Assembly: GCA_019136545.1 (NCBI GenBank)
Contig: JAGVUA010000123.1
Location: 1 to 55,974 of the forward strand
DNA: 55,974 nucleotides
Source of the DNA: Betaproteobacteria bacterium
GTDB taxonomy: Bacteria > Pseudomonadota > Gammaproteobacteria > Burkholderiales > Rhodocyclaceae
Reading direction: 5' to 3'
The notes beneath the pieces were generated by a model. That model was not told where the DNA came from, ran no database searches, and saw only the letters and a program-made list of their open reading frames with translations. The translations under genes and the position numbers were made by a program. Shown here piece by piece: positions 1-55,974 of the stretch (the first letter of the stretch is position 1; each line of letters starts with the position of its first letter).

Positions 1-48
1 CAGCAACGCCAATGCCCAGGCCAGCAGGTTACCGGCAAATCCGGTCAT
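1..48 (-). CDS. phoR: PhoR-type phosphate sensor kinase, 5' fragment (cut by window edge)
   Basis: Only the first 16 codons are inside the window, starting at an ATG at position 48. They read MTGFAGNLLAWALALL, a hydrophobic stretch that fits the first membrane segment of a PhoR-type histidine kinase. The ATG overlaps the stop of phoB by four bases (ATGA), so it is probably translated by coupling in the pst-pho operon. The identity rests on position after phoB rather than on any kinase motif, because the rest of the gene is missing. Confidence 0.55.
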   Translation of the reverse strand, partial: MTGFAGNLLAWALALL

Positions 49-740
49 TCCGCCGTGCTCGTCAGCTTGTAGCCAATCCCTCTTACCGTTTCGATCATGG
101 CCTCGCCAGCCGGCCCTAGGGCTCCCCGCAAACGACGGACATAGACGTCCACCGTGCGGTCCACCAATGCCTTGTGGTCGCCGCGCAAGGCGTTTAGAAG
201 CTGCTCGCGGGTCATGGCCCGGTTGGGATGGTGCATCAGGTACTGCAGAAGATCGAACTCAGTGGGCCCCAGGTCTACCGGTTGCCCCTCTACAGTGACT
301 GTGCGCGCGGCGGGATCGAGGTGGACAAGGCCGATCTCGACCGGCTCGCCAGCCAGATGCGGCGCCCGTCGACGAAGTACGGCGCGAATGCGCGATATCA
401 ATTCCCTGGGCGAAAACGGCTTGGTGACGTAATCATCGGCGCCGATATCCAGCCCTCCGACCCGATCCGACTCCTCGGCGCGGGCTGTGACCATGATCAG
501 CGGCAAATCGCGGGTGCGCGAATCCGACCGGAGCTGCTTTGCGAGCGCGACGCCCGACATGCCCGGAAGCATCAGATCGAGTAGCACGATGGAGGGTAAC
601 TCGCTACGGATTTCCGCCAGCCCCTGTTCGGCAGTCGCGACGGCAATCACTTCAAAACCGGCCTGTTCCAGGGAATAGCACAGCAATTCCTGAATCGACA
701 CCTCGTCTTCTATCACCAGAATTCGCTTGACATCGCTCAT
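45..740 (-). CDS. phoB: Phosphate regulon response regulator PhoB
   Basis: This 231-residue protein is an OmpR/PhoB-type DNA-binding response regulator that, once phosphorylated by PhoR, binds PHO boxes and activates phosphate-starvation genes. The receiver domain occupies about residues 1-120, with acidic residues in VIEDE, the phosphoacceptor Asp in LLDLMLPG and the conserved Lys in TKPFSP. A winged-helix effector domain follows and ends with the typical RGIGYKL. The ATG at 740 gives the canonical N-terminus MSDVKRILVIEDE, whereas the upstream extension of the frame has no similarity to the family. The start overlaps the phoU stop by four bases. A matching PHO box lies before pstS, the first gene of this operon. 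Confidence 0.95.
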   Translation of the reverse strand: MSDVKRILVIEDEVSIQELLCYSLEQAGFEVIAVATAEQGLAEIRSELPSIVLLDLMLPGMSGVALAKQLRSDSRTRDLPLIMVTARAEESDRVGGLDIGADDYVTKPFSPRELISRIRAVLRRRAPHLAGEPVEIGLVHLDPAARTVTVEGQPVDLGPTEFDLLQYLMHHPNRAMTREQLLNALRGDHKALVDRTVDVYVRRLRGALGPAGEAMIETVRGIGYKLTSTAE

Positions 741-1441
741 TCGGCCGCAATCTCCCGCTTTAGCCCATCCAGCCCCATGTGACGGACATCGCGACCCTTG
801 GCGATATAAACGATGTCCTCCGCGACATTCTTGCAATGGTCGCCGATCCGCTCCACCGACTTGGCGATGAAAACAATGTCGAGCGCTGTGCTGATGGTGC
901 GGGGATCCTCCATCATGTAAGTAATCAGTTGGCGCACGATGGCCCGGAAGTGTTGGTCGATTTCCCGGTCGCACCGAACGATATCAGCCGCGGTTTCGAT
1001 GTCCAGCCGCACGAAGGCATCGAGCACCCGGTTGAGCATCGTTGCCGCCAGTTCACCCGTGTGGCGAACCTCCAGAATTTGCGTCGGGCCATGACTACCC
1101 CGTTCCAGAATCTTGCGGGTAGCTCTGGCGATCTTTTTGGCTTCGTCGCCGATCCGCTCCAGGTCGGTAACCACCTTGCCGGCCGACATCACCATGCGTA
1201 AGTCGATCGCCGTAGGTTGCCGTCGGGCAATGACGTGCATGCAAGCGGTGTCGATGGCGATTTCCATCTCATCCACCCCCGCATCGCGGGCAATGACGAG
1301 CTCGATGAGATCTCGGTCGCCTTCCGCGAAGGCCGTGAGCGCCGAGCGGACTTGCTCCTCGACCATGCCTCCCATGCGCGTCAGGCTGGCGCGTATGCCG
1401 TCGAGCTCGGCATCGAATTGCCTGGACAAATGTTCGCTCAT
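737..1441 (-). CDS. phoU: Phosphate transport system regulator PhoU
   Basis: PhoU (234 residues) links the Pst transporter to the PhoR kinase and keeps the Pho regulon off when phosphate is plentiful. It is cytoplasmic and helical. The sequence has the two tandem PhoU repeats, each with the metal-binding acidic signature seen here as DLERIGDEAKKIA in the first half and VERIGDHCKNVAEDIVYI in the second. Its length matches the family. It lies 13 bp after pstB and overlaps phoB by four bases, the usual order of a pst-phoU-phoB-phoR operon. Confidence 0.96.
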   Translation of the reverse strand: MSEHLSRQFDAELDGIRASLTRMGGMVEEQVRSALTAFAEGDRDLIELVIARDAGVDEMEIAIDTACMHVIARRQPTAIDLRMVMSAGKVVTDLERIGDEAKKIARATRKILERGSHGPTQILEVRHTGELAATMLNRVLDAFVRLDIETAADIVRCDREIDQHFRAIVRQLITYMMEDPRTISTALDIVFIAKSVERIGDHCKNVAEDIVYIAKGRDVRHMGLDGLKREIAAE

Positions 1442-1454
1442 GATTTCCTCCGCC

Positions 1455-2246
1455 TCACCCGAAACGACCGGTAATGTAGTCCTCGGTGCGCTTGTCGCGA
1501 GGTTTTATGAATATTTCATTCGTGTTGCCGAACTCGATCAATTCGCCCAGGTACATGTAAGCGGTGAAATCGGAAACGCGGGCGGCCTGCTGCATATTGT
1601 GGGTCACGATCAGGATGGTGATCTGGTGCTTCAGTTCGTTGATCAGTTCCTCGATGCTGCCTGTAGCGATGGGATCGAGCGCTGAGGTCGGTTCGTCGAA
1701 AAGCAGAATCTCGGGGGCCGTCGCCAGAGCCCGTGCGATGCACATGCGCTGCTGCTGACCGCCGGAAAGCGCAAACGCCATATCCTTGAGGCGGTGCTTG
1801 ACCTCATGCCAGAGGGCGGCGCTCGTCAGCGCCTCCTCGACCTTGTCGTCGAGGATGGAGCGCTTCTTGATCCCTCGCACCCGGAGACCGTAGGCCACAT
1901 TCTCATAGATGGACTTGGGGAACGGATTGGGTTTCTGGAACACCATCGACAGGCGCATCCTGACCTCGATGGGATCGACGCGCGGGTCCAGCAGATTGGT
2001 CTGGTCTGGATGCAGGACAATGGCACCCTCGTAGCGGTTGCCTGGATAAAGATCGTGCATGCGATTGAAAGAACGCAGTAGGGTGCTCTTGCCGCAACCG
2101 GAGGGACCGATCATCGCGGTGACTTTCTTTTCGCATAGCGGCAGATTGACGTTTTTCAGGGCATGGAAGTTGCCGTAGAAAAAGTTGAAGTTCCTGACCT
2201 CGGCCTTGATCGGCAGATTCGTCACTGGTGGATGAAGCATGCTCAT
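1455..2246 (-). CDS. pstB: Phosphate ABC transporter ATP-binding protein PstB
   Basis: PstB is the ATPase of the high-affinity phosphate importer PstSCAB. The 263-residue protein carries a Walker A (GPSGCGKST), the ABC signature LSGGQQQRM, Walker [14 protein letters not shown] and the switch His in IVTHNMQQA. The chosen ATG at 2246 gives [10 protein letters not shown] with a GGA ribosome site just upstream; a longer in-frame start would run into the end of pstA. It begins 7 bp after pstA, so the transporter genes are probably cotranscribed from the PHO-box promoter before pstS. Confidence 0.96.
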
Positions 2247-2253
2247 TTCCGGA

Positions 2254-3189
2254 TTACCACTTGATGTTCTTGCGAAGACGGTAGCGCAGCAGAATCGCCA
2301 AGCCATTCATGATCAGGGTCATGGCCACCAGGACCAGGCCGGCGGCGGCGGCGTTGTGCTGGAATGCCGACTCCGGCCGTGAAGTCCAGTTGAAAATCTG
2401 GATCGGCATCACGGTAAAGGGGGCTTCCAGCCATTCGAAGCTGAGGAAGGGCGGCGCATCGGTAATCGGCGGCGGCGGCAGGAAGGCAATGAAGGTGAGC
2501 GCGCCGATGGTGATGATCGGGGCAGTTTCGCCGATGGCCCGCGCCATGCCGATAATGACACCGGTAAGGATGCCCGGCAACGAATATGGCAGGATGTGAT
2601 GTTGGACGGTCTGCCACCGGGTGGCCCCCAGAGCATAGGCTCCTTCCCGGATCGACTGGGGGATCGAACGGATGGCTTCGCGGGTACCCACAATCATCAC
2701 CGGAAGGATCAGCAGCGCAAGAGTAAGGCCCGCTGTGCGGATGCTCTGACCGAGATTGAAGCTATAGACGAACAGTCCCAGCGCCAGCAGGCCGAAGATG
2801 ATGGAGGGAACGCCAGCCAAATTGTTGATGTTGATTTCGATCACATTCGTGACCCAGTGCCTGGGCGCGTACTCCTCGAGCCAGATTCCAGTAGCGACAC
2901 CCAGCGGGATTGCCACTGTACCCGTCACCACCATCACGGCGAGGCTGCCAACCCAGGCGGAAAGGATCCCGGCATGCGCCGCACGGCGCGACGGAAAGCT
3001 GGTGAAAAATTCCGGATGAAGCCTTTCCCATCCATCGATCAACATATCGATGAACAAAGTGGCCAAAGTCATCAGCCCGAGCAAGAGCGCGAAGATGCCG
3101 ATGACGATAAAAACGAGATCCCAGCGTCGGCGGCGCTTGATTTCAGTGCGCAGGCGAGCAGTTTGCAAGCTGGAGGACGATGATGACAT
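2254..3189 (-). CDS. pstA: Phosphate ABC transporter permease PstA
   Basis: This 311-residue inner-membrane permease pairs with PstC to form the phosphate channel. It has several membrane segments and the cytoplasmic EAA loop typical of binding-protein-dependent permeases, seen around [21 protein letters not shown], followed by [12 protein letters not shown]. The N-terminus is a short serine-rich cytoplasmic tail (MSSSSSSLQ) before the first hydrophobic segment. The ATG at 3189 lies one base from the pstC stop, so the two are almost certainly coupled. Confidence 0.95.
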
Positions 3190-3190
3190 A

Positions 3191-4117
3191 TCAATAGCGC
3201 TCGCGATATCGGCGCTGCAGCCAGAAACCCAGGATGTTGAAGCTGAGAGTGAACAGCATCAGCGTCAGCCCAGCGGCGAAGATGGTCTGGTAGCCGACGG
3301 ATCCATGCGGCAGGTCGCCAAGCGCCACTTGGACAATAAACGCCGTGATGGTCGCGGCTGGCTCGCGTGGGTCCCAGGTCAAGTTGGGCTGCATTCCGGC
3401 GGCAATGGACAGGATCATGGTTTCGCCGACGGCACGGGCGATTCCCAGAATGTAGGCTGACGCGATCCCGGATACAGCGGCGGGAATCACGATCTGCAAG
3501 GCGGTCTGCAGCCTCGTAGCGCCCATGGCGTAAGATCCTTCCCGCAGCGCCATGGGCACCGCGCGCATGGCGTCCTCGGAAATGGATGAAATGATGGGAA
3601 CGATCATGATGCCCATCACCAGGCCGGCCGACAGCAGGTTGAATCCAGACAAGTCCGGAATCACGCGTTGCAAGAGCGGCGTGACGAAAATCAACGCAAA
3701 GTAGCCAAAGACCACCGTGGGCATGCCCGACAGCAGTTCTAGGATGGGCTTCGCGATTTCCCGCATTCTTGCGCTGGCGAATTCGGACAGGTAGATGGCG
3801 ATCGTGGTTCCGAGCGGGATGGCGATACCCAATGCGACGATGGAACTGACCGCGGTTCCCGACAACAGCACCATGATTCCGAAATGCGCGTCGTCGAAAA
3901 GCGGCGTCCACTGCGTATCGGTCAGGAAGTCGATCAGACTGACGTGACGAAAGAAGACGATCGACTCAGTGACCAAGATGTAAACAATGCCGACGGTGAC
4001 GAATATCGACGTAGCGGCGGCGGCAAACAAAACCGCCTCGATCAAACGCTCCGCCAGACGTCGCGAGTTCCGCCTCGCCAGGCGTTCGCTGACCAGGAAT
4101 TCGGTGGTCGTGCTCAA
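3191..4117 (-). CDS. pstC: Phosphate ABC transporter permease PstC (TTG start)
   Basis: PstC is the second permease subunit of the phosphate importer, 308 residues with about six membrane segments. The EAA-type loop (REGSYAMGATRLQTAL) and the following GIARAVGETMI match the family. The best start is a TTG codon at 4117 that overlaps the pstS stop by four bases (TTGA), suggesting that ribosomes finishing pstS reinitiate here. No nearby ATG gives a better family-like N-terminus. A weak start may keep permease output below that of the binding protein, which is an inference from the start codon alone. Confidence 0.93.
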   Translation of the reverse strand: MSTTTEFLVSERLARRNSRRLAERLIEAVLFAAAATSIFVTVGIVYILVTESIVFFRHVSLIDFLTDTQWTPLFDDAHFGIMVLLSGTAVSSIVALGIAIPLGTTIAIYLSEFASARMREIAKPILELLSGMPTVVFGYFALIFVTPLLQRVIPDLSGFNLLSAGLVMGIMIVPIISSISEDAMRAVPMALREGSYAMGATRLQTALQIVIPAAVSGIASAYILGIARAVGETMILSIAAGMQPNLTWDPREPAATITAFIVQVALGDLPHGSVGYQTIFAAGLTLMLFTLSFNILGFWLQRRYRERY

Positions 4118-5103
4118 AACTTGGCTTCGCGGGTCATGAGGTCCTCGATCTTGATGCCGACTTCGGCTTCACCCCCGAACACGGTACCCAGCTTGCGCTT
4201 TTCGAGGTGTGCGGCATTCAGCTCGTAGGCCTTGGGCGGCAAGGGGATGTACTTCACTTCCTTCGCCAGCAGCGCAGCCTGCTTTAAGTAGTAGACAACG
4301 AACTCGGCCACCTCCGGCTTCTTGTAACCGGCTTCGCTGACGTAGATGAAGATGGGGCGCGATAGCGGCTGGTAGGTACCGTCGATGACTGTCTGCTCCG
4401 AAGGCTCGACCGCCTTGCCGGTCTTCGGATCGACGATGGCCAGTGCCTTGAGGTTGGCTTTGTTTTCCACGTAGTAAGCAAAACCGAAATACGCCAGTGC
4501 TCCGGAGTCTCGCTGAACCCCCTGGACCAGAACGTTGTCATCCTCGGACGCCGTGTAGTCGCCGCGCGAAGCCTTGGCCTTGCCGTTGACGGCCTCGGTA
4601 AAATAATCAAAAGTGCCGGAATCGGCCCCGGGGCCGAAGAGTTTCAAGGGAGTGTCCGGGAACGCTGGATTCGCCTGGCGCCACTTCACCACCTTGCCTT
4701 GGGCAGTGGGTTCCCACATGGCCTTCAGGTCGGCGATGGTCAGCTGCTTGATCGAATTCCTGGGATTGACCACTACGGTCAGGGCATCGAAGGCAATCGG
4801 CAATTCGTAATACCTGATGCCGGCCTTGGCGCAGTCGTCCATTTCCTTCTTCAGAATGGGCCGGGACGCATTCGATATGTCGGTTTCGCCGCGACAAAAC
4901 TTCTTGAACCCGCCGCCCGTGCCGGAAATACCAACAGTGACCTTGATCGCACCTTTCTTGAACTTCTGGAACTCCTCGGCAACCGCTTCGGAAATCGGAT
5001 AGACCGTCGATGATCCGTCAAGCTTCACCACTTGGGCTTGCACGCCATGCACCAGCGACATGCCGGCAAACCCGGATAACGCGAGGCTGCGAACTACTTT
5101 CAT
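4114..5103 (-). CDS. pstS: Periplasmic phosphate-binding protein PstS
   Basis: PstS captures phosphate in the periplasm and delivers it to PstCA. From the ATG at 5103 the 329-residue precursor has a signal peptide ([23 protein letters not shown]) with likely cleavage after VQA, followed by the family hallmark [18 protein letters not shown] and the phosphate-contact segment [19 protein letters not shown] ribosome site sits seven bases before the ATG; the longer in-frame start would place extra residues before the signal peptide. It is the first gene of the operon, with a PHO box about 45 bp upstream. The roughly 170 bp between it and yfiR otherwise show no gene. Confidence 0.95.
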
Positions 5104-5147
5104 CGTTGCTCTCCATCGAATGATGGATCGCATTCTGTCCATGGATT

Positions 5148-5165
5148 GTTACAGTGTGATGACAG
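5148..5165 (-). promoter_or_regulatory. PHO box (PhoB binding site) before pstS
   Basis: On the minus strand the sequence reads CTGTCATCACACTGTAAC. It consists of two 7-bp direct half-sites (CTGTCAT and CTGTAAC) separated by 4 bp, closely matching the known PhoB consensus (CTGTCAT, AT-rich spacer, CTGTCAC). It lies about 45 bp before the pstS ATG, in the position where PhoB replaces a -35 element. It implies autoregulation, because phoB lies in the same operon. Confidence 0.9.
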
Positions 5166-5272
5166 TCCCTCGGCGACGTATCATCCAGTCGTGCGCGTCT
5201 TGTCGCGCAAATTGACGATCACCTAATCGGTATCGGCTTGCTCGGCCATGAAAGATACTCCCAAGAGGCGTT

Positions 5273-5794
5273 TCATTTCACCGTTCGTGCCAGCTTGAGC
5301 AGGTAGGCGCTGAGGCGTACTCCTGCCCGGCGGGCATTGACGAGATTCGCATCGAAACGATACCGGCCGCCTTCCGCTACAAGACCGATCATCCCGCCAG
5401 CTTCTATGAAGTCCGGAATTTCGCTTACCGTCAATATGTTCGACCTGTCGGCGACCACGAGCCAGCTCGGCAAGGTTGCGGCAGGTAAATTAACGGGCAG
5501 ATAGACGATCTGACAGTCTTCGGCGTCGCTCGGGTGAGCGACTTTCCTGATCTGGATCGCGTGCCCCTGCACCACTTGGTTCGCCAGCTCATCCGCCTTG
5601 CTCGCCATGTCGCCATCGCCGGGTGCGAGACAAAGTCTCAATGGCGCACCTGGCTTCAAGGATTCGGGCCAGTCGACATAGCGGGCAAAGTTGAGTAGGA
5701 AACCGAGACGTACGGCAGCCGAATCCTGCGCGCGACCGAGCCCGCTGCAGATCAGCATGAGGATTACCAAGGCGAGATGAGCCCAGATGCGCAT
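5273..5794 (-). CDS. YfiR-like (DUF4154) periplasmic protein
   Basis: The 173-residue product has a clear N-terminal signal peptide (ending near SGLGRAQ) and the DUF4154/YfiR fold signature, with an N-terminal VRLGFLLNFARYVDWP segment and the closing MIGLVAEGGRYRFDANLVNARRAGVRLSAYLLKLAR. YfiR proteins are periplasmic; in Pseudomonas, YfiR restrains a membrane diguanylate cyclase in response to envelope state. Here it is the last gene of an operon that contains a TonB-dependent receptor, a c-di-GMP enzyme and a hybrid kinase, and it begins 10 bp after the receptor. Its partner is more likely the kinase input domain or the receptor than a YfiN, since no YfiN-like cyclase is present. That last point is an inference. 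Confidence 0.85.
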   Translation of the reverse strand: MRIWAHLALVILMLICSGLGRAQDSAAVRLGFLLNFARYVDWPESLKPGAPLRLCLAPGDGDMASKADELANQVVQGHAIQIRKVAHPSDAEDCQIVYLPVNLPAATLPSWLVVADRSNILTVSEIPDFIEAGGMIGLVAEGGRYRFDANLVNARRAGVRLSAYLLKLARTVK

Positions 5795-5804
5795 TGCCGC
5801 CCAG

Positions 5805-7820
5805 TTAGAAATCGAGTCGCACCTGGCCGACCACGCTGCGCTGCATGCAGGTGGGAAGCATCTTGGTCAGCGCTTCCACACCGGCGAGTCCGGCATAGGC
5901 GTCGCAGGCGCCGTTGTTCAGGTTCTGTCCGACCAGCGCAAGCTCCAGGCTCGTCCGCAGCCGCCAGGCAAGGCGCAAATCGACGCTGGTGAAGGCTTTG
6001 CGCGCAAGATACGGAGCAACCACGCTGCCGGGGCGTGCGTCTGTCCGACGCAGCCACAGGTCGATGTCGATCTGCGCAGCAGGCGTCCATGAGCTGCGCA
6101 ACGAAGCGATATGGCGCGGAATGTTGCCGACATCGAGCCTGGTCCCTGAGGTATGGCTCGCCACTTCCTGCCAGGTGTGGGCCAGCTGCAGGCGCCATTT
6201 GGGCAGGGGGCGCCAATCGGCCGACAGCTCGGCGCCGTTGAGCGTCATTTTCCCCGCGCCCACGACCGGCAGATAGACGTCGATATAGGCAGGGAAATGC
6301 GCCATGGAGACCACGGGAGTGTCATAGACGGAGTAGCGGTCGTATCTGTGAGAGAACAACACCGCATCGGTCGACAAGGCCGCCGCCCATTGCGAACGCA
6401 AGCCGAGCTGGCCGGCCTTCATGCGTTCGCTGGTATTGCCAGGGCTGTAGGTATGCAGCAGATTCGGAACGGCACCAACGAATGGGATGCCCGTGTCGGT
6501 GCTACCTTCGATGAATTGAGCGGCAAGGCCATGCTCGCCGCGCGACGGGGCGCGCGCCACTTTCGACAGCGAACCCCACAAGGTGTGGCTGGGAGTGAGA
6601 TTCCAGGATAGCCGTACGTCTGGTTGCGCGTCCCAGCCGCTGAACTCGTTGTGGTCCATGCGCAGGCCCAGCATCAGGCGCCAGTTTTCGGCCAGAGTGA
6701 TTTCGTCCTGGCCGAAGATGCCGTAGCTGGACGTCCGGCGCGAGATGTCGTCCATCTGCACCATTAGCTTCGTCGGCATGGTGTCGCTGCTGACGCGATA
6801 GCCGCCACCCCAGACGATGTCATGGCGCTCGCCGAGCTTGAAGCGATGCTGGACGTCGACGTCGAAGGTATCGCGCCGGTCGGCGGCAGCCTGGGAGAGC
6901 GTGACATTGCTGTGGGCGTAAGCTCCCTGGAACTGCAGGTTGCCGCCGTCCGCCAGGGACATCTCATAGCGCGCCCGCAGTGTCGCACCCTGGTGGTCTT
7001 CATCGCCGGGATTGGCGACGACCACGTTGGGCAACGCCAGCGTTGTGCCGAGGTTCGAACGCACGGAATAGTAATCGCCCGAGATGTTCCAACGCGAGCC
7101 GTCGGCACGATAGCCGTCAAAACGGAACCCGGCGGATTGGTGGCGGAAGTCATCCTTGCCGTCACCGCCGGCAAGGGCCTTCTGGGTATTCGCATTCTGC
7201 GCCGAGGCGTATGCCCGGTAGAACATGCTACCTTCCTCGTTCTGCCCGCCCATGCGGATGCGGCCGTAACGGCCTTCGATGTTGCCGACACCCGCAACCG
7301 CCTGGCCGCCCTGGGTAGCCGCCGCCGACTTGGTAATGATGTTGATGACCCCGTTCACGCCGTTGGTCCCCCATACGGTTGCGGCGGGGCCGCGCAGCAC
7401 CTCGATGCGCTCGATGTCTTCCAGCGGAAACTGGAAATCTTCCCAGATCACACCGGAGAAGGCCGGCGTGTAAGCATTGCGGCCATCGACCAACACCAGC
7501 AATTTGTTCGACAGGTAGCCGGCGAAACCGCGGATCGATACTGCCCAACGGGCGCCGGAGATGCGCGTTGCATCGACGCCGGGCGCCAACCGCAGGGCTT
7601 CGGGCAGGGACATGGCGCCCGACAGCCGGATATCCTCGGCGCTGATCACATGTACGGCCGCGGCGACGTTGGCAAGCCGCTGCGGCTTCTTCGAGACGGA
7701 CGTCACTTCGACCTGCATCAGATCTTCCAAAGAAAGGCTGGCCAGGTTGCCGGCTGCCTCCTGCGCCAGTGCAGAAACAGTTGCAACAAGACACAACGTG
7801 GCGATGATGGGCTTCTTCAT
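5805..7820 (-). CDS. TonB-dependent outer-membrane receptor
   Basis: From the ATG at 7820 the 671-residue protein has a signal peptide ([19 protein letters not shown]), a plug domain ([28 protein letters not shown]) and a C-terminal 22-strand-type beta barrel ending in a terminal Phe ([11 protein letters not shown]). Such receptors import scarce ligands with energy from TonB-ExbBD. The substrate cannot be read from sequence. The gene overlaps the preceding REC-GGDEF-EAL gene by four bases (ATGA) and is followed by yfiR, so it looks coupled to c-di-GMP signalling rather than to a transport operon. The plug begins with [20 protein letters not shown], a form common in colicin I/vitamin-type receptors that sit beside signalling proteins. 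Confidence 0.9.
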
Positions 7821-9595
7821 GGGACAACTCCCGTTGAGGATGACTGCAATAAACCGACAATGCCCTCGAAGGGCACTGGTCCGGAAAAATAGAAACCTTG
7901 GATGATGTGACAACCGAGTTCGGCAAGCGCCGCGTGCTGGTCGCCGGTTTCGACGCCCTCGGCCGTTACACGCATATCGAGCGCCTTCGCCAGCGTAATG
8001 ACGGAACGCACGATGGCCTGATCGGCCTTCGACGCCGGCATGTCGCGCACAAAGGCGCGATCGATTTTGAGTTTGGTGAGGGGCAACTGTCTCAGGTACT
8101 GCAATGAGGAATAGCCGGTGCCAAAATCGTCGAGCGCGATGTGGATGCCCTGATCGCGCAGGGATTGCATCACTCTCAGAGCATGGGCGGCATCTTCCAT
8201 CAGGGTGCTCTCGGTGATCTCGATTTCCAGCCGGGAGGCGGGCAAGCCGGTGGATACGTGAGCCGCCAGGATGTTCTTTTGCAGATCCGGATCGCGGAAC
8301 TGGATCGGCGAGATATTGACCGAGATCTGGATCGGGGGCAGTCCCATGGCCTGCCAACGCATGGCGTCGGCGCACGCGGTCTGGAGCACCCAGGCGCCAA
8401 TCGGCAGGATCAGGCCGATATCTTCCGCGAGCGGAATGAAGTCGAGCGGCGATATCAGTCCCTTTTCCGGATGCTGCCAACGGATCAGTGCCTCGACACC
8501 GACGATGACGCCGCTGCAGGCGTCGACCTGCGGCTGATAGACCAAACAGAATTCCTTGTGCTTGAGCGCCCGATGGAGTTCCGATTCCAGTTCCAGGCGG
8601 GCGATGGCGCGTTCCGTGAGAGACGACCGGTAGTACTGACAATTGTTGCGGCCCTCGGATTTGGCGGCGTACATGGCAGTTTCGGCATGCATCAGCAGGG
8701 TTTCGGCATCTTGGCCATCGTCCGGAAACAGGGCGATGCCGATGCTGGCCGTCATGACAATGCTCCGGTTTTCGAAGACGAAAGGGCGACCGATCAGTTC
8801 GCGGATGCGATGCGCGATCAGCAGCGCATCCTCGACGCGCACCATGTATGGCAGCACGACCGTAAACTCGTCGCCGCCCAGGCGGGCCACCAGGCCTTCC
8901 GCCGCTTCAACGCAGGCGTCGCCGGTCAGGCGACCGATAATGTCGCCGGTGCGCAACCCGTTACGCAAGCGATCGGCGACTCTTTGCAGCATCTGGTTGC
9001 CGATGCCGTGGCCGAGGGAATCGTTGATACTCTTGAAGCCATCGAGATCGAGCAGCAGCAGGGCCAGACTGTGACCGTTGATATTGCGGCGCACGCGCGC
9101 CAATTCGCGTTCCAGCAATTCATGGACCGACTGGCGATTGGGTAGGCCCGTCAAGGTGTCAAAATACGCCAGCCGTTGTGCCCGCTGCTCGGCGAGCCGC
9201 CGCTCTGTGGCATCGCGGAAGGCGCGCAGGACGTAGTGCAGGCGATGGCCGATCAGCGTCCAGTTGATCGGTTTAGGCATGAAGTCGGTGGCGCCCGATC
9301 GGTAGGCATGCTCGACTGACTCGATGTCGTCATGTCCGGTGACCAGCACCACCGGAATGTCGGGCCCCCAGTGGCGGCGGATCTCTTCGCACACTTCGTA
9401 GCCGGAGAGCCCGGGCATTTCGACGTCCAGTAACACCACGTCGGCTGGCGCCGCACGGAAGGCGGCCAGGGCCGCGGTGCCATCTTCGACGACGGTGACC
9501 GAATAGCCCTGCGCTTCGAGCGACGCCTGCATGAGTACGCCGATGGTCGGGTCGTCGTCCGCAACCAGCACATGCTGACGATAGTTGGATTCCAC
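7817..9595 (-). CDS. Response regulator with GGDEF and EAL domains (c-di-GMP enzyme)
   Basis: This 592-residue cytoplasmic protein is a phosphorylation-responsive c-di-GMP enzyme. The receiver domain covers about residues 8-125 (VADDD, phosphoacceptor in LLDVEMPG, Lys in PKPIN). The GGDEF domain has an intact LGGDEF, and the EAL domain has an intact EALIRW plus the catalytic signatures [26 protein letters not shown] and TAEGVET. Both activities are therefore possible. An extra segment of about 17 residues separates the RTGD product-inhibition motif from GGDEF. The start is a GTG at 9595 sharing one base with the kinase stop, so it is translationally coupled to the hybrid kinase, its likely phosphodonor. 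Confidence 0.94.
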
Positions 9596-11916
9596 TATGC
9601 CTCCTGGATAGTCTCAAGGACTGTTTTCACGCGGGCAAACTCGCCATCGACGGCTGCCACATGGACGCTGCCGGACGCAACGTCGCCCGCCTTTCCAAGA
9701 TTCTCGATGATGCCACACAGCTCACCCAGCCCTTCAGCACCAACATTGAATGAACTGGACTTGAGCGTATGGGCAACCTGCGCCAATGCCGCTGCATCTC
9801 CATCGACGGTCGCCTGCGTCAGGCGCGCCAGCAACAGCGGTGTATTCCGCAGGTAAGCGTCGATCAGACGGTTCACTAAGGCCTGGCCGGTGGTGATGTT
9901 GATTGCCCGCACCTTGTCGAGCACTGCGCGGTTGATCGGCTGCAGGAGCGGAGACGCCGGTGCCGACGATGCGATGCTGGACGGCGGCGCCGACGTTTCC
10001 GCATCGTCCGCGACCGGCAACCAGCGGCCGAGCACCTCGGCCAATTGTTCTCCGGCATAGGGTTTGGCCAGATAGTCGTCCATTCCCGCGGCCAGGCACT
10101 TTTCGCGATCGCCGCGGACGGCGTTGGCCGTTACGGCGACGATGGGAACGCGCGGCAAGGTCGCGGCAGCCTCGAATCGACGGATGGCTTCGGTCGCCTG
10201 GAAACCGTCCATCTCAGGCATCTGGCAGTCCATCAGCACGAGGTCGAAATTACGCGTGCGCTGCAGCGCGACAGCTTCCCGGCCATTGTCAACGGTACTC
10301 GCCTCGACACCGAAGGCCTCCAGCAGCGCCAGGGCGAATATCCGGTTGACTTCGTTGTCCTCGGCCAGTAAGACCTTGCCGCGGTAACACTGCCGTGCCG
10401 AGGCGGCCTTCTGACTTTCGGCTTTCATCCCGCGCGGCAGCGACAGGCTGACGCGAAACGTGGAACCGAAGCCGGGTTCGCTCTTGACGCTGATGTCGCC
10501 CCCCATCAAGCGCGCCAGGCGACGACTGATCGTCAATCCCAGGCCGGTGCCGCCGAACTTGCGCGAGGTCGACCCGTCGGCCTGGGAGAAGGCCTCGAAA
10601 ATCTTCTCCTTGACGTCGGGAGAGATGCCTACGCCCGTATCGGAGACCACGAGGTCGAAGGCGACATGCCCGGAGTCTGAAGCATGCTGCTCCAGCAACA
10701 AGGTGATTTCTCCGCGTTCTGTGAACTTGACGGCATTGCCCAAGAGATTGACCAGTACCTGACGCAAGCGCAGCGGATCGCCGCGTACTACCAAGGAGTC
10801 ATCAGCCGCGATGGCGACGACAAGACGCAGCTTCTTGGCCTCGGCGGCTTGGGTAAAGACGGTATCGATCTCGTTGACCAGCTTGATCACGTCGAAGTCG
10901 ACGGCTTCCAAGTCCACGTGGCCGGCTTCGATCTTCGAAAAGTCCAGAATGTCGTTGATGATGTGCAGCAAATGGCGTCCGGATTTCTCCGCCGCCTCGG
11001 CGTAGCGTCGCTGCTCCGACGCCAGCGGGGTCTTTAGCAGGAGTTCGGCCATGCCGAGCACGCCATTCATTGGCGTGCGGATTTCGTGGCTCATGGCGGC
11101 GAGAAATTCGCTCTTGGCCCGATTGGCTTCCTCGGCGACGTCTTTGGCACGGCGCAGTTCGGCCGTGCGCTCCTCCACCTGCTGCTCCAGCGTCCCCGCG
11201 TAACCCGAAAGACGGCGGTCGCGTTCGCCGACCTGTTCGATCATGGCGTTGAAGCTGCGGCCGAGCGTGTCCAGCTCATCGATACCGACGGGAAAGACCC
11301 GCTGATCGAACTCGCCCGCCGAAACGCGGTCGGCCTTTTGCGCCAACTCGGCCAGCGGCGTAGTAACGCTGGCCAGCAACCTGGTTTGCAGGTGGAGCGC
11401 CATCGCCAAGGCGAGGGGAACGAGCAGGGAGATCAATGCCGCGTACAGCACCAGTTGGGCATACATTTCGGTCAAATCGATCTCCAGCACCACCCAACCG
11501 AGCAATCGGCCATCGAAGCGTATGGCGCGGCTGAAAACAATGCGCGTGAGGCTATAGGTTTCCCCTTCGAGGCGAGGATTGCTCGCCGAAGCGACGCTGT
11601 CCTTCTTGCCTTGATAGCGGGCGAACGACTTGCCGTCGCTGGAAAATACCTCGGCGTAGAGCACGTCCGGCAATACGCGCAAATTGGCCAGGGCATCTCG
11701 GGCGCTGCGTTCGTCATTGAACGACAACGGGGCTGTCAGGTTCTCGTGCAGGCTGGCCAGTTGGCTTCGGCCGTTCTCGACGTGGGTCTGAAACAGGAGC
11801 CAAGACGTTGCGATAAGCAAGAGCAGGCCGAGCGCCATCGTCGCAGTGACCAGCACGATCAGATTGATGCGCCGCAGACGGGCGCGCAGGGAGGATATGC
11901 GATTGACGCGCGTCAT
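9595..11916 (-). CDS. Hybrid sensor histidine kinase (HAMP-HisKA-HATPase-REC-HPt)
   Basis: The 773-residue membrane kinase has a first membrane helix at about residues 17-42, a periplasmic or extracytoplasmic sensing loop of about 110 residues, a second helix near 155-180 and HAMP. It then has HisKA ([11 protein letters not shown], phospho-His), HATPase (N-box [29 protein letters not shown]), a receiver ([29 protein letters not shown]) and a C-terminal HPt domain ([12 protein letters not shown]). All phosphorelay residues are intact. Its ATG overlaps the stop of the upstream HPt gene (ATGA) and its stop touches the next start, placing it inside a five-gene operon with the receptor and the c-di-GMP enzyme. 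The signal it senses is unknown; the periplasmic YfiR-like protein is a candidate ligand. Confidence 0.93.
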
Positions 11917-12326
11917 GGCGCCTTGCTTGGAGGCGATACCATGCCCCCGAGCGCTTCTGCTGCGGAGTGTTGCGCCTCGTCAAGGCATTCGAGCAGCAGC
12001 GTCCGCGCAGAATCCGCCCCCATCGGATCTTCGGAGGCCATCAGCAAGCTTTCCAGCGCGGCGGCGGCGGCGGCCAGCCGGGCAGCACCAATATTGGCGG
12101 CGGCGGAGCGCAAGGCATGGACACATTTACGCTCGCCCTCTCGGTCGGCCTGGGCTTGGGCTTGGCGCCAGGCGTCCCGCCAATCGGCGAATCGCACATG
12201 AAACACGGCCAGCACTTGCCACCAAAGGTCGACGCGGCCCATCATGCGAGCGACAGCCGCTTCAATATCGAAGCCAGGAAGGTTCCGAGGCAGCAATCTC
12301 GGATAGGATATCGGCTGTTCTTTCAT
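11913..12326 (-). CDS. Stand-alone HPt phosphotransfer protein
   Basis: This 137-residue soluble protein is alanine-rich and helical. It contains an HPt-like signature, [17 protein letters not shown], where the His followed by LRS and GA matches the phosphotransfer motif HxLKSxxxxxGA. It is the first gene of the minus-strand signalling operon and overlaps the hybrid kinase start by four bases. Because the kinase carries its own HPt domain, a second free HPt suggests a branch in the phosphorelay, perhaps toward the divergent response regulator at 12431. The assignment is by motif and context; the rest of the sequence is not strongly diagnostic. Confidence 0.72.
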
Positions 12327-12430
12327 CTCGCACGGAATTTTCTTCGCGAACAGCGGGGTTGTGTTGACCGGAATAGTGAAGGATTTCCGGGTTTTTACGC
12401 TGCTTTACAAATATCTAGCTCGTTGTTTCC

Positions 12431-13147
12431 ATGCGCCCTTGTTGCCTGATCGTCGATGACGACCCCGTGACTTGCGAACTGCTGCGAAGCACGCTCGAAC
12501 CGGCCGGTATCGAGACCGTCATCGCGGAAGACGGTGCGGGCATGTGGAAGCAGATGGCAAAACGGCCCGATGTGGTCATTCTCGATCTCAGCCTGCCGGA
12601 TACCGATGGTATCGAGTTGCTGCGCCAGCTCAGACGTATCTCCGACGTGCCCGTGCTGATCCATTCGACGCGATCGGACGATATCGAACGCATCCTCGGC
12701 ATTGAAATCGGTGCCGACGATTTCCTGCCCAAGCCCTGCAACTTGCGCGAACTATTGGCGCGCGTGCGCGCACTGTTACGCCGTTCGCACGCCAGGCCCG
12801 GCGCTGCGAGAAGCTCACCGAACCGATGGTTCCTGTTTGATGGCTGGAAGCTGAACTGCGGTACGCGCACCTTGGTGAATCCAGCCGGGCAGCAAGTCGG
12901 TCTCAATACTGCGGCCTTCTCCATCCTGTCGCTGTTTCTGGAGCAGCCGCAAGTACCGCTGTCACGCGAGCAGCTCGCGCGCGCCTTGCGGCGAGAATAT
13001 CTGCCGTTCGACCGTACGGTCGATGTGCATGTCAGCCAGTTGCGAAGACTGCTCGGGGCACCTGCAGACGGAGGCGCCTTCATCAAGACGCTACGCTCTC
13101 AGGGGTATCTGTTCTCGGTACCGGTGGCGAGCGGCGAAACGGAGTGA
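12431..13147 (+). CDS. OmpR-type response regulator, divergent from the hybrid kinase operon
   Basis: The 238-residue protein has a receiver domain (LIVDDDP, phosphoacceptor in ILDLSLPDTDG, Lys in PKPCN) and a winged-helix DNA-binding domain (about residues 140-232, ending LRSQGYLFSVPV). It is transcribed away from the HPt/kinase operon across a 104-bp gap, the usual arrangement for a regulator controlling its neighbour. The ribosome site is weak. It could receive phosphate through the free HPt protein and regulate the receptor operon; its targets cannot be read from the sequence. Confidence 0.9.
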   Translation: MRPCCLIVDDDPVTCELLRSTLEPAGIETVIAEDGAGMWKQMAKRPDVVILDLSLPDTDGIELLRQLRRISDVPVLIHSTRSDDIERILGIEIGADDFLPKPCNLRELLARVRALLRRSHARPGAARSSPNRWFLFDGWKLNCGTRTLVNPAGQQVGLNTAAFSILSLFLEQPQVPLSREQLARALRREYLPFDRTVDVHVSQLRRLLGAPADGGAFIKTLRSQGYLFSVPVASGETE

Positions 13148-13336
13148 CTCGCCTCGGCGGCATGGCAAAGTAGCCGGCGACGCCCCCCAAAGTCGACAAG
13201 AGCTGAACCGCTGTCCGATCGATTGGCTTCGCTCACGGCTTACTCTGGCGCTTGGCGAGGGCGTCAATGAAAGACACCCGGCCGCCGGCACTGCCGCTTT
13301 CAAGAAAAGCGCCGCAGGCCCCCAGAATGGGCGCTT

Positions 13337-13684
13337 CTAGCGCCGAATTGCCCGAATCGCCCGAATTGCCTTCGTGGCACGCTCCAAGAGCGCAGGGGTC
13401 ACTTTGTCTTGGCGCTCGATTTTACTGATATAGGCTTGGGTAACGCCCATACGCGCCGCCAGCTCGTTTTGGGTCAAGCGAGCCTTCATGCGCGCAAGCG
13501 CCACCGGGTTGTCCAAGTAATCATCGAGGACAAAAGGAAGGTAGTCGCTGGCCGTAACCCTGGCCTTGCCACGCGTGGCCGACAGCTTGTCGTCGATCTT
13601 GTCCTTGAGCGCCTCATAAACGGCAATCGGCAGCAAGACGTATTCATCCTCGCCTTTAAGCGACTTGATCTTTTGCAGGCTCAT
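13337..13684 (-). CDS. XRE-family antitoxin (HigA/RelB-like)
   Basis: From the ATG at 13684 the 115-residue protein has an N-terminal region resembling antitoxins of RelE-type systems (DEYVLLPIAVYEALKDKI) and a C-terminal helix-turn-helix (LTQNELAARMGVTQAYISKIER) of the XRE/Cro type. It ends in a short repeated tail, IRAIRAIRR, encoded by near-identical 9-bp units. An AGGGG ribosome site lies about 10 bp before the ATG. The toxin expected just upstream survives only as a broken remnant that runs in frame into this gene. The antitoxin itself looks intact and could still bind DNA. Confidence 0.78.
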   Translation of the reverse strand: MSLQKIKSLKGEDEYVLLPIAVYEALKDKIDDKLSATRGKARVTASDYLPFVLDDYLDNPVALARMKARLTQNELAARMGVTQAYISKIERQDKVTPALLERATKAIRAIRAIRR

Positions 13685-13860
13685 TTTGTAAGCATCCCCT
13701 CGGGGCTTGATTCTCTCGGTGGCAACTATCTTCACTTCATCCTGGCGGTCGAAAATCATCCGCCGCCCGCCTGTACGCAACCGCCAGCCTGGTTCGCCGT
13801 CGAACCTCTTGATGTCCAGCCAGGATCATCGGGGTTATGGCCAAGTCGGTCGATTTTTTT
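13685..13860 (-). pseudogene. Remnant of a RelE/HigB-family toxin
   Basis: Directly upstream of the antitoxin, translated pieces in two frames resemble the C-terminal half of short RelE/HigB toxins. One frame gives KKIDRLGHNPDDP. After a shift near 13820 another gives DIKRFDGEPGWRLRTGGRRMIFD, ending RGDAYK. There is no toxin stop: the second frame continues straight into the antitoxin ATG (TACAAAATG), whereas such pairs normally end with a stop overlapping the ATG. The N-terminal half is not recognisable. Hence the toxin appears decayed by at least one frameshift. A sequencing error in the A7 run near 13854-13860 or the A4 run near 13685 could contribute. Confidence 0.6.
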
Positions 13861-14030
13861 CGGCGATCCCAAGTCCAAGGAACTTGGCTTGATTGACCTT
13901 GTCATAATATCACCGCCCCTACGGAAGGCCTAGCGGAAAGCCTCATTGACAGAGCGGGAAACGAAGTGGGATGATGCCCGTCAGTTTGACTGAGTACACA
14001 GCGATTACATTTTGCCGTGATTACCAGAAA

Positions 14031-14060
14031 TAAAAACGGCTCTCCAACCGGAGAGCCGTT
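14031..14060 (-). terminator. Rho-independent terminator after tRNA-Met
   Basis: On the minus strand, an 11-bp perfect stem (AACGGCTCTCC / GGAGAGCCGTT) with a 4-base loop is followed by a T-rich tail (TTTTTAT). It begins only a few bases beyond the tRNA 3' end. The 170 bp between this and the toxin remnant show no gene. Confidence 0.9.
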
Positions 14061-14067
14061 CAGAATC

Positions 14068-14144
14068 TGGTGGTGATGGGGGGACTTGAACCCTCGACCT
14101 ACGGATTATGAATCCGTCGCTCTAACCAGCTGAGCTACATCACC
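14068..14144 (-). tRNA. tRNA-Met (anticodon CAT)
   Basis: The minus strand folds as a complete 77-nt tRNA: acceptor stem GGTGATG/CATCACC with discriminator A and encoded CCA, D arm AGCTCAGCTGGTTAGAGC, anticodon stem-loop ACGGA-TTCATAA-TCCGT with CAT anticodon, and T arm with GGTTCAAGTCC. The acceptor begins with a paired G:C and the anticodon stem lacks the three G:C pairs of initiators, so it reads as elongator tRNA-Met. A strong terminator follows it. Confidence 0.96.
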
Positions 14145-14213
14145 GCGAAGGGCCGCGATTATCCTTTGCCCCAACGCTTCTTGTCAAGGCAACCACTCGT
14201 GCCGGGAAAGTCC

Positions 14214-15368
14214 ATGGAATTCGATGTCGTGATCGTTGGCGGCGGCTTGGCCGGCTTGGCGCTCGCCGTCGCCTTGAAACGCAGCCGTCTGTCGATTGCG
14301 CTGGTCGAGGCGCGCGCACCCGTGGCGCCGGCGGGTTGGGACGCGCGCGTCTATGCCATCAGTCCGGCAAATGTCCGCTTTCTCGACCGCATCGGGGCAT
14401 GGTCGCACCTCGACGCGACCAGGATGACGCCGGTCGCCGCGATGAAAATCCACGGCGATGCCGGCGGCCGCCTCGACTTCTCGGCCTACGACGCCGGCGT
14501 CGCCGAGCTTGCGTGGATCGTCGAGGCCTCATTGATGCAGCGCGAACTCTGGGAGACAGCCAGGCGTCAGGGCAATGTCACGCTGTTCTGTCCCGGCGTA
14601 CCGCAAGGGCTGACTTTCGGTGATGAAGCCGCCACGCTGGCGCTGGCCGATGGCCGCGAACTGAAGAGCAAGCTGGTCGTTGCGGCCGATGGCGCCGATT
14701 CGTGGACGCGAACCGCGGCCGGCATTGCCGTCAATTTCAAGCCCTACGACCAGCATGGCGTGGTGGCGAATTTCGCCATCGAGAAGCCGCACCGCCAGGT
14801 TGCCTGTCAGTGGTTCCGGCATGATGGCGTGCTGGCCTACCTGCCGCTGCCGGGCAATCTGATGTCCATCGTCTGGTCCACGCCTGCCGCACACGCCGCG
14901 GAATTGCTGGCGCTATCGCCGGCAGCCTTCTGCGACCGCGTCGCCGATGCCGGTGAGCGCCGGTTCGGAGCGCTGTCGCTCGTCACGCCGCCGGCGGCAT
15001 TTCCGCTGCGCCTCATGCGTGCACCGCGCATGGTGGCACCGCGATTGGCGCTGATCGGCGACGCCGCCCATGCCATCCATCCGCTGTCCGGCCACGGCAT
15101 CAACCTGGGTTTTCAGGACGCGTTTTCCCTGGCCGAGACGCTGGCGGCCTGCCCCGAACATGTCGACTGCGGCGACCTGGGCTGGTTGCGGCGCCACGAG
15201 CGGGCGCGCAAGGAGGAAGTGGTGGCGCTACAATCGGTCACCGACGGACTGCAAAAACTCTTCTCGCCAACTGCCGGCCCGCTGCCGGCGCTACGCAACA
15301 TCGGCTTGAACCTTACCCAACGACTGCCCATCATCAAGGACTTGCTGGTGCGCTACGCGATGGGCTGA
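14214..15368 (+). CDS. UbiH/UbiF/COQ6-family FAD-dependent hydroxylase (ubiquinone biosynthesis)
   Basis: This 384-residue flavoprotein monooxygenase belongs to the family that hydroxylates the ring of ubiquinone precursors. It shows the dinucleotide-binding VIVGGGLAGLALA at the N-terminus, DARVYAISPAN near residue 45 (the family ARVxALs segment), and the FAD-binding LIGDAAHAIHPLSGHGINLGFQDA near residue 285. The ATG at 14214 (MEFDVVIVGGG) is preferred because it places the nucleotide fold at the usual distance; the frame extends 16 codons upstream without similarity. Which ring position it attacks cannot be told from sequence. It is followed 21 bp later by dsbC. Confidence 0.88.
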   Translation: MEFDVVIVGGGLAGLALAVALKRSRLSIALVEARAPVAPAGWDARVYAISPANVRFLDRIGAWSHLDATRMTPVAAMKIHGDAGGRLDFSAYDAGVAELAWIVEASLMQRELWETARRQGNVTLFCPGVPQGLTFGDEAATLALADGRELKSKLVVAADGADSWTRTAAGIAVNFKPYDQHGVVANFAIEKPHRQVACQWFRHDGVLAYLPLPGNLMSIVWSTPAAHAAELLALSPAAFCDRVADAGERRFGALSLVTPPAAFPLRLMRAPRMVAPRLALIGDAAHAIHPLSGHGINLGFQDAFSLAETLAACPEHVDCGDLGWLRRHERARKEEVVALQSVTDGLQKLFSPTAGPLPALRNIGLNLTQRLPIIKDLLVRYAMG

Positions 15369-15389
15369 CCATCCTCAACGGAGACATTC

Positions 15390-16109
15390 ATGATCAAGCA
15401 TCTCTTCATCGCCCTCTGCGGCTCGCTCCTGGCCGGTCTGGCGGGCGCCCAGAACATCGAGGCCACCATCAAGAAGAACGTCGAAGCGACGCTGCCCGAC
15501 GGCGCCAAGGTGGACGCTGTCCGCAAGCTCGGGGTGCTCGGCCTTTACGAAGTGCAGATCGGCGGCGACCTGATGTATACGGATGAGAAGGCAACGCACA
15601 TCATCATCGGCCAGATCATCGAGCCAAAGACCCAGAAAAATCTGACGCAGGAAAGGCTCGACAAGCTCGCCCAGATCAAGTTCTCCGATCTGCCGACCGA
15701 CATCGCCATCAAGCAGGTCAAGGGCAATGGCAAGGGGGTCATCGCCACCTTCGAAGATCCCAATTGCGGCTACTGCAAGAAACTGGCGAAGGAACTGCAG
15801 ACAGTCAATGACGTCACCATCTACACGTTTCTGCATCCCATCCTGTCTCCCGATTCGCTCGACAAGTCGAAGGCCATCTGGTGCGCTCCCGACCGTGCCA
15901 AGGCCTGGAACGAGTACATGCTCGGCGGCAAGGCACCCGATGCCGGCAAGTGCGACACCTCTGGCCTCGACAAGTCCATGGCGCTGGCGCGCAAGCTCAA
16001 CATTCGCGGCACCCCGGCCATATTCCTGGTCGACGGCACCCGCATTCCGGGCTACCTGCCGGCCGCCAAACTGGAAGAAGCGATGACCAAGGCGGCCGCC
16101 AGCCACTGA
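15390..16109 (+). CDS. dsbC: Periplasmic disulfide isomerase DsbC
   Basis: DsbC reshuffles wrong disulfides in periplasmic proteins as a V-shaped homodimer. The 239-residue precursor has a signal peptide (ending LAGAQ), an N-terminal dimerisation domain (about residues 20-85), a linker and a thioredoxin-fold catalytic domain with the active site CGYC (DPNCGYCKKL) and the cis-Pro loop RGTPAIFLVDG. Length and order match the family. A second cysteine pair (WCAPD...KCDTS) is the conserved structural one. It probably shares a transcript with the UbiH-like gene upstream and the methyltransferase 7 bp downstream. Confidence 0.93.
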   Translation: MIKHLFIALCGSLLAGLAGAQNIEATIKKNVEATLPDGAKVDAVRKLGVLGLYEVQIGGDLMYTDEKATHIIIGQIIEPKTQKNLTQERLDKLAQIKFSDLPTDIAIKQVKGNGKGVIATFEDPNCGYCKKLAKELQTVNDVTIYTFLHPILSPDSLDKSKAIWCAPDRAKAWNEYMLGGKAPDAGKCDTSGLDKSMALARKLNIRGTPAIFLVDGTRIPGYLPAAKLEEAMTKAAASH

Positions 16110-16116
16110 GGCGGGC

Positions 16117-16743
16117 ATGGCCAAGGTCGACCAGGAAAGCGTCTGGTCGCAACGCTATCGCGATGCCGGCGAGGACTATCTGTTCGGCAAGGCGCCCAGC
16201 CGGTTCCTGGAGACCCACAGGCAGTTCCTCAATGCCGGCGCCACTGCGCTGTCGGTGGCCGACGGCGAAGGCCGCAACAGCGTCTGGCTCGCCGAACAGG
16301 GGCTCGCCGTCACGGCCCTTGAAATTTCGCCGGTGGCGGTGGAAAAAGCGCGCCGGCTGGCGCGCGGTCGCGGGGTGAACGTCAATTTCGTTCAGGCCGA
16401 CATCATCGCCATGCCTTGGCCGGCCGATACCTATGATTTGGTGGTCGGCATCTTCATCCAGTTCGTCGGCCCGGCAGAACGCGAGATCCAGTTTGCGCGA
16501 ATGAAGCAGGCTGTAACGCCGGGCGGACTTCTGCTCCTGCACGGTTACACGCCCCAACAGCTCGCGTACCGCACCGGCGGGCCTTCGGCGGTCGAGAACC
16601 TTTACACCATGGCCCTGCTGCGCACAGCGTTCGCCGAGTGGGAAATTCTCGCGCTGCGCGAGTACGAAGCCGAACTTGCCGAGGGATCCGGCCACAAAGG
16701 TCGCTCGGCCGTCATCGACCTGATTGCCCGCAAGCCCGGCTAA
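16117..16743 (+). CDS. Class I SAM-dependent methyltransferase
   Basis: The 208-residue protein has a Rossmann-like methyltransferase fold: motif I as ALSVADGEGRNSVWLAEQG, an acidic end of strand 2 (ALEIS), motif II region QADIIAMPWPADTYDLVV and a later GGLLLLHGY. It resembles short TehB/thiopurine-type methyltransferases often annotated only as class I enzymes. The substrate is not evident. It follows dsbC by 7 bp, and its last four bases overlap the end of the convergent acetate kinase fusion gene. Confidence 0.85.
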   Translation: MAKVDQESVWSQRYRDAGEDYLFGKAPSRFLETHRQFLNAGATALSVADGEGRNSVWLAEQGLAVTALEISPVAVEKARRLARGRGVNVNFVQADIIAMPWPADTYDLVVGIFIQFVGPAEREIQFARMKQAVTPGGLLLLHGYTPQQLAYRTGGPSAVENLYTMALLRTAFAEWEILALREYEAELAEGSGHKGRSAVIDLIARKPG

Positions 16744-19067
16744 GCGCGGCTCTGGATTTCCTCGATATGGGCGATCATGCCCGTCCTGACGTTGGCGGCA
16801 TTGCCCTCGTCGGTGTCGATATGCAGGGCCAGCCGGTAATTCGGATTCACCCGCACCACCACGTCGCCGAAAATCAGCTCGCGGTCGCCCTCGATGCGTA
16901 CGCGCACGACGTACTTGTCGCGCACGCGGAAGTTCATCGCATCCTCGGGCGACATGTGGATGTGACGCTGGGCGCAGATGACGCCGCGCGGAATCGCGAC
17001 CGTGCCCTTCGGGCCTTCGAGGGTGATGCCGGGCGTATTGGCCAGATCGCCGGACTCGCGGATCGGCGCCTGGATGCCGAGCTTGAACTGCTCGGTCATG
17101 GCGATCTCGACCTGCGTTTCCCTGCGCGTCGGACCGAGCACGCGGACCTTGGCGATCTTGCCTTTCGGCCCGACCAGGCTGACCTGCTCCTTGCACGCGA
17201 ACTGGCCGGGCTGCGACAGTTCGTGTTCCGGCGTCAACGCGTGGCCGACGCCGAACAGCCTGTCGACGTCCGCCTGCGCGAGATGGACATGATGGGCCGA
17301 AACCTCGACCGGGATCGGCGCCGCCGGCTGTCCCTTGATAGCCAGCGCGATCTGGTCCCGCTCGACGGCGCGCAGCGTCTCCCACGCCAGCAGGCGTTCG
17401 TCATTGTTGGCGATCACCAGGATCTGCACGGGCGAGTCGTCGGTCGAAATCACCGCATGCGTGCTGGTGGCGCCGAGCCGGCGGTTCTTTTCCTCGTCGA
17501 GCTTGATGCCCATGTAGCCTAGGCCCTGGCAGGCCAAACTCCTCACCGTCGGACTGGTCTCGCCGACTTGGCCGGTAAACGCGAGCACATCGACGCCGCC
17601 CATGGCCGCCACGTAGGCGCCGATGCTCTTGCGTATCTGGTAGCAAAAAGCGCGATGCGCCAACAAGGCGCGATGGTGGCCCTCGTTCGCGGCCGCCTCG
17701 ATCTCGTGGATGTCGCTGGAAATGCCCGAGATCCCCTTCAAGCCGCTGTCGGAGTTGATCAGCTTGAGCAGCGCATCCGGGCCCATCTGGTAACGGTCCA
17801 TCAGATGAATCATCATCGCCGGATCGACGCTGCCGGCGCGGCTCGGCATGATCAGGCCGTCGGAAGGGGTCATGCCCATGGTGGTATCGACCGAGCGGCC
17901 GTGATCGATTGCGCACAGCGAGGCGCCCTGGCCAAGATGGCAGGAAATGATCTCGAGTTCCCCGAGCGGTCGACGCACGATTTCGGCAGACTTCAGCGAG
18001 ACGAAGCGATGCGACGTGCCATGGAAGCCGTAGCGGCGAAAGCCTTCCTTCTTGTACCAGTCATAGGGCAGGCCATAGAGATAAGCGTAGGTCGGCAGCG
18101 TCTGGTGGAACGCGGTGTCGAACACGGCGACATGCGGCACCTCGGGCAGCAATTTCATCGCCAGCCGAATGCCCTCGAGGTTGATCGGATTGTGCAGGGG
18201 CGCGTACACCGACAATGCCTCGATGTCGGCCAGCACCTGCGGCGTGATCACCGCCGCGCTGGAAAACTTGCTGCCGCCATGCACGACGCGGTGGCCGACG
18301 GCGACGACTTCGTAAGGCGTGAACAAGTACTGGTCGCCGAGCGCCAGCATCGACTCGAAGATCACCGCAAACAACTCATCCAGTTGGCAGACCGGCCGTT
18401 CGCGCGTGGTGACGACCCCGCCGGCGGTCAGGGTGATGTAGGCATGCTCCCGATCGCCGCAGTCGATGACGCCATGCACGTGCTTGCCGGGATCGCGGGT
18501 GTCGTAAACGCCGAAGCGGACTTGCGACAGGCCGACGTTGAGCGCCAGAATCTTGCCCGGCACCTCGGTCTTCAGGCTCAAGGCATAGGGGTCGCTCGCG
18601 TGCGTCACCGCCTGCTCGTGCAGCTTGCGGCTGGTGATATCGACCGCCTGTTCGCGCGTGCGGCGCGCCAGCAGCTTGGCCAGAAAAGTCACCGCACGCG
18701 GATCGACCAGGATGTGGGTGTTGAAAACATCCTGCGGAATCATCAGGACGAAACAGCGGTTGCCGGCGATCACGTCCGCCACGGTGCGATCGCCGGTGAG
18801 CAGCGACATTTCACCGAACACGTCGCCCGCCGCCAGGTCGCAGAAAACGACGCGCCCTCCCGTGCTGTCGGCCACCGACACCTGGGCATGGCCGCTGACC
18901 AGCACGCCGAAGAAACGCCCCTCCTCGCCGCACTCGATGATCGCCTCGCTGCCTTCGAAGGTGCGCAATTCGCTCGCTTCAGCGATCCGGCCGATATCCT
19001 TGGCGTCGAAGCCCTCGAACAAGGGGACTCGATCGCGCAGGAATCGTTTGAGTTCTGTGGGCGTCAT
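16740..19067 (-). CDS. Fused cNMP-binding / acetate kinase / PduL phosphotransacylase
   Basis: This 775-residue protein joins three modules. Residues about 10-135 form a cyclic-nucleotide-binding domain with the phosphate cassette FGEMSLL...R. Residues about 171-560 are an acetate/propionate kinase with VGHRVVHGG, FDTAFHQTLP, RRYGFHGTSH, SRAGSVDP and FTGQVGETSP. Residues about 582-775 are a PduL-type phosphotransacylase with the metal-binding HHVHL and CAQRHIHMS plus VGPKGKIAKVRVLGP. Together these could turn acetyl-CoA (or propionyl-CoA), phosphate and ADP into the acid, CoA and ATP, or run in reverse, without releasing acyl phosphate. The kinase N-terminal loop is NVGLSQ rather than the usual NAGSSS, which may affect activity. 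It is divergent from pyruvate carboxylase. A fusion is clear from the single frame; the coupled function is inferred. Confidence 0.9.
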   Translation of the reverse strand: MTPTELKRFLRDRVPLFEGFDAKDIGRIAEASELRTFEGSEAIIECGEEGRFFGVLVSGHAQVSVADSTGGRVVFCDLAAGDVFGEMSLLTGDRTVADVIAGNRCFVLMIPQDVFNTHILVDPRAVTFLAKLLARRTREQAVDITSRKLHEQAVTHASDPYALSLKTEVPGKILALNVGLSQVRFGVYDTRDPGKHVHGVIDCGDREHAYITLTAGGVVTTRERPVCQLDELFAVIFESMLALGDQYLFTPYEVVAVGHRVVHGGSKFSSAAVITPQVLADIEALSVYAPLHNPINLEGIRLAMKLLPEVPHVAVFDTAFHQTLPTYAYLYGLPYDWYKKEGFRRYGFHGTSHRFVSLKSAEIVRRPLGELEIISCHLGQGASLCAIDHGRSVDTTMGMTPSDGLIMPSRAGSVDPAMMIHLMDRYQMGPDALLKLINSDSGLKGISGISSDIHEIEAAANEGHHRALLAHRAFCYQIRKSIGAYVAAMGGVDVLAFTGQVGETSPTVRSLACQGLGYMGIKLDEEKNRRLGATSTHAVISTDDSPVQILVIANNDERLLAWETLRAVERDQIALAIKGQPAAPIPVEVSAHHVHLAQADVDRLFGVGHALTPEHELSQPGQFACKEQVSLVGPKGKIAKVRVLGPTRRETQVEIAMTEQFKLGIQAPIRESGDLANTPGITLEGPKGTVAIPRGVICAQRHIHMSPEDAMNFRVRDKYVVRVRIEGDRELIFGDVVVRVNPNYRLALHIDTDEGNAANVRTGMIAHIEEIQSRA

Positions 19068-19105
19068 GGCGGGTTTCCTGGTTTGTGTCGCATTGAAACC
19101 GGGCT

Positions 19106-19134
19106 AGTATATTGCTGCATTGCACCAACGTGAA
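19106..19134 (-). promoter_or_regulatory. Candidate sigma70-type promoter of the acetate kinase fusion gene
   Basis: Minus strand: -35-like TTCACG, a 17-bp spacer and a good -10 TATACT, placed about 40 bp before the ATG at 19067. The rest of the 165-bp divergent region must also hold the pyruvate carboxylase promoter; a CATACT at 19163-19168 on the plus strand is a possible -10 but lacks a convincing -35. Confidence 0.5.
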
Positions 19135-19232
19135 TTTTCGAACAAGAACATTGCGCGCTGGTCATACTGCCGTAATGGCCGTTTCCGGCAGAATGCCACT
19201 GCCCTGAATCCGTTCTCCCTTGGTGGACCCCC

Positions 19233-22200
19233 ATGAGCAACAAGCATATCCGCAGCCTCCTCGTCGCCAATCGTTCCGAAATCGCCATCCGCGTCATGCG
19301 CGCCGCCAGCGAACTCGGCATCCGCACCGTAGGCATCTACTCCAGCGAGGACCGCCTCGCCTTGCATCGTTCGAAAGCGGACGAAAGTTATCTGGTCGGG
19401 GAAGGCAAGAAACCGATTCAGGCCTATCTGGACATCGACGACATCATCCGCGTCGCCAAACAGGCCAAGGTGGATGCGATCCACCCCGGCTACGGCTTCC
19501 TTTCGGAAAACCCCGATTTCGCCGAAGCCTGCTCGAAGGCCGGCATCCTGTTCATCGGTCCGAAACCCGAGGTGATGCGCGAACTGGGCAACAAGGTCGC
19601 GGCCCGGGCGCTGGCCGAGCGCGTCGGCGTCCCCGTGGTACCGGCCACCGGCGCCCTGCCGGCCGACATCGGCGAGTGCCGCAAGCTCGCGGCCGGAATC
19701 GGCTACCCGCTGATGCTCAAGGCCAGCTGGGGCGGCGGCGGCCGCGGCATGCGCGCGATCAACCACGAGGCCGAACTGGCGCCGGCCATCGAGGTGGCGC
19801 GCCGCGAGGCGGCGGCGGCCTTCGGCAACGACGAGGTCTATCTGGAGAAGATGGTCGTGCGCGCCCGCCACGTCGAGGTGCAGGTGCTCGGCGACACGCA
19901 CGGCAAGCTCGTGCATCTCTTCGAGCGCGACTGCTCGGTGCAGCGGCGCAACCAGAAAGTGGTGGAACGCGCGCCGGCGCCCTATCTTTCGTCCGAGCAG
20001 CGCGAGGCGCTCTGCCAGTCGGCCTTGAAGCTGGCGCGCGGCGTCGCTTACACCCACGCCGGCACCGTCGAGTTCCTGATGGACGCCGACAGCGGCAAGT
20101 TCTACTTCATCGAGGTCAATCCGCGCATCCAGGTCGAGCATACGGTCACCGAGGAAGTCACCGGCCTCGACATCGTCAAGGCGCAGATCCGCGTCACCGA
20201 AGGCGGCGAGATCGGCGTCGACCCTTACCTGCCGGGGCAGCAGGCGATCCGCCTGCAAGGCCATGCGCTGCAATGCCGCGTCACCACCGAGGACCCGGAA
20301 AAGAACTTCACGCCCGACTACGGCAAGCTCACCGCCTACCGCAGCGCCTCCGGCGCCGGCATCCGCCTCGACGCCGGCACCGCCTACACCGGCGCCGTCA
20401 TCACGCCGTTCTACGACTCGCTGCTGGTCAAGGTGACGGCGCGCGGCCACGACCCCGAGGAGGCGATCCGGCGCATGAACCGCGCCCTGCGCGAATTCCG
20501 CGTCCGCGGCGTGTCGTCGAACCTGACTTTCCTCGAGAACATCATCCTGCATCCGGCATTCAAGAGCGGCGAATGCACGACGCGCTTCATCGATACCACG
20601 CCCGAACTGCTGACCTTCAAGAAGCACCGGGATCGGGCGACCCGATTGCTGCGCTTCATCGGCGACGTCGAAGTGAACGGCAATCCCGAGATGAAAGGCC
20701 GGCCGATGCCGCACCAGCCTTTCGCGAAGCCGATCCTGCCGAAAGTCAGCCGTGGCAACACGCCGCCCGCCGGCAGCCGCGACCGCTTCAAGGCGCTCGG
20801 CGCGAAGAAATTCGCGGAGTGGATGCGCGAACAAAAGCAAGTGTTGATCACCGACACCACCATGCGCGACGCGCATCAATCGTTGTTCGCGACGCGCATG
20901 CGCACCGCCGACCTGGTCGCCGTCGCGCCCCACTACGCGCAGGGCCTGCCGCAGCTGTTCTCCATGGAGTGCTGGGGCGGCGCCACTTTCGACGTCGCCA
21001 TGCGCTTCCTCAAGGAAGACCCGTGGGAACGGCTGGCGAAACTGCGCGAGGCGGCGCCCAACATCCTGTTCCAGATGCTGCTGCGCGCCTCCAACGCCGT
21101 CGGCTACACCAACTACGCCGACAACGTGGTGCGCTACTTCGTCAAGCAGGCCGCCGCCAACGGCATGGACATCTTCCGCGTCTTCGATTCCCTGAACTGG
21201 GTCGACAACATGCGCGTCGCCATGGACGCCGTGATCGACAACGGCGCGCTCTGTGAAGCCGCCATCTGCTATACCGGCGACCTGTTCGACGCCACGCGGC
21301 CGAAGTACAACCTCAAGTACTACGTCGACATGGCCAAGCAGCTGGAGAAGGCCGGCGCCCACATCATCGGCATCAAGGACATGGCCGGCGTCTGCCGGCC
21401 GCCGGCGGCGCGGGCGCTGGTCAAGGCGCTGCGCGAGGAAGTCGGCCTGCCGATCCACCTGCATACGCACGACACCAGCGGCGGCAGCGTCGCCTCGGTG
21501 CTGGCGGCGATCGAGGCCGGCGTGGACGCCGTCGATGCGGCCATGGACTCGATGAGCGGCCTCACCTCGCAGCCGAGCCTGGGCGCCATTCTCGCGGCGC
21601 TGGAGAACACCGAGCGCGCGCCCGCCATCACCTACCGCGACATCCAGCCCTTCGCCCGCTACTGGGAAGGCGTGCGCCACTACTACGCGCCCTTCGAGGC
21701 CGAGATCCGTGCCGGCACTTCCGACGTCTATCGCCACGAAATGCCCGGCGGCCAATACACCAACCTGCGCGAGCAGGCCCGCTCGATGGGCCTCGACGCC
21801 CGCTGGTCGGAAGTGGCCCAGGCTTATGCCGACGTCAATCGGCTGTTCGGCGACATCGTCAAGGTGACGCCGTCGTCGAAGGTGGTCGGCGACATGGCGC
21901 TGTTCATGGTCGCCAACGGCCTGACGCCGGCCGAGGTGGCCGATCCGGACAAGGAAATTTCTTTCCCCGATTCCGTCGTCTCGATGTTCCGCGGCGAGAT
22001 GGGCTATCCGGCCGACGGCTTCCCCGCCGCATTGCAAAAGAAGATCCTCAAGGGCAAGCCCGCCGTGGTGGGACGCGTCGGCGCCCATCTGCCCGACGTG
22101 GATCTCAATGCCGCGCGCGCGGCCGCCGAGAAGGCCATCGGCCGCCAGGTGGACGACGCCAACCTCGCCTCGTACTTGATGTATCCGAAGGTGTTCGCCG

Positions 22201-22679
22201 AGTTCGCCGAGCATCAGCGCCAATACGGCAACGTCTCGGTGCTGCCCACACCGGTGTTCTTCTACGGCCTGCACGAAAAGGAGGAAGTCGCCGTCGACAT
22301 CGACCGCGGCAAGACGCTGGTGATCCAGCTCACCGGCCGCCAGGACGACGACGGCGAGGGCGTCGCGCATCTGTTCTTCGAACTCAACGGTCAGCCGCGA
22401 CCGATGCGCATCGACAAGGTCGGCCTGGCCAGGAAGAAGGCCCACGCCAAGGCGCAGGAGGGCAACCCCAACCACGTCGCCGCGCCGATGCCCGGCGCCG
22501 TGGTCACCGTGTCGGTCACGGTCGGCCAGAAAGTCAGCCGTGGCAGCCCGCTGGTTTCCATCGAGGCGATGAAAATGGAAACCGCCGTCACCGCCGAGCG
22601 CGACGCGACCGTCGTCAAGGTGCTGGTGGCGCCGGGCGACCGGGTCGAACCGAAGGATCTGCTGATCGAACTGGGCTAG
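19233..22679 (+). CDS. pyc: Pyruvate carboxylase (single-chain)
   Basis: The 1,148-residue enzyme carboxylates pyruvate to oxaloacetate using biotin and ATP, replenishing the citrate cycle. Domain order is the full single-chain form. A biotin carboxylase (about 1-460) has the ATP-grasp loop SWGGGGRGMRA and IEVNPRIQVEHTVTE. A carboxyltransferase TIM barrel (about 530-810) has DTTMRDAHQSLFATRM and the metal/lysine region HIIGIKDMAGV. A C-terminal biotin carrier domain has the biotinyl Lys in EAMKMET. The length equals the family norm. It lies back to back with the cNMP-AckA-PduL gene. Pyruvate carboxylases are commonly acetyl-CoA-activated, so the two genes touch the same metabolic node. Confidence 0.96.
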   Translation: MSNKHIRSLLVANRSEIAIRVMRAASELGIRTVGIYSSEDRLALHRSKADESYLVGEGKKPIQAYLDIDDIIRVAKQAKVDAIHPGYGFLSENPDFAEACSKAGILFIGPKPEVMRELGNKVAARALAERVGVPVVPATGALPADIGECRKLAAGIGYPLMLKASWGGGGRGMRAINHEAELAPAIEVARREAAAAFGNDEVYLEKMVVRARHVEVQVLGDTHGKLVHLFERDCSVQRRNQKVVERAPAPYLSSEQREALCQSALKLARGVAYTHAGTVEFLMDADSGKFYFIEVNPRIQVEHTVTEEVTGLDIVKAQIRVTEGGEIGVDPYLPGQQAIRLQGHALQCRVTTEDPEKNFTPDYGKLTAYRSASGAGIRLDAGTAYTGAVITPFYDSLLVKVTARGHDPEEAIRRMNRALREFRVRGVSSNLTFLENIILHPAFKSGECTTRFIDTTPELLTFKKHRDRATRLLRFIGDVEVNGNPEMKGRPMPHQPFAKPILPKVSRGNTPPAGSRDRFKALGAKKFAEWMREQKQVLITDTTMRDAHQSLFATRMRTADLVAVAPHYAQGLPQLFSMECWGGATFDVAMRFLKEDPWERLAKLREAAPNILFQMLLRASNAVGYTNYADNVVRYFVKQAAANGMDIFRVFDSLNWVDNMRVAMDAVIDNGALCEAAICYTGDLFDATRPKYNLKYYVDMAKQLEKAGAHIIGIKDMAGVCRPPAARALVKALREEVGLPIHLHTHDTSGGSVASVLAAIEAGVDAVDAAMDSMSGLTSQPSLGAILAALENTERAPAITYRDIQPFARYWEGVRHYYAPFEAEIRAGTSDVYRHEMPGGQYTNLREQARSMGLDARWSEVAQAYADVNRLFGDIVKVTPSSKVVGDMALFMVANGLTPAEVADPDKEISFPDSVVSMFRGEMGYPADGFPAALQKKILKGKPAVVGRVGAHLPDVDLNAARAAAEKAIGRQVDDANLASYLMYPKVFAEFAEHQRQYGNVSVLPTPVFFYGLHEKEEVAVDIDRGKTLVIQLTGRQDDDGEGVAHLFFELNGQPRPMRIDKVGLARKKAHAKAQEGNPNHVAAPMPGAVVTVSVTVGQKVSRGSPLVSIEAMKMETAVTAERDATVVKVLVAPGDRVEPKDLLIELG

Positions 22680-22717
22680 CCGGTCGCGCGGATGCCTGCG
22701 TCGATGTCCTCGTAATC

Positions 22718-22942
22718 ATGGCCAAGCGCTTTCCGCGCCACCCCAAGCATCCCGAGCGCATCTGCTGGGGTTGCGACAAGTATTGCTCCACCGACGATCT
22801 GGGCTGCGGCAACGGCGCCGACCGCACGCAGCATCCGATCGAATTGATGGGCGAGGACTGGTATCGCCATGGCGACTGGGGGCTCGAGTTCGACGACGAC
22901 CCGCCATCGAATGCAACCGACGGCGACAGCCCGCAAGAGTAA
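22718..22942 (+). CDS. DUF3079 small cysteine-containing protein
   Basis: The 74-residue protein starts MAKRFPRHPKHPERICWGCDKYC and continues with DLGCGNGADRTQHPIELMGEDW, the signature of the uncharacterised DUF3079 family found in proteobacteria. Four cysteines (CWGC, C, C) could bind a metal. The acidic C-terminal tail (DDDPPSNATDGDSPQE) is variable. It is 38 bp downstream of pyc and convergent with the next gene. Function is unknown. Confidence 0.8.
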   Translation: MAKRFPRHPKHPERICWGCDKYCSTDDLGCGNGADRTQHPIELMGEDWYRHGDWGLEFDDDPPSNATDGDSPQE

Positions 22943-22970
22943 CGCGGCGCAGGGGCCTGAAGTGCGTTAC
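22939..22970. terminator. Weak inverted repeat between convergent genes
   Basis: Arms GTAACGC and GCGTTAC with an 18-base loop overlap the ends of the DUF3079 gene and of the convergent dehalogenase-like gene. There is no T-run, so termination function is uncertain. Confidence 0.25.
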
Positions 22971-23650
22971 CGCGTCACCCAGCCCCCGCAGAGCGGAAAC
23001 ACCTGGCCGACGAAACAGTTGGCGGCTTCACTGCAAAGATAGGCCACGAATTCGGCATCCTCGCGCGCGCCGACCAGCCGGCCGAGCGGCACTTCGCGCC
23101 GCAAGCGCTCCTGGAACCGGGGATCGGCCTGCAGCGCCGGCGGGAAGTAGGTCGGGTTGTCCACGAAGTTCTGGGCGATGGCATTGACCTGGACGCGGTG
23201 CGGCGCCATTTCGACGCCCAGCGTCTGGGCATAGGCAAGCTGGGCCCCGCGGGCGGCGCTATAGGTGGTCGCCTCGCTCATGCCGCGCAATGCGGAGGCA
23301 CTGCCCATGACGATGATCTTGCCCGACTGGCGTTCGATCATCTGCGGCAGGACGGCACGGCAAAGACGCGGCAACGGATCGACCAGCGCGGCGAACGTAT
23401 CCCGCCATTCCCGTTCGCTCACGTCGGGGGCTGGCGTACGCAGCCGCGGCACCGCGAGATTGGCGATGAGAATATCCACGCGCCCGGCGGCGGCCACGAG
23501 TGCCGCGGGCTGCGCCGGATCGAGCAGCGCTTGCCGGTCGGCAAGCAGCGTCGCGCCGTGTTCCGCGAGCACCTCGCACAGAACCGGCCCCATGAAATCG
23601 TCGGACTGCGTCACCAGGATGCGGCGACCTTGCAAGCGCTGTTCGGCCAT
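22967..23650 (-). CDS. Halohydrin dehalogenase-like short-chain dehydrogenase-fold protein
   Basis: The 227-residue protein has the short-chain dehydrogenase fold but not the NAD(P)-binding TGxxxGxG. In its place is T14-x4-F19-x-G21 (TQSDDFMG), and the active-site set is S117-x12-Y130-x3-R134 (GSAS...YSAAR), with Arg replacing the usual Lys. These two patterns are the published signature of halohydrin dehalogenases, which convert vicinal haloalcohols to epoxides and reopen epoxides with anions, using a halide site instead of a cofactor. The C-terminal FVGQVFPLCGGW also resembles that family. It has its own GAGGTG ribosome site and lies 98 bp after dmpI on the same strand without an obvious terminator between, so it may be the last gene of the phenol operon. 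The substrate is unknown; a plain dehydrogenase is less likely given the lost cofactor motif. Confidence 0.78.
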   Translation of the reverse strand: MAEQRLQGRRILVTQSDDFMGPVLCEVLAEHGATLLADRQALLDPAQPAALVAAAGRVDILIANLAVPRLRTPAPDVSEREWRDTFAALVDPLPRLCRAVLPQMIERQSGKIIVMGSASALRGMSEATTYSAARGAQLAYAQTLGVEMAPHRVQVNAIAQNFVDNPTYFPPALQADPRFQERLRREVPLGRLVGAREDAEFVAYLCSEAANCFVGQVFPLCGGWVTR

Positions 23651-23748
23651 GAAACACCTCGACGGAAAGACCCGCGGGAGCCTCCAGGCCCCCGGTGACT
23701 GTCACGCGCGGCCGCCCCATCTCCTCGCGCCCCCGCACAGCTGAAAGC

Positions 23749-23940
23749 CTACCGGCCGAGATCCTTCGCCGATTTGCCGCCGATGCCCCAGTTGGTCTTG
23801 GGTACGTCGTGAATCCAGACACGCACGTTTTCCCTCGGCGCCCCGACCGCCTCGATGAGCGCATCGGTGACCTTTTCAATCACTGCGCGCTTTTGCTCTT
23901 CGGTACGCCCTTCAATCAGATAAATTTGTGCAAAAGGCAT
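23749..23940 (-). CDS. dmpI: 4-Oxalocrotonate tautomerase
   Basis: This 63-residue enzyme isomerises 4-oxalocrotonate in the oxidative branch of the meta-cleavage pathway. After Met removal, the catalytic N-terminal proline is exposed (MPFAQIYLIEGR), and the conserved Arg of LIEGRTEEQK and the hydrophobic C-terminal helix region fit the family size. The ATG at 23940 has a strong GAGGAG site 7-8 bp upstream; a longer frame start would bury the catalytic proline, so it is rejected. It is the last canonical gene of the dmp operon, 10 bp after dmpH. Confidence 0.95.
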   Translation of the reverse strand: MPFAQIYLIEGRTEEQKRAVIEKVTDALIEAVGAPRENVRVWIHDVPKTNWGIGGKSAKDLGR

Positions 23941-23950
23941 TGTCGACTCC

Positions 23951-24739
23951 TCAGATAAAACGCAATGACACCGAGCCCAGGCCCTGGATGCGCAAGGCGA
24001 CGTTGTCGCCCGCCTTGACGGCGACCGCTTCGGTAATGCCGCCGGAAAGAATGAGGGTGCCGGCGGGAATTTCTTCGCCGCGGGAACCAAGGTGGTTGGC
24101 CAGCATGGCAACCGCCGCGGCCGGATGGCCGAGCACGGCCGCGCCCGCACCGAGCGACTTGATTTCGCCGTTAACTTCCAAAACGACGCCCAGCGTGCGC
24201 AAATCGACCTCCCCGACCGACCGAACGCGGCCACCGACGGCGAATCGTGCGGCCGACGTGTTGTCGGCGATCACGCTTTTCAGGTCGAACTTGAAGTCGC
24301 GATAACGTGAATCGATGACCTCGATGCCCGGCATGACAAAGTCCGTCGCGGCAAGCACGGCGCCGATGTGGCAACCCGGGCCCCTGAGGGCGCGCTTGGT
24401 GACAAAGCAGATTTCCGGTTCCACTTTCGGGTGGATCAGTTCGGATACCTTGATTTCACCGCCATCGGGCACCGCGTGCGCGTCAGCGACGAAACCGAAG
24501 CACGGCGTATCCACGCCCATCTGCTTCATTTTCGCGTGGGACGTCAGGCCGGCCTTGAGACCGGCCACCTTGTGGCCACGACCGAGCTTCCTGGCTTTGA
24601 TCGCATCCTGAATGGCGTAGGCATCATCCCAGTCCATGTCCGGATGGTCGTCGGTGATCTTGAGCGTGTCTCTTGCCTGGAGTTCACAGTTCTCCAGATG
24701 CTCCGCCAAACGGAGAACGGTAGCGTTATCGAGTTTCAT
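23951..24739 (-). CDS. dmpH: 4-Oxalocrotonate decarboxylase
   Basis: The 262-residue enzyme decarboxylates 4-oxalocrotonate to 2-hydroxypenta-2,4-dienoate, normally in complex with the hydratase DmpE, to which it is homologous. Family features include GHKVAGLKAGLTSHAKMKQMGVDTPCFG, the metal-binding EPEICFVTKRAL and the ADNTSAARFAVGG segment. Its ATG overlaps the aldolase stop by one base. The order H before I and after G matches the classical dmp and xyl meta operons. Confidence 0.95.
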   Translation of the reverse strand: MKLDNATVLRLAEHLENCELQARDTLKITDDHPDMDWDDAYAIQDAIKARKLGRGHKVAGLKAGLTSHAKMKQMGVDTPCFGFVADAHAVPDGGEIKVSELIHPKVEPEICFVTKRALRGPGCHIGAVLAATDFVMPGIEVIDSRYRDFKFDLKSVIADNTSAARFAVGGRVRSVGEVDLRTLGVVLEVNGEIKSLGAGAAVLGHPAAAVAMLANHLGSRGEEIPAGTLILSGGITEAVAVKAGDNVALRIQGLGSVSLRFI

Positions 24740-25791
24740 CAGTGAGCCCCCGCTGCGATACCGCGTTCGCGCGCCATGGTCAGCGCGGCGTCCTCGATCA
24801 TGTCTTCCTGCCCGCCAACCATGCCGCGGCGGCCGAGCTCCAGGAGAATCTCGCGCGCCGAAATACCGTACTTTTTCTCGGCCCGCTTGGCAAACAGCAG
24901 GAAAGAGCTATAAACCCCGGCATAACCAAGCGTCAATGCATCGCGATCGATACGGATTGGGTGATCCATGATCGGAACCACCCGGTCCTCGGCAACGTCC
25001 TGAATCTTCGCCACATCGACGCCAGTCTCGATGCCCATCATCGAGCATACGGCGATGAAGACTTCCATGGGCGTGTTGCCCGCACCCGCACCCAATCCTG
25101 CGGCGGCGGCGTCGATGCGCGTGGCGCCGATCTCCACCGCGGCGATCGAATTGGCCACGCCCATCGCCAGATTGTGGTGGCCATGAAACCCCAGCTCAGT
25201 CTCCGGCTTCAGCGCCTGACGTACGGCACCGAGTTTGCTCCGGACATCCTCCGGCAGCATGTGGCCGGCCGAATCGGTGATGTAAACGCAGTTGGCGCCA
25301 TAACACTCCATCAACCTGGCTTGCTTGACCAGGCCTGCGGCGTCATTCATGTGACTCATCATCAGGAAGCCGACAGTATCCATCTCCATCTTGCGGGCCA
25401 TGGTGATGTGCTGTTCCGAAACGTCCGCTTCCGTGCAGTGCGTGGCGACCCGGATGGTATGAACGCCGAGTTCGTGCGCCATCTTCAGGTGATCGACGGT
25501 GCCGATCCCCGGCAGCAGTAGCGCCGATATCTTGGCCTGCCGCATCAGCGGAATCACCGCGCCCAGATACTCGGCATCGGTATGGGCCGGAAAGCCGTAG
25601 TTCACGGAAGAGCCCCCGAGGCCATCGCCGTGGGTGACTTCGATCAGGGGAACGCCTGCCTCGTCAAGGCCCTTGGCGATGGTAGTCATCTGTTCGAGCG
25701 TCATCAGATGTCGTTTCGGGTGCATGCCGTCGCGCAGGGTCATGTCGTGAACAGCGATCCTGCGGCCTTTGAGTTTGGTGTCGAGGGTCAT
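24739..25791 (-). CDS. dmpG: 4-Hydroxy-2-oxovalerate aldolase
   Basis: DmpG splits 4-hydroxy-2-oxovalerate into pyruvate and acetaldehyde. The 350-residue protein has the DRE-TIM barrel start [14 protein letters not shown], with catalytic Arg and metal Asp, the [16 protein letters not shown] segment, the metal-binding [14 protein letters not shown] and the C-terminal region that contacts DmpF. It normally forms a complex with the acylating acetaldehyde dehydrogenase, channelling toxic acetaldehyde. It begins 12 bp after dmpF here, consistent with equal expression. Confidence 0.96.
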
Positions 25792-25803
25792 GGTTGCTTC
25801 TCC

Positions 25804-26727
25804 TTAGGCCGCGGCCTTGGTTGGCGCGAGCGTGATCGCTCCGGCGAGAATCTCCTCGGCGAACATTTCGGCGGTACGGGCCGCGGCCGCGGTCATGATG
25901 TCCAGATTGCCAGCGTACTTCGGCAGGAAATCGCCCAAACCCATGACTTCCATGAATACCGAGACTCGATTGCCATCGAATACCGGACCATTGACCAGCT
26001 TGTAGCCGGGAACGTACTTCTGGACCTCTTTGATCATGGCATGGATCGACTCGGTGATTCTGGCCTGATCCGGTGCGGTCTCGGTCAGGCAATGCACGGT
26101 GTCGCGCATGATCAACGGCGGTTCCGCCGGATTGATGATGATGATGGCCTTGCCCTGCTTCGCGCCACCGACCTTTTCGACCGCACCGGCCGTGGTCCGC
26201 GTAAATTCGTCGATATTCTTGCGCGTGCCCGGACCGGCGCTTTTCGAGGAGACCGTGGCGACGATCTCGCCGTATTTGACCGGCTGAATGCGCGACACCG
26301 CCGCGACCATCGGGATGGTGGCCTGGCCGCCGCACGTCACCATGTTCACGTTCATCTCCCGCTTGCCGACATGCTCGGCGAGATTGACGGGCGGCACGCA
26401 GTAGGGTCCGATGGCCGCCGGCGTCAGGTCGATCATCAGCACGCCCAATTCGTTGAGTTTGCGGCTGTTTTCGGCGTGGACGTAGGCGCTGGTGGCATCG
26501 AAGGCGATTTGAACTCCATCGGCAAGCACATGAGGCAGCAGGCCATCAACGCCCTGGTCGGTCGTTTTCAGCCCCATGTCGCGGGAGCGCTTCAGGCCTT
26601 CGGAAGTCGGGTCGATGCCGACCATCCAGAGCGGCTCGAGCACCGGACTACGCCTTAATTTGTAGAGAAGGTCGGTACCGATGTTGCCGGGACCGATCAG
26701 TGCGCATTTGATCTTTTTCGTACCCAT
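25804..26727 (-). CDS. dmpF: Acetaldehyde dehydrogenase (acylating)
   Basis: DmpF converts acetaldehyde, NAD+ and CoA to acetyl-CoA. The 307-residue protein has an N-terminal Rossmann motif ([17 protein letters not shown]), the catalytic Cys in [15 protein letters not shown], and family segments [18 protein letters not shown] and [12 protein letters not shown]. The ATG at 26727 is preferred over a GTG nine bases upstream because the AAGAG ribosome site overlaps that GTG. It is the partner of DmpG, encoded next. Confidence 0.95.
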
Positions 26728-26747
26728 GAAAGTCACTCTTCGAGAAA

Positions 26748-27530
26748 TCAGTAGAAACGTACCGAGCAGCCGCCGATGCCGCCGATGGTGACGCGCAGGC
26801 TGTCACCCGCCTGAACTGGAATCATCGGGCCCAGGGAACCGGAAAGAACCACTTCACCGGCCTTCAGAGGTATGCCGAGACGACCCAGGGTATTGGCCAG
26901 CCAGACCATGGCGTTGACCGGGTTGCCCAATGTCGCCGCGCCTGCACCGGTACACGCGATGTCACCGTTCTTCTCGAGGACCATGCCGCAGGTGGCAAGG
27001 TCCACCTCGCGCGGATCGACCAGCCGATCTCCCAGGACGAAAACGCCGCACGAGGCATTGTCGGCGACGGTGTCCTGGATCTTGATCTTCCAGTCGCGAA
27101 TCCGGCTATCGACGATTTCGAAGCAGGCCATGACCCCTTCGGTGGCCGCCAGCACGTCGGCAGCGGTGACGCCAGGCCCCGACAAGTCCTTCTTCATCAT
27201 GAAAGCGATTTCGCCTTCGGCCTTTGGCTGAATCAATGTGCCGATCGGAATCGATTCGCCTTCGTTGTAGATCATGCCATCCAGCATGTAGCCGAAGTCC
27301 GGCTGCCGGACACCCAGAAGATTCATCACCGCCGCGCTGGTGACGCCGATCTTCTTGCCGACGATCTTTTCGCCCTTGTCCAGCCGCCGTGCAATCATGC
27401 GCTGCTGGATGTGATACGCATCTTCGATGGTGATCTCCGGATGCCTGCTGGTCAGCGGCTCCAGCACTTGACGTGACACCAGCGCGCCGTACAGCTCGTC
27501 ACCGAGTTGCGTGATGAGATTTTTGTCCAT
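26748..27530 (-). CDS. dmpE: 2-Hydroxypenta-2,4-dienoate (2-oxopent-4-enoate) hydratase
   Basis: The 260-residue hydratase adds water to 2-hydroxypentadienoate to give 4-hydroxy-2-oxovalerate. It shows the family's [31 protein letters not shown], metal-binding [12 protein letters not shown] and the [14 protein letters not shown] segment. It is homologous to DmpH in this operon, and the two usually form a complex. It begins 3 bp after dmpD. Confidence 0.95.
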
Positions 27531-27533
27531 GGA

Positions 27534-28355
27534 TTACTCTTCCGTAAGAAAATCGACGACCAGATGAACGAAGCGTTCCTTATGCTCGATCTGAGTCCAA
27601 TGGCCGCATCGACCGAAGACATGCAGCTGGCTGCGATCAATCCATTGAGCGAGGGTAAGGGAGGTGGCCAGCGGAATCACCTGGTCGTCGCGGCCGTGGA
27701 GAATGAGCGTTTCGTGAGGCAAGGCGCGAATGTCAGCCGCGCTGCTCGCCATCGCGTCGACCCAGCGTTGTCGGGGCGCGGGAAACATGGCGGCAAAGGC
27801 CTCCTGGCACCCTGGCCGAATGCTTGCTTCATACCTCAGTTGCACGAGTTCGTCGGTAGCCAGGCTGCGATCGTGGGCGAACAGATTTATCAGGGCCCGC
27901 ATGCGCTCGAGCGAGGGCGTGTAACCCCACACGGCATCCAGGCCCGGCGTGATTTCAAAAGGAACTCCAACGCTACCCATCAGCACGAGCCGCCGAACGC
28001 GTTGCGGATGACGAATCGCCAAAGCAAGCGCGAGGGCACCGCCAAATGAGTTTCCCACCAGATCGGCTTGTTCGATGGCCAGCGCATCGAGCAAGCCGAT
28101 AGCCTGTCCAACCCAGGTATCCATGTCGTAAGCGACGCCAGCCGGTCGCTCGCTGAACCCAAAGCCCACCATGTCGGGCGCAAGCGCGCGCATGCGCCGT
28201 CCCACCAACGGAAGGACAAGCCGCCAATTCGCCCAAGCCGAAACCCCGGGGCCGGACCCGTGGATGAACAGCACCGGTCGGCCTTCGCCAACATCGTGAT
28301 AGTTGGTCAATACGCCGCCGGCTTGGATGCTCTTGCCAATTTCGGGGTTGGCCAT
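27534..28355 (-). CDS. dmpD: 2-Hydroxymuconic semialdehyde hydrolase
   Basis: DmpD is an alpha/beta hydrolase that cleaves the ring-fission product by the hydrolytic branch. The 273-residue sequence has the oxyanion segment HGSGPGVSAWANW, the nucleophile elbow GNSFGG, the catalytic Asp in LHGRDDQVIP and the catalytic His in GRCGHWTQIEH. Both hydrolytic (DmpD) and oxidative (DmpC-I-H) branches are thus present. It lies 21 bp after dmpC. Confidence 0.95.
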   Translation of the reverse strand: MANPEIGKSIQAGGVLTNYHDVGEGRPVLFIHGSGPGVSAWANWRLVLPLVGRRMRALAPDMVGFGFSERPAGVAYDMDTWVGQAIGLLDALAIEQADLVGNSFGGALALALAIRHPQRVRRLVLMGSVGVPFEITPGLDAVWGYTPSLERMRALINLFAHDRSLATDELVQLRYEASIRPGCQEAFAAMFPAPRQRWVDAMASSAADIRALPHETLILHGRDDQVIPLATSLTLAQWIDRSQLHVFGRCGHWTQIEHKERFVHLVVDFLTEE

Positions 28356-28376
28356 ATCCGCTCGATCCCTTCGAAA

Positions 28377-29831
28377 TCAGAGCTTGATACAAACGTTTTT
28401 GAGTTCGGTATAGAACTCGAGCGAATGAACCCCGCCCTCGCGACCGATGCCGGACTGCTTGGCGCCCCCAAAGGGCGTGCGCAGGTCGCGCAGGAACCAG
28501 CTGTTCACCCAGGCCAGCCCTACTTCGATGCGGCCGGCAACACGATGCGCGCGCGCGAGGTTGGTGGTCCAGATCGCCGTCGCCAGGCCGTAGACATTGT
28601 CGTTGGCGCGACGAATCACGTCTTCTTCGCTGTCGAAGGGCGCGATATGGCAGCAGGGGCCAAATATTTCCTCGCGGCAAACCGTCGCGTCATCGCCCAG
28701 CCCCGTCCAGATCGTCGGTTGTATCCAGCACCCTTGGTCGAGCTCACCGTCCATCTTGGGCACGCCACCGCCGGTAATGACTGTTGCGCCCTCGGCGACA
28801 GCCTTCTGGTAGTAGCTAAGCACCTTGTTCTGATGCTCCTTCGAGATCAGCGGGCCGATGCCCGTGCTTGGATCATTCGGTCGACCGAGTTTCATCGCCT
28901 CGGCGCCCGACTTTAATGCTGCGACGAACCTGTCGAAGATCGGGCGTTCGACATAGACCCGCTCGGTTCCGAGGCAGACCTGGCCACAATTGATGAAACA
29001 GGAACGCAAGGTCCCTTCGATGGCGGCATCGAAATCGCAATCGGCAAACACGATGGCGGCGTTCTTGCCGCCCATTTCAAAGCTGACCGGTCTGGCGCCT
29101 TCTGCCGCGGCGCGCATGATCGCCGTACCCGTGCGCGTTTCGCCCGTGAACGTAATGGCGTTCACTCCCGGATGGGTGGTGAGATGCTCGCCTGCCGAAT
29201 CGGGCCCGAAACCATGGACGACGTTATAGACGCCCTTCGGCATTCCTACCGCATTCATCACCTCGCCGAGCAATGTCGCGGTCTGTGGCGTTTCCTCCGA
29301 GGGCTTGACCACCACGGCATTGCCGCAGGCGAGGGCCGGTCCCACCTTCCACGTCATCAACAGCAGCGGCAAATTCCATGGACAAATCACACCCACCACG
29401 CCCACCGGCCTTCGCATGGCGTAGTTCAACGCACCTCGTCCATCCGGCGTTGCTGTCTCGAAAAATTCGGTCGGCACATTCTTCACCACGTCGGCAAAGA
29501 TCTTGAAATTCGCCGCGCCCCGGGGAATATCGACATGACGGGCAAGACTCATGGGCTTGCCCGTATCGGCACACTCCGCCTCGAGAAAGTCATCGAAGCG
29601 GCGGTTGATCTCGTCGGCAACGCCATAGAGCAGATCAACGCGGTCGGCGATGGCCATCTGACCCCACGGCCCATTCAGGGCAGCGCGCGCCGCTTTGACG
29701 GCAGTGTCGACGTCGGTCTGCCCCGCTTCCGCGACCTGGGCGATCAGCGTGTTGTCGACTGGCGAGCGCTTGTCGAACCACGTTTTGCTGGCGACGAACT
29801 GTCCGTCGATGAAGTTTTTGATCTGTTTCAT
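28377..29831 (-). CDS. dmpC: 2-Hydroxymuconic semialdehyde dehydrogenase
   Basis: DmpC oxidises 2-hydroxymuconic semialdehyde to 4-oxalocrotonate with NAD+. The protein is 484 residues from the ATG at 29831 (MKQIKNFIDGQFV), close to the family length. It has the aldehyde dehydrogenase features FTGETRTG (cofactor loop), FEMGGKNAAIV (general base Glu) and INCGQVCLGTERVY (catalytic Cys). The frame is open further upstream, but those residues do not resemble the family. It follows the GlcG-like gene by 46 bp. Confidence 0.95.
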   Translation of the reverse strand: MKQIKNFIDGQFVASKTWFDKRSPVDNTLIAQVAEAGQTDVDTAVKAARAALNGPWGQMAIADRVDLLYGVADEINRRFDDFLEAECADTGKPMSLARHVDIPRGAANFKIFADVVKNVPTEFFETATPDGRGALNYAMRRPVGVVGVICPWNLPLLLMTWKVGPALACGNAVVVKPSEETPQTATLLGEVMNAVGMPKGVYNVVHGFGPDSAGEHLTTHPGVNAITFTGETRTGTAIMRAAAEGARPVSFEMGGKNAAIVFADCDFDAAIEGTLRSCFINCGQVCLGTERVYVERPIFDRFVAALKSGAEAMKLGRPNDPSTGIGPLISKEHQNKVLSYYQKAVAEGATVITGGGVPKMDGELDQGCWIQPTIWTGLGDDATVCREEIFGPCCHIAPFDSEEDVIRRANDNVYGLATAIWTTNLARAHRVAGRIEVGLAWVNSWFLRDLRTPFGGAKQSGIGREGGVHSLEFYTELKNVCIKL

Positions 29832-29877
29832 GCTTTCCCCACTATGAAGAATCGGCGGCTTGACCGACCCCGTCTTG

Positions 29878-30303
29878 TCACCCCAGCCCGATCGCGGCAA
29901 GGCCGGCTTGCGCGCACTCCTCGTCTTCCGTCTCGGATGCTCCGGATACCCCGATGCCGCCAATCCAGTCGCCCGCCACCTGAATCGGCAAACCGCCGCC
30001 AAACACCACCAGGCGAGGTCTGGCCGCAAATCCCAGCTTCATGCCCTCGTTATCACCGACGATCGCCATCCATTGCTTGGTGGGAAAGCCGAAGCTGGCC
30101 GACGTATAGGCCTTGTCGATGGCGATGTCGCCCGAATGGAGGAAGGCTCCCGGCATGCGCAGGAAGGCCATCAGGTTGCCGCCCCGGTCGACCACAGCCG
30201 CGTTGATCCGCCAGCCCCGACGCTCGGCATGTCGCACCGCGGCCTGCACGGCGCCGGTAGCGGCCTCCCAGGTAATGCCGGGGGTCGTCGCGACGATCTG
30301 CAT
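29878..30303 (-). CDS. GlcG/HbpS-family (DUF336) protein inside the meta operon
   Basis: The 141-residue protein has the GlcG/HbpS fold signatures AVVDRGGNLMAFLRMPGA, SGDIAIDKAYTSASFG and the glycine-rich LVVFGGGLPIQVAGDWIGGIGVSGAS with the closing DEECAQAGLAAI. Family members bind haem or small molecules or sit in catabolic operons without an assigned reaction. Here it lies between dmpB and dmpC, 3 bp after dmpB, a position empty in the archetypal dmp operon of Pseudomonas. A role in protecting or repairing the iron enzyme, or in handling a pathway intermediate, is speculation. Confidence 0.85.
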   Translation of the reverse strand: MQIVATTPGITWEAATGAVQAAVRHAERRGWRINAAVVDRGGNLMAFLRMPGAFLHSGDIAIDKAYTSASFGFPTKQWMAIVGDNEGMKLGFAARPRLVVFGGGLPIQVAGDWIGGIGVSGASETEDEECAQAGLAAIGLG

Positions 30304-30306
30304 CGA

Positions 30307-31236
30307 TCAGGTCACCACGCTCAAGAAGCGATCGTTGAGCTTGCGGTCATGGTAGAAGATGCCTGTCCCCACTTCGTCCATCGTCCACTTGAGGGGCTGA
30401 TGATCCGGATAGGTCTGGTAACCGCCGCAGAACGTCTCGAAACGATTTCCCGAGGGATCGAAGGCATAGATGGTGGTTCCGCGCGTAACGCCGTGTCGGG
30501 TGGGCCCGATATCGATCGAGACGTGGTTCATCGACATCAGGTCGGCGGCACGCAGCACTCGCTCCCAACTGTCGAGCAAGAACGCGACATGGTGGAGCTT
30601 GCCCGGTTCGGGATGACGGACGAAAGCGATGTCGTGGGCCTTGATCGACGTGGACAGCCAGATCGCCAGATCGGTCTTGTTGTCCTCAAGAACAATATGC
30701 TCGACTAAATAGAACCCCAGCACTTCCTCGAACAGCTTCTGCACCTTCTCGATGTCGGGTCCATAGAGCAGGCAATGGTCCAGGCGAGTCGGGGCGATGC
30801 CTTTTTCCGAAGCTGCGGACCATGGGTCCGGATTGACGTAGGAGATACCGTTGCCGACGTCTTTCTTCTCGGCGTACAGTTCGATCATATGGCCGCTGGG
30901 AACCTGGAAGCGTACGCGCTCGCCGGTTTCCAGCATTTCGCCGGCCGGAATGCGCTCGGTGCTGACGCCATAGGCGCGCAGATCGGCATCGAGCTTTTCA
31001 AGCGTCTTCTTGCCATCTACCTTGAAGGCAAAGAAGTCGATGCCTGCCTTGTCCGCTTCGCGGATGACGACGCTGTTGTGGTCGCGCTCGTCCCAGGCCT
31101 TGAAATAGACCCGCCATTGCTTGTCGCGTCCCGTTTCCTGCAACCCAAGAACGTTGCCGTAAAAATTGACGGCTTCCTCAAGATCGAGCACGCGCAGTGC
31201 GGCGTGGCCCGGACGCAATACTCCATTCATTGCCAT
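30307..31236 (-). CDS. dmpB: Catechol 2,3-dioxygenase (extradiol, class I.2)
   Basis: The 309-residue enzyme opens catechol next to the diol to give yellow 2-hydroxymuconic semialdehyde. It has two vicinal-oxygen-chelate domains and the Fe(II) ligands His in LDHCLLYG, His in LHHVAFLLD and Glu in NRFETFCGGY; the active-site His and Tyr of the family lie in NHVSIDIGPTRHG and TTIYAFDPSGN. A strong AGGAGG site precedes the ATG at 31236. A separate promoter and palindromic operator lie in the 111-bp gap before it, so dmpB and the lower genes can be expressed apart from the hydroxylase. Confidence 0.97.
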   Translation of the reverse strand: MAMNGVLRPGHAALRVLDLEEAVNFYGNVLGLQETGRDKQWRVYFKAWDERDHNSVVIREADKAGIDFFAFKVDGKKTLEKLDADLRAYGVSTERIPAGEMLETGERVRFQVPSGHMIELYAEKKDVGNGISYVNPDPWSAASEKGIAPTRLDHCLLYGPDIEKVQKLFEEVLGFYLVEHIVLEDNKTDLAIWLSTSIKAHDIAFVRHPEPGKLHHVAFLLDSWERVLRAADLMSMNHVSIDIGPTRHGVTRGTTIYAFDPSGNRFETFCGGYQTYPDHQPLKWTMDEVGTGIFYHDRKLNDRFLSVVT

Positions 31237-31291
31237 GTTTGTCGCTCCTCCTAGATGGACTACCTCTATCCGGCACGAGGCCGATGTTTAC

Positions 31292-31310
31292 TGCAAACGA
31301 TACTTTTGCA
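31292..31310. promoter_or_regulatory. Inverted repeat over the dmpB -10 region
   Basis: TGCAAACGATACTTTTGCA has 6-bp arms TGCAAA/TTTGCA around seven bases and covers the -10 of the dmpB promoter. Its placement fits an operator for an unidentified repressor, but one short repeat could arise by chance. Confidence 0.35.
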
Positions 31311-31325
31311 CGATCTCGATGTCAA
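31297..31325 (-). promoter_or_regulatory. Sigma70-type promoter before dmpB
   Basis: Minus strand: perfect -35 TTGACA, a 17-bp spacer and -10 TATCGT, ending about 60 bp before the dmpB ATG. It lies between dmpQ and dmpB and would give the meta-cleavage genes an independent housekeeping promoter. Confidence 0.68.
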
Positions 31326-31331
31326 TAGATT

Positions 31332-31341
31332 TTCTCGAGAT
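31332..31341. promoter_or_regulatory. Palindrome copy 3 (candidate GntR operator) before dmpB
   Basis: The minus strand reads ATCTCGAGAA, one base from the perfect palindrome ATCTCGAGAT found twice in the dmpK-dmpR region. It lies 6 bp upstream of the -35 of the dmpB promoter. Confidence 0.5.
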
Positions 31342-31347
31342 TTATCT

Positions 31348-31662
31348 TCATTCAGCTTGGCGGCAGACGTTCTTCTTCATGAGGCCGATGACCCGGAGAA
31401 CCATGTTGCCGGCCGGCCTGACGCGGCAAGCGAGCACGCGATGGGCAGCTTCGTCCTCCTCGCTGACGTACTCCCGGCTCATCCTGCGCTTCGTGTAGTC
31501 GCCGGCGACGACTTCGATCTTGCAAACGCCGCAGCCGCCACCCCGGCAGCCGACCGGTATGCCTTGCTTGCCGAGTTTCTCCATGCCCACCAGGAGCGTT
31601 TCCTGGTCGGAGCACCGATACGTCTCGCCGGTCTCGTCGATCGTGATGGTGTAGTGCGCCAT
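31348..31662 (-). CDS. dmpQ: [2Fe-2S] ferredoxin that reactivates catechol dioxygenase
   Basis: The 104-residue chloroplast-type ferredoxin carries the cluster ligands in GCRGGGCGVCKIEV (C-x5-C-x2-C) and the distal Cys in VLACRV. DmpQ/XylT proteins re-reduce the oxidised iron of catechol 2,3-dioxygenase when substituted catechols inactivate it. It sits between the hydroxylase reductase dmpP (1 bp upstream) and dmpB, as in Pseudomonas dmp. The C-terminal MKKNVCRQAE adds a further Cys that is unlikely to be a ligand. Confidence 0.92.
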   Translation of the reverse strand: MAHYTITIDETGETYRCSDQETLLVGMEKLGKQGIPVGCRGGGCGVCKIEVVAGDYTKRRMSREYVSEEDEAAHRVLACRVRPAGNMVLRVIGLMKKNVCRQAE

Positions 31663-31663
31663 G

Positions 31664-32719
31664 TCAGATCTTCTTGAACAAGGGGCTGCGCACCTGTTGC
31701 GCGTCCGCAGCCGAGAAGAACTTCTCGGTATAGATGTCGCGCTCGAACAAGCGCCCCTGCATGAGCGCGGTGATGCAGGCGTCGATCATGACCGGCGGAC
31801 CGCAGAGGTAAGCCTTGTGGCCGCGAAAGTCGTTGCTGAAATGCTCCTTGGCGGCATCGTGAACGAAACCGCGGCGTCCCGTCCACGCTGACTCTTCCGG
31901 CTCGTTGGAGAGCACGGGCACGTAGCGAAAGTTCAGATGGGCCTTGGCCAGCGCCTCGAAGTCCTCGTGATAGTAGAGCTCCTCCCTGTCACGGGCGCCA
32001 TAGACCAGCGTGATCGGCAATGCGCAACCTTCTTCGAGCAGATCCAGAATCATCGACCGCGGGCTTGACAGCCCCGAGCCGCCGGCGAGAAAGATCATGG
32101 GCGCGTCAGCCGACTTGCGCACAAAGAACCGGCCGTAGGGACCCGCCACCTGCAAGACATCGTCCACCCCGAGCTTTTCGTGAATCCACGTCGTTGCCTG
32201 TCCGCCGGGAACGAGGCGGACGTTCAGCTCGATTTCGTCGGAGCGTGCAGGTTGATTGGCCAGCGAAAAGGCACGGGTCATCTGCCCATCCGGCATATGC
32301 AGATTGATGTACTGCCCCGCCTGAAACGCGATCGGGTGATCCAACTTAAGCCAGATGCCCTTGATCGTCGGCGTCAAGTCCTTAATCCGACTGACGACGC
32401 CGCGAAAGTCCCGCACCGGCAGATTGCGGGCATCCGGCTCGACGTCGATGTCCGCTTCGATGGTCACGTCGGAATGCGGCGTGGCGCAACAGGCCAGGCA
32501 AAGGCCCTCCTCGCGCTCGTAGTCCATGAGCGCGAAGTTGGACGCCTCGCCGTGGTCGATATCGCCATCGGTCACCTGTACCTTGCAGGTCGCGCACAAG
32601 CCATGGCAACAGGCATGCGGCAAATAGATGCCCGCACGCAGGCTGGCGTCGAGCAGGGTTTGCCCCTCCTCGATCTCGATCACCTGGCCGAGCGGCTCAA
32701 TCGTCAGCTGATATGACAT
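31664..32719 (-). CDS. dmpP: Phenol hydroxylase reductase component P5
   Basis: DmpP passes electrons from NADH through FAD and a [2Fe-2S] cluster to the phenol hydroxylase oxygenase. The 351-residue protein has an N-terminal ferredoxin domain (HACCHGLCATCKVQV and LCLACC), an FAD domain (RAFSLANQP) and an NAD domain (MIFLAGGSGLSSPRSMI), then YLCGPPVMIDA. Length and order match the family. It follows dmpO by 15 bp. Confidence 0.96.
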   Translation of the reverse strand: MSYQLTIEPLGQVIEIEEGQTLLDASLRAGIYLPHACCHGLCATCKVQVTDGDIDHGEASNFALMDYEREEGLCLACCATPHSDVTIEADIDVEPDARNLPVRDFRGVVSRIKDLTPTIKGIWLKLDHPIAFQAGQYINLHMPDGQMTRAFSLANQPARSDEIELNVRLVPGGQATTWIHEKLGVDDVLQVAGPYGRFFVRKSADAPMIFLAGGSGLSSPRSMILDLLEEGCALPITLVYGARDREELYYHEDFEALAKAHLNFRYVPVLSNEPEESAWTGRRGFVHDAAKEHFSNDFRGHKAYLCGPPVMIDACITALMQGRLFERDIYTEKFFSAADAQQVRSPLFKKI

Positions 32720-32734
32720 CGTTCACAGCGCTCC

Positions 32735-33094
32735 TTAGCTGCAACTGCCCTTGATACCCGTGAGGCCCGGGGTACGAAAACGAATGACATCCTTGTGCAG
32801 GATCCCGTTCTCTGCGAGCGACTTGGCGTCGTCCGGCCGCCAAGGCTTGCCCGACTTGAACCACTCGACCTTGCTCCAGTCGATCTTCTTGAAATCCGGG
32901 TGATAGCCGAAGCCGCCCGGCAGCACCTTTTCAAGCAGTTCGCCAAAGGACATGGCGCCGGGCAGCGGCCAGCAGAACGGCGCGCAGAACATCAGATGGT
33001 CTTCCCAGCCGACATACAGCAACTGGTTGCCGTGAAACTTATCCTGGCTGTCCGCCGCCGGAAAGTCATAGGGTTTCAGCGATACGACTGACAT
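32735..33094 (-). CDS. dmpO: Phenol hydroxylase component P4 (oxygenase gamma subunit)
   Basis: The 119-residue protein matches the small gamma subunit of multicomponent phenol hydroxylases: MSVVSLKPYDFPAADSQDKFHGNQLLYVGWEDHLMFCAPFCWPLP near the start and FGYHPDFKKIDWSKVEWF in the middle. It associates with DmpL and DmpN to form the hydroxylase dimer. It lies 12 bp after dmpN. Confidence 0.95.
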   Translation of the reverse strand: MSVVSLKPYDFPAADSQDKFHGNQLLYVGWEDHLMFCAPFCWPLPGAMSFGELLEKVLPGGFGYHPDFKKIDWSKVEWFKSGKPWRPDDAKSLAENGILHKDVIRFRTPGLTGIKGSCS

Positions 33095-33106
33095 ATTGGC
33101 GTCTCC

Positions 33107-34654
33107 TCAGTTCTTGGCGGCCATCGTTCGCCAGGCGGCGAAGTTCCGCTGGTCTTCCGATCCCTCGAATTCCATGTTGTCGCGGCCCTGGTTGATGTGA
33201 TAGTGGTCGAGTACGGCCGCAAGCGGATTGAAGCCGGGGGCAGCGGGGTCGACGCCGGGATCGAAGCAGTTGCCCTGGTGGATCTGATGCACCGGCAGCC
33301 AAGCCTGGATGTACTTTTCCGGCTCGTGGTCGAAAATTTCCTTGCAGCCGTCCGAACAGAAGTGGTACTTCTCTCCTTTGTAGTCCGACTCGCGATAGCA
33401 AATCTTGGTCGGATCGGCGGGTTCGGTAAACAGCATCGGGATCTGGCAGGTCTGGCACAGCATGGGCAGCGTCAGGTTGTAGAAACGATTGCCGGCCTTA
33501 TGCTGCTCCGCAAAGTACTCGAAGCGCGGACGATAGTATTTGTCGAAGGTATTCGGATACTTCTCGGATAGCCAATCCATTTCCGATGAGCTCGGCATCC
33601 AGGTGTGGAAGTCGGCGGCCGCGCCATACTGATAGAACGTCGCCCAGGCCTGATGCGACACATGTTCCTTGTCGAGCGCCGCCTGGGCGGCACACTTGGG
33701 TACCGTGATGCCGTAACGCGCCAAATCGTTGAACAAGGCGCCGCCATTCTGCTCGAAATAGATTTCCCAGGCTTCCTTCCAGCTCATGACCCGCTTGGGC
33801 AGCATGTAGTCCATCATCATGCCCACCAAGGTCAGCACCCTAGTACCGCGCCAGGTCCATTTGTCGATCCAGCGTTGGACGATGGGCAGGTTGTCCGGAT
33901 CCTGCTCAAGCATGAACTTGATGCATTCGAGACCCAGCGTCATGTGGCGCGCCTCGTCGGACTGGGCGGAGAAGCCGAAGGTCATGGCGCCCATGTCGCC
34001 GTTGTAGGCTGCGCCCGAAATGAACGGCACGAACAGCAGGTTGGTCAGCACGTATTCGAAGCTGAAACCGATGGCGATCATGAACTCGAATGGCCCCGCC
34101 GTGTAAGCGTCGTCGAAGAACGAGCGTGGCACCGAGAGGTACCAAACCCGCTCGATCATGTGCATCGGATCGTGGAAGCCGTTGTAGTATTTGTTGTAGT
34201 TCGACATCGAATGGATCTGGGTCTGCGCATGCCGGATTTCGTCGAGCGACTGCATCAAGCAGGCCACGCGCGGTCCAACGCCGCGCATCTGGCGTCCCAC
34301 ATGGGCAAATCCGCGGTGCGCCATGTATTCGAGCGGCGAGATGCCGGTCAGGAACAGCTTCAACGTATTGATGTAGCGCGCGTCGGTGACGCCCAGGTGG
34401 CCATTGTTCTGGGCGAAGGCGTCGATGATGGCGTAAAGCTTGCGCTCCTTTTCCGCCTGATACTTCCAGTAGGCATCCATGGTCATGCGGAAGGGGTCTT
34501 CCCACTTGTCCCAGTCATGTATCTTGATGCCTTCGAACTTGTCGTACGGAAACACCTTGTCCATGGGCTGATACGTCGTATCCCAACCCAGGCCTCGGGT
34601 CATGAGCGCATAGCGCTCCTTGAGGCCAAGCTTCTTGTTGACTTTGACATCCAT
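33107..34654 (-). CDS. dmpN: Phenol hydroxylase component P3 (diiron oxygenase alpha subunit)
   Basis: DmpN holds the diiron centre that turns phenol into catechol with O2. The 515-residue protein shows both carboxylate-histidine pairs typical of bacterial multicomponent monooxygenases, DEIRHAQ and DEARHMTLG, and a C-terminal zinc-type cysteine region (LCQTCQIPM and FCSDGCKEIF). Length matches the family. It lies between dmpM and dmpO and is the catalytic core of the whole operon. Confidence 0.97.
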   Translation of the reverse strand: MDVKVNKKLGLKERYALMTRGLGWDTTYQPMDKVFPYDKFEGIKIHDWDKWEDPFRMTMDAYWKYQAEKERKLYAIIDAFAQNNGHLGVTDARYINTLKLFLTGISPLEYMAHRGFAHVGRQMRGVGPRVACLMQSLDEIRHAQTQIHSMSNYNKYYNGFHDPMHMIERVWYLSVPRSFFDDAYTAGPFEFMIAIGFSFEYVLTNLLFVPFISGAAYNGDMGAMTFGFSAQSDEARHMTLGLECIKFMLEQDPDNLPIVQRWIDKWTWRGTRVLTLVGMMMDYMLPKRVMSWKEAWEIYFEQNGGALFNDLARYGITVPKCAAQAALDKEHVSHQAWATFYQYGAAADFHTWMPSSSEMDWLSEKYPNTFDKYYRPRFEYFAEQHKAGNRFYNLTLPMLCQTCQIPMLFTEPADPTKICYRESDYKGEKYHFCSDGCKEIFDHEPEKYIQAWLPVHQIHQGNCFDPGVDPAAPGFNPLAAVLDHYHINQGRDNMEFEGSEDQRNFAAWRTMAAKN

Positions 34655-34670
34655 CTGTCCGGCTCCTCGC

Positions 34671-34940
34671 TTAGTGCTGCCAACTCAGGGTGAATTCGTC
34701 GTCCGTTTCGTCGATGTGTCCGGACAGCGTGATCAGGTGTATCTGCATTTCCTGAAGATCGAAGGAACGGCCGATCTTCTCCTCGATGGTGGCCCGCTTG
34801 ATCGTCATGCTGCCCTCGGCATCGATCTTCACCATCGCAGGCTGTTCGTTGAGGACGGCATTGGGGTTGTCTTCGAGGATGGCGTCGATGATGCAGCGGG
34901 TCTCCTCGGTTCTCTGGAATGCGATAAATACGTTTGACAT
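34671..34940 (-). CDS. dmpM: Phenol hydroxylase activator component P2
   Basis: The 89-residue cofactor-free effector protein binds the oxygenase and is needed for turnover. MSNVFIAFQRTEETRCIIDAILEDNPNAV and the following IDAEGSMTI...IGRSFDLQEMQIHLITLSGHI are characteristic. It lies 11 bp after dmpL and 16 bp before dmpN. Confidence 0.95.
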   Translation of the reverse strand: MSNVFIAFQRTEETRCIIDAILEDNPNAVLNEQPAMVKIDAEGSMTIKRATIEEKIGRSFDLQEMQIHLITLSGHIDETDDEFTLSWQH

Positions 34941-34951
34941 GCGACGACTCC

Positions 34952-35935
34952 TCAGAGGGCCAATCCGAGCTTGGCCGCCCGGGCGTTGAACTGTTCCGTC
35001 AATTCGGCCATCACCGCATCGGCCTCAGCTTCCAGCGCGCGCGCGGCCAGCGGCGCCACGGCCTCGACCGCACGATCCCGCCACGCACGCGTCCAGCCAG
35101 ACACGAGATCCTTGTTATCGGCCGCCGCCACCTTGATCGATGCATCCACCCATTTGACCGTTTCCGCATACCACTCCGCCTGAAAACGTACCAGCATGGA
35201 CACGGTCGGACCGGCCTTGGCTGTCAAGGCATTGTCGAAATAGGTATAGATCAACGGGTAAAGGAAACCGTCGAGGGCCAGGTTCTGGGCGACGAACTGT
35301 TCGAACCAGTCGGACATGACGAAGCTGTCCTCGACGTAGCGGCGCAATGCCTGCCACTTCGGATCCTCCAGCCAGGCTTGCTTGGCCGCATCGAGTGCCT
35401 CGGCATCTGCCAGCAGCAGCCCGACTCGCGTCAGGTACTGGGCGATCCCCAACTGATCCATGGCCTGATACAGGCACGGTTGCGTGATGGCAGTGCCATA
35501 ACCATAGGCCGCCATGGCGCTATTGTTCATGTTGCTGCCCCAGGCGACATGGCGTAGCGGCAGCAACACCTCCAGCGCCAATCCTTTCGCCGCAGCGGGA
35601 TAGCTGTCGGCCAGACCGCGCGACTCGACAAAATCGAAATCCGCTTCAGCGGCCTCCTGCATGCGGGCCCGCGCGATCGTGTATGTCCCATAGTAGAACT
35701 GCCGCGGATCCTTGAAGGCGTACCAGTCTTTGATCTTGAGCGCCGTGCGCGACGGGTCGAAGATCTCGTGATCCGGATCCCACAACGGCCGATAATGGAA
35801 GTTGCTTTCGGCCTGGACGCGAATGGTCCCCTCCAGGTAGCGGGACGCCGGCTTGTCGGCGCCAAGATGCCGCGCCACCTGGTCGAATGTCTGTCGCAAC
35901 GGCTTGATGCTGACGGTGCGCAAATCGATTTGCAT
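34952..35935 (-). CDS. dmpL: Phenol hydroxylase component P1 (oxygenase beta subunit)
   Basis: The 327-residue beta subunit has a ferritin-like fold without metal ligands and forms the structural half of the hydroxylase dimer. MQIDLRTVSIKPLRQTFDQVARHLGADKPASRYLEGTIRVQ and the WDPDHEIFDPSRTALKIKDWYAFKDPRQFYYGTY segment are diagnostic. It follows dmpK by 40 bp with its own GAGGAAG site. Confidence 0.96.
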   Translation of the reverse strand: MQIDLRTVSIKPLRQTFDQVARHLGADKPASRYLEGTIRVQAESNFHYRPLWDPDHEIFDPSRTALKIKDWYAFKDPRQFYYGTYTIARARMQEAAEADFDFVESRGLADSYPAAAKGLALEVLLPLRHVAWGSNMNNSAMAAYGYGTAITQPCLYQAMDQLGIAQYLTRVGLLLADAEALDAAKQAWLEDPKWQALRRYVEDSFVMSDWFEQFVAQNLALDGFLYPLIYTYFDNALTAKAGPTVSMLVRFQAEWYAETVKWVDASIKVAAADNKDLVSGWTRAWRDRAVEAVAPLAARALEAEADAVMAELTEQFNARAAKLGLAL

Positions 35936-35975
35936 TGTGCCTTCCTCCTGTCATCGCGGCCAGCCGGCCGCTGTT

Positions 35976-36221
35976 TTACCTAAAGCGCTCGTGCACCGCG
36001 TCTCGCAGGCGCCAATCCATGTCTCCGGCACCGATCTTCAATTGGGTGCGCCGATCAAGGAACACCACATTGTTGAGGGCGCAAAACTCGTCGAAGGCAG
36101 TGGCGGGCAGGATCATTTCGACGAATATTTCCGGTTCGCCCACCGCGAAGTCGAACTCGACGAACCCATTCGGTCGCAACGCCACGACTCGTACAAACTT
36201 TTTGCTCGGATCGAATGCCAT
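35976..36221 (-). CDS. dmpK: Phenol hydroxylase assembly component P0
   Basis: DmpK (81 residues) helps assemble active phenol hydroxylase, probably by aiding iron incorporation into DmpN. The ATG at 36221 gives MAFDPSKKFVRVVALRPNGFVEFDF behind an ideal AAGGAGG site; the open frame upstream would extend into the leader. It is the first gene of the operon, about 19 bp downstream of the predicted start site of a sigma54 promoter. Confidence 0.93.
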   Translation of the reverse strand: MAFDPSKKFVRVVALRPNGFVEFDFAVGEPEIFVEMILPATAFDEFCALNNVVFLDRRTQLKIGAGDMDWRLRDAVHERFR

Positions 36222-36249
36222 GACACCTCCTTGGCGGACAAGCTCACCT

Positions 36250-36265
36250 AACAACAATCGTGCCA
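36250..36265 (-). promoter_or_regulatory. Sigma54 promoter of the phenol operon
   Basis: Minus strand TGGCAC-GATTG-TTGTT matches the -24/-12 consensus TGGCAC-N5-TTGCA at all but two bases, with exact spacing. It lies about 30 bp before dmpK. A sigma54-dependent activator gene (dmpR) is divergent from it. Confidence 0.85.
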
Positions 36266-36286
36266 GATGATCGAGACCGCTAATTT

Positions 36287-36296
36287 ATCTCGAGAT
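36287..36296. promoter_or_regulatory. Palindrome copy 1 (candidate GntR operator) near the dmpK promoter
   Basis: Perfect 10-bp palindrome ATCTCGAGAT in an AT-rich setting, 21 bp upstream of the sigma54 promoter of dmpK. An identical copy is at 36439-36448. Confidence 0.55.
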
Positions 36297-36337
36297 TATT
36301 AATTTCCATCAAGAAATAATGGTTTTATCAGCGATCG

Positions 36338-36349
36338 ATAGTCGACTAT
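36338..36349. repeat. Perfect 12-bp palindrome in the dmpK-dmpR gap
   Basis: ATAGTCGACTAT lies between the promoter-proximal operator and the DmpR-type upstream site. It may be part of a regulator site (the neighbouring TTATCAGCGATCGATAG at 36325-36341 also has dyad character), but no family match is known to me. Confidence 0.35.
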
Positions 36350-36373
36350 TTCATTAGCTGCGTAACCGGCAAA

Positions 36374-36389
36374 ATTGATCAAATGATCG
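36374..36389. promoter_or_regulatory. DmpR-type upstream activating sequence
   Basis: The core TTGATCAAATGATC (36375-36388) closely matches the TTGATCAATTGATCAA inverted repeat bound by DmpR/PhlR-type activators. It sits about 140 bp upstream of the predicted dmpK transcription start, a usual enhancer distance. A second weaker dyad is near 36325-36341. Confidence 0.7.
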
Positions 36390-36431
36390 CGCCGCAATGC
36401 AGCATTGCCTTGGCGACCATTTCCAGGGAAA

Positions 36432-36460
36432 CTGATTAATCTCGAGATTCTGGCTATACT
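36432..36460 (+). promoter_or_regulatory. Candidate sigma70-type dmpR promoter containing palindrome copy 2
   Basis: A good -10 TATACT (36455-36460) has only a weak -35 (CTGATT, 36432-36437) at 17-bp spacing. The palindrome ATCTCGAGAT (36439-36448) fills the spacer, an ideal place for a repressor to block the promoter. Confidence 0.5.
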
Positions 36461-36509
36461 GCGCCGATTGCCGGCAAGCTTCCATCCACGCCGGGTCATT
36501 GGAGAAGCA

Positions 36510-38210
36510 ATGAAGGCCACCAAGTCCGCCTATCCCGAAGATGCCGATCTCCGACGTCTCGTGCGATTTTCGGCCGAGGAAGGCACCATCTGGCTGGCCG
36601 AGCATCGCATGCTGCTGCTCCACGCCGCGTCGCTGGGCAGCCTGCGCAAGGAGCTGGTCGACTCGGTCGGTTTCGAGCAGGCCAGGAGGATCCTGACACG
36701 CATGGGCTATGCCTCCGGCATTCGCGATGCGGAACTCGCCAGGAAGATTCGGGCCGACGCATCGGTGACCGATGCTTTTCTGGTCGGCCCCCAGTTGCAC
36801 ATGCTCGAAGGCAGTGTCCGCGTCACGCCGATCACGCTCGACATGGACATCTCGGCGGGCAGGTTCTTCGGCGAATTCCGCTGGGAGAATTCCTGGGAAT
36901 CGGCGGCGCATGTCCGCGAATTCGGGGCGCAAATCGCGCCGGCCTGCTGGATGCTGATCGGCTATGCTTCCGGTTACTCATCCGCCTTCATGGGCAAGTT
37001 CGTGCTGTTCAAGGAAATCGAATGCACCGCGTGCGGCGCGCCCAGTTGCCGCATTGTCGGACGGCCGGTCGAGGAATGGCCGGATGCCGACCAGCACACG
37101 CCTTACTACCGGTCGGAGTCGCTGGTGTCGCGCATGCTGGATTTGCGCAGCGAGGTCGATATCTTGCGCTCCTCGCTCGAGCAACAGTACAAGGTCGACA
37201 ATCTAATCGGCGAATCGCCGGCATTCCACCAGACGTTCGAATTGGTGTCGAGGGCCGCCAAGACCAGCGTCACCGTGCTGCTCACGGGAGAAACCGGCGT
37301 GGGCAAGGAGCGTTTCGCCCGCGCTTTGCACGACCTCAGCGATCGCGCCCGCGGCCCGTTCGTCGCGGTCAACTGCGCCGCACTGCCCGACGACCTGGTG
37401 GAGTCCGAGTTGTTCGGCGTCGAAAAAGGCGCCTTTACGGGAGCCCATGCCTCGCGCGCCGGCAAATTCGAGCGCGCCGAGGGCGGTACGCTGTTCCTCG
37501 ACGAGATCGGCGACATGCCACTGCCCGCGCAAGCCAAGCTGTTGCGCGCGCTTCAGGAAAGCGAGATCGAACGGCTCGGCGACGATCGCACGCGGCGCGT
37601 CAACGTGCGCGTCGTCACTGCCACCAACATCGACCTGCTCACGGCGGTCAAAACCGGCCGTTTTCGCTCCGACCTCTTCTATCGGCTCAACGTCTACCCG
37701 ATACCGGTGCCACCGTTGCGCGAGCGCGCGCAGGACATTCCCGCGCTGGCCCACGCCATGCTCGAACGGTTCGGCACGCTCCACGGCAAGCGGCTGGCCG
37801 GCATCACCGACAAGGCGATGGGCGCCCTGAAGGCATTTTCCTGGCCTGGCAACGTCAGGGAGCTGGAAAACATGATCGAGCGCGGCGTCATCCTCGCATC
37901 GAACAACGGCTGGGTTGAAGTCGAACATCTGTCGCCCTGCCTGGGCGGCCTTGCCGAACGCGAAACCGGCATTTCCGCGACCGGCAAAATCGAACCGCCG
38001 CGCACCCCAGACCAGCGCGAGCTTTGCAACATCATCCTCGGCAGCGGTTATTCCCTGGACCAGATCGAATCGATGCTGCTGGAGGAAGCCGTCAATCGCG
38101 AACAAGGCAACCTGGCTGGCGCGGCTCGCCTGCTCGGCATCAGCCGTCCGCAAATCTCTTACAGGCTGAAACGCAATCAAGGTGAACCCCGAAGAACGAC
38201 AAAGGCGTGA
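36510..38210 (+). CDS. dmpR: Phenol-responsive sigma54 activator (DmpR/MopR family)
   Basis: The 566-residue regulator activates sigma54 transcription when phenols bind its N-terminal domain. Residues 1-200 form the XylR-N/V4R sensor. The pocket residues known in MopR (H106, W134) and its zinc ligands (C155, E178, C181, C189) align at a constant offset of nine with H97, W125, C146, E169, C172 and C180. The AAA+ domain has Walker A GETGVGKE, the sigma54-contact GAFTGA and Walker B GGTLFLDEIG; a Fis-type helix-turn-helix ends the protein (LAGAARLLGISRPQISYRLKR). The ATG at 36510 follows a GGAGAA site; the longer frame start would lie inside the promoter. It is divergent from dmpK. Confidence 0.95.
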   Translation: MKATKSAYPEDADLRRLVRFSAEEGTIWLAEHRMLLLHAASLGSLRKELVDSVGFEQARRILTRMGYASGIRDAELARKIRADASVTDAFLVGPQLHMLEGSVRVTPITLDMDISAGRFFGEFRWENSWESAAHVREFGAQIAPACWMLIGYASGYSSAFMGKFVLFKEIECTACGAPSCRIVGRPVEEWPDADQHTPYYRSESLVSRMLDLRSEVDILRSSLEQQYKVDNLIGESPAFHQTFELVSRAAKTSVTVLLTGETGVGKERFARALHDLSDRARGPFVAVNCAALPDDLVESELFGVEKGAFTGAHASRAGKFERAEGGTLFLDEIGDMPLPAQAKLLRALQESEIERLGDDRTRRVNVRVVTATNIDLLTAVKTGRFRSDLFYRLNVYPIPVPPLRERAQDIPALAHAMLERFGTLHGKRLAGITDKAMGALKAFSWPGNVRELENMIERGVILASNNGWVEVEHLSPCLGGLAERETGISATGKIEPPRTPDQRELCNIILGSGYSLDQIESMLLEEAVNREQGNLAGAARLLGISRPQISYRLKRNQGEPRRTTKA

Positions 38211-38217
38211 GCGAACA

Positions 38218-38934
38218 ATGAATACCGTGAAAAAAGCAGTCGTGGATATCGACGGCGGAGATCGGCCGAAGACGCTTGTCGAGGATGCCTACCTGCGGCT
38301 TCGGGAAGACATCATCGAAGGGAAATACGAGTCTGGCGCACGGCTGCGCGTCGAGCACCTGAAGGACAACTACGGCGTGGGTGCAGGTACGCTGCGCGAG
38401 GCGTTGTCGTTGCTGGTGGCCGACAGTCTGGTGGCCACCGAAGGGCAGCGCGGCTTCTCCGTGACACCGTTGTCGCTCGATGACCTCGATGACCTCACGC
38501 ACACGCGCATCCTGCTTGAAACGGAAGCCTTGCGACTCGCCTTGCGCAAGGGTAGCGATGACTGGGAAGCCGAACTGGTGGCGGCCTTCCACCGCTTGAC
38601 CAAGGTAGAAGAGCGATTCAGGAAAACCAGCCCGCGGGTACGCGAATGGGAAGACCGCAACAAGAGCTTTCACGAAGCATTGATCGACGCCTGCGGATCG
38701 CGCTGGCTGCGCCACATGCTGGCCATCCTTTATCGCCAGGCCGAGCGCTACCGTCACTTTTCCATCACCAAGAGCTCGGTCAAACGGGACATCCACGCCG
38801 AACACACCGAAATTTTCGAGGCCGCGCTGCGCCGCGACGAGAAGCGCGCCGTGGAAGCCTTGACTCGACATGTGGACCTGACACGCCTGGGCATTCACAA
38901 GATGGCGCCCGACTGGTTGCGCAAGCAACTTTGA
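38218..38934 (+). CDS. GntR/FCD-family transcriptional regulator
   Basis: The 238-residue protein has an N-terminal winged helix (DAYLRLREDIIEGKYESGARLRVEHLKDNYGVGAGTLREALSLLVADSLV) and a C-terminal FCD ligand domain with the metal-binding-type RILLETEALRLAL and FHEALIDACGSRW and later HAEHTEIFEAALRRD. GntR/FCD repressors of phenol operons are known (for example AphS of Comamonas). It starts 8 bp after dmpR and is probably cotranscribed. The ATG at 38218 is preferred over a GTG at 38182 that would overlap dmpR. Three ATCTCGAGAT-like palindromes at the dmpK, dmpR and dmpB promoters are its likely operators, by inference. Confidence 0.9.
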   Translation: MNTVKKAVVDIDGGDRPKTLVEDAYLRLREDIIEGKYESGARLRVEHLKDNYGVGAGTLREALSLLVADSLVATEGQRGFSVTPLSLDDLDDLTHTRILLETEALRLALRKGSDDWEAELVAAFHRLTKVEERFRKTSPRVREWEDRNKSFHEALIDACGSRWLRHMLAILYRQAERYRHFSITKSSVKRDIHAEHTEIFEAALRRDEKRAVEALTRHVDLTRLGIHKMAPDWLRKQL

Positions 38935-39006
38935 GTTGCGGCTCCCGCGCCGACTTAATTGGGGTAAGCTGGGTCGATTTCCCGCTCGCTTTTCGTCTGA
39001 CCGCAA

Positions 39007-41253
<2,247 letters not shown>

Positions 41254-41325
41254 GCGGTCAGGACAGTCGATCAGCGCCACGCCGAACCGTATGGACGCGG
41301 CGAGGCGCGCAAGACGGTTATGACA

Positions 41326-42756
41326 TCATTTCCTGATGCTGATCACCTGCGGCCGGGTGACGGCTTTCAGTCCATCGAGGCCGAACTCCACGCCATAGCC
41401 CGATCCCTTGACGCCACCGAAGGGCACCATCGGATGGACCAAGCCGTGCTGATTGATCCACACCGTGCCGGCCTGGATGCGGCTGGCCACCTGCCTGGCC
41501 TTCTCGACGTCGGTCGACCACACCGAGGCGCCCAGGCCGACGTCGAGCCTGTTGGCGCTGGCGATGGCCTCATCGACATCGCGGTATTTGATGATCGGCA
41601 GCACCGGGCCGAACTGCTCTTCGTCCACCAGCCGATCGCCGTCCTTCAAGCCCGTCACCAGGGTAAGCGGATAGAAGTAGCCGGGGCCGCCCTTGGGCGT
41701 ACCGCCACAGACGATGGTGCCGCCCTGGTCCTTTGCGCTTTCCACCAGGTTGACGACCTTGTCGTACTGCATCTTGTTCTGGATCGGTCCCATGACCACG
41801 CCTTCCTTCAGGCCGTCGCCCATCGGCATGGCCTCGGCGAGCTCCTTCAAAGCCTGGACCGTCGGCTCGAACAGGTTTTCCGGCACGTAGAGGCGCTTGG
41901 CGCAGGCGCAGGTCTGACCCATATTGATGAAAGCGCCCCAAAACAGCCCCATGGCCATCGCCTTCGGATCGGCGTCGGGCAGCATGATGGCGGCGTCGTT
42001 GCCGCCCAGTTCCAGCGTGGCCGGCACCAGGTTCTTGGCTGCCGCCTGGGCAATCTTGGCGCCGGTCGGACCCGAGCCGGTGAACGTCACCTTGTCGATC
42101 CCGGGGTCGGAGGTAAGCCAGGCGCCCACCTCGCCCGTGCCGCTCACCGAGTTCAACACCCCCGCCGGCAGCACTTCATTGATCAGGCGCACCAGCTCGA
42201 GCGTGCCGATCGAGGTGTACTCCGAAGGCTTGATGACCACGGTGTTGCCGGCGCGGATCGACGGGATGATCTGCCAGATGGCGATCAGCAGCGGCCAGTT
42301 CCAGGGTGCGACGGCAGCGATCACGCCATAAGGCTTGCGGTAGACCTCGTCCCGCCGGGTGTCGTCCTCGAAAACCACTTCCACCGGCAGGTCGAGGCCG
42401 GCCGGCACCTGCGTCCACACTTCGCAGCCCCACAGCTCGAAGCGCGCCCCCGGCACCTGGTCGGGCCCAACGCCGCCAAGCGGCTTGCCCTGCTCGCGCG
42501 TCACCCATTCGGCGAGGTAGGCGGAGTTCTTGTTGATCACCTCGGCCACTTTCATCATCAGCGCCTTGCGCTCGGCGTCGGGCCGTGCCGCCCAAGCCGG
42601 CTGGGCGGCGCGCGCCGCCGCGATCGCGTCCGCCACCTCTTGCCGCTGGCTGATCGGCACCAGGCCGACGGCTTCACCCGTGGCCGGGTTGATCGATTCG
42701 AAAGTTCGCTCGGCGGCAACTTGCTTGCCACCGATCGTGTTGAAGTAGGTGTTCAT
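41326..42756 (-). CDS. NAD(P)-dependent aldehyde dehydrogenase
   Basis: The 476-residue enzyme oxidises an unidentified aldehyde to the acid. It shows FTGSGPTGAKI (cofactor loop), LELGGNDAAIML (general base Glu) and NMGQTCACAKRLYV (catalytic Cys), and ends with FGGVKGSGYGVEFG. The ATG at 42756 (MNTYFNTIGGKQV) has a GGAGA site; the open frame upstream lacks similarity. It is convergent with the CHASE kinase and sits alone. The active-site segment is QTCAC rather than the commoner QxCxA; whether it differs in substrate is unknown. Confidence 0.9.
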   Translation of the reverse strand: MNTYFNTIGGKQVAAERTFESINPATGEAVGLVPISQRQEVADAIAAARAAQPAWAARPDAERKALMMKVAEVINKNSAYLAEWVTREQGKPLGGVGPDQVPGARFELWGCEVWTQVPAGLDLPVEVVFEDDTRRDEVYRKPYGVIAAVAPWNWPLLIAIWQIIPSIRAGNTVVIKPSEYTSIGTLELVRLINEVLPAGVLNSVSGTGEVGAWLTSDPGIDKVTFTGSGPTGAKIAQAAAKNLVPATLELGGNDAAIMLPDADPKAMAMGLFWGAFINMGQTCACAKRLYVPENLFEPTVQALKELAEAMPMGDGLKEGVVMGPIQNKMQYDKVVNLVESAKDQGGTIVCGGTPKGGPGYFYPLTLVTGLKDGDRLVDEEQFGPVLPIIKYRDVDEAIASANRLDVGLGASVWSTDVEKARQVASRIQAGTVWINQHGLVHPMVPFGGVKGSGYGVEFGLDGLKAVTRPQVISIRK

Positions 42757-42966
42757 GGGGGGTCTCCTCGTCGTTATTGGTTGGGTGTTTGGGAATAAGG
42801 CAACCGTCGTTGCCGCATCGGCAGCCAAGACTTTACTACGCCTTATGCATTTTCCCCCGATGGCCGGGCCGCCCATAGGGACGCTCGCCCAAGCCTGCGC
42901 GGGCGCAGGACGCCTCGGAGACCGGGAGCCGCCGACGGCCATCGGCAGGCTACCGCCCTGGATCGC

Positions 42967-44172
42967 TTACCAGAGCGTTTCGCGCTCGGGGCCGGCCGAA
43001 ATCTTGTGGATGCTGAGATCGGCGCCGTTGAATTCCTCTTCGGCGTCGAGGCGGATGCCGACCGTCTTCTTGAGCAGACCGTAGATGATGAAGCCGCCGC
43101 CGAAGGCGGTGACGATGCCCAGCAGCGTGCCGATCAGCTGGCTCATGAAGGCGACGCCGCCCATGCCGCCGAGGCTTTTGAGTCCGAAGATGCCGGCGGC
43201 GATGCCGCCCCAGGCGCCGCACAGGCCGTGCAGCGGCCAGACGCCCAGCACGTCGTCGATCTTCCAGCGGTTTTGGGTCAGCGTGAACATGACGACGAAC
43301 AGGCCGCCGGCAATGCCGCCGGTGACGAGCGCGCCGAGCGGATGGACGATGTCGGAGCCGGCGCAGATGGCCACCAGGCCGGCGAGCGGGCCGTTGTGCA
43401 CGAAACCCGGGTCGTTCCGGCCGGCCAGCAGCGCGACGAGGGTGCCGCCGACCATGGCCATCAGCGAGTTCATGGCGACGAGCCCCGAGACCTTGTCGAG
43501 CGTCTGCGCGCTCATGACGTTGAAGCCGAACCAGCCGACGATCAGAATCCAGGCGCCGAGCGCCAGGAAGGGAATGCTGGAGGGCGGATGGGCGCCGGCG
43601 ATGCCGCCGTCCTTGTGGTAGCGGCCGCGCCGCGCACCCAGCAACAGCACGGCGGCGAGGCCGATCCAGCCGCCGACCGCATGCACGACCACGGAGCCGG
43701 CGAAGTCGTGGAAGTTCTCGCCGAAGCTCGCCTTGAGCCAGTCCTGCACGCCGTGGGCATTGTTCCAGGCGATGCCTTCGAAGAAGGGATAGACGAAGCC
43801 GACCAGCAGGAAGGTGGCGGCGAGCTGCGGATTCAGCTTCGCCCGTTCGGCGATGCCGCCGGAGACGATGGCCGGAATGGCGGCGGCGAAGGTGAGCAGG
43901 AAGAAGAACTTGGTCAGCTCGTAGCCGCTCCTTTCGGCCAGCGTTTCGGCGCCGGCGAAGAAATGCACGCCGTAGGCGATGCCGTAGCCGATGAAGAAGT
44001 AGGCCAGCGTCGATACGGAGAAGTCGACCAGGATTTTCACCAGCGCGTTGACCTGGTTCTTGCGCCGCACGGTGCCCAGTTCGAGGAAGGCGAAGCCGGC
44101 ATGCATGGCCAGGATCATGATCGCGCCGAGCAGGATGAACAGCACGTCGGCGGAAGTCTTCAGATTCTCCAT
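42967..44172 (-). CDS. amt: Ammonium transporter (Amt family)
   Basis: The 401-residue protein has about 11 membrane helices and the Amt signatures FFFLLTFAAAIPAIVSGGIAERAKL, DFAGSVVVHAVGGWIGLAAV (with the pore His), FGFN and GVWPLHGLCGAWGGIAAGIFG (second pore His). The start at 44172 (MENLKTSADVLF) is chosen because the longer frame, from 44220, would begin inside a sigma54 promoter. No glnK lies beside it, unlike many amt genes. The promoter and an NtrC-type site imply induction under nitrogen limitation. Confidence 0.93.
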   Translation of the reverse strand: MENLKTSADVLFILLGAIMILAMHAGFAFLELGTVRRKNQVNALVKILVDFSVSTLAYFFIGYGIAYGVHFFAGAETLAERSGYELTKFFFLLTFAAAIPAIVSGGIAERAKLNPQLAATFLLVGFVYPFFEGIAWNNAHGVQDWLKASFGENFHDFAGSVVVHAVGGWIGLAAVLLLGARRGRYHKDGGIAGAHPPSSIPFLALGAWILIVGWFGFNVMSAQTLDKVSGLVAMNSLMAMVGGTLVALLAGRNDPGFVHNGPLAGLVAICAGSDIVHPLGALVTGGIAGGLFVVMFTLTQNRWKIDDVLGVWPLHGLCGAWGGIAAGIFGLKSLGGMGGVAFMSQLIGTLLGIVTAFGGGFIIYGLLKKTVGIRLDAEEEFNGADLSIHKISAGPERETLW

Positions 44173-44215
44173 CTTGGGGCCCTCGGAATGATCAAGCACG
44201 AATCCCGTGCGCACG

Positions 44216-44231
44216 TGCAACTAGCGTGCCG
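44216..44231 (-). promoter_or_regulatory. Sigma54 promoter of amt
   Basis: Minus strand CGGCAC-GCTAG-TTGCA matches TGGCAC-N5-TTGCA at 10 of 11 defined positions. It lies about 45 bp before the amt ATG, leaving a leader of roughly 30 nt. Confidence 0.85.
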
Positions 44232-44284
44232 TGTTTGTGAGGGCTGCCGAAACAGTGACTTAGCTTCGCCGCGGGGAATCCGGC

Positions 44285-44299
44285 GCACCACGCCGGTGC
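44285..44299. promoter_or_regulatory. NtrC-type binding site upstream of amt
   Basis: GCACC-ACGCC-GGTGC is a perfect dyad matching the NtrC consensus GCACY-N5-RGTGC. It is about 60 bp upstream of the sigma54 promoter, just beyond the mltA stop codon. Confidence 0.65.
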
Positions 44300-44318
44300 C
44301 CGGACGCTCCCGGACGCT

Positions 44319-45515
44319 TCATTTTGGGGACCAGCTTCTCGGCATCAGCACCCACAGGCTGCCGCGCTGTTTCATGCGGCCGGCGAGGTTGCCGGCCTCG
44401 GCGCCGCTGCCCCAATAGAAGTCGGCGCGCACTGCGCCGCGGATGGCGCCGCCGGTATCCTGCGCCAGCATCAGCCGATTGAGCGGCTTGCTGTCGTTCG
44501 GCCACGTGGTGGCGATGAACACCGGCGCGCCCAGCGTGACGATGCGCGGATCGACGGCGATGCTGCGCTCGGGCGTCAGCGGCACGCCGAGCGCCCCCGG
44601 CGGCCCCGACCCTTCGACCGGCAGCTCGCGGAAGAACACCAGGCTCGGATTGGCGTTGAGCAGTTCCTGCACGCGCTTCGGATTGGCCCGCGCCCAGGCC
44701 TTGATGCCCTGCATCGACGCCTGTTCGAGCTTGAGCTCGCCCTGGTCGACCAGCCATTTGCCGATGGAACGATAGGGATGGCCGTTCTGGTCAGCGTAGC
44801 CCACGCGCACGCGCGCGCCGTCGTCGAGCGTCACCTGGCCCGAGCCCTGCACTTGCAGGAAGAACAGGTCGAGCGGATCGTCGATCCACATCAGCGTTTC
44901 CGCGCCGCGCCGCCCCTCCTGTGGCGCCCATTCGGCGCGCGAATAGTAGGGCACCAGTTTGCGCCCTTCCAGGCGGCCGCGCAGGCGAAGATTCTTGAGC
45001 TCCGGATAAATCTCGGCGAGATCGACCGTCACCAGATCCTGCGGCGGCGCGAACAGCGGCGACAGATACGGCGCCTTGCGCGTACGGCTGCCGCGCAGCA
45101 GCGGCTCGTAGTAACCGGTGACGAGGCCGCTGCGGGTGCCGTCGGGATTGACCAGCGCCCAAGGACGGAACTGCGTCTCGAACCAGGCGCGCGCATCGTC
45201 TGCGGAAGCGACCGCGGCGCCCCTGGCGGCGGCGCAGGCGGCGTTCCACGACGGCTGACTTTCGATGACGTCGCACGAGGCGCGGAAAGCCTCGAACGCC
45301 GGCAGCGGATTGTCGTCCCGCCAGCCGGTGATGTCGCTCCACTCGGCCGGCTGCAGCGGCTTTTCTGGCGGCTTCTCGGGCGGCTTGACAGGTTCCACGG
45401 GCGGACAGGCGGGACAGGCCGGACACGCCGGGCAGCTGGCGACCGGTGCCGGCGGCGGCGTTGCGCAAGCTGCGAGAAGAACTACGAGGACGAGTGAAGA
45501 AAAGAGGCGAGGCAT
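44319..45515 (-). CDS. mltA: Membrane-bound lytic murein transglycosylase A (lipoprotein)
   Basis: MltA cleaves peptidoglycan glycan strands with formation of anhydromuramic acid. The 398-residue precursor has a lipoprotein signal with lipobox LAAC (residues 14-17), then an unusual CPACPACPAC run and a Pro/Lys-rich linker (KPPEKPPEKPL). The catalytic double-psi barrel domain follows, with GYYEPLLRGSRTR, FFLQVQGSGQV, VGYADQNGHPYRSIGKWLV and the catalytic-Asp region MLAQDTGGAIRG...DFYWGSG. The extra cysteines near the lipid anchor are not standard for the family. Confidence 0.93.
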   Translation of the reverse strand: MPRLFSSLVLVVLLAACATPPPAPVASCPACPACPACPPVEPVKPPEKPPEKPLQPAEWSDITGWRDDNPLPAFEAFRASCDVIESQPSWNAACAAARGAAVASADDARAWFETQFRPWALVNPDGTRSGLVTGYYEPLLRGSRTRKAPYLSPLFAPPQDLVTVDLAEIYPELKNLRLRGRLEGRKLVPYYSRAEWAPQEGRRGAETLMWIDDPLDLFFLQVQGSGQVTLDDGARVRVGYADQNGHPYRSIGKWLVDQGELKLEQASMQGIKAWARANPKRVQELLNANPSLVFFRELPVEGSGPPGALGVPLTPERSIAVDPRIVTLGAPVFIATTWPNDSKPLNRLMLAQDTGGAIRGAVRADFYWGSGAEAGNLAGRMKQRGSLWVLMPRSWSPK

Positions 45516-45561
45516 GTTCTGCTAGAGTTCGAACGTCATCAATTCGCGCAGCTTACCCGAA

Positions 45562-46431
45562 GTGGAACTCGACCAATTCCTGCAACGCGCCGAGGGCTTG
45601 CTGGCACGCATCGAGGCTTTGTTGCCGCCGCCGCCGCCGCCGCCCGACTGGAACGCCAAGGCCTTCCGCTGGCGCAAGCGGCAGAACCGCGGCCATCTCG
45701 AGGCCGTGCGTCATCCGCACCGCATTCGCCTCGACGACCTCTGCGAAGTCGACGAACAGAAGCAGCGCATCGAGCAGAACACCCGCCAGTTCGTCGCTGG
45801 GAGGAGCGCGAACAACGTGCTGCTCACCGGTGCGCGCGGCACCGGCAAGTCGTCGCTGATCAAGGCCGTGCTGCACAAGTTCGCCGGCAAGGGCCTGCGC
45901 TTGATCGAGGTCGACAAGCACGACCTCGCCGACCTGCCGGAGATCATCGACCTGATCGCCGGACGGCCGGAGCGCTTCATCATCTTCTGCGACGACCTGT
46001 CCTTCGAGGCGAGCGAGCCCGGCTACAAGGCGCTCAAGTCCGCGCTCGACGGCTCCATCGCCGGCATGCCGGAGAACCTGCTGATCTATGCCACCTCCAA
46101 CCGCCGCCACCTGATGCCGGAACTGATGGCGGAGAACCTGCAGACCACGCGCGCCGAGAACGGCGAAATCCATCCCGGCGAGACGACCGAGGAAAAAGTG
46201 TCGCTGTCGGAGCGCTTCGGCCTCTGGCTCTCGTTCTACCCGTTCGATCAAGACGCCTATCTCGCCATCTGCGAACGCTGGCTCGCCGTGTTCGGGGTAA
46301 GCCCAAAGTCAGCCGCTGCCACACGCCAACAAATTCGCCACGAAGCGCTGCAATGGGCGCGGATGCGCGGCTCGCGCAGCGGCCGCGTGGCCTGGCAGTT
46401 CGCCAGGGACTACGCTGGCAAAAATAAATGA
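45562..46431 (+). CDS. DUF815-type AAA ATPase
   Basis: The 289-residue protein has a Walker A (LLTGARGTGKSSLIKAVL), Walker B-like FIIFCDDLSFE and sensor segment LIYATSNRRHLMPE, which together mark the DUF815 family of AAA-type ATPases. A polyproline run (PPPPPPP) lies near residue 25, before the core. It starts with GTG at 45562, 46 bp from the divergent mltA start. Its substrate is unknown; family members are common beside cell-envelope and Nudix genes in betaproteobacteria. Confidence 0.85.
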   Translation: MELDQFLQRAEGLLARIEALLPPPPPPPDWNAKAFRWRKRQNRGHLEAVRHPHRIRLDDLCEVDEQKQRIEQNTRQFVAGRSANNVLLTGARGTGKSSLIKAVLHKFAGKGLRLIEVDKHDLADLPEIIDLIAGRPERFIIFCDDLSFEASEPGYKALKSALDGSIAGMPENLLIYATSNRRHLMPELMAENLQTTRAENGEIHPGETTEEKVSLSERFGLWLSFYPFDQDAYLAICERWLAVFGVSPKSAAATRQQIRHEALQWARMRGSRSGRVAWQFARDYAGKNK

Positions 46432-46446
46432 CCCGCCCCTCCCGGC

Positions 46447-46466
46447 CTCCCCTCGCGGGGAGGCGC
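46447..46466. terminator. GC-rich hairpin after the DUF815 gene
   Basis: GCCTCCCC-TCGC-GGGGAGGC forms an 8-bp perfect stem with a 4-base loop 15 bp beyond the stop codon. No T-run follows, so it may stabilise the message rather than terminate it. The remaining bases to the Nudix start contain further short inverted repeats (for example GGAGGTTCTCC) but no gene. Confidence 0.4.
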
Positions 46467-46582
46467 CCGCTTGCCTCGCTACGCTCGGATGGTTTGGAGG
46501 TTCTCCGAACAAGCGATAGCGCGGGTTGCGCCTCCGGCGCGTGCCGCCCCGACTCGGGACGGCCCTTCGTCGGGGCTGCTGC

Positions 46583-47515
46583 GTGAAGATCACCGAAGTC
46601 GCGGCCGCCGTCATCGAGAAACCGGACGGCAGTTTCCTGCTCGGCCAGCGCGCCCCGGACACCTTCTATCCCGGCTATTGGGAATTCCCCGGCGGCAAGG
46701 TCGAGGCCGGCGAAACGCCGCGCGACGCGCTGGTCCGAGAGCTGAAGGAGGAACTCGAGATCGAGGTGCTGCGCGCCACGCCGTGGATCGTGCGCGAGCA
46801 TGTGTACGAGCACGCGCACGTGCGCCTGCATTTCTTCCGCGTGCCCGCGTGGCGCGGCGAACTGCGCGACCACGTGCATGCTGCGCTCGAATGGCAGCGG
46901 CCCGGCGCCACCACCGTGGCGCCGATGCTGCCGGCCAACGCGCCGGTGCTGGCGGCGCTGGCGCTGCCCGACTTCTATGGCATTACCCACGCGCACGAGA
47001 TCGGCGTGCCGCCACAGCTGACTTTGCTCGAACGCGCGCTGAAGAACGGGTTGCGTCTGGTGCAGCTGCGGGAACCGAAACTGCCCGCCGGTGAGCGCGA
47101 GGCCTTCGCAGCCGCCGCCGCCGCGCTCTGCCGGCACCATGGCGCGCGCCTGCTGATCAACGGCGACGCGCCGCTTGCCGAGGCAGTGGGCGCCGACGGC
47201 CTGCACCTGACCGGCGAGCAGCTCAAGGAGCTGCGCGGCCGGCCGAACTTGCCGCTGGTCGCGGCCTCCTGCCACGACGCGGCCGAGCTGAAACGCGCCG
47301 CCGAATATCGGCTCGACTTCGCGGTGCTCGGCGCCGTCAAGCCGACCGCCAGCCATCCGGGCCGGCCCGGCATCGGCTGGGAAGCGCTGGCGCGCCTGCT
47401 GGAGCACTGCCCGCTGCCGGTGTATGCGATCGGCGGCCTGGGCCGCGCCGATCTCGATTCAGCCCGGGCCGCCGGCGCCCACGGCATCGCCGCCATCCGC
47501 GTCGCCTGGATCTGA
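46583..47515 (+). CDS. Nudix hydrolase fused to a ThiE/TenI-like domain
   Basis: The 310-residue protein has an N-terminal MutT-type Nudix domain with the box [21 protein letters not shown], which cleaves oxidised nucleoside triphosphates such as 8-oxo-dGTP. A C-terminal thiamine-phosphate-synthase-like barrel follows ([61 protein letters not shown]). This two-domain form is a known proteobacterial variant; the role of the second domain is unclear. The GTG at 46583 ([13 protein letters not shown]) places the Nudix fold at the usual distance. Its 3' end overlaps the convergent yacG by 57 bp. Confidence 0.88.
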
Positions 47516-47683
47516 TTCGGCGGCCGGCACCCGGTACTCCTCGTTGGCCCAGGCGCCGAGATCGATCTGTTTGCAGCGCGCCGAGCAGAACGGCCGATAG
47601 ACGCTCTCGGGGCGCCACTCGACCGGCTTGCCGCAGATCGGGCAGTTCACGACGGGGGGCTTTTGCGCGCGATCAGCCGCCAT
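47459..47683 (-). CDS. yacG: Zinc protein YacG (DNA gyrase inhibitor family)
   Basis: The 74-residue protein has the YacG zinc site [24 protein letters not shown] (C-x2-C-x15-C-x3-C) and the following [15 protein letters not shown]. YacG in E. coli binds GyrB and inhibits gyrase. The C-terminal 19 residues are Gly/Asp-rich and are encoded antisense to the end of the Nudix gene. Its start overlaps the end of the exosortase-associated gene by 11 bp. Confidence 0.93.
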
Positions 47684-48290
47684 CGCCGCGCCCCATCTGC
47701 TGATTCAGCCAGCCTTCGACGACGATGGAGGAAAAGAAGGCGCGGTCGAACCAGAGCCAGAGGAGGACCGGCGCCAGCGTCGGCAGCAGCAGGCTGCCGA
47801 ACTGGTAGCCGAGCGCAATGCCTTCCATCTGCCAGGCGGCGATGCCCAGGGCGGCCGGACTGCCGCCGGCGACGATGATCTGCTTGAGAATGCTGAACAC
47901 GATGCTGAACGCCTGCGGCACCCACAGGATGACATAGCCGGCCAGGGCCTTGCCGGCCATGTGCCGGCCGCGCGCGGCGAACAGCAGGGCGAGAAACAAT
48001 GGCAGGCCATAGGCATACCGGGCCGGTTCGACCTCCGCGATCAGTTCCGCCACGCCCTTGCCGTCCTTCTGGGTGGCCGCCGGAACGATCACCCGCGTGT
48101 CCACTTCGATGCGCCCCGGCTCCTTGTGCACGGTGCGCACCCACTGCTTGGCCCCATTGCCGAGCGCGATGTGGGCAAGACCGGCGGCAGGGTAGCTTGT
48201 CCAGGCCGACACCTGCATCCACACCACCGTCAGCACCAGGAACCAAGCCAAGGCTGCGAAAAAGAATCCCCAGATCGTGCGGTGCGCCAT
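47673..48290 (-). CDS. Exosortase H-associated membrane protein
   Basis: The 205-residue protein has an N-terminal membrane helix ([19 protein letters not shown]), a periplasmic stretch of about 70 residues ([16 protein letters not shown]) and three or four further helices. It lies 4 bp after the exosortase gene. Proteins with this layout are the regular partner of exosortase H; their job in sorting is not known. Alternatives are few because the gene is otherwise unlike known families. Confidence 0.75.
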
Positions 48291-48294
48291 GGCG

Positions 48295-48786
48295 TCAGGC
48301 GGCGACTGCCCGCTGCGGTGCCGCCCGCACCCAAAGCAGCCAAACGATCAGCACGTCGAGCATGATCAAGCCCTGCCAGAGGTATTCATGGGCGATGCGA
48401 AACGCGTCTTCGTTCCATTGCCCGAGGTAGAAGAGGCTGATCACGCGCACGACATTGAGGCCCTGGATCGCCGCAAAGCCGAGCACCAGCCCCCATGCCT
48501 TGTGTCGCCAGCCGGTCGGAAAAGCAAGCACGGCCGCAAACAGAATGATGCAGGCCTCGATGCCGTTGCATCCCGGCTCAATCGATACGCCAAAGCCCGT
48601 GGCGGGATTCCACAGCACCTTGCCCATCGCGGCGGCATTGGCGTCGAACCAGGTGACCAGCATCACGCAGGTTCTGGCGAGCAAGGCCGTCCAGGGCAGT
48701 ACGACATGCTGCTGGACGGGCTGCAGCAACTCCAGGCCGAACAGGAGAATTTGAAGCCCGAGAAAGATGGCGAAGAAGCGGCGCAC
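48295..48786 (-). CDS. xrtH: Exosortase H (IPTL-CTERM sorting transpeptidase)
   Basis: The 163-residue inner-membrane protein has about five helices and the exosortase catalytic set: Cys73 in EPGCNGIEAC, Arg114 in LNVVRVISLFY and His133 in AHEYLWQG. XrtH is proposed to cut proteins at a C-terminal IPTLxxWG signal and attach them to a surface carrier. Such a protein is encoded immediately upstream. The GTG at 48786 is preferred because the only longer start would lie upstream of a stable hairpin, and because the residues between are not membrane-like. It would be cotranscribed with its partner gene. Confidence 0.9.
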   Translation of the reverse strand: MRRFFAIFLGLQILLFGLELLQPVQQHVVLPWTALLARTCVMLVTWFDANAAAMGKVLWNPATGFGVSIEPGCNGIEACIILFAAVLAFPTGWRHKAWGLVLGFAAIQGLNVVRVISLFYLGQWNEDAFRIAHEYLWQGLIMLDVLIVWLLWVRAAPQRAVAA

Positions 48787-48804
48787 GGGCGAATTCTCGC
48801 ATGA

Positions 48805-48836
48805 GCGAAGACACCCGTTTCCCGAGGTGTCTTCGC
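48805..48836 (-). terminator. Hairpin between the IPTL-CTERM gene and exosortase H
   Basis: An 11-bp perfect stem (GCGAAGACACC / GGTGTCTTCGC) with a 10-base loop lies 12 bp after the surface-protein stop. It lacks a T-run, so it may act as an attenuator or a 3'-end stabiliser rather than a full terminator. Confidence 0.6.
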
Positions 48837-48847
48837 CCAAGCTCCCG

Positions 48848-51800
48848 CTAGCTTGCGGGGCGGCGCCGTACCTGCATCAGGCCCAGCCAGGCCATGAGCA
48901 TCGACAACGCCAGCAGACCCCACTCGGACAGCGTGGGAATGCCGGTGGTAGTCCAGCCGCCGGGAGGCGGGGGACCGCGCGGGTCGATCTCGCCGAACAG
49001 GTTTTCCGCGGAAACCTCGTTGGCGCCAGAGAGGTTGATCCCCGTGATCTGGCTCGGCGTGGTCGACTTGGGCGTCGCCGTGCCTCCCGTGGTTCCGGCG
49101 GTCGTGAAGCCGCTTTGGGTACCCAACGGCTGGGCCGGCTGCGTGAGCGTATAGCCGGCGCCGTCGCTTTCCGGTACGCCATGGAAAGCGAAGGTACCGT
49201 CGGCGAGTGTCGTGGTGCTCAGGTTTACCGGATTGCCGCTGGCATCGTTGCCGGTGAGCCGGATCACTTGCCCGCCGATGCCGACATCGGTACCGTTGAA
49301 GCTGCCGTTGTCGTCGAAATCGCTATACACCCGACCATACACGGCGCGGTCGTTACCGATTTCGGCGAAATTGTTGCCCGTCGAGATGCTGCCCGGGGGC
49401 AACACGATGCCCGAGATGCGGCTGGGCAAGGTCGAGGTGCCGGTCGCGGTACCCGCCGTACCGTTGGCCACCGCCGGGCCCGCCGTCGTGATGCCGTTGT
49501 TGCTGGCCGGCGGCTGGACCGGCTCGGTGACGGTATAGCCGCTGGCGTCGGACGGCGGCAGGTTGCTGAAGCTGTAGTTGCCGCTCGCGTCGGTCAGCAC
49601 GCTCAGGTTCACCGGGTTGCCTTGCCAGTCGGTCCCGGTCAGCACCACTTGCACGCCGGCCAGGCCTGCATCGGCGCCTTGCTGGATACCGTCGTGGTTG
49701 TCGTCCATGAACACCGTGCCGGCAATGCCGACCGTTGCCACTTCGGAAAAGTTGTTGTTGGGCGAACCGCTGACGCGCGAGTTGTCGCCACCGTCGTTGC
49801 CGAGCACGATGCCGACGATCTGACTCGACGTTGCCGTCGGGTTCGACGCCGTGCCGGGCGTGCCCGAACTGGCGCCGATGGCGACGATGCTGCCTTGCCG
49901 GGTGACGCTGTTCAGCGAGCCGGCCGGCTGGGCCGGCTGACACACCGAGTAGGTACCCGCAGGCAGTTCCGCGAAGGCGTAGTTGCCTTGGGCATCGGTA
50001 TGCGTAGTGAACAACAGGGTGCCGGCGCAGGTGGCACCGCTGCGCAACTGGATCTCCTCTCCGGCGATCGGCCCATCCGTGCCGGCGAGGTAGACCCCGT
50101 CGAGCGGCGCGAGGTTGTCGAGGAAGACCTTGCCCGAGATATAGCCCAGGGTACTGACCAGCAGCGGCGCATTGGCCGGTTGCTGGTTCGAACCGAAGTT
50201 GGTCTGCAGCGCGCCGACCGGCAGGTTGTTGTTGTAACTGCCGGGGAGCGCGGCCGTCACGTCGACTTCGACTCGGCAACCGCCGGGCGGAATGACGGCG
50301 CCGCTGTTCAGGCGCACCGTCGGACTGCCGATCGCCGCCTGGACGACGCCCACGCCGCCCGGACAGGTAGTGGCCAGATTGTTCGGGTTCGCCACCACCA
50401 TCGCGCCAGGCGCGGTCGGCAAGGTGTCGGTCAGATGGGCGGTCAGGGTCATGTTGCTGTCGTTGTCGTTGTCGACCACGATAGTCAGCCGCGACTTGCC
50501 GTTGGGGGGAATGACGGGCGGATCAAACTGCTTGCCGACACCGGGCGGGCTGGTCACCACGATCCGCGCGCGCGTCTGTTCTTCGTTGCCAACGCCTTCG
50601 AAGGTCGTCAGCGCGCCCGACGCGATCTGGTTCGTGTAGGTGCCGGCAATATTGCTGAGCACGTTCACGGTGACCGTGCAGAAACCGTTGGCCGGTATCG
50701 TCGCGCCCGTCAGGCGAATGCTGGTGGCCGAAGCATCGGCCATCACCGTGCCGCCGGCGCAGGTAGTCGCCGCGGCCGGCACGATGGCGACCACCAATCC
50801 GGTCGGCAGATTGTCGGTCAGCGCCGCTTCGGTCAGGTTGTCGGCATTCGGGTTTTCGAGGCGAATGACGAGTGGCGCAGCGGCGCCCGGCGCACGGCTG
50901 GCTTCCCCGGTGGCAAAGCCACCCGGGTTGCCGGTATCCAGCGTGAAGCCGCCGATGGCTTTGTGAATCACCACCGGCATTTTGACGCGCAAGGTTGCCG
51001 TGGCGGGATCGGCGTTGGTCACCGAACCACCGCCGACGACGGCGGACAGCGTACCGGCGGGGATGGTGTTCACATATACGCCTTCGGCGGCCGCCGTCAC
51101 GTCGATCTCGGCGTAGCACGAAGCGGCGACACCGCCCGCAGCAGCGGCAAGCGTGCCGCCACTGACGCGCACCTGGGTCGCCGACGGAGCGCTGACCACG
51201 GCGCCGGCGCACGTGGTGGTGGGATTCGGCCCCGCTGGTACCGTCACGCCGGCCGGCAGGTTGTCGGTCAACGACAGGCTGTTGGCCGGCTGAGTGGCGC
51301 CGTTGTAGAACGTCAGGCGCAAGCGGGAGCGTTCGCCCGATTTCATGACGGTGGGCGTGAATTGTTTGGTGATGCCGATACTGGTCTGGGTCGTCAGACT
51401 GGTGGTGGCTTGCTGGGTATTCGACAAGCCCTGGTCGGTGCGGATCGCTCCGACCGGAATGTAGTTGGTGACGCCGCCGGTTTTCGTTGCCGTGACGTTC
51501 ACCGACACGACGCAACTTGCCGAGCCGGCGAGCGACACGCCACTGACGACCACCGACGCTCCGCCGGGCGCGGCGGCGACGCTGCCGCCCGGACAGGTGG
51601 TCGAGGGCGCCGGGCTGGCGGCGATCACCATGCCATTGGCGGGCGACGCGGCCTGACCGTCGCTGGTGAAGTAGTCGGCCAGGCGAAGCCCGGTGACCGC
51701 CGTCGCACCGTTGGTGATGGTGATGGTCAGGCGACTGGGCTGTCCCGGAAAAGCCAGGGTGCTGGGGCTGGTTGCCTTGGCGACCGTCAGGTTGTTGCCC

Positions 51801-54526
51801 GGCGTGTAGTTCAAGGTCCCCGAAACGGGCGCCTGATTGGTGACGCCGTTATCGAGCGCGGCGATGTTGCCGGCGGGAATGGTATTGGTCCAGCTGGCGC
51901 TACCCGTGGCGACGACATCGAAGCGCAGGTCGCAGGTCCCGCCACCCGCCACCGTGGCGCCGGTGAGCACGATGCTGTTGGCGCCCGGATTGCCGGCGAT
52001 GGCGGTAGCGCCATCGCAAGTCGTGTAGGCATTGGTGGGCGAAGCCAGCACCATGCCGGCGGGCAGCGGATCGGAAACGCGGACATTGGTCAGCGCCGCA
52101 CCGCCGGAGTTGGTGAGCCGGATAGTGGCGGTCGAATGGCCGCCCGACGACACCGTGCCGGGGGTGAAACTCTTGGCCGCCCCCAGGATGGAGTTGTAAG
52201 TGATATTGGCAGTGGCGGTAACGGGGGGAACCACGTTATGCGTCGTGCCGTTGGCGTAGGTTTCGGTGCCCGTCGAGGTCGCGGTGTTGGCAAACACCCC
52301 CGCGGATCCGACGACATCGACCTGAATGACGCAGGTCCCGGGAGCGCCGTTGCCGATGACTCCGCCACTGCTGGCACCACGCGCAGGCAGCGTACCGCCA
52401 TTGAGCGCCACCGACGTCGAGCCGGCGACGGCGGTGATCGTGCCGCCGCAAGTGGTGGCGGCGTTGGCCGGGGTGGCCACCCGCAATTGCGACAGTCCCG
52501 AGCCTGGCATGGTATCGGAGATCGATACACCGCTTAATGGGTTGGCCGAGTAGTTGTTCAAGGTGATGGTCATGCGGGCGATGGTGCCCTCGGGGAGCGG
52601 GCCCGCCGGGTTGAAGGCCTTCGTGGCGGTCAGGGTCGACACATTGACTCCTGCGTTCCCCGACGAGGCGGCACCGCCGTTGCAGACTCCGGCACCGTTG
52701 TCGGTACATACGGAGCCCGCTGGCAGCGTATTGACGGTGGAGCTGCCGTTGCCCGCCGCCGTGGAGACCATGGCATAGAAAGCCACGCTACAGGCTCCGG
52801 GCGTGCTGTCGTTGGTGCGCGCGGGAACGGTGCCGATCACGAAGTTGGCATTGGCGTCGCCCGTGACGTTCGATATCGTCAGATTCGTGCAACCGGTACC
52901 CGAAAGCGTCGGCGTGTAATTGAGACCGGCGATGACGCCGGTCAGAAAAGTCATCCCGTTTCCGAGTGCGTCGAGGATGCGGACGTTGCTCATCGCGGCA
53001 TTCGTCCAGTTTTGCACTGTCACTACGTAACGCACCGGAGCACCGGGGCGCGGGGCGCTGCCGTCGTTCGTCTTCAGCACGCGCAACGTGTCGGCGACGA
53101 GAATGGTGGCCGAGTAATTCTGGCTGACGATGGCTGGATTGCCGACGTCAACGGCACCGGCAGGAATGGCATTGGTGTAGGTGACCGGCGTGTTGTCCGC
53201 CAGGGTCGTTGCGGTGAAGTTGGCCGTCACGGTGCACGAGCTGCCCGCCGGAATGGTGCCGCCGGCGAGACTAACGCCGCGAGGAACGCCTCCCGCATTC
53301 ACAATACTTGCCGTCCCGCCGGCGCAAGTGGTGCTCACGCTGGTAACGTTCAGGCCTCTCAACGGGTCGCCGATACCGTCGATCGGCGAATCGTTGAATG
53401 ACACCACGTTCAATGCCGAACTGCCGGCGTTGCTCAAGGTAATGGTCACGCTGCCGGCCTGACCGCTCGCCAGCGTGGTCGGCGAGAAGCCCTTGCTGAC
53501 GCCGAGTGGCGAGTTGACCGTAATGCCGGCAGTGGCATTGGCCTGGGCATGGATGCCAAGATCGTTGCCGAAGTCGGTGGTGGCATTGATGGTGTTGGTC
53601 TGGCTGCCGGTGGTATAGACGCCGTTGGTGTGGCGGCCCTCGATGGCGACGGTCAACGTGCAACTGCCGTTGGCGGCCAGGGTGCCGCCGCTGGCGCTCA
53701 CGCCGACGTCTCCGGCATTCGGCGTGAATGTGGCGGCGATGCCGGCACCCGTGCAGGTGGATGTCGCATTGGGCGGATTGGCGACCCGGATGATGGCCCC
53801 GCCGGCGCCGAGCGTCGGAAAGTTGTCGGCGATGCTGAAGTTGCCGATCGCGATCGGGTTCGGGTTGTTGACGGTGATCGTCAGCGTCCGCGATGCGCCG
53901 CCGAGGTAGGCCGTTCCGTTGTTGAACGCCTTGGTGATGGTCGGCCTGGCGATGGCCGTGACGTTGACGCTTTGGCTGACGTCGCCGACGTTGGCCACGT
54001 TTCCGCCATCGTTGCCGGTCACGGCGCCGTTGAGAATGGTGTAGGTGTAAGCGGTGCCGCTACCGGTGGAACTGCCGGCGGTCACGGGGATGCGGATCGT
54101 GCAGGTGCCGTCGGTGCTATTGCCGCCGTTGCGCCTTGGAATGACGCCACCGCTCAATTGAATCGCCTGGGTGCCCACAACGGCCGTCAGCGTTCCCGTT
54201 CCCGCGGTCGTGGCGTTGGTGTTGGGGTCGAAGCAGGTATAGGTGGGCGCAGCCGCTATTTTGAGCCCGTTTGGCAGGGTGCCGGGCAGACTGTTGCTGA
54301 AGCCAACGCCGGTAATGTCGGCCGTCGAATTGTTATTGGCCAGGTTGATTTCGAGGACGGTCGTTTCGCCGGGGCGAATATTCGTCGGTTGGCCGGATTG
54401 CAAGGTGATCGAGGCTGCCAGGCCCGCCCAGGCCGTTCCGGCGACCAGGCCGCCGGCGAGCAACACAAGATATTTTCCCGCGTGCGCAAGCTTGCGGATC
54501 TGCGCCATCCGTGACAATGCCGACAT
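48848..54526 (-). CDS. Giant IPTL-CTERM surface protein with ten paired-cysteine repeats
   Basis: The roughly 1,892-residue precursor has a signal peptide (ending TAWAG) from the ATG at 54526, which follows a GGGGGGAA ribosome site. Ten tandem repeats of about 120-150 residues follow, resembling DUF11/CARDB-type adhesin modules. Each has a first Cys in a TxCxG-like segment and a second in a GxCxVxV-like segment. Next come three SdrD-B-like domains (GTVFMDDNHDGIQQGADAGL and similar, with Ca-binding DDNxDG), a Pro/Gly linker and the C-terminal sorting signal IPTLSEWG, then a membrane helix and RRR. It is the evident substrate of the downstream exosortase H. An adhesin or extracellular matrix role is inferred. 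Confidence 0.9.
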   Translation of the reverse strand: MSALSRMAQIRKLAHAGKYLVLLAGGLVAGTAWAGLAASITLQSGQPTNIRPGETTVLEINLANNNSTADITGVGFSNSLPGTLPNGLKIAAAPTYTCFDPNTNATTAGTGTLTAVVGTQAIQLSGGVIPRRNGGNSTDGTCTIRIPVTAGSSTGSGTAYTYTILNGAVTGNDGGNVANVGDVSQSVNVTAIARPTITKAFNNGTAYLGGASRTLTITVNNPNPIAIGNFSIADNFPTLGAGGAIIRVANPPNATSTCTGAGIAATFTPNAGDVGVSASGGTLAANGSCTLTVAIEGRHTNGVYTTGSQTNTINATTDFGNDLGIHAQANATAGITVNSPLGVSKGFSPTTLASGQAGSVTITLSNAGSSALNVVSFNDSPIDGIGDPLRGLNVTSVSTTCAGGTASIVNAGGVPRGVSLAGGTIPAGSSCTVTANFTATTLADNTPVTYTNAIPAGAVDVGNPAIVSQNYSATILVADTLRVLKTNDGSAPRPGAPVRYVVTVQNWTNAAMSNVRILDALGNGMTFLTGVIAGLNYTPTLSGTGCTNLTISNVTGDANANFVIGTVPARTNDSTPGACSVAFYAMVSTAAGNGSSTVNTLPAGSVCTDNGAGVCNGGAASSGNAGVNVSTLTATKAFNPAGPLPEGTIARMTITLNNYSANPLSGVSISDTMPGSGLSQLRVATPANAATTCGGTITAVAGSTSVALNGGTLPARGASSGGVIGNGAPGTCVIQVDVVGSAGVFANTATSTGTETYANGTTHNVVPPVTATANITYNSILGAAKSFTPGTVSSGGHSTATIRLTNSGGAALTNVRVSDPLPAGMVLASPTNAYTTCDGATAIAGNPGANSIVLTGATVAGGGTCDLRFDVVATGSASWTNTIPAGNIAALDNGVTNQAPVSGTLNYTPGNNLTVAKATSPSTLAFPGQPSRLTITITNGATAVTGLRLADYFTSDGQAASPANGMVIAASPAPSTTCPGGSVAAAPGGASVVVSGVSLAGSASCVVSVNVTATKTGGVTNYIPVGAIRTDQGLSNTQQATTSLTTQTSIGITKQFTPTVMKSGERSRLRLTFYNGATQPANSLSLTDNLPAGVTVPAGPNPTTTCAGAVVSAPSATQVRVSGGTLAAAAGGVAASCYAEIDVTAAAEGVYVNTIPAGTLSAVVGGGSVTNADPATATLRVKMPVVIHKAIGGFTLDTGNPGGFATGEASRAPGAAAPLVIRLENPNADNLTEAALTDNLPTGLVVAIVPAAATTCAGGTVMADASATSIRLTGATIPANGFCTVTVNVLSNIAGTYTNQIASGALTTFEGVGNEEQTRARIVVTSPPGVGKQFDPPVIPPNGKSRLTIVVDNDNDSNMTLTAHLTDTLPTAPGAMVVANPNNLATTCPGGVGVVQAAIGSPTVRLNSGAVIPPGGCRVEVDVTAALPGSYNNNLPVGALQTNFGSNQQPANAPLLVSTLGYISGKVFLDNLAPLDGVYLAGTDGPIAGEEIQLRSGATCAGTLLFTTHTDAQGNYAFAELPAGTYSVCQPAQPAGSLNSVTRQGSIVAIGASSGTPGTASNPTATSSQIVGIVLGNDGGDNSRVSGSPNNNFSEVATVGIAGTVFMDDNHDGIQQGADAGLAGVQVVLTGTDWQGNPVNLSVLTDASGNYSFSNLPPSDASGYTVTEPVQPPASNNGITTAGPAVANGTAGTATGTSTLPSRISGIVLPPGSISTGNNFAEIGNDRAVYGRVYSDFDDNGSFNGTDVGIGGQVIRLTGNDASGNPVNLSTTTLADGTFAFHGVPESDGAGYTLTQPAQPLGTQSGFTTAGTTGGTATPKSTTPSQITGINLSGANEVSAENLFGEIDPRGPPPPGGWTTTGIPTLSEWGLLALSMLMAWLGLMQVRRRPAS

Positions 54527-54676
54527 GTTCCCCCCAATCGCTACGCTACCCCACCCTACCGAAGCCAATCCTCAGCGAGCCGCGCGCGATTTTACAAGAG
54601 ATGCTTTGGCGGCTTGATTACCGACACAATGATTTGCAGAGTGACTTCCAGCGTTATTAGCAATTACATGCAAAAG

Positions 54677-54865
54677 TCAGCCTTGACATGACGCCGAGCG
54701 GCGCTCGCAGGCCTGCTTGGCGGCGCAGCTACCGCACTTCGTGGTATCCCGGAAAGGCCCGAGCTGCGGATGCCTCGTCGCGAATCTTCGGTACAGCCGC
54801 TCGATGACGATTCCGCCGATCATGACGACAAAAATAAACCCGATGCTCAGGAACAAGGTGCTCAT
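54677..54865 (-). CDS. Small cysteine-rich single-pass membrane protein linked to Rnf
   Basis: The 62-residue protein has one N-terminal membrane helix (LFLSIGFIFVVMIGGIVIE) and a cytoplasmic tail with four cysteines in KCGSCAAKQACERRSASC. The start overlaps the rnfA stop by four bases (ATGA), so it is coupled to the Rnf operon. Small Cys-rich membrane proteins of this kind accompany Rnf/Nqr complexes (NqrM is one example) and may help deliver iron, but this one is not clearly NqrM. The 150 bp beyond it contain no gene that I can support. Confidence 0.7.
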   Translation of the reverse strand: MSTLFLSIGFIFVVMIGGIVIERLYRRFATRHPQLGPFRDTTKCGSCAAKQACERRSASCQG

Positions 54866-55440
54866 CCGCCCAGCCCCGCGAAGCCCATGAAGGACAGCGA
54901 AAGAATGCCGGCCAGCATCAGGGACAACGCGGTGCCTTGCGCCAGCGTCGGCACATCGGAAAGTTGCAGGCGTTCGCGCACCGAGGCCATCAGCACCAGC
55001 GCCAGCGTGAAGCCGGCGCCGCCGCCGAGGCTGAACTCCACGGACTGGATGAAATCGTATTCCCGCGCAGTCTGGAACAGCGCGACGCCGAGCACGGCGC
55101 AGTTGGTGGTGATCAGCGGCAAATAGATGCCCAGCGCGCGGAACAACGCCGGACTATACTTCTTGAGCACCATTTCGACGAGCTGCACCGCCGAGGCGAT
55201 GATCACGATGTAGGAGATCAGCCGCAGGAACTCGAGGTGCAGCGAGATCAACAGCAGGTTGAGGCCATAGGCGCACAGCGATGCGACCAGCATGACGAAG
55301 GTGGTCGCCACGCCCATCGGAAACGCCGTGTCGAGCTTGCCGGAGACGCCGAGAAACGGACACAGGCCGAGGAACATCGCCAGTACGAAGTTGTTGGCCA
55401 GCAGGGCATTGACGAAGATCTGGAAGGCGGTTTCATGCAT
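54862..55440 (-). CDS. rnfA: Electron transport complex subunit RnfA
   Basis: RnfA is a six-helix membrane subunit of the Rnf (Rsx) complex that moves electrons between ferredoxin and NAD with ion transport, or reduces regulators such as SoxR. The 192-residue sequence has NNFVLAMFLGLCPFLGVSGKLDTAFPMG with the conserved Cys, ITTNCAVLG with the second Cys, and FSLGGGAGFTLALVLMASVRERL. Length matches the family. It overlaps rnfE by 8 bp. Confidence 0.95.
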   Translation of the reverse strand: MHETAFQIFVNALLANNFVLAMFLGLCPFLGVSGKLDTAFPMGVATTFVMLVASLCAYGLNLLLISLHLEFLRLISYIVIIASAVQLVEMVLKKYSPALFRALGIYLPLITTNCAVLGVALFQTAREYDFIQSVEFSLGGGAGFTLALVLMASVRERLQLSDVPTLAQGTALSLMLAGILSLSFMGFAGLGG

Positions 55441-55974
55441 CTTGGCGAGCCTCCGTCAGTACGTTCCGCTTGCGGCGCGCAAGCCAGGCGAACAACAGCA
55501 GCCAGCCGCCGAGCACGAAAAAACCGCCCGGGGGCAAAACCATGATGACCCACGGCTGAAAGCTCTCGCCGAACAGCGATACGCCGAACAGCGTGCCGGC
55601 GCCGAGAATTTCGCGCACGGCGCCGAGCGCGAACAGACCGAGGGTGAAGCCGATACCCATGCCAGCGGCATTGGCAACGGCCTCCAGCGGCGGATTCTTG
55701 GAAGCATGCGCCTCGGCACGACCGAGGATAATGCAGTTCACCACGATCAGCTGGATGAACGCGCCCAGGGCATCGTAGAGGGCGAGACTGATCGCCTGGA
55801 TGATGTAATCCACCGCCGTGACGAAGGTGGCGATGATGACGATGTAGGTGGCGATCCGCACCTCCTTCGGGGTGATCTTGCGCATCATCGATACCAGGCC
55901 GCAGGAGGCAATCAACACGAATGTGGTGGCGATCCCCATCGAGAGCGCGTTGACGGCGGACACGGTCACAGCCA
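55433..55974 (-). CDS. rnfE: Electron transport complex subunit RnfE (5' end outside window)
   Basis: RnfE is the second membrane partner of RnfA and is homologous to it. The visible 180 or so residues, entering from the window edge as AVTVSAVNALSMGIATT, correspond to the family after its first 25-30 residues (LLAVTxTVTNAL-like). The conserved VNCIILGRAEAHASKN with its Cys and AAGMGIGFTLGLFALGAVREILGAGT are present. The internal ATG that could look like a start is not the true one. The other rnf genes lie beyond the window. Confidence 0.93.
   Translation of the reverse strand, partial: AVTVSAVNALSMGIATTFVLIASCGLVSMMRKITPKEVRIATYIVIIATFVTAVDYIIQAISLALYDALGAFIQLIVVNCIILGRAEAHASKNPPLEAVANAAGMGIGFTLGLFALGAVREILGAGTLFGVSLFGESFQPWVIMVLPPGGFFVLGGWLLLFAWLARRKRNVLTEARQDA

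Follow-up and report, generated by a model that had tools for sequence, protein, structure and literature searches.

Halohydrin dehalogenases interconvert haloalcohols and epoxides, and a gene that appears from its sequence to encode such an enzyme raises the question of what it does behind a phenol-degradation operon. The gene lies in a 55,974-nucleotide stretch of Rhodocyclaceae DNA (contig JAGVUA010000123.1; the window), directly after dmpI, the last gene of the meta pathway, and an earlier note had suggested that it acts on epoxides or haloalcohols alongside aromatic degradation. Passages of PMC4989007 leave the natural role of these enzymes open as of 2016: only two of the halohydrin dehalogenase genes then known shared an operon with an epoxide hydrolase gene, and further physiological functions could not be excluded. 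We consider it highly probable that the window gene encodes a cofactor-independent dehalogenase of the D type, which most likely acts as a stand-alone enzyme on small haloalcohols or epoxides, is encoded at a variable site flanked by pyc and amtB, and came to lie downstream of dmpI by chance.

The reading frame starts with ATG and carries the N-terminal motif T-x4-F/Y-x-G as well as the catalytic motif S-x12-Y-x3-R, the defining marks of halohydrin dehalogenases according to passages of PMC4989007 (for the motif definitions see also parts of PMC11976700). Both motifs sit at the residues that the earlier note had given (Table 1). Among the 141 stop-to-stop frames of at least 150 amino acids in the window, motif 1 occurs in four, motif 2 in three, and the combination in this frame only. 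One scan of species genomes yielded 319 stretches encoding a relative (E 1e-3 or better), some of which may not be dehalogenases; the best 80 of these 319, which were retained, are 68-77% identical to the window protein and together with it preserve motif 2 in 81 of 81 sequences and motif 1 in 80 of 81. The 37 loci from the same family besides the window's own show motif 2 throughout (37/37) and motif 1 in 34; the homologue in L153, whose match begins only at residue 84, is among the three without motif 1. Substitutions in motif 1 next to an intact motif 2 were seen in L078 (Plasticicumulans acidivorans, 10001-10666; threonine to leucine), L155 (threonine to isoleucine) and L159 (glycine to alanine).

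Table 1. Features of the window around the putative dehalogenase gene
Feature	Coordinates	Strand	Basis or remark
hheD-like gene, predicted D-type halohydrin dehalogenase, 227 aa	22967..23650	-	sequence, PDB match, motifs, fold
Motif 1, T14-QSDD-F19-M-G21 (T14-x4-F19-x-G21)	23588..23611	-	borders the nucleophile pocket of such enzymes
Motif 2, S117-x12-Y130-x3-R134, catalytic triad	23249..23302	-	sequence
NPTYFP loop, residues 165-170	23141..23158	-	common to window protein, HheD2 and HheD8
Gap between dmpI and dehalogenase gene, 98 bp	23651..23748	-	sequence
dmpI, 4-oxalocrotonate tautomerase, last meta-pathway gene	23749..23940	-	Pfam Tautomerase; ATG at 23940 chosen by eye
dmpH, G, F, E, D, C, HbpS-like gene, catechol 2,3-dioxygenase (meta-cleavage)	23951..31236	-	domains
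Phenol hydroxylase	31664..35935	-	reductase 31664-32719; large component 33107-34654; second Phenol_Hydrox component 34952-35935
XylR/DmpR-type sigma-54 activator	36405..38210	+	divergent from phenol genes
Block absent between pyc and amtB in sister genome G004	22680..42966	.	genome comparison

The closest known enzymes are of the D type. In a sequence search of the PDB the top entry, 7b73 (HheD2 according to a passage of PMC9629495), reached 334.7 bits against 77 bits for the first FabG; it was followed by 8xxb (304 bits), whose entry title in Foldseek names HheD8 with chloride, and then by HheB (176 bits), an HheB mutant (172 bits) and 6a41 (120 bits). Other dehalogenases (4ixt and the HheA, HheC and HheG types) scored about 80 bits or less, level with FabG. 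Identity to the window protein amounts to 66.8% for HheD2 (147/220), 63.1% for HheD8 (140/222) and 42.6% for HheB (95/223). Passages of PMC4989007 put identity between halohydrin dehalogenase subtypes below 30% and describe HheD19-38 as 57-95% identical to HheD-HheD6; the two D-type values are thus typical of a shared subtype and well over the between-subtype limit. Since the value for HheB also exceeds this limit, the D and B types appear closer to each other than the rule, as worded in those passages, provides for. HheD2 and HheD8 are nearest by sequence and by fold, and we therefore file the window gene under the D subtype, which supports and sharpens the earlier assignment to the halohydrin dehalogenases.

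The fold comparison rests on an AlphaFold model built from 29 sequences (mean pLDDT 81.8), for which Foldseek returned HheD2 chains at ranks 1-4, HheD8 at rank 5, B-type enzymes at ranks 6-9, another dehalogenase at rank 10 and cofactor-dependent short-chain dehydrogenases from rank 11 on. HheD2, which comes from a gammaproteobacterium, has both motifs, the fold (TM-score 0.88 over the query) and the NPTYFP loop in common with the window protein; it differs in its host, and the phenol-operon neighbourhood is a feature of the window gene. The triple mutant of HheD8 with chloride (8xxb) is matched over the full-length fold, but HheD8 sits on a long tree branch whose placement the program flagged as unsure. 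HheB (4zd6) likewise shares motifs and fold, yet it represents a separate subtype and its motif 1 has tyrosine where the window protein has phenylalanine. By analogy with HheC, the NPTYFP loop may lie at the halide site. The matches to HheD2 and HheD8 suggest that a halide pocket would replace the cofactor site, in a model whose confidence is low for residues 161-164, 188-191 and 218-227, a set that includes part of the presumed pocket.

Genes of this kind are also more common than the earlier note, which called them rare, had assumed: homologues at E 1e-60 or better occur in 38 of 297 sampled genomes of the same family, spread over 17 of 68 genera, and in one of the six genomes of the window's own genus, of which the other five are 80-87% complete. 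A tree of 84 rows places HheD2 inside the set of relatives and mixes betaproteobacterial, gammaproteobacterial, alphaproteobacterial, myxococcal, desulfobacterial and acidobacterial rows, with weak deep support (12 of 81 inner branches starred). Horizontal spread of D-type genes is a reasonable inference from this pattern, to which mis-binned MAG contigs could contribute. A plasmid origin was considered and rejected; a single plasmid record reached E 1e-30 or better, with 41.9% identity.

As the earlier note had it, dmpI and the dehalogenase gene share a strand, are separated by 98 bp and have no clear terminator between them: positions 22600-24100 hold neither a terminator-like site (1.2 expected by chance) nor a sigma-70-like site, and the RNA fold of the gap, computed for 23640-23760, is unremarkable (z -0.66). 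The dmp letters of the meta-cleavage genes are our own assignment from domains and gene order; within this operon, an HbpS-like gene (29878-30303, minus strand) stands between the catechol dioxygenase gene and dmpC. As the search detected no terminator behind dmpI, transcripts of the phenol operon may run on into the dehalogenase gene. The dehalogenase gene could then be a true late member of this operon, transcribed from a DmpR-controlled promoter, and its product would clear epoxides and haloalcohols that phenol hydroxylase forms by co-oxidation of alkenes or chlorinated substrates. Strand, gap and the lack of a terminator or a promoter of its own in the interval searched favour late-operon membership, which we nevertheless regard as unlikely in view of the related loci, of the co-occurrence counts within genera and of the composition of the gene.

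Beside the best 80 of the 319 relatives, dmpN, dmpP, dmpL, the catechol dioxygenase gene (dmpB) and dmpE-I were found in none of the loci at E 1e-20, and dmpI in none at E 1e-5 either; 35 of these loci exceed 20 kb and the remainder are shorter. Matches to dmpC, dmpR and the histidine kinase, at 28-48% identity, occur in two to four of the 80 loci and probably reflect no more than general family resemblance. The 37 other family loci, of which 20 extend over the full 20 kb and 11 repeat a protein of the 80, likewise lack the core phenol and meta-pathway genes (0/37); dmpC, dmpD and dmpR were each matched once there and the kinase three times. For the loci examined, this rules out the phenol operon as a conserved context, and the position of the dehalogenase gene after the phenol cluster seems to be accidental and local, not the sign of a conserved partnership. 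No other partner stands out: by Pfam, 42 close same-strand neighbours upstream and 34 downstream fall into families with at most three and five members, respectively, the neighbours in the 80 loci having been called with an approximate codon model, which for some short loci returned no neighbour upstream or downstream. In the window's own genome, the one epoxide hydrolase family sought, PF06441, had no match.

A recurrent arrangement of a different kind was noticed in five loci (L011, L016, L019, L047 and L061), where a biotin carboxylase gene lies upstream and an HMG-CoA-lyase-like gene downstream of the dehalogenase gene (around 7100-11700; in L016 around 580-4508). The lyase was identified in L011, L047 and L061 and is assumed for L016 and L019 from its size and the family count of five; both carboxylases tested, those of L011 and L047, contain a methylcrotonyl-CoA carboxylase domain. 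In these five loci the dehalogenase gene looks as if it had been inserted into a leucine-degradation operon.

Genome content at first sight speaks for a link with phenol degradation. Within the family, dmpN is present in 24 of 38 genomes with the dehalogenase gene and in 57 of 259 without it (odds ratio 6.1, p 7e-7), and dmpH in 23 of 38 and 58 of 259, respectively (odds ratio 5.3, p 6e-6). The association persists at the level of genera (13/17 vs 17/51, p 0.004), but when dmpN was shuffled within genera, the 24 co-occurrences observed compared with 22.6 expected (sd 1.4, p 0.26), in a permutation of limited power that covered 263 of the 297 genomes, those with a listed genus, and had 11 informative genera; all 38 carriers were included and the 34 genomes omitted were non-carriers. 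The association therefore lies between genera and not within them. Genera rich in catabolic genes and larger genomes (median 4.5 Mb in carriers against 3.6 in the others) are likely reasons for it. After the within-genus permutation we do not accept co-occurrence at the genome level as evidence of a functional link; the between-genus association stands and may reflect a real link. Taken with the neighbourhoods, this leaves the role alongside aromatic degradation weakly supported: the tendency to occur in the same genera holds, and linkage to the core genes and co-occurrence within genera were not seen.

The site itself is variable. The block of about 20 kb between pyc and amtB holds a DUF3079 gene, the dehalogenase gene, the phenol cluster, regulators, the histidine kinase and an aldehyde dehydrogenase gene. 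In the sister genome G004, at most a few bases separate the end of pyc from the sequence found at window position 42967, which is the amtB gene; G003 has a 159-residue frame, bacteriohemerythrin-like by eye, between pyc and amtB; and in G001 the contig stops 267 bases past pyc, this end having no match in the window. These comparisons show that the block varies within the genus. Gain in the window's lineage and loss in the sisters both fit and cannot be told apart. The loci compared for this site were the window (22680-42966), L130, L131 and L132.

The dehalogenase gene lies at one edge of the block, and its GC content (0.681) is unlike that of the dmp genes (0.57-0.62), which argues against late-operon membership; it is nearer to that of pyc (0.667), the HbpS-like gene also has 0.667, and at third codon positions the contrast is modest (0.820 against 0.812 for the highest dmp gene). 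Edge position and composition hint at most weakly at separate histories of the dehalogenase and phenol genes. Among the repeat pairs listed, no direct pair spans both edges of the block; a 17-nt imperfect inverted pair occurs near both (22810-22826 and 43014-43030), such short pairs often arising by chance, and the one tRNA gene of the window (14068-14144) lies away from the block edge. Elsewhere in the window, a 775-aa frame (16740-19067, minus strand) fuses a cyclic-nucleotide-binding domain, an acetate kinase and a phosphate propanoyltransferase, a three-part protein of which we know no other example.

That the protein is an ordinary NAD(P)-dependent short-chain dehydrogenase, dehalogenase-like by chance, is very improbable: its Pfam and NCBIfam matches are confined to families of that type, but the best 25 of 194 NCBIfam matches all fall below the curated cut-offs, which is what a relative from beyond the cofactor-dependent families should show, and, as the earlier note had observed for the window protein, both the cofactor motif G-x3-G/A-x-G (first 30 residues) and Y-x3-K (catalytic region) are missing, here from all 81 sequences, while HheD2, to which it is so similar, is a solved and named halohydrin dehalogenase.

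For a dehalogenase of the D type, a catalytic scheme known from characterised enzymes (in part from passages of PMC4989007) may be applied to the window protein by homology to its solved relatives. Tyr130, its pKa lowered by Arg134, would act as the base that removes the proton from a vicinal haloalcohol, and Ser117 would bind the substrate oxygen. This oxygen would close the ring to the epoxide, and the leaving halide would pass into a pocket at the place that NAD(P) occupies in ordinary short-chain dehydrogenases. In the reverse direction, the epoxide would be opened by halide or other small anions. Activity and substrate, as well as independence from phenol metabolism, are predicted for the window enzyme.

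The D-type genes compared here have hosts in several classes of Proteobacteria and in a few further phyla, and each neighbour family recurs in a handful of loci at most. Such scatter, together with the lack of a common neighbour family, favours an enzyme that stands alone over one tied to a single fixed pathway. In their passages on dehalogenases, PMC6922532 and PMC8657726 make no mention of a linkage between halohydrin dehalogenase and phenol hydroxylase genes. It is quite doubtful that the enzyme was recruited into the DmpR-controlled phenol regulon in this organism, where it would dispose of the epoxides and haloalcohols that phenol hydroxylase makes from co-substrates. The phenol setting nevertheless provides one concrete and testable regulon hypothesis for the natural role of a halohydrin dehalogenase and, if true, such a recruitment would assign a natural role to an enzyme of the D type.
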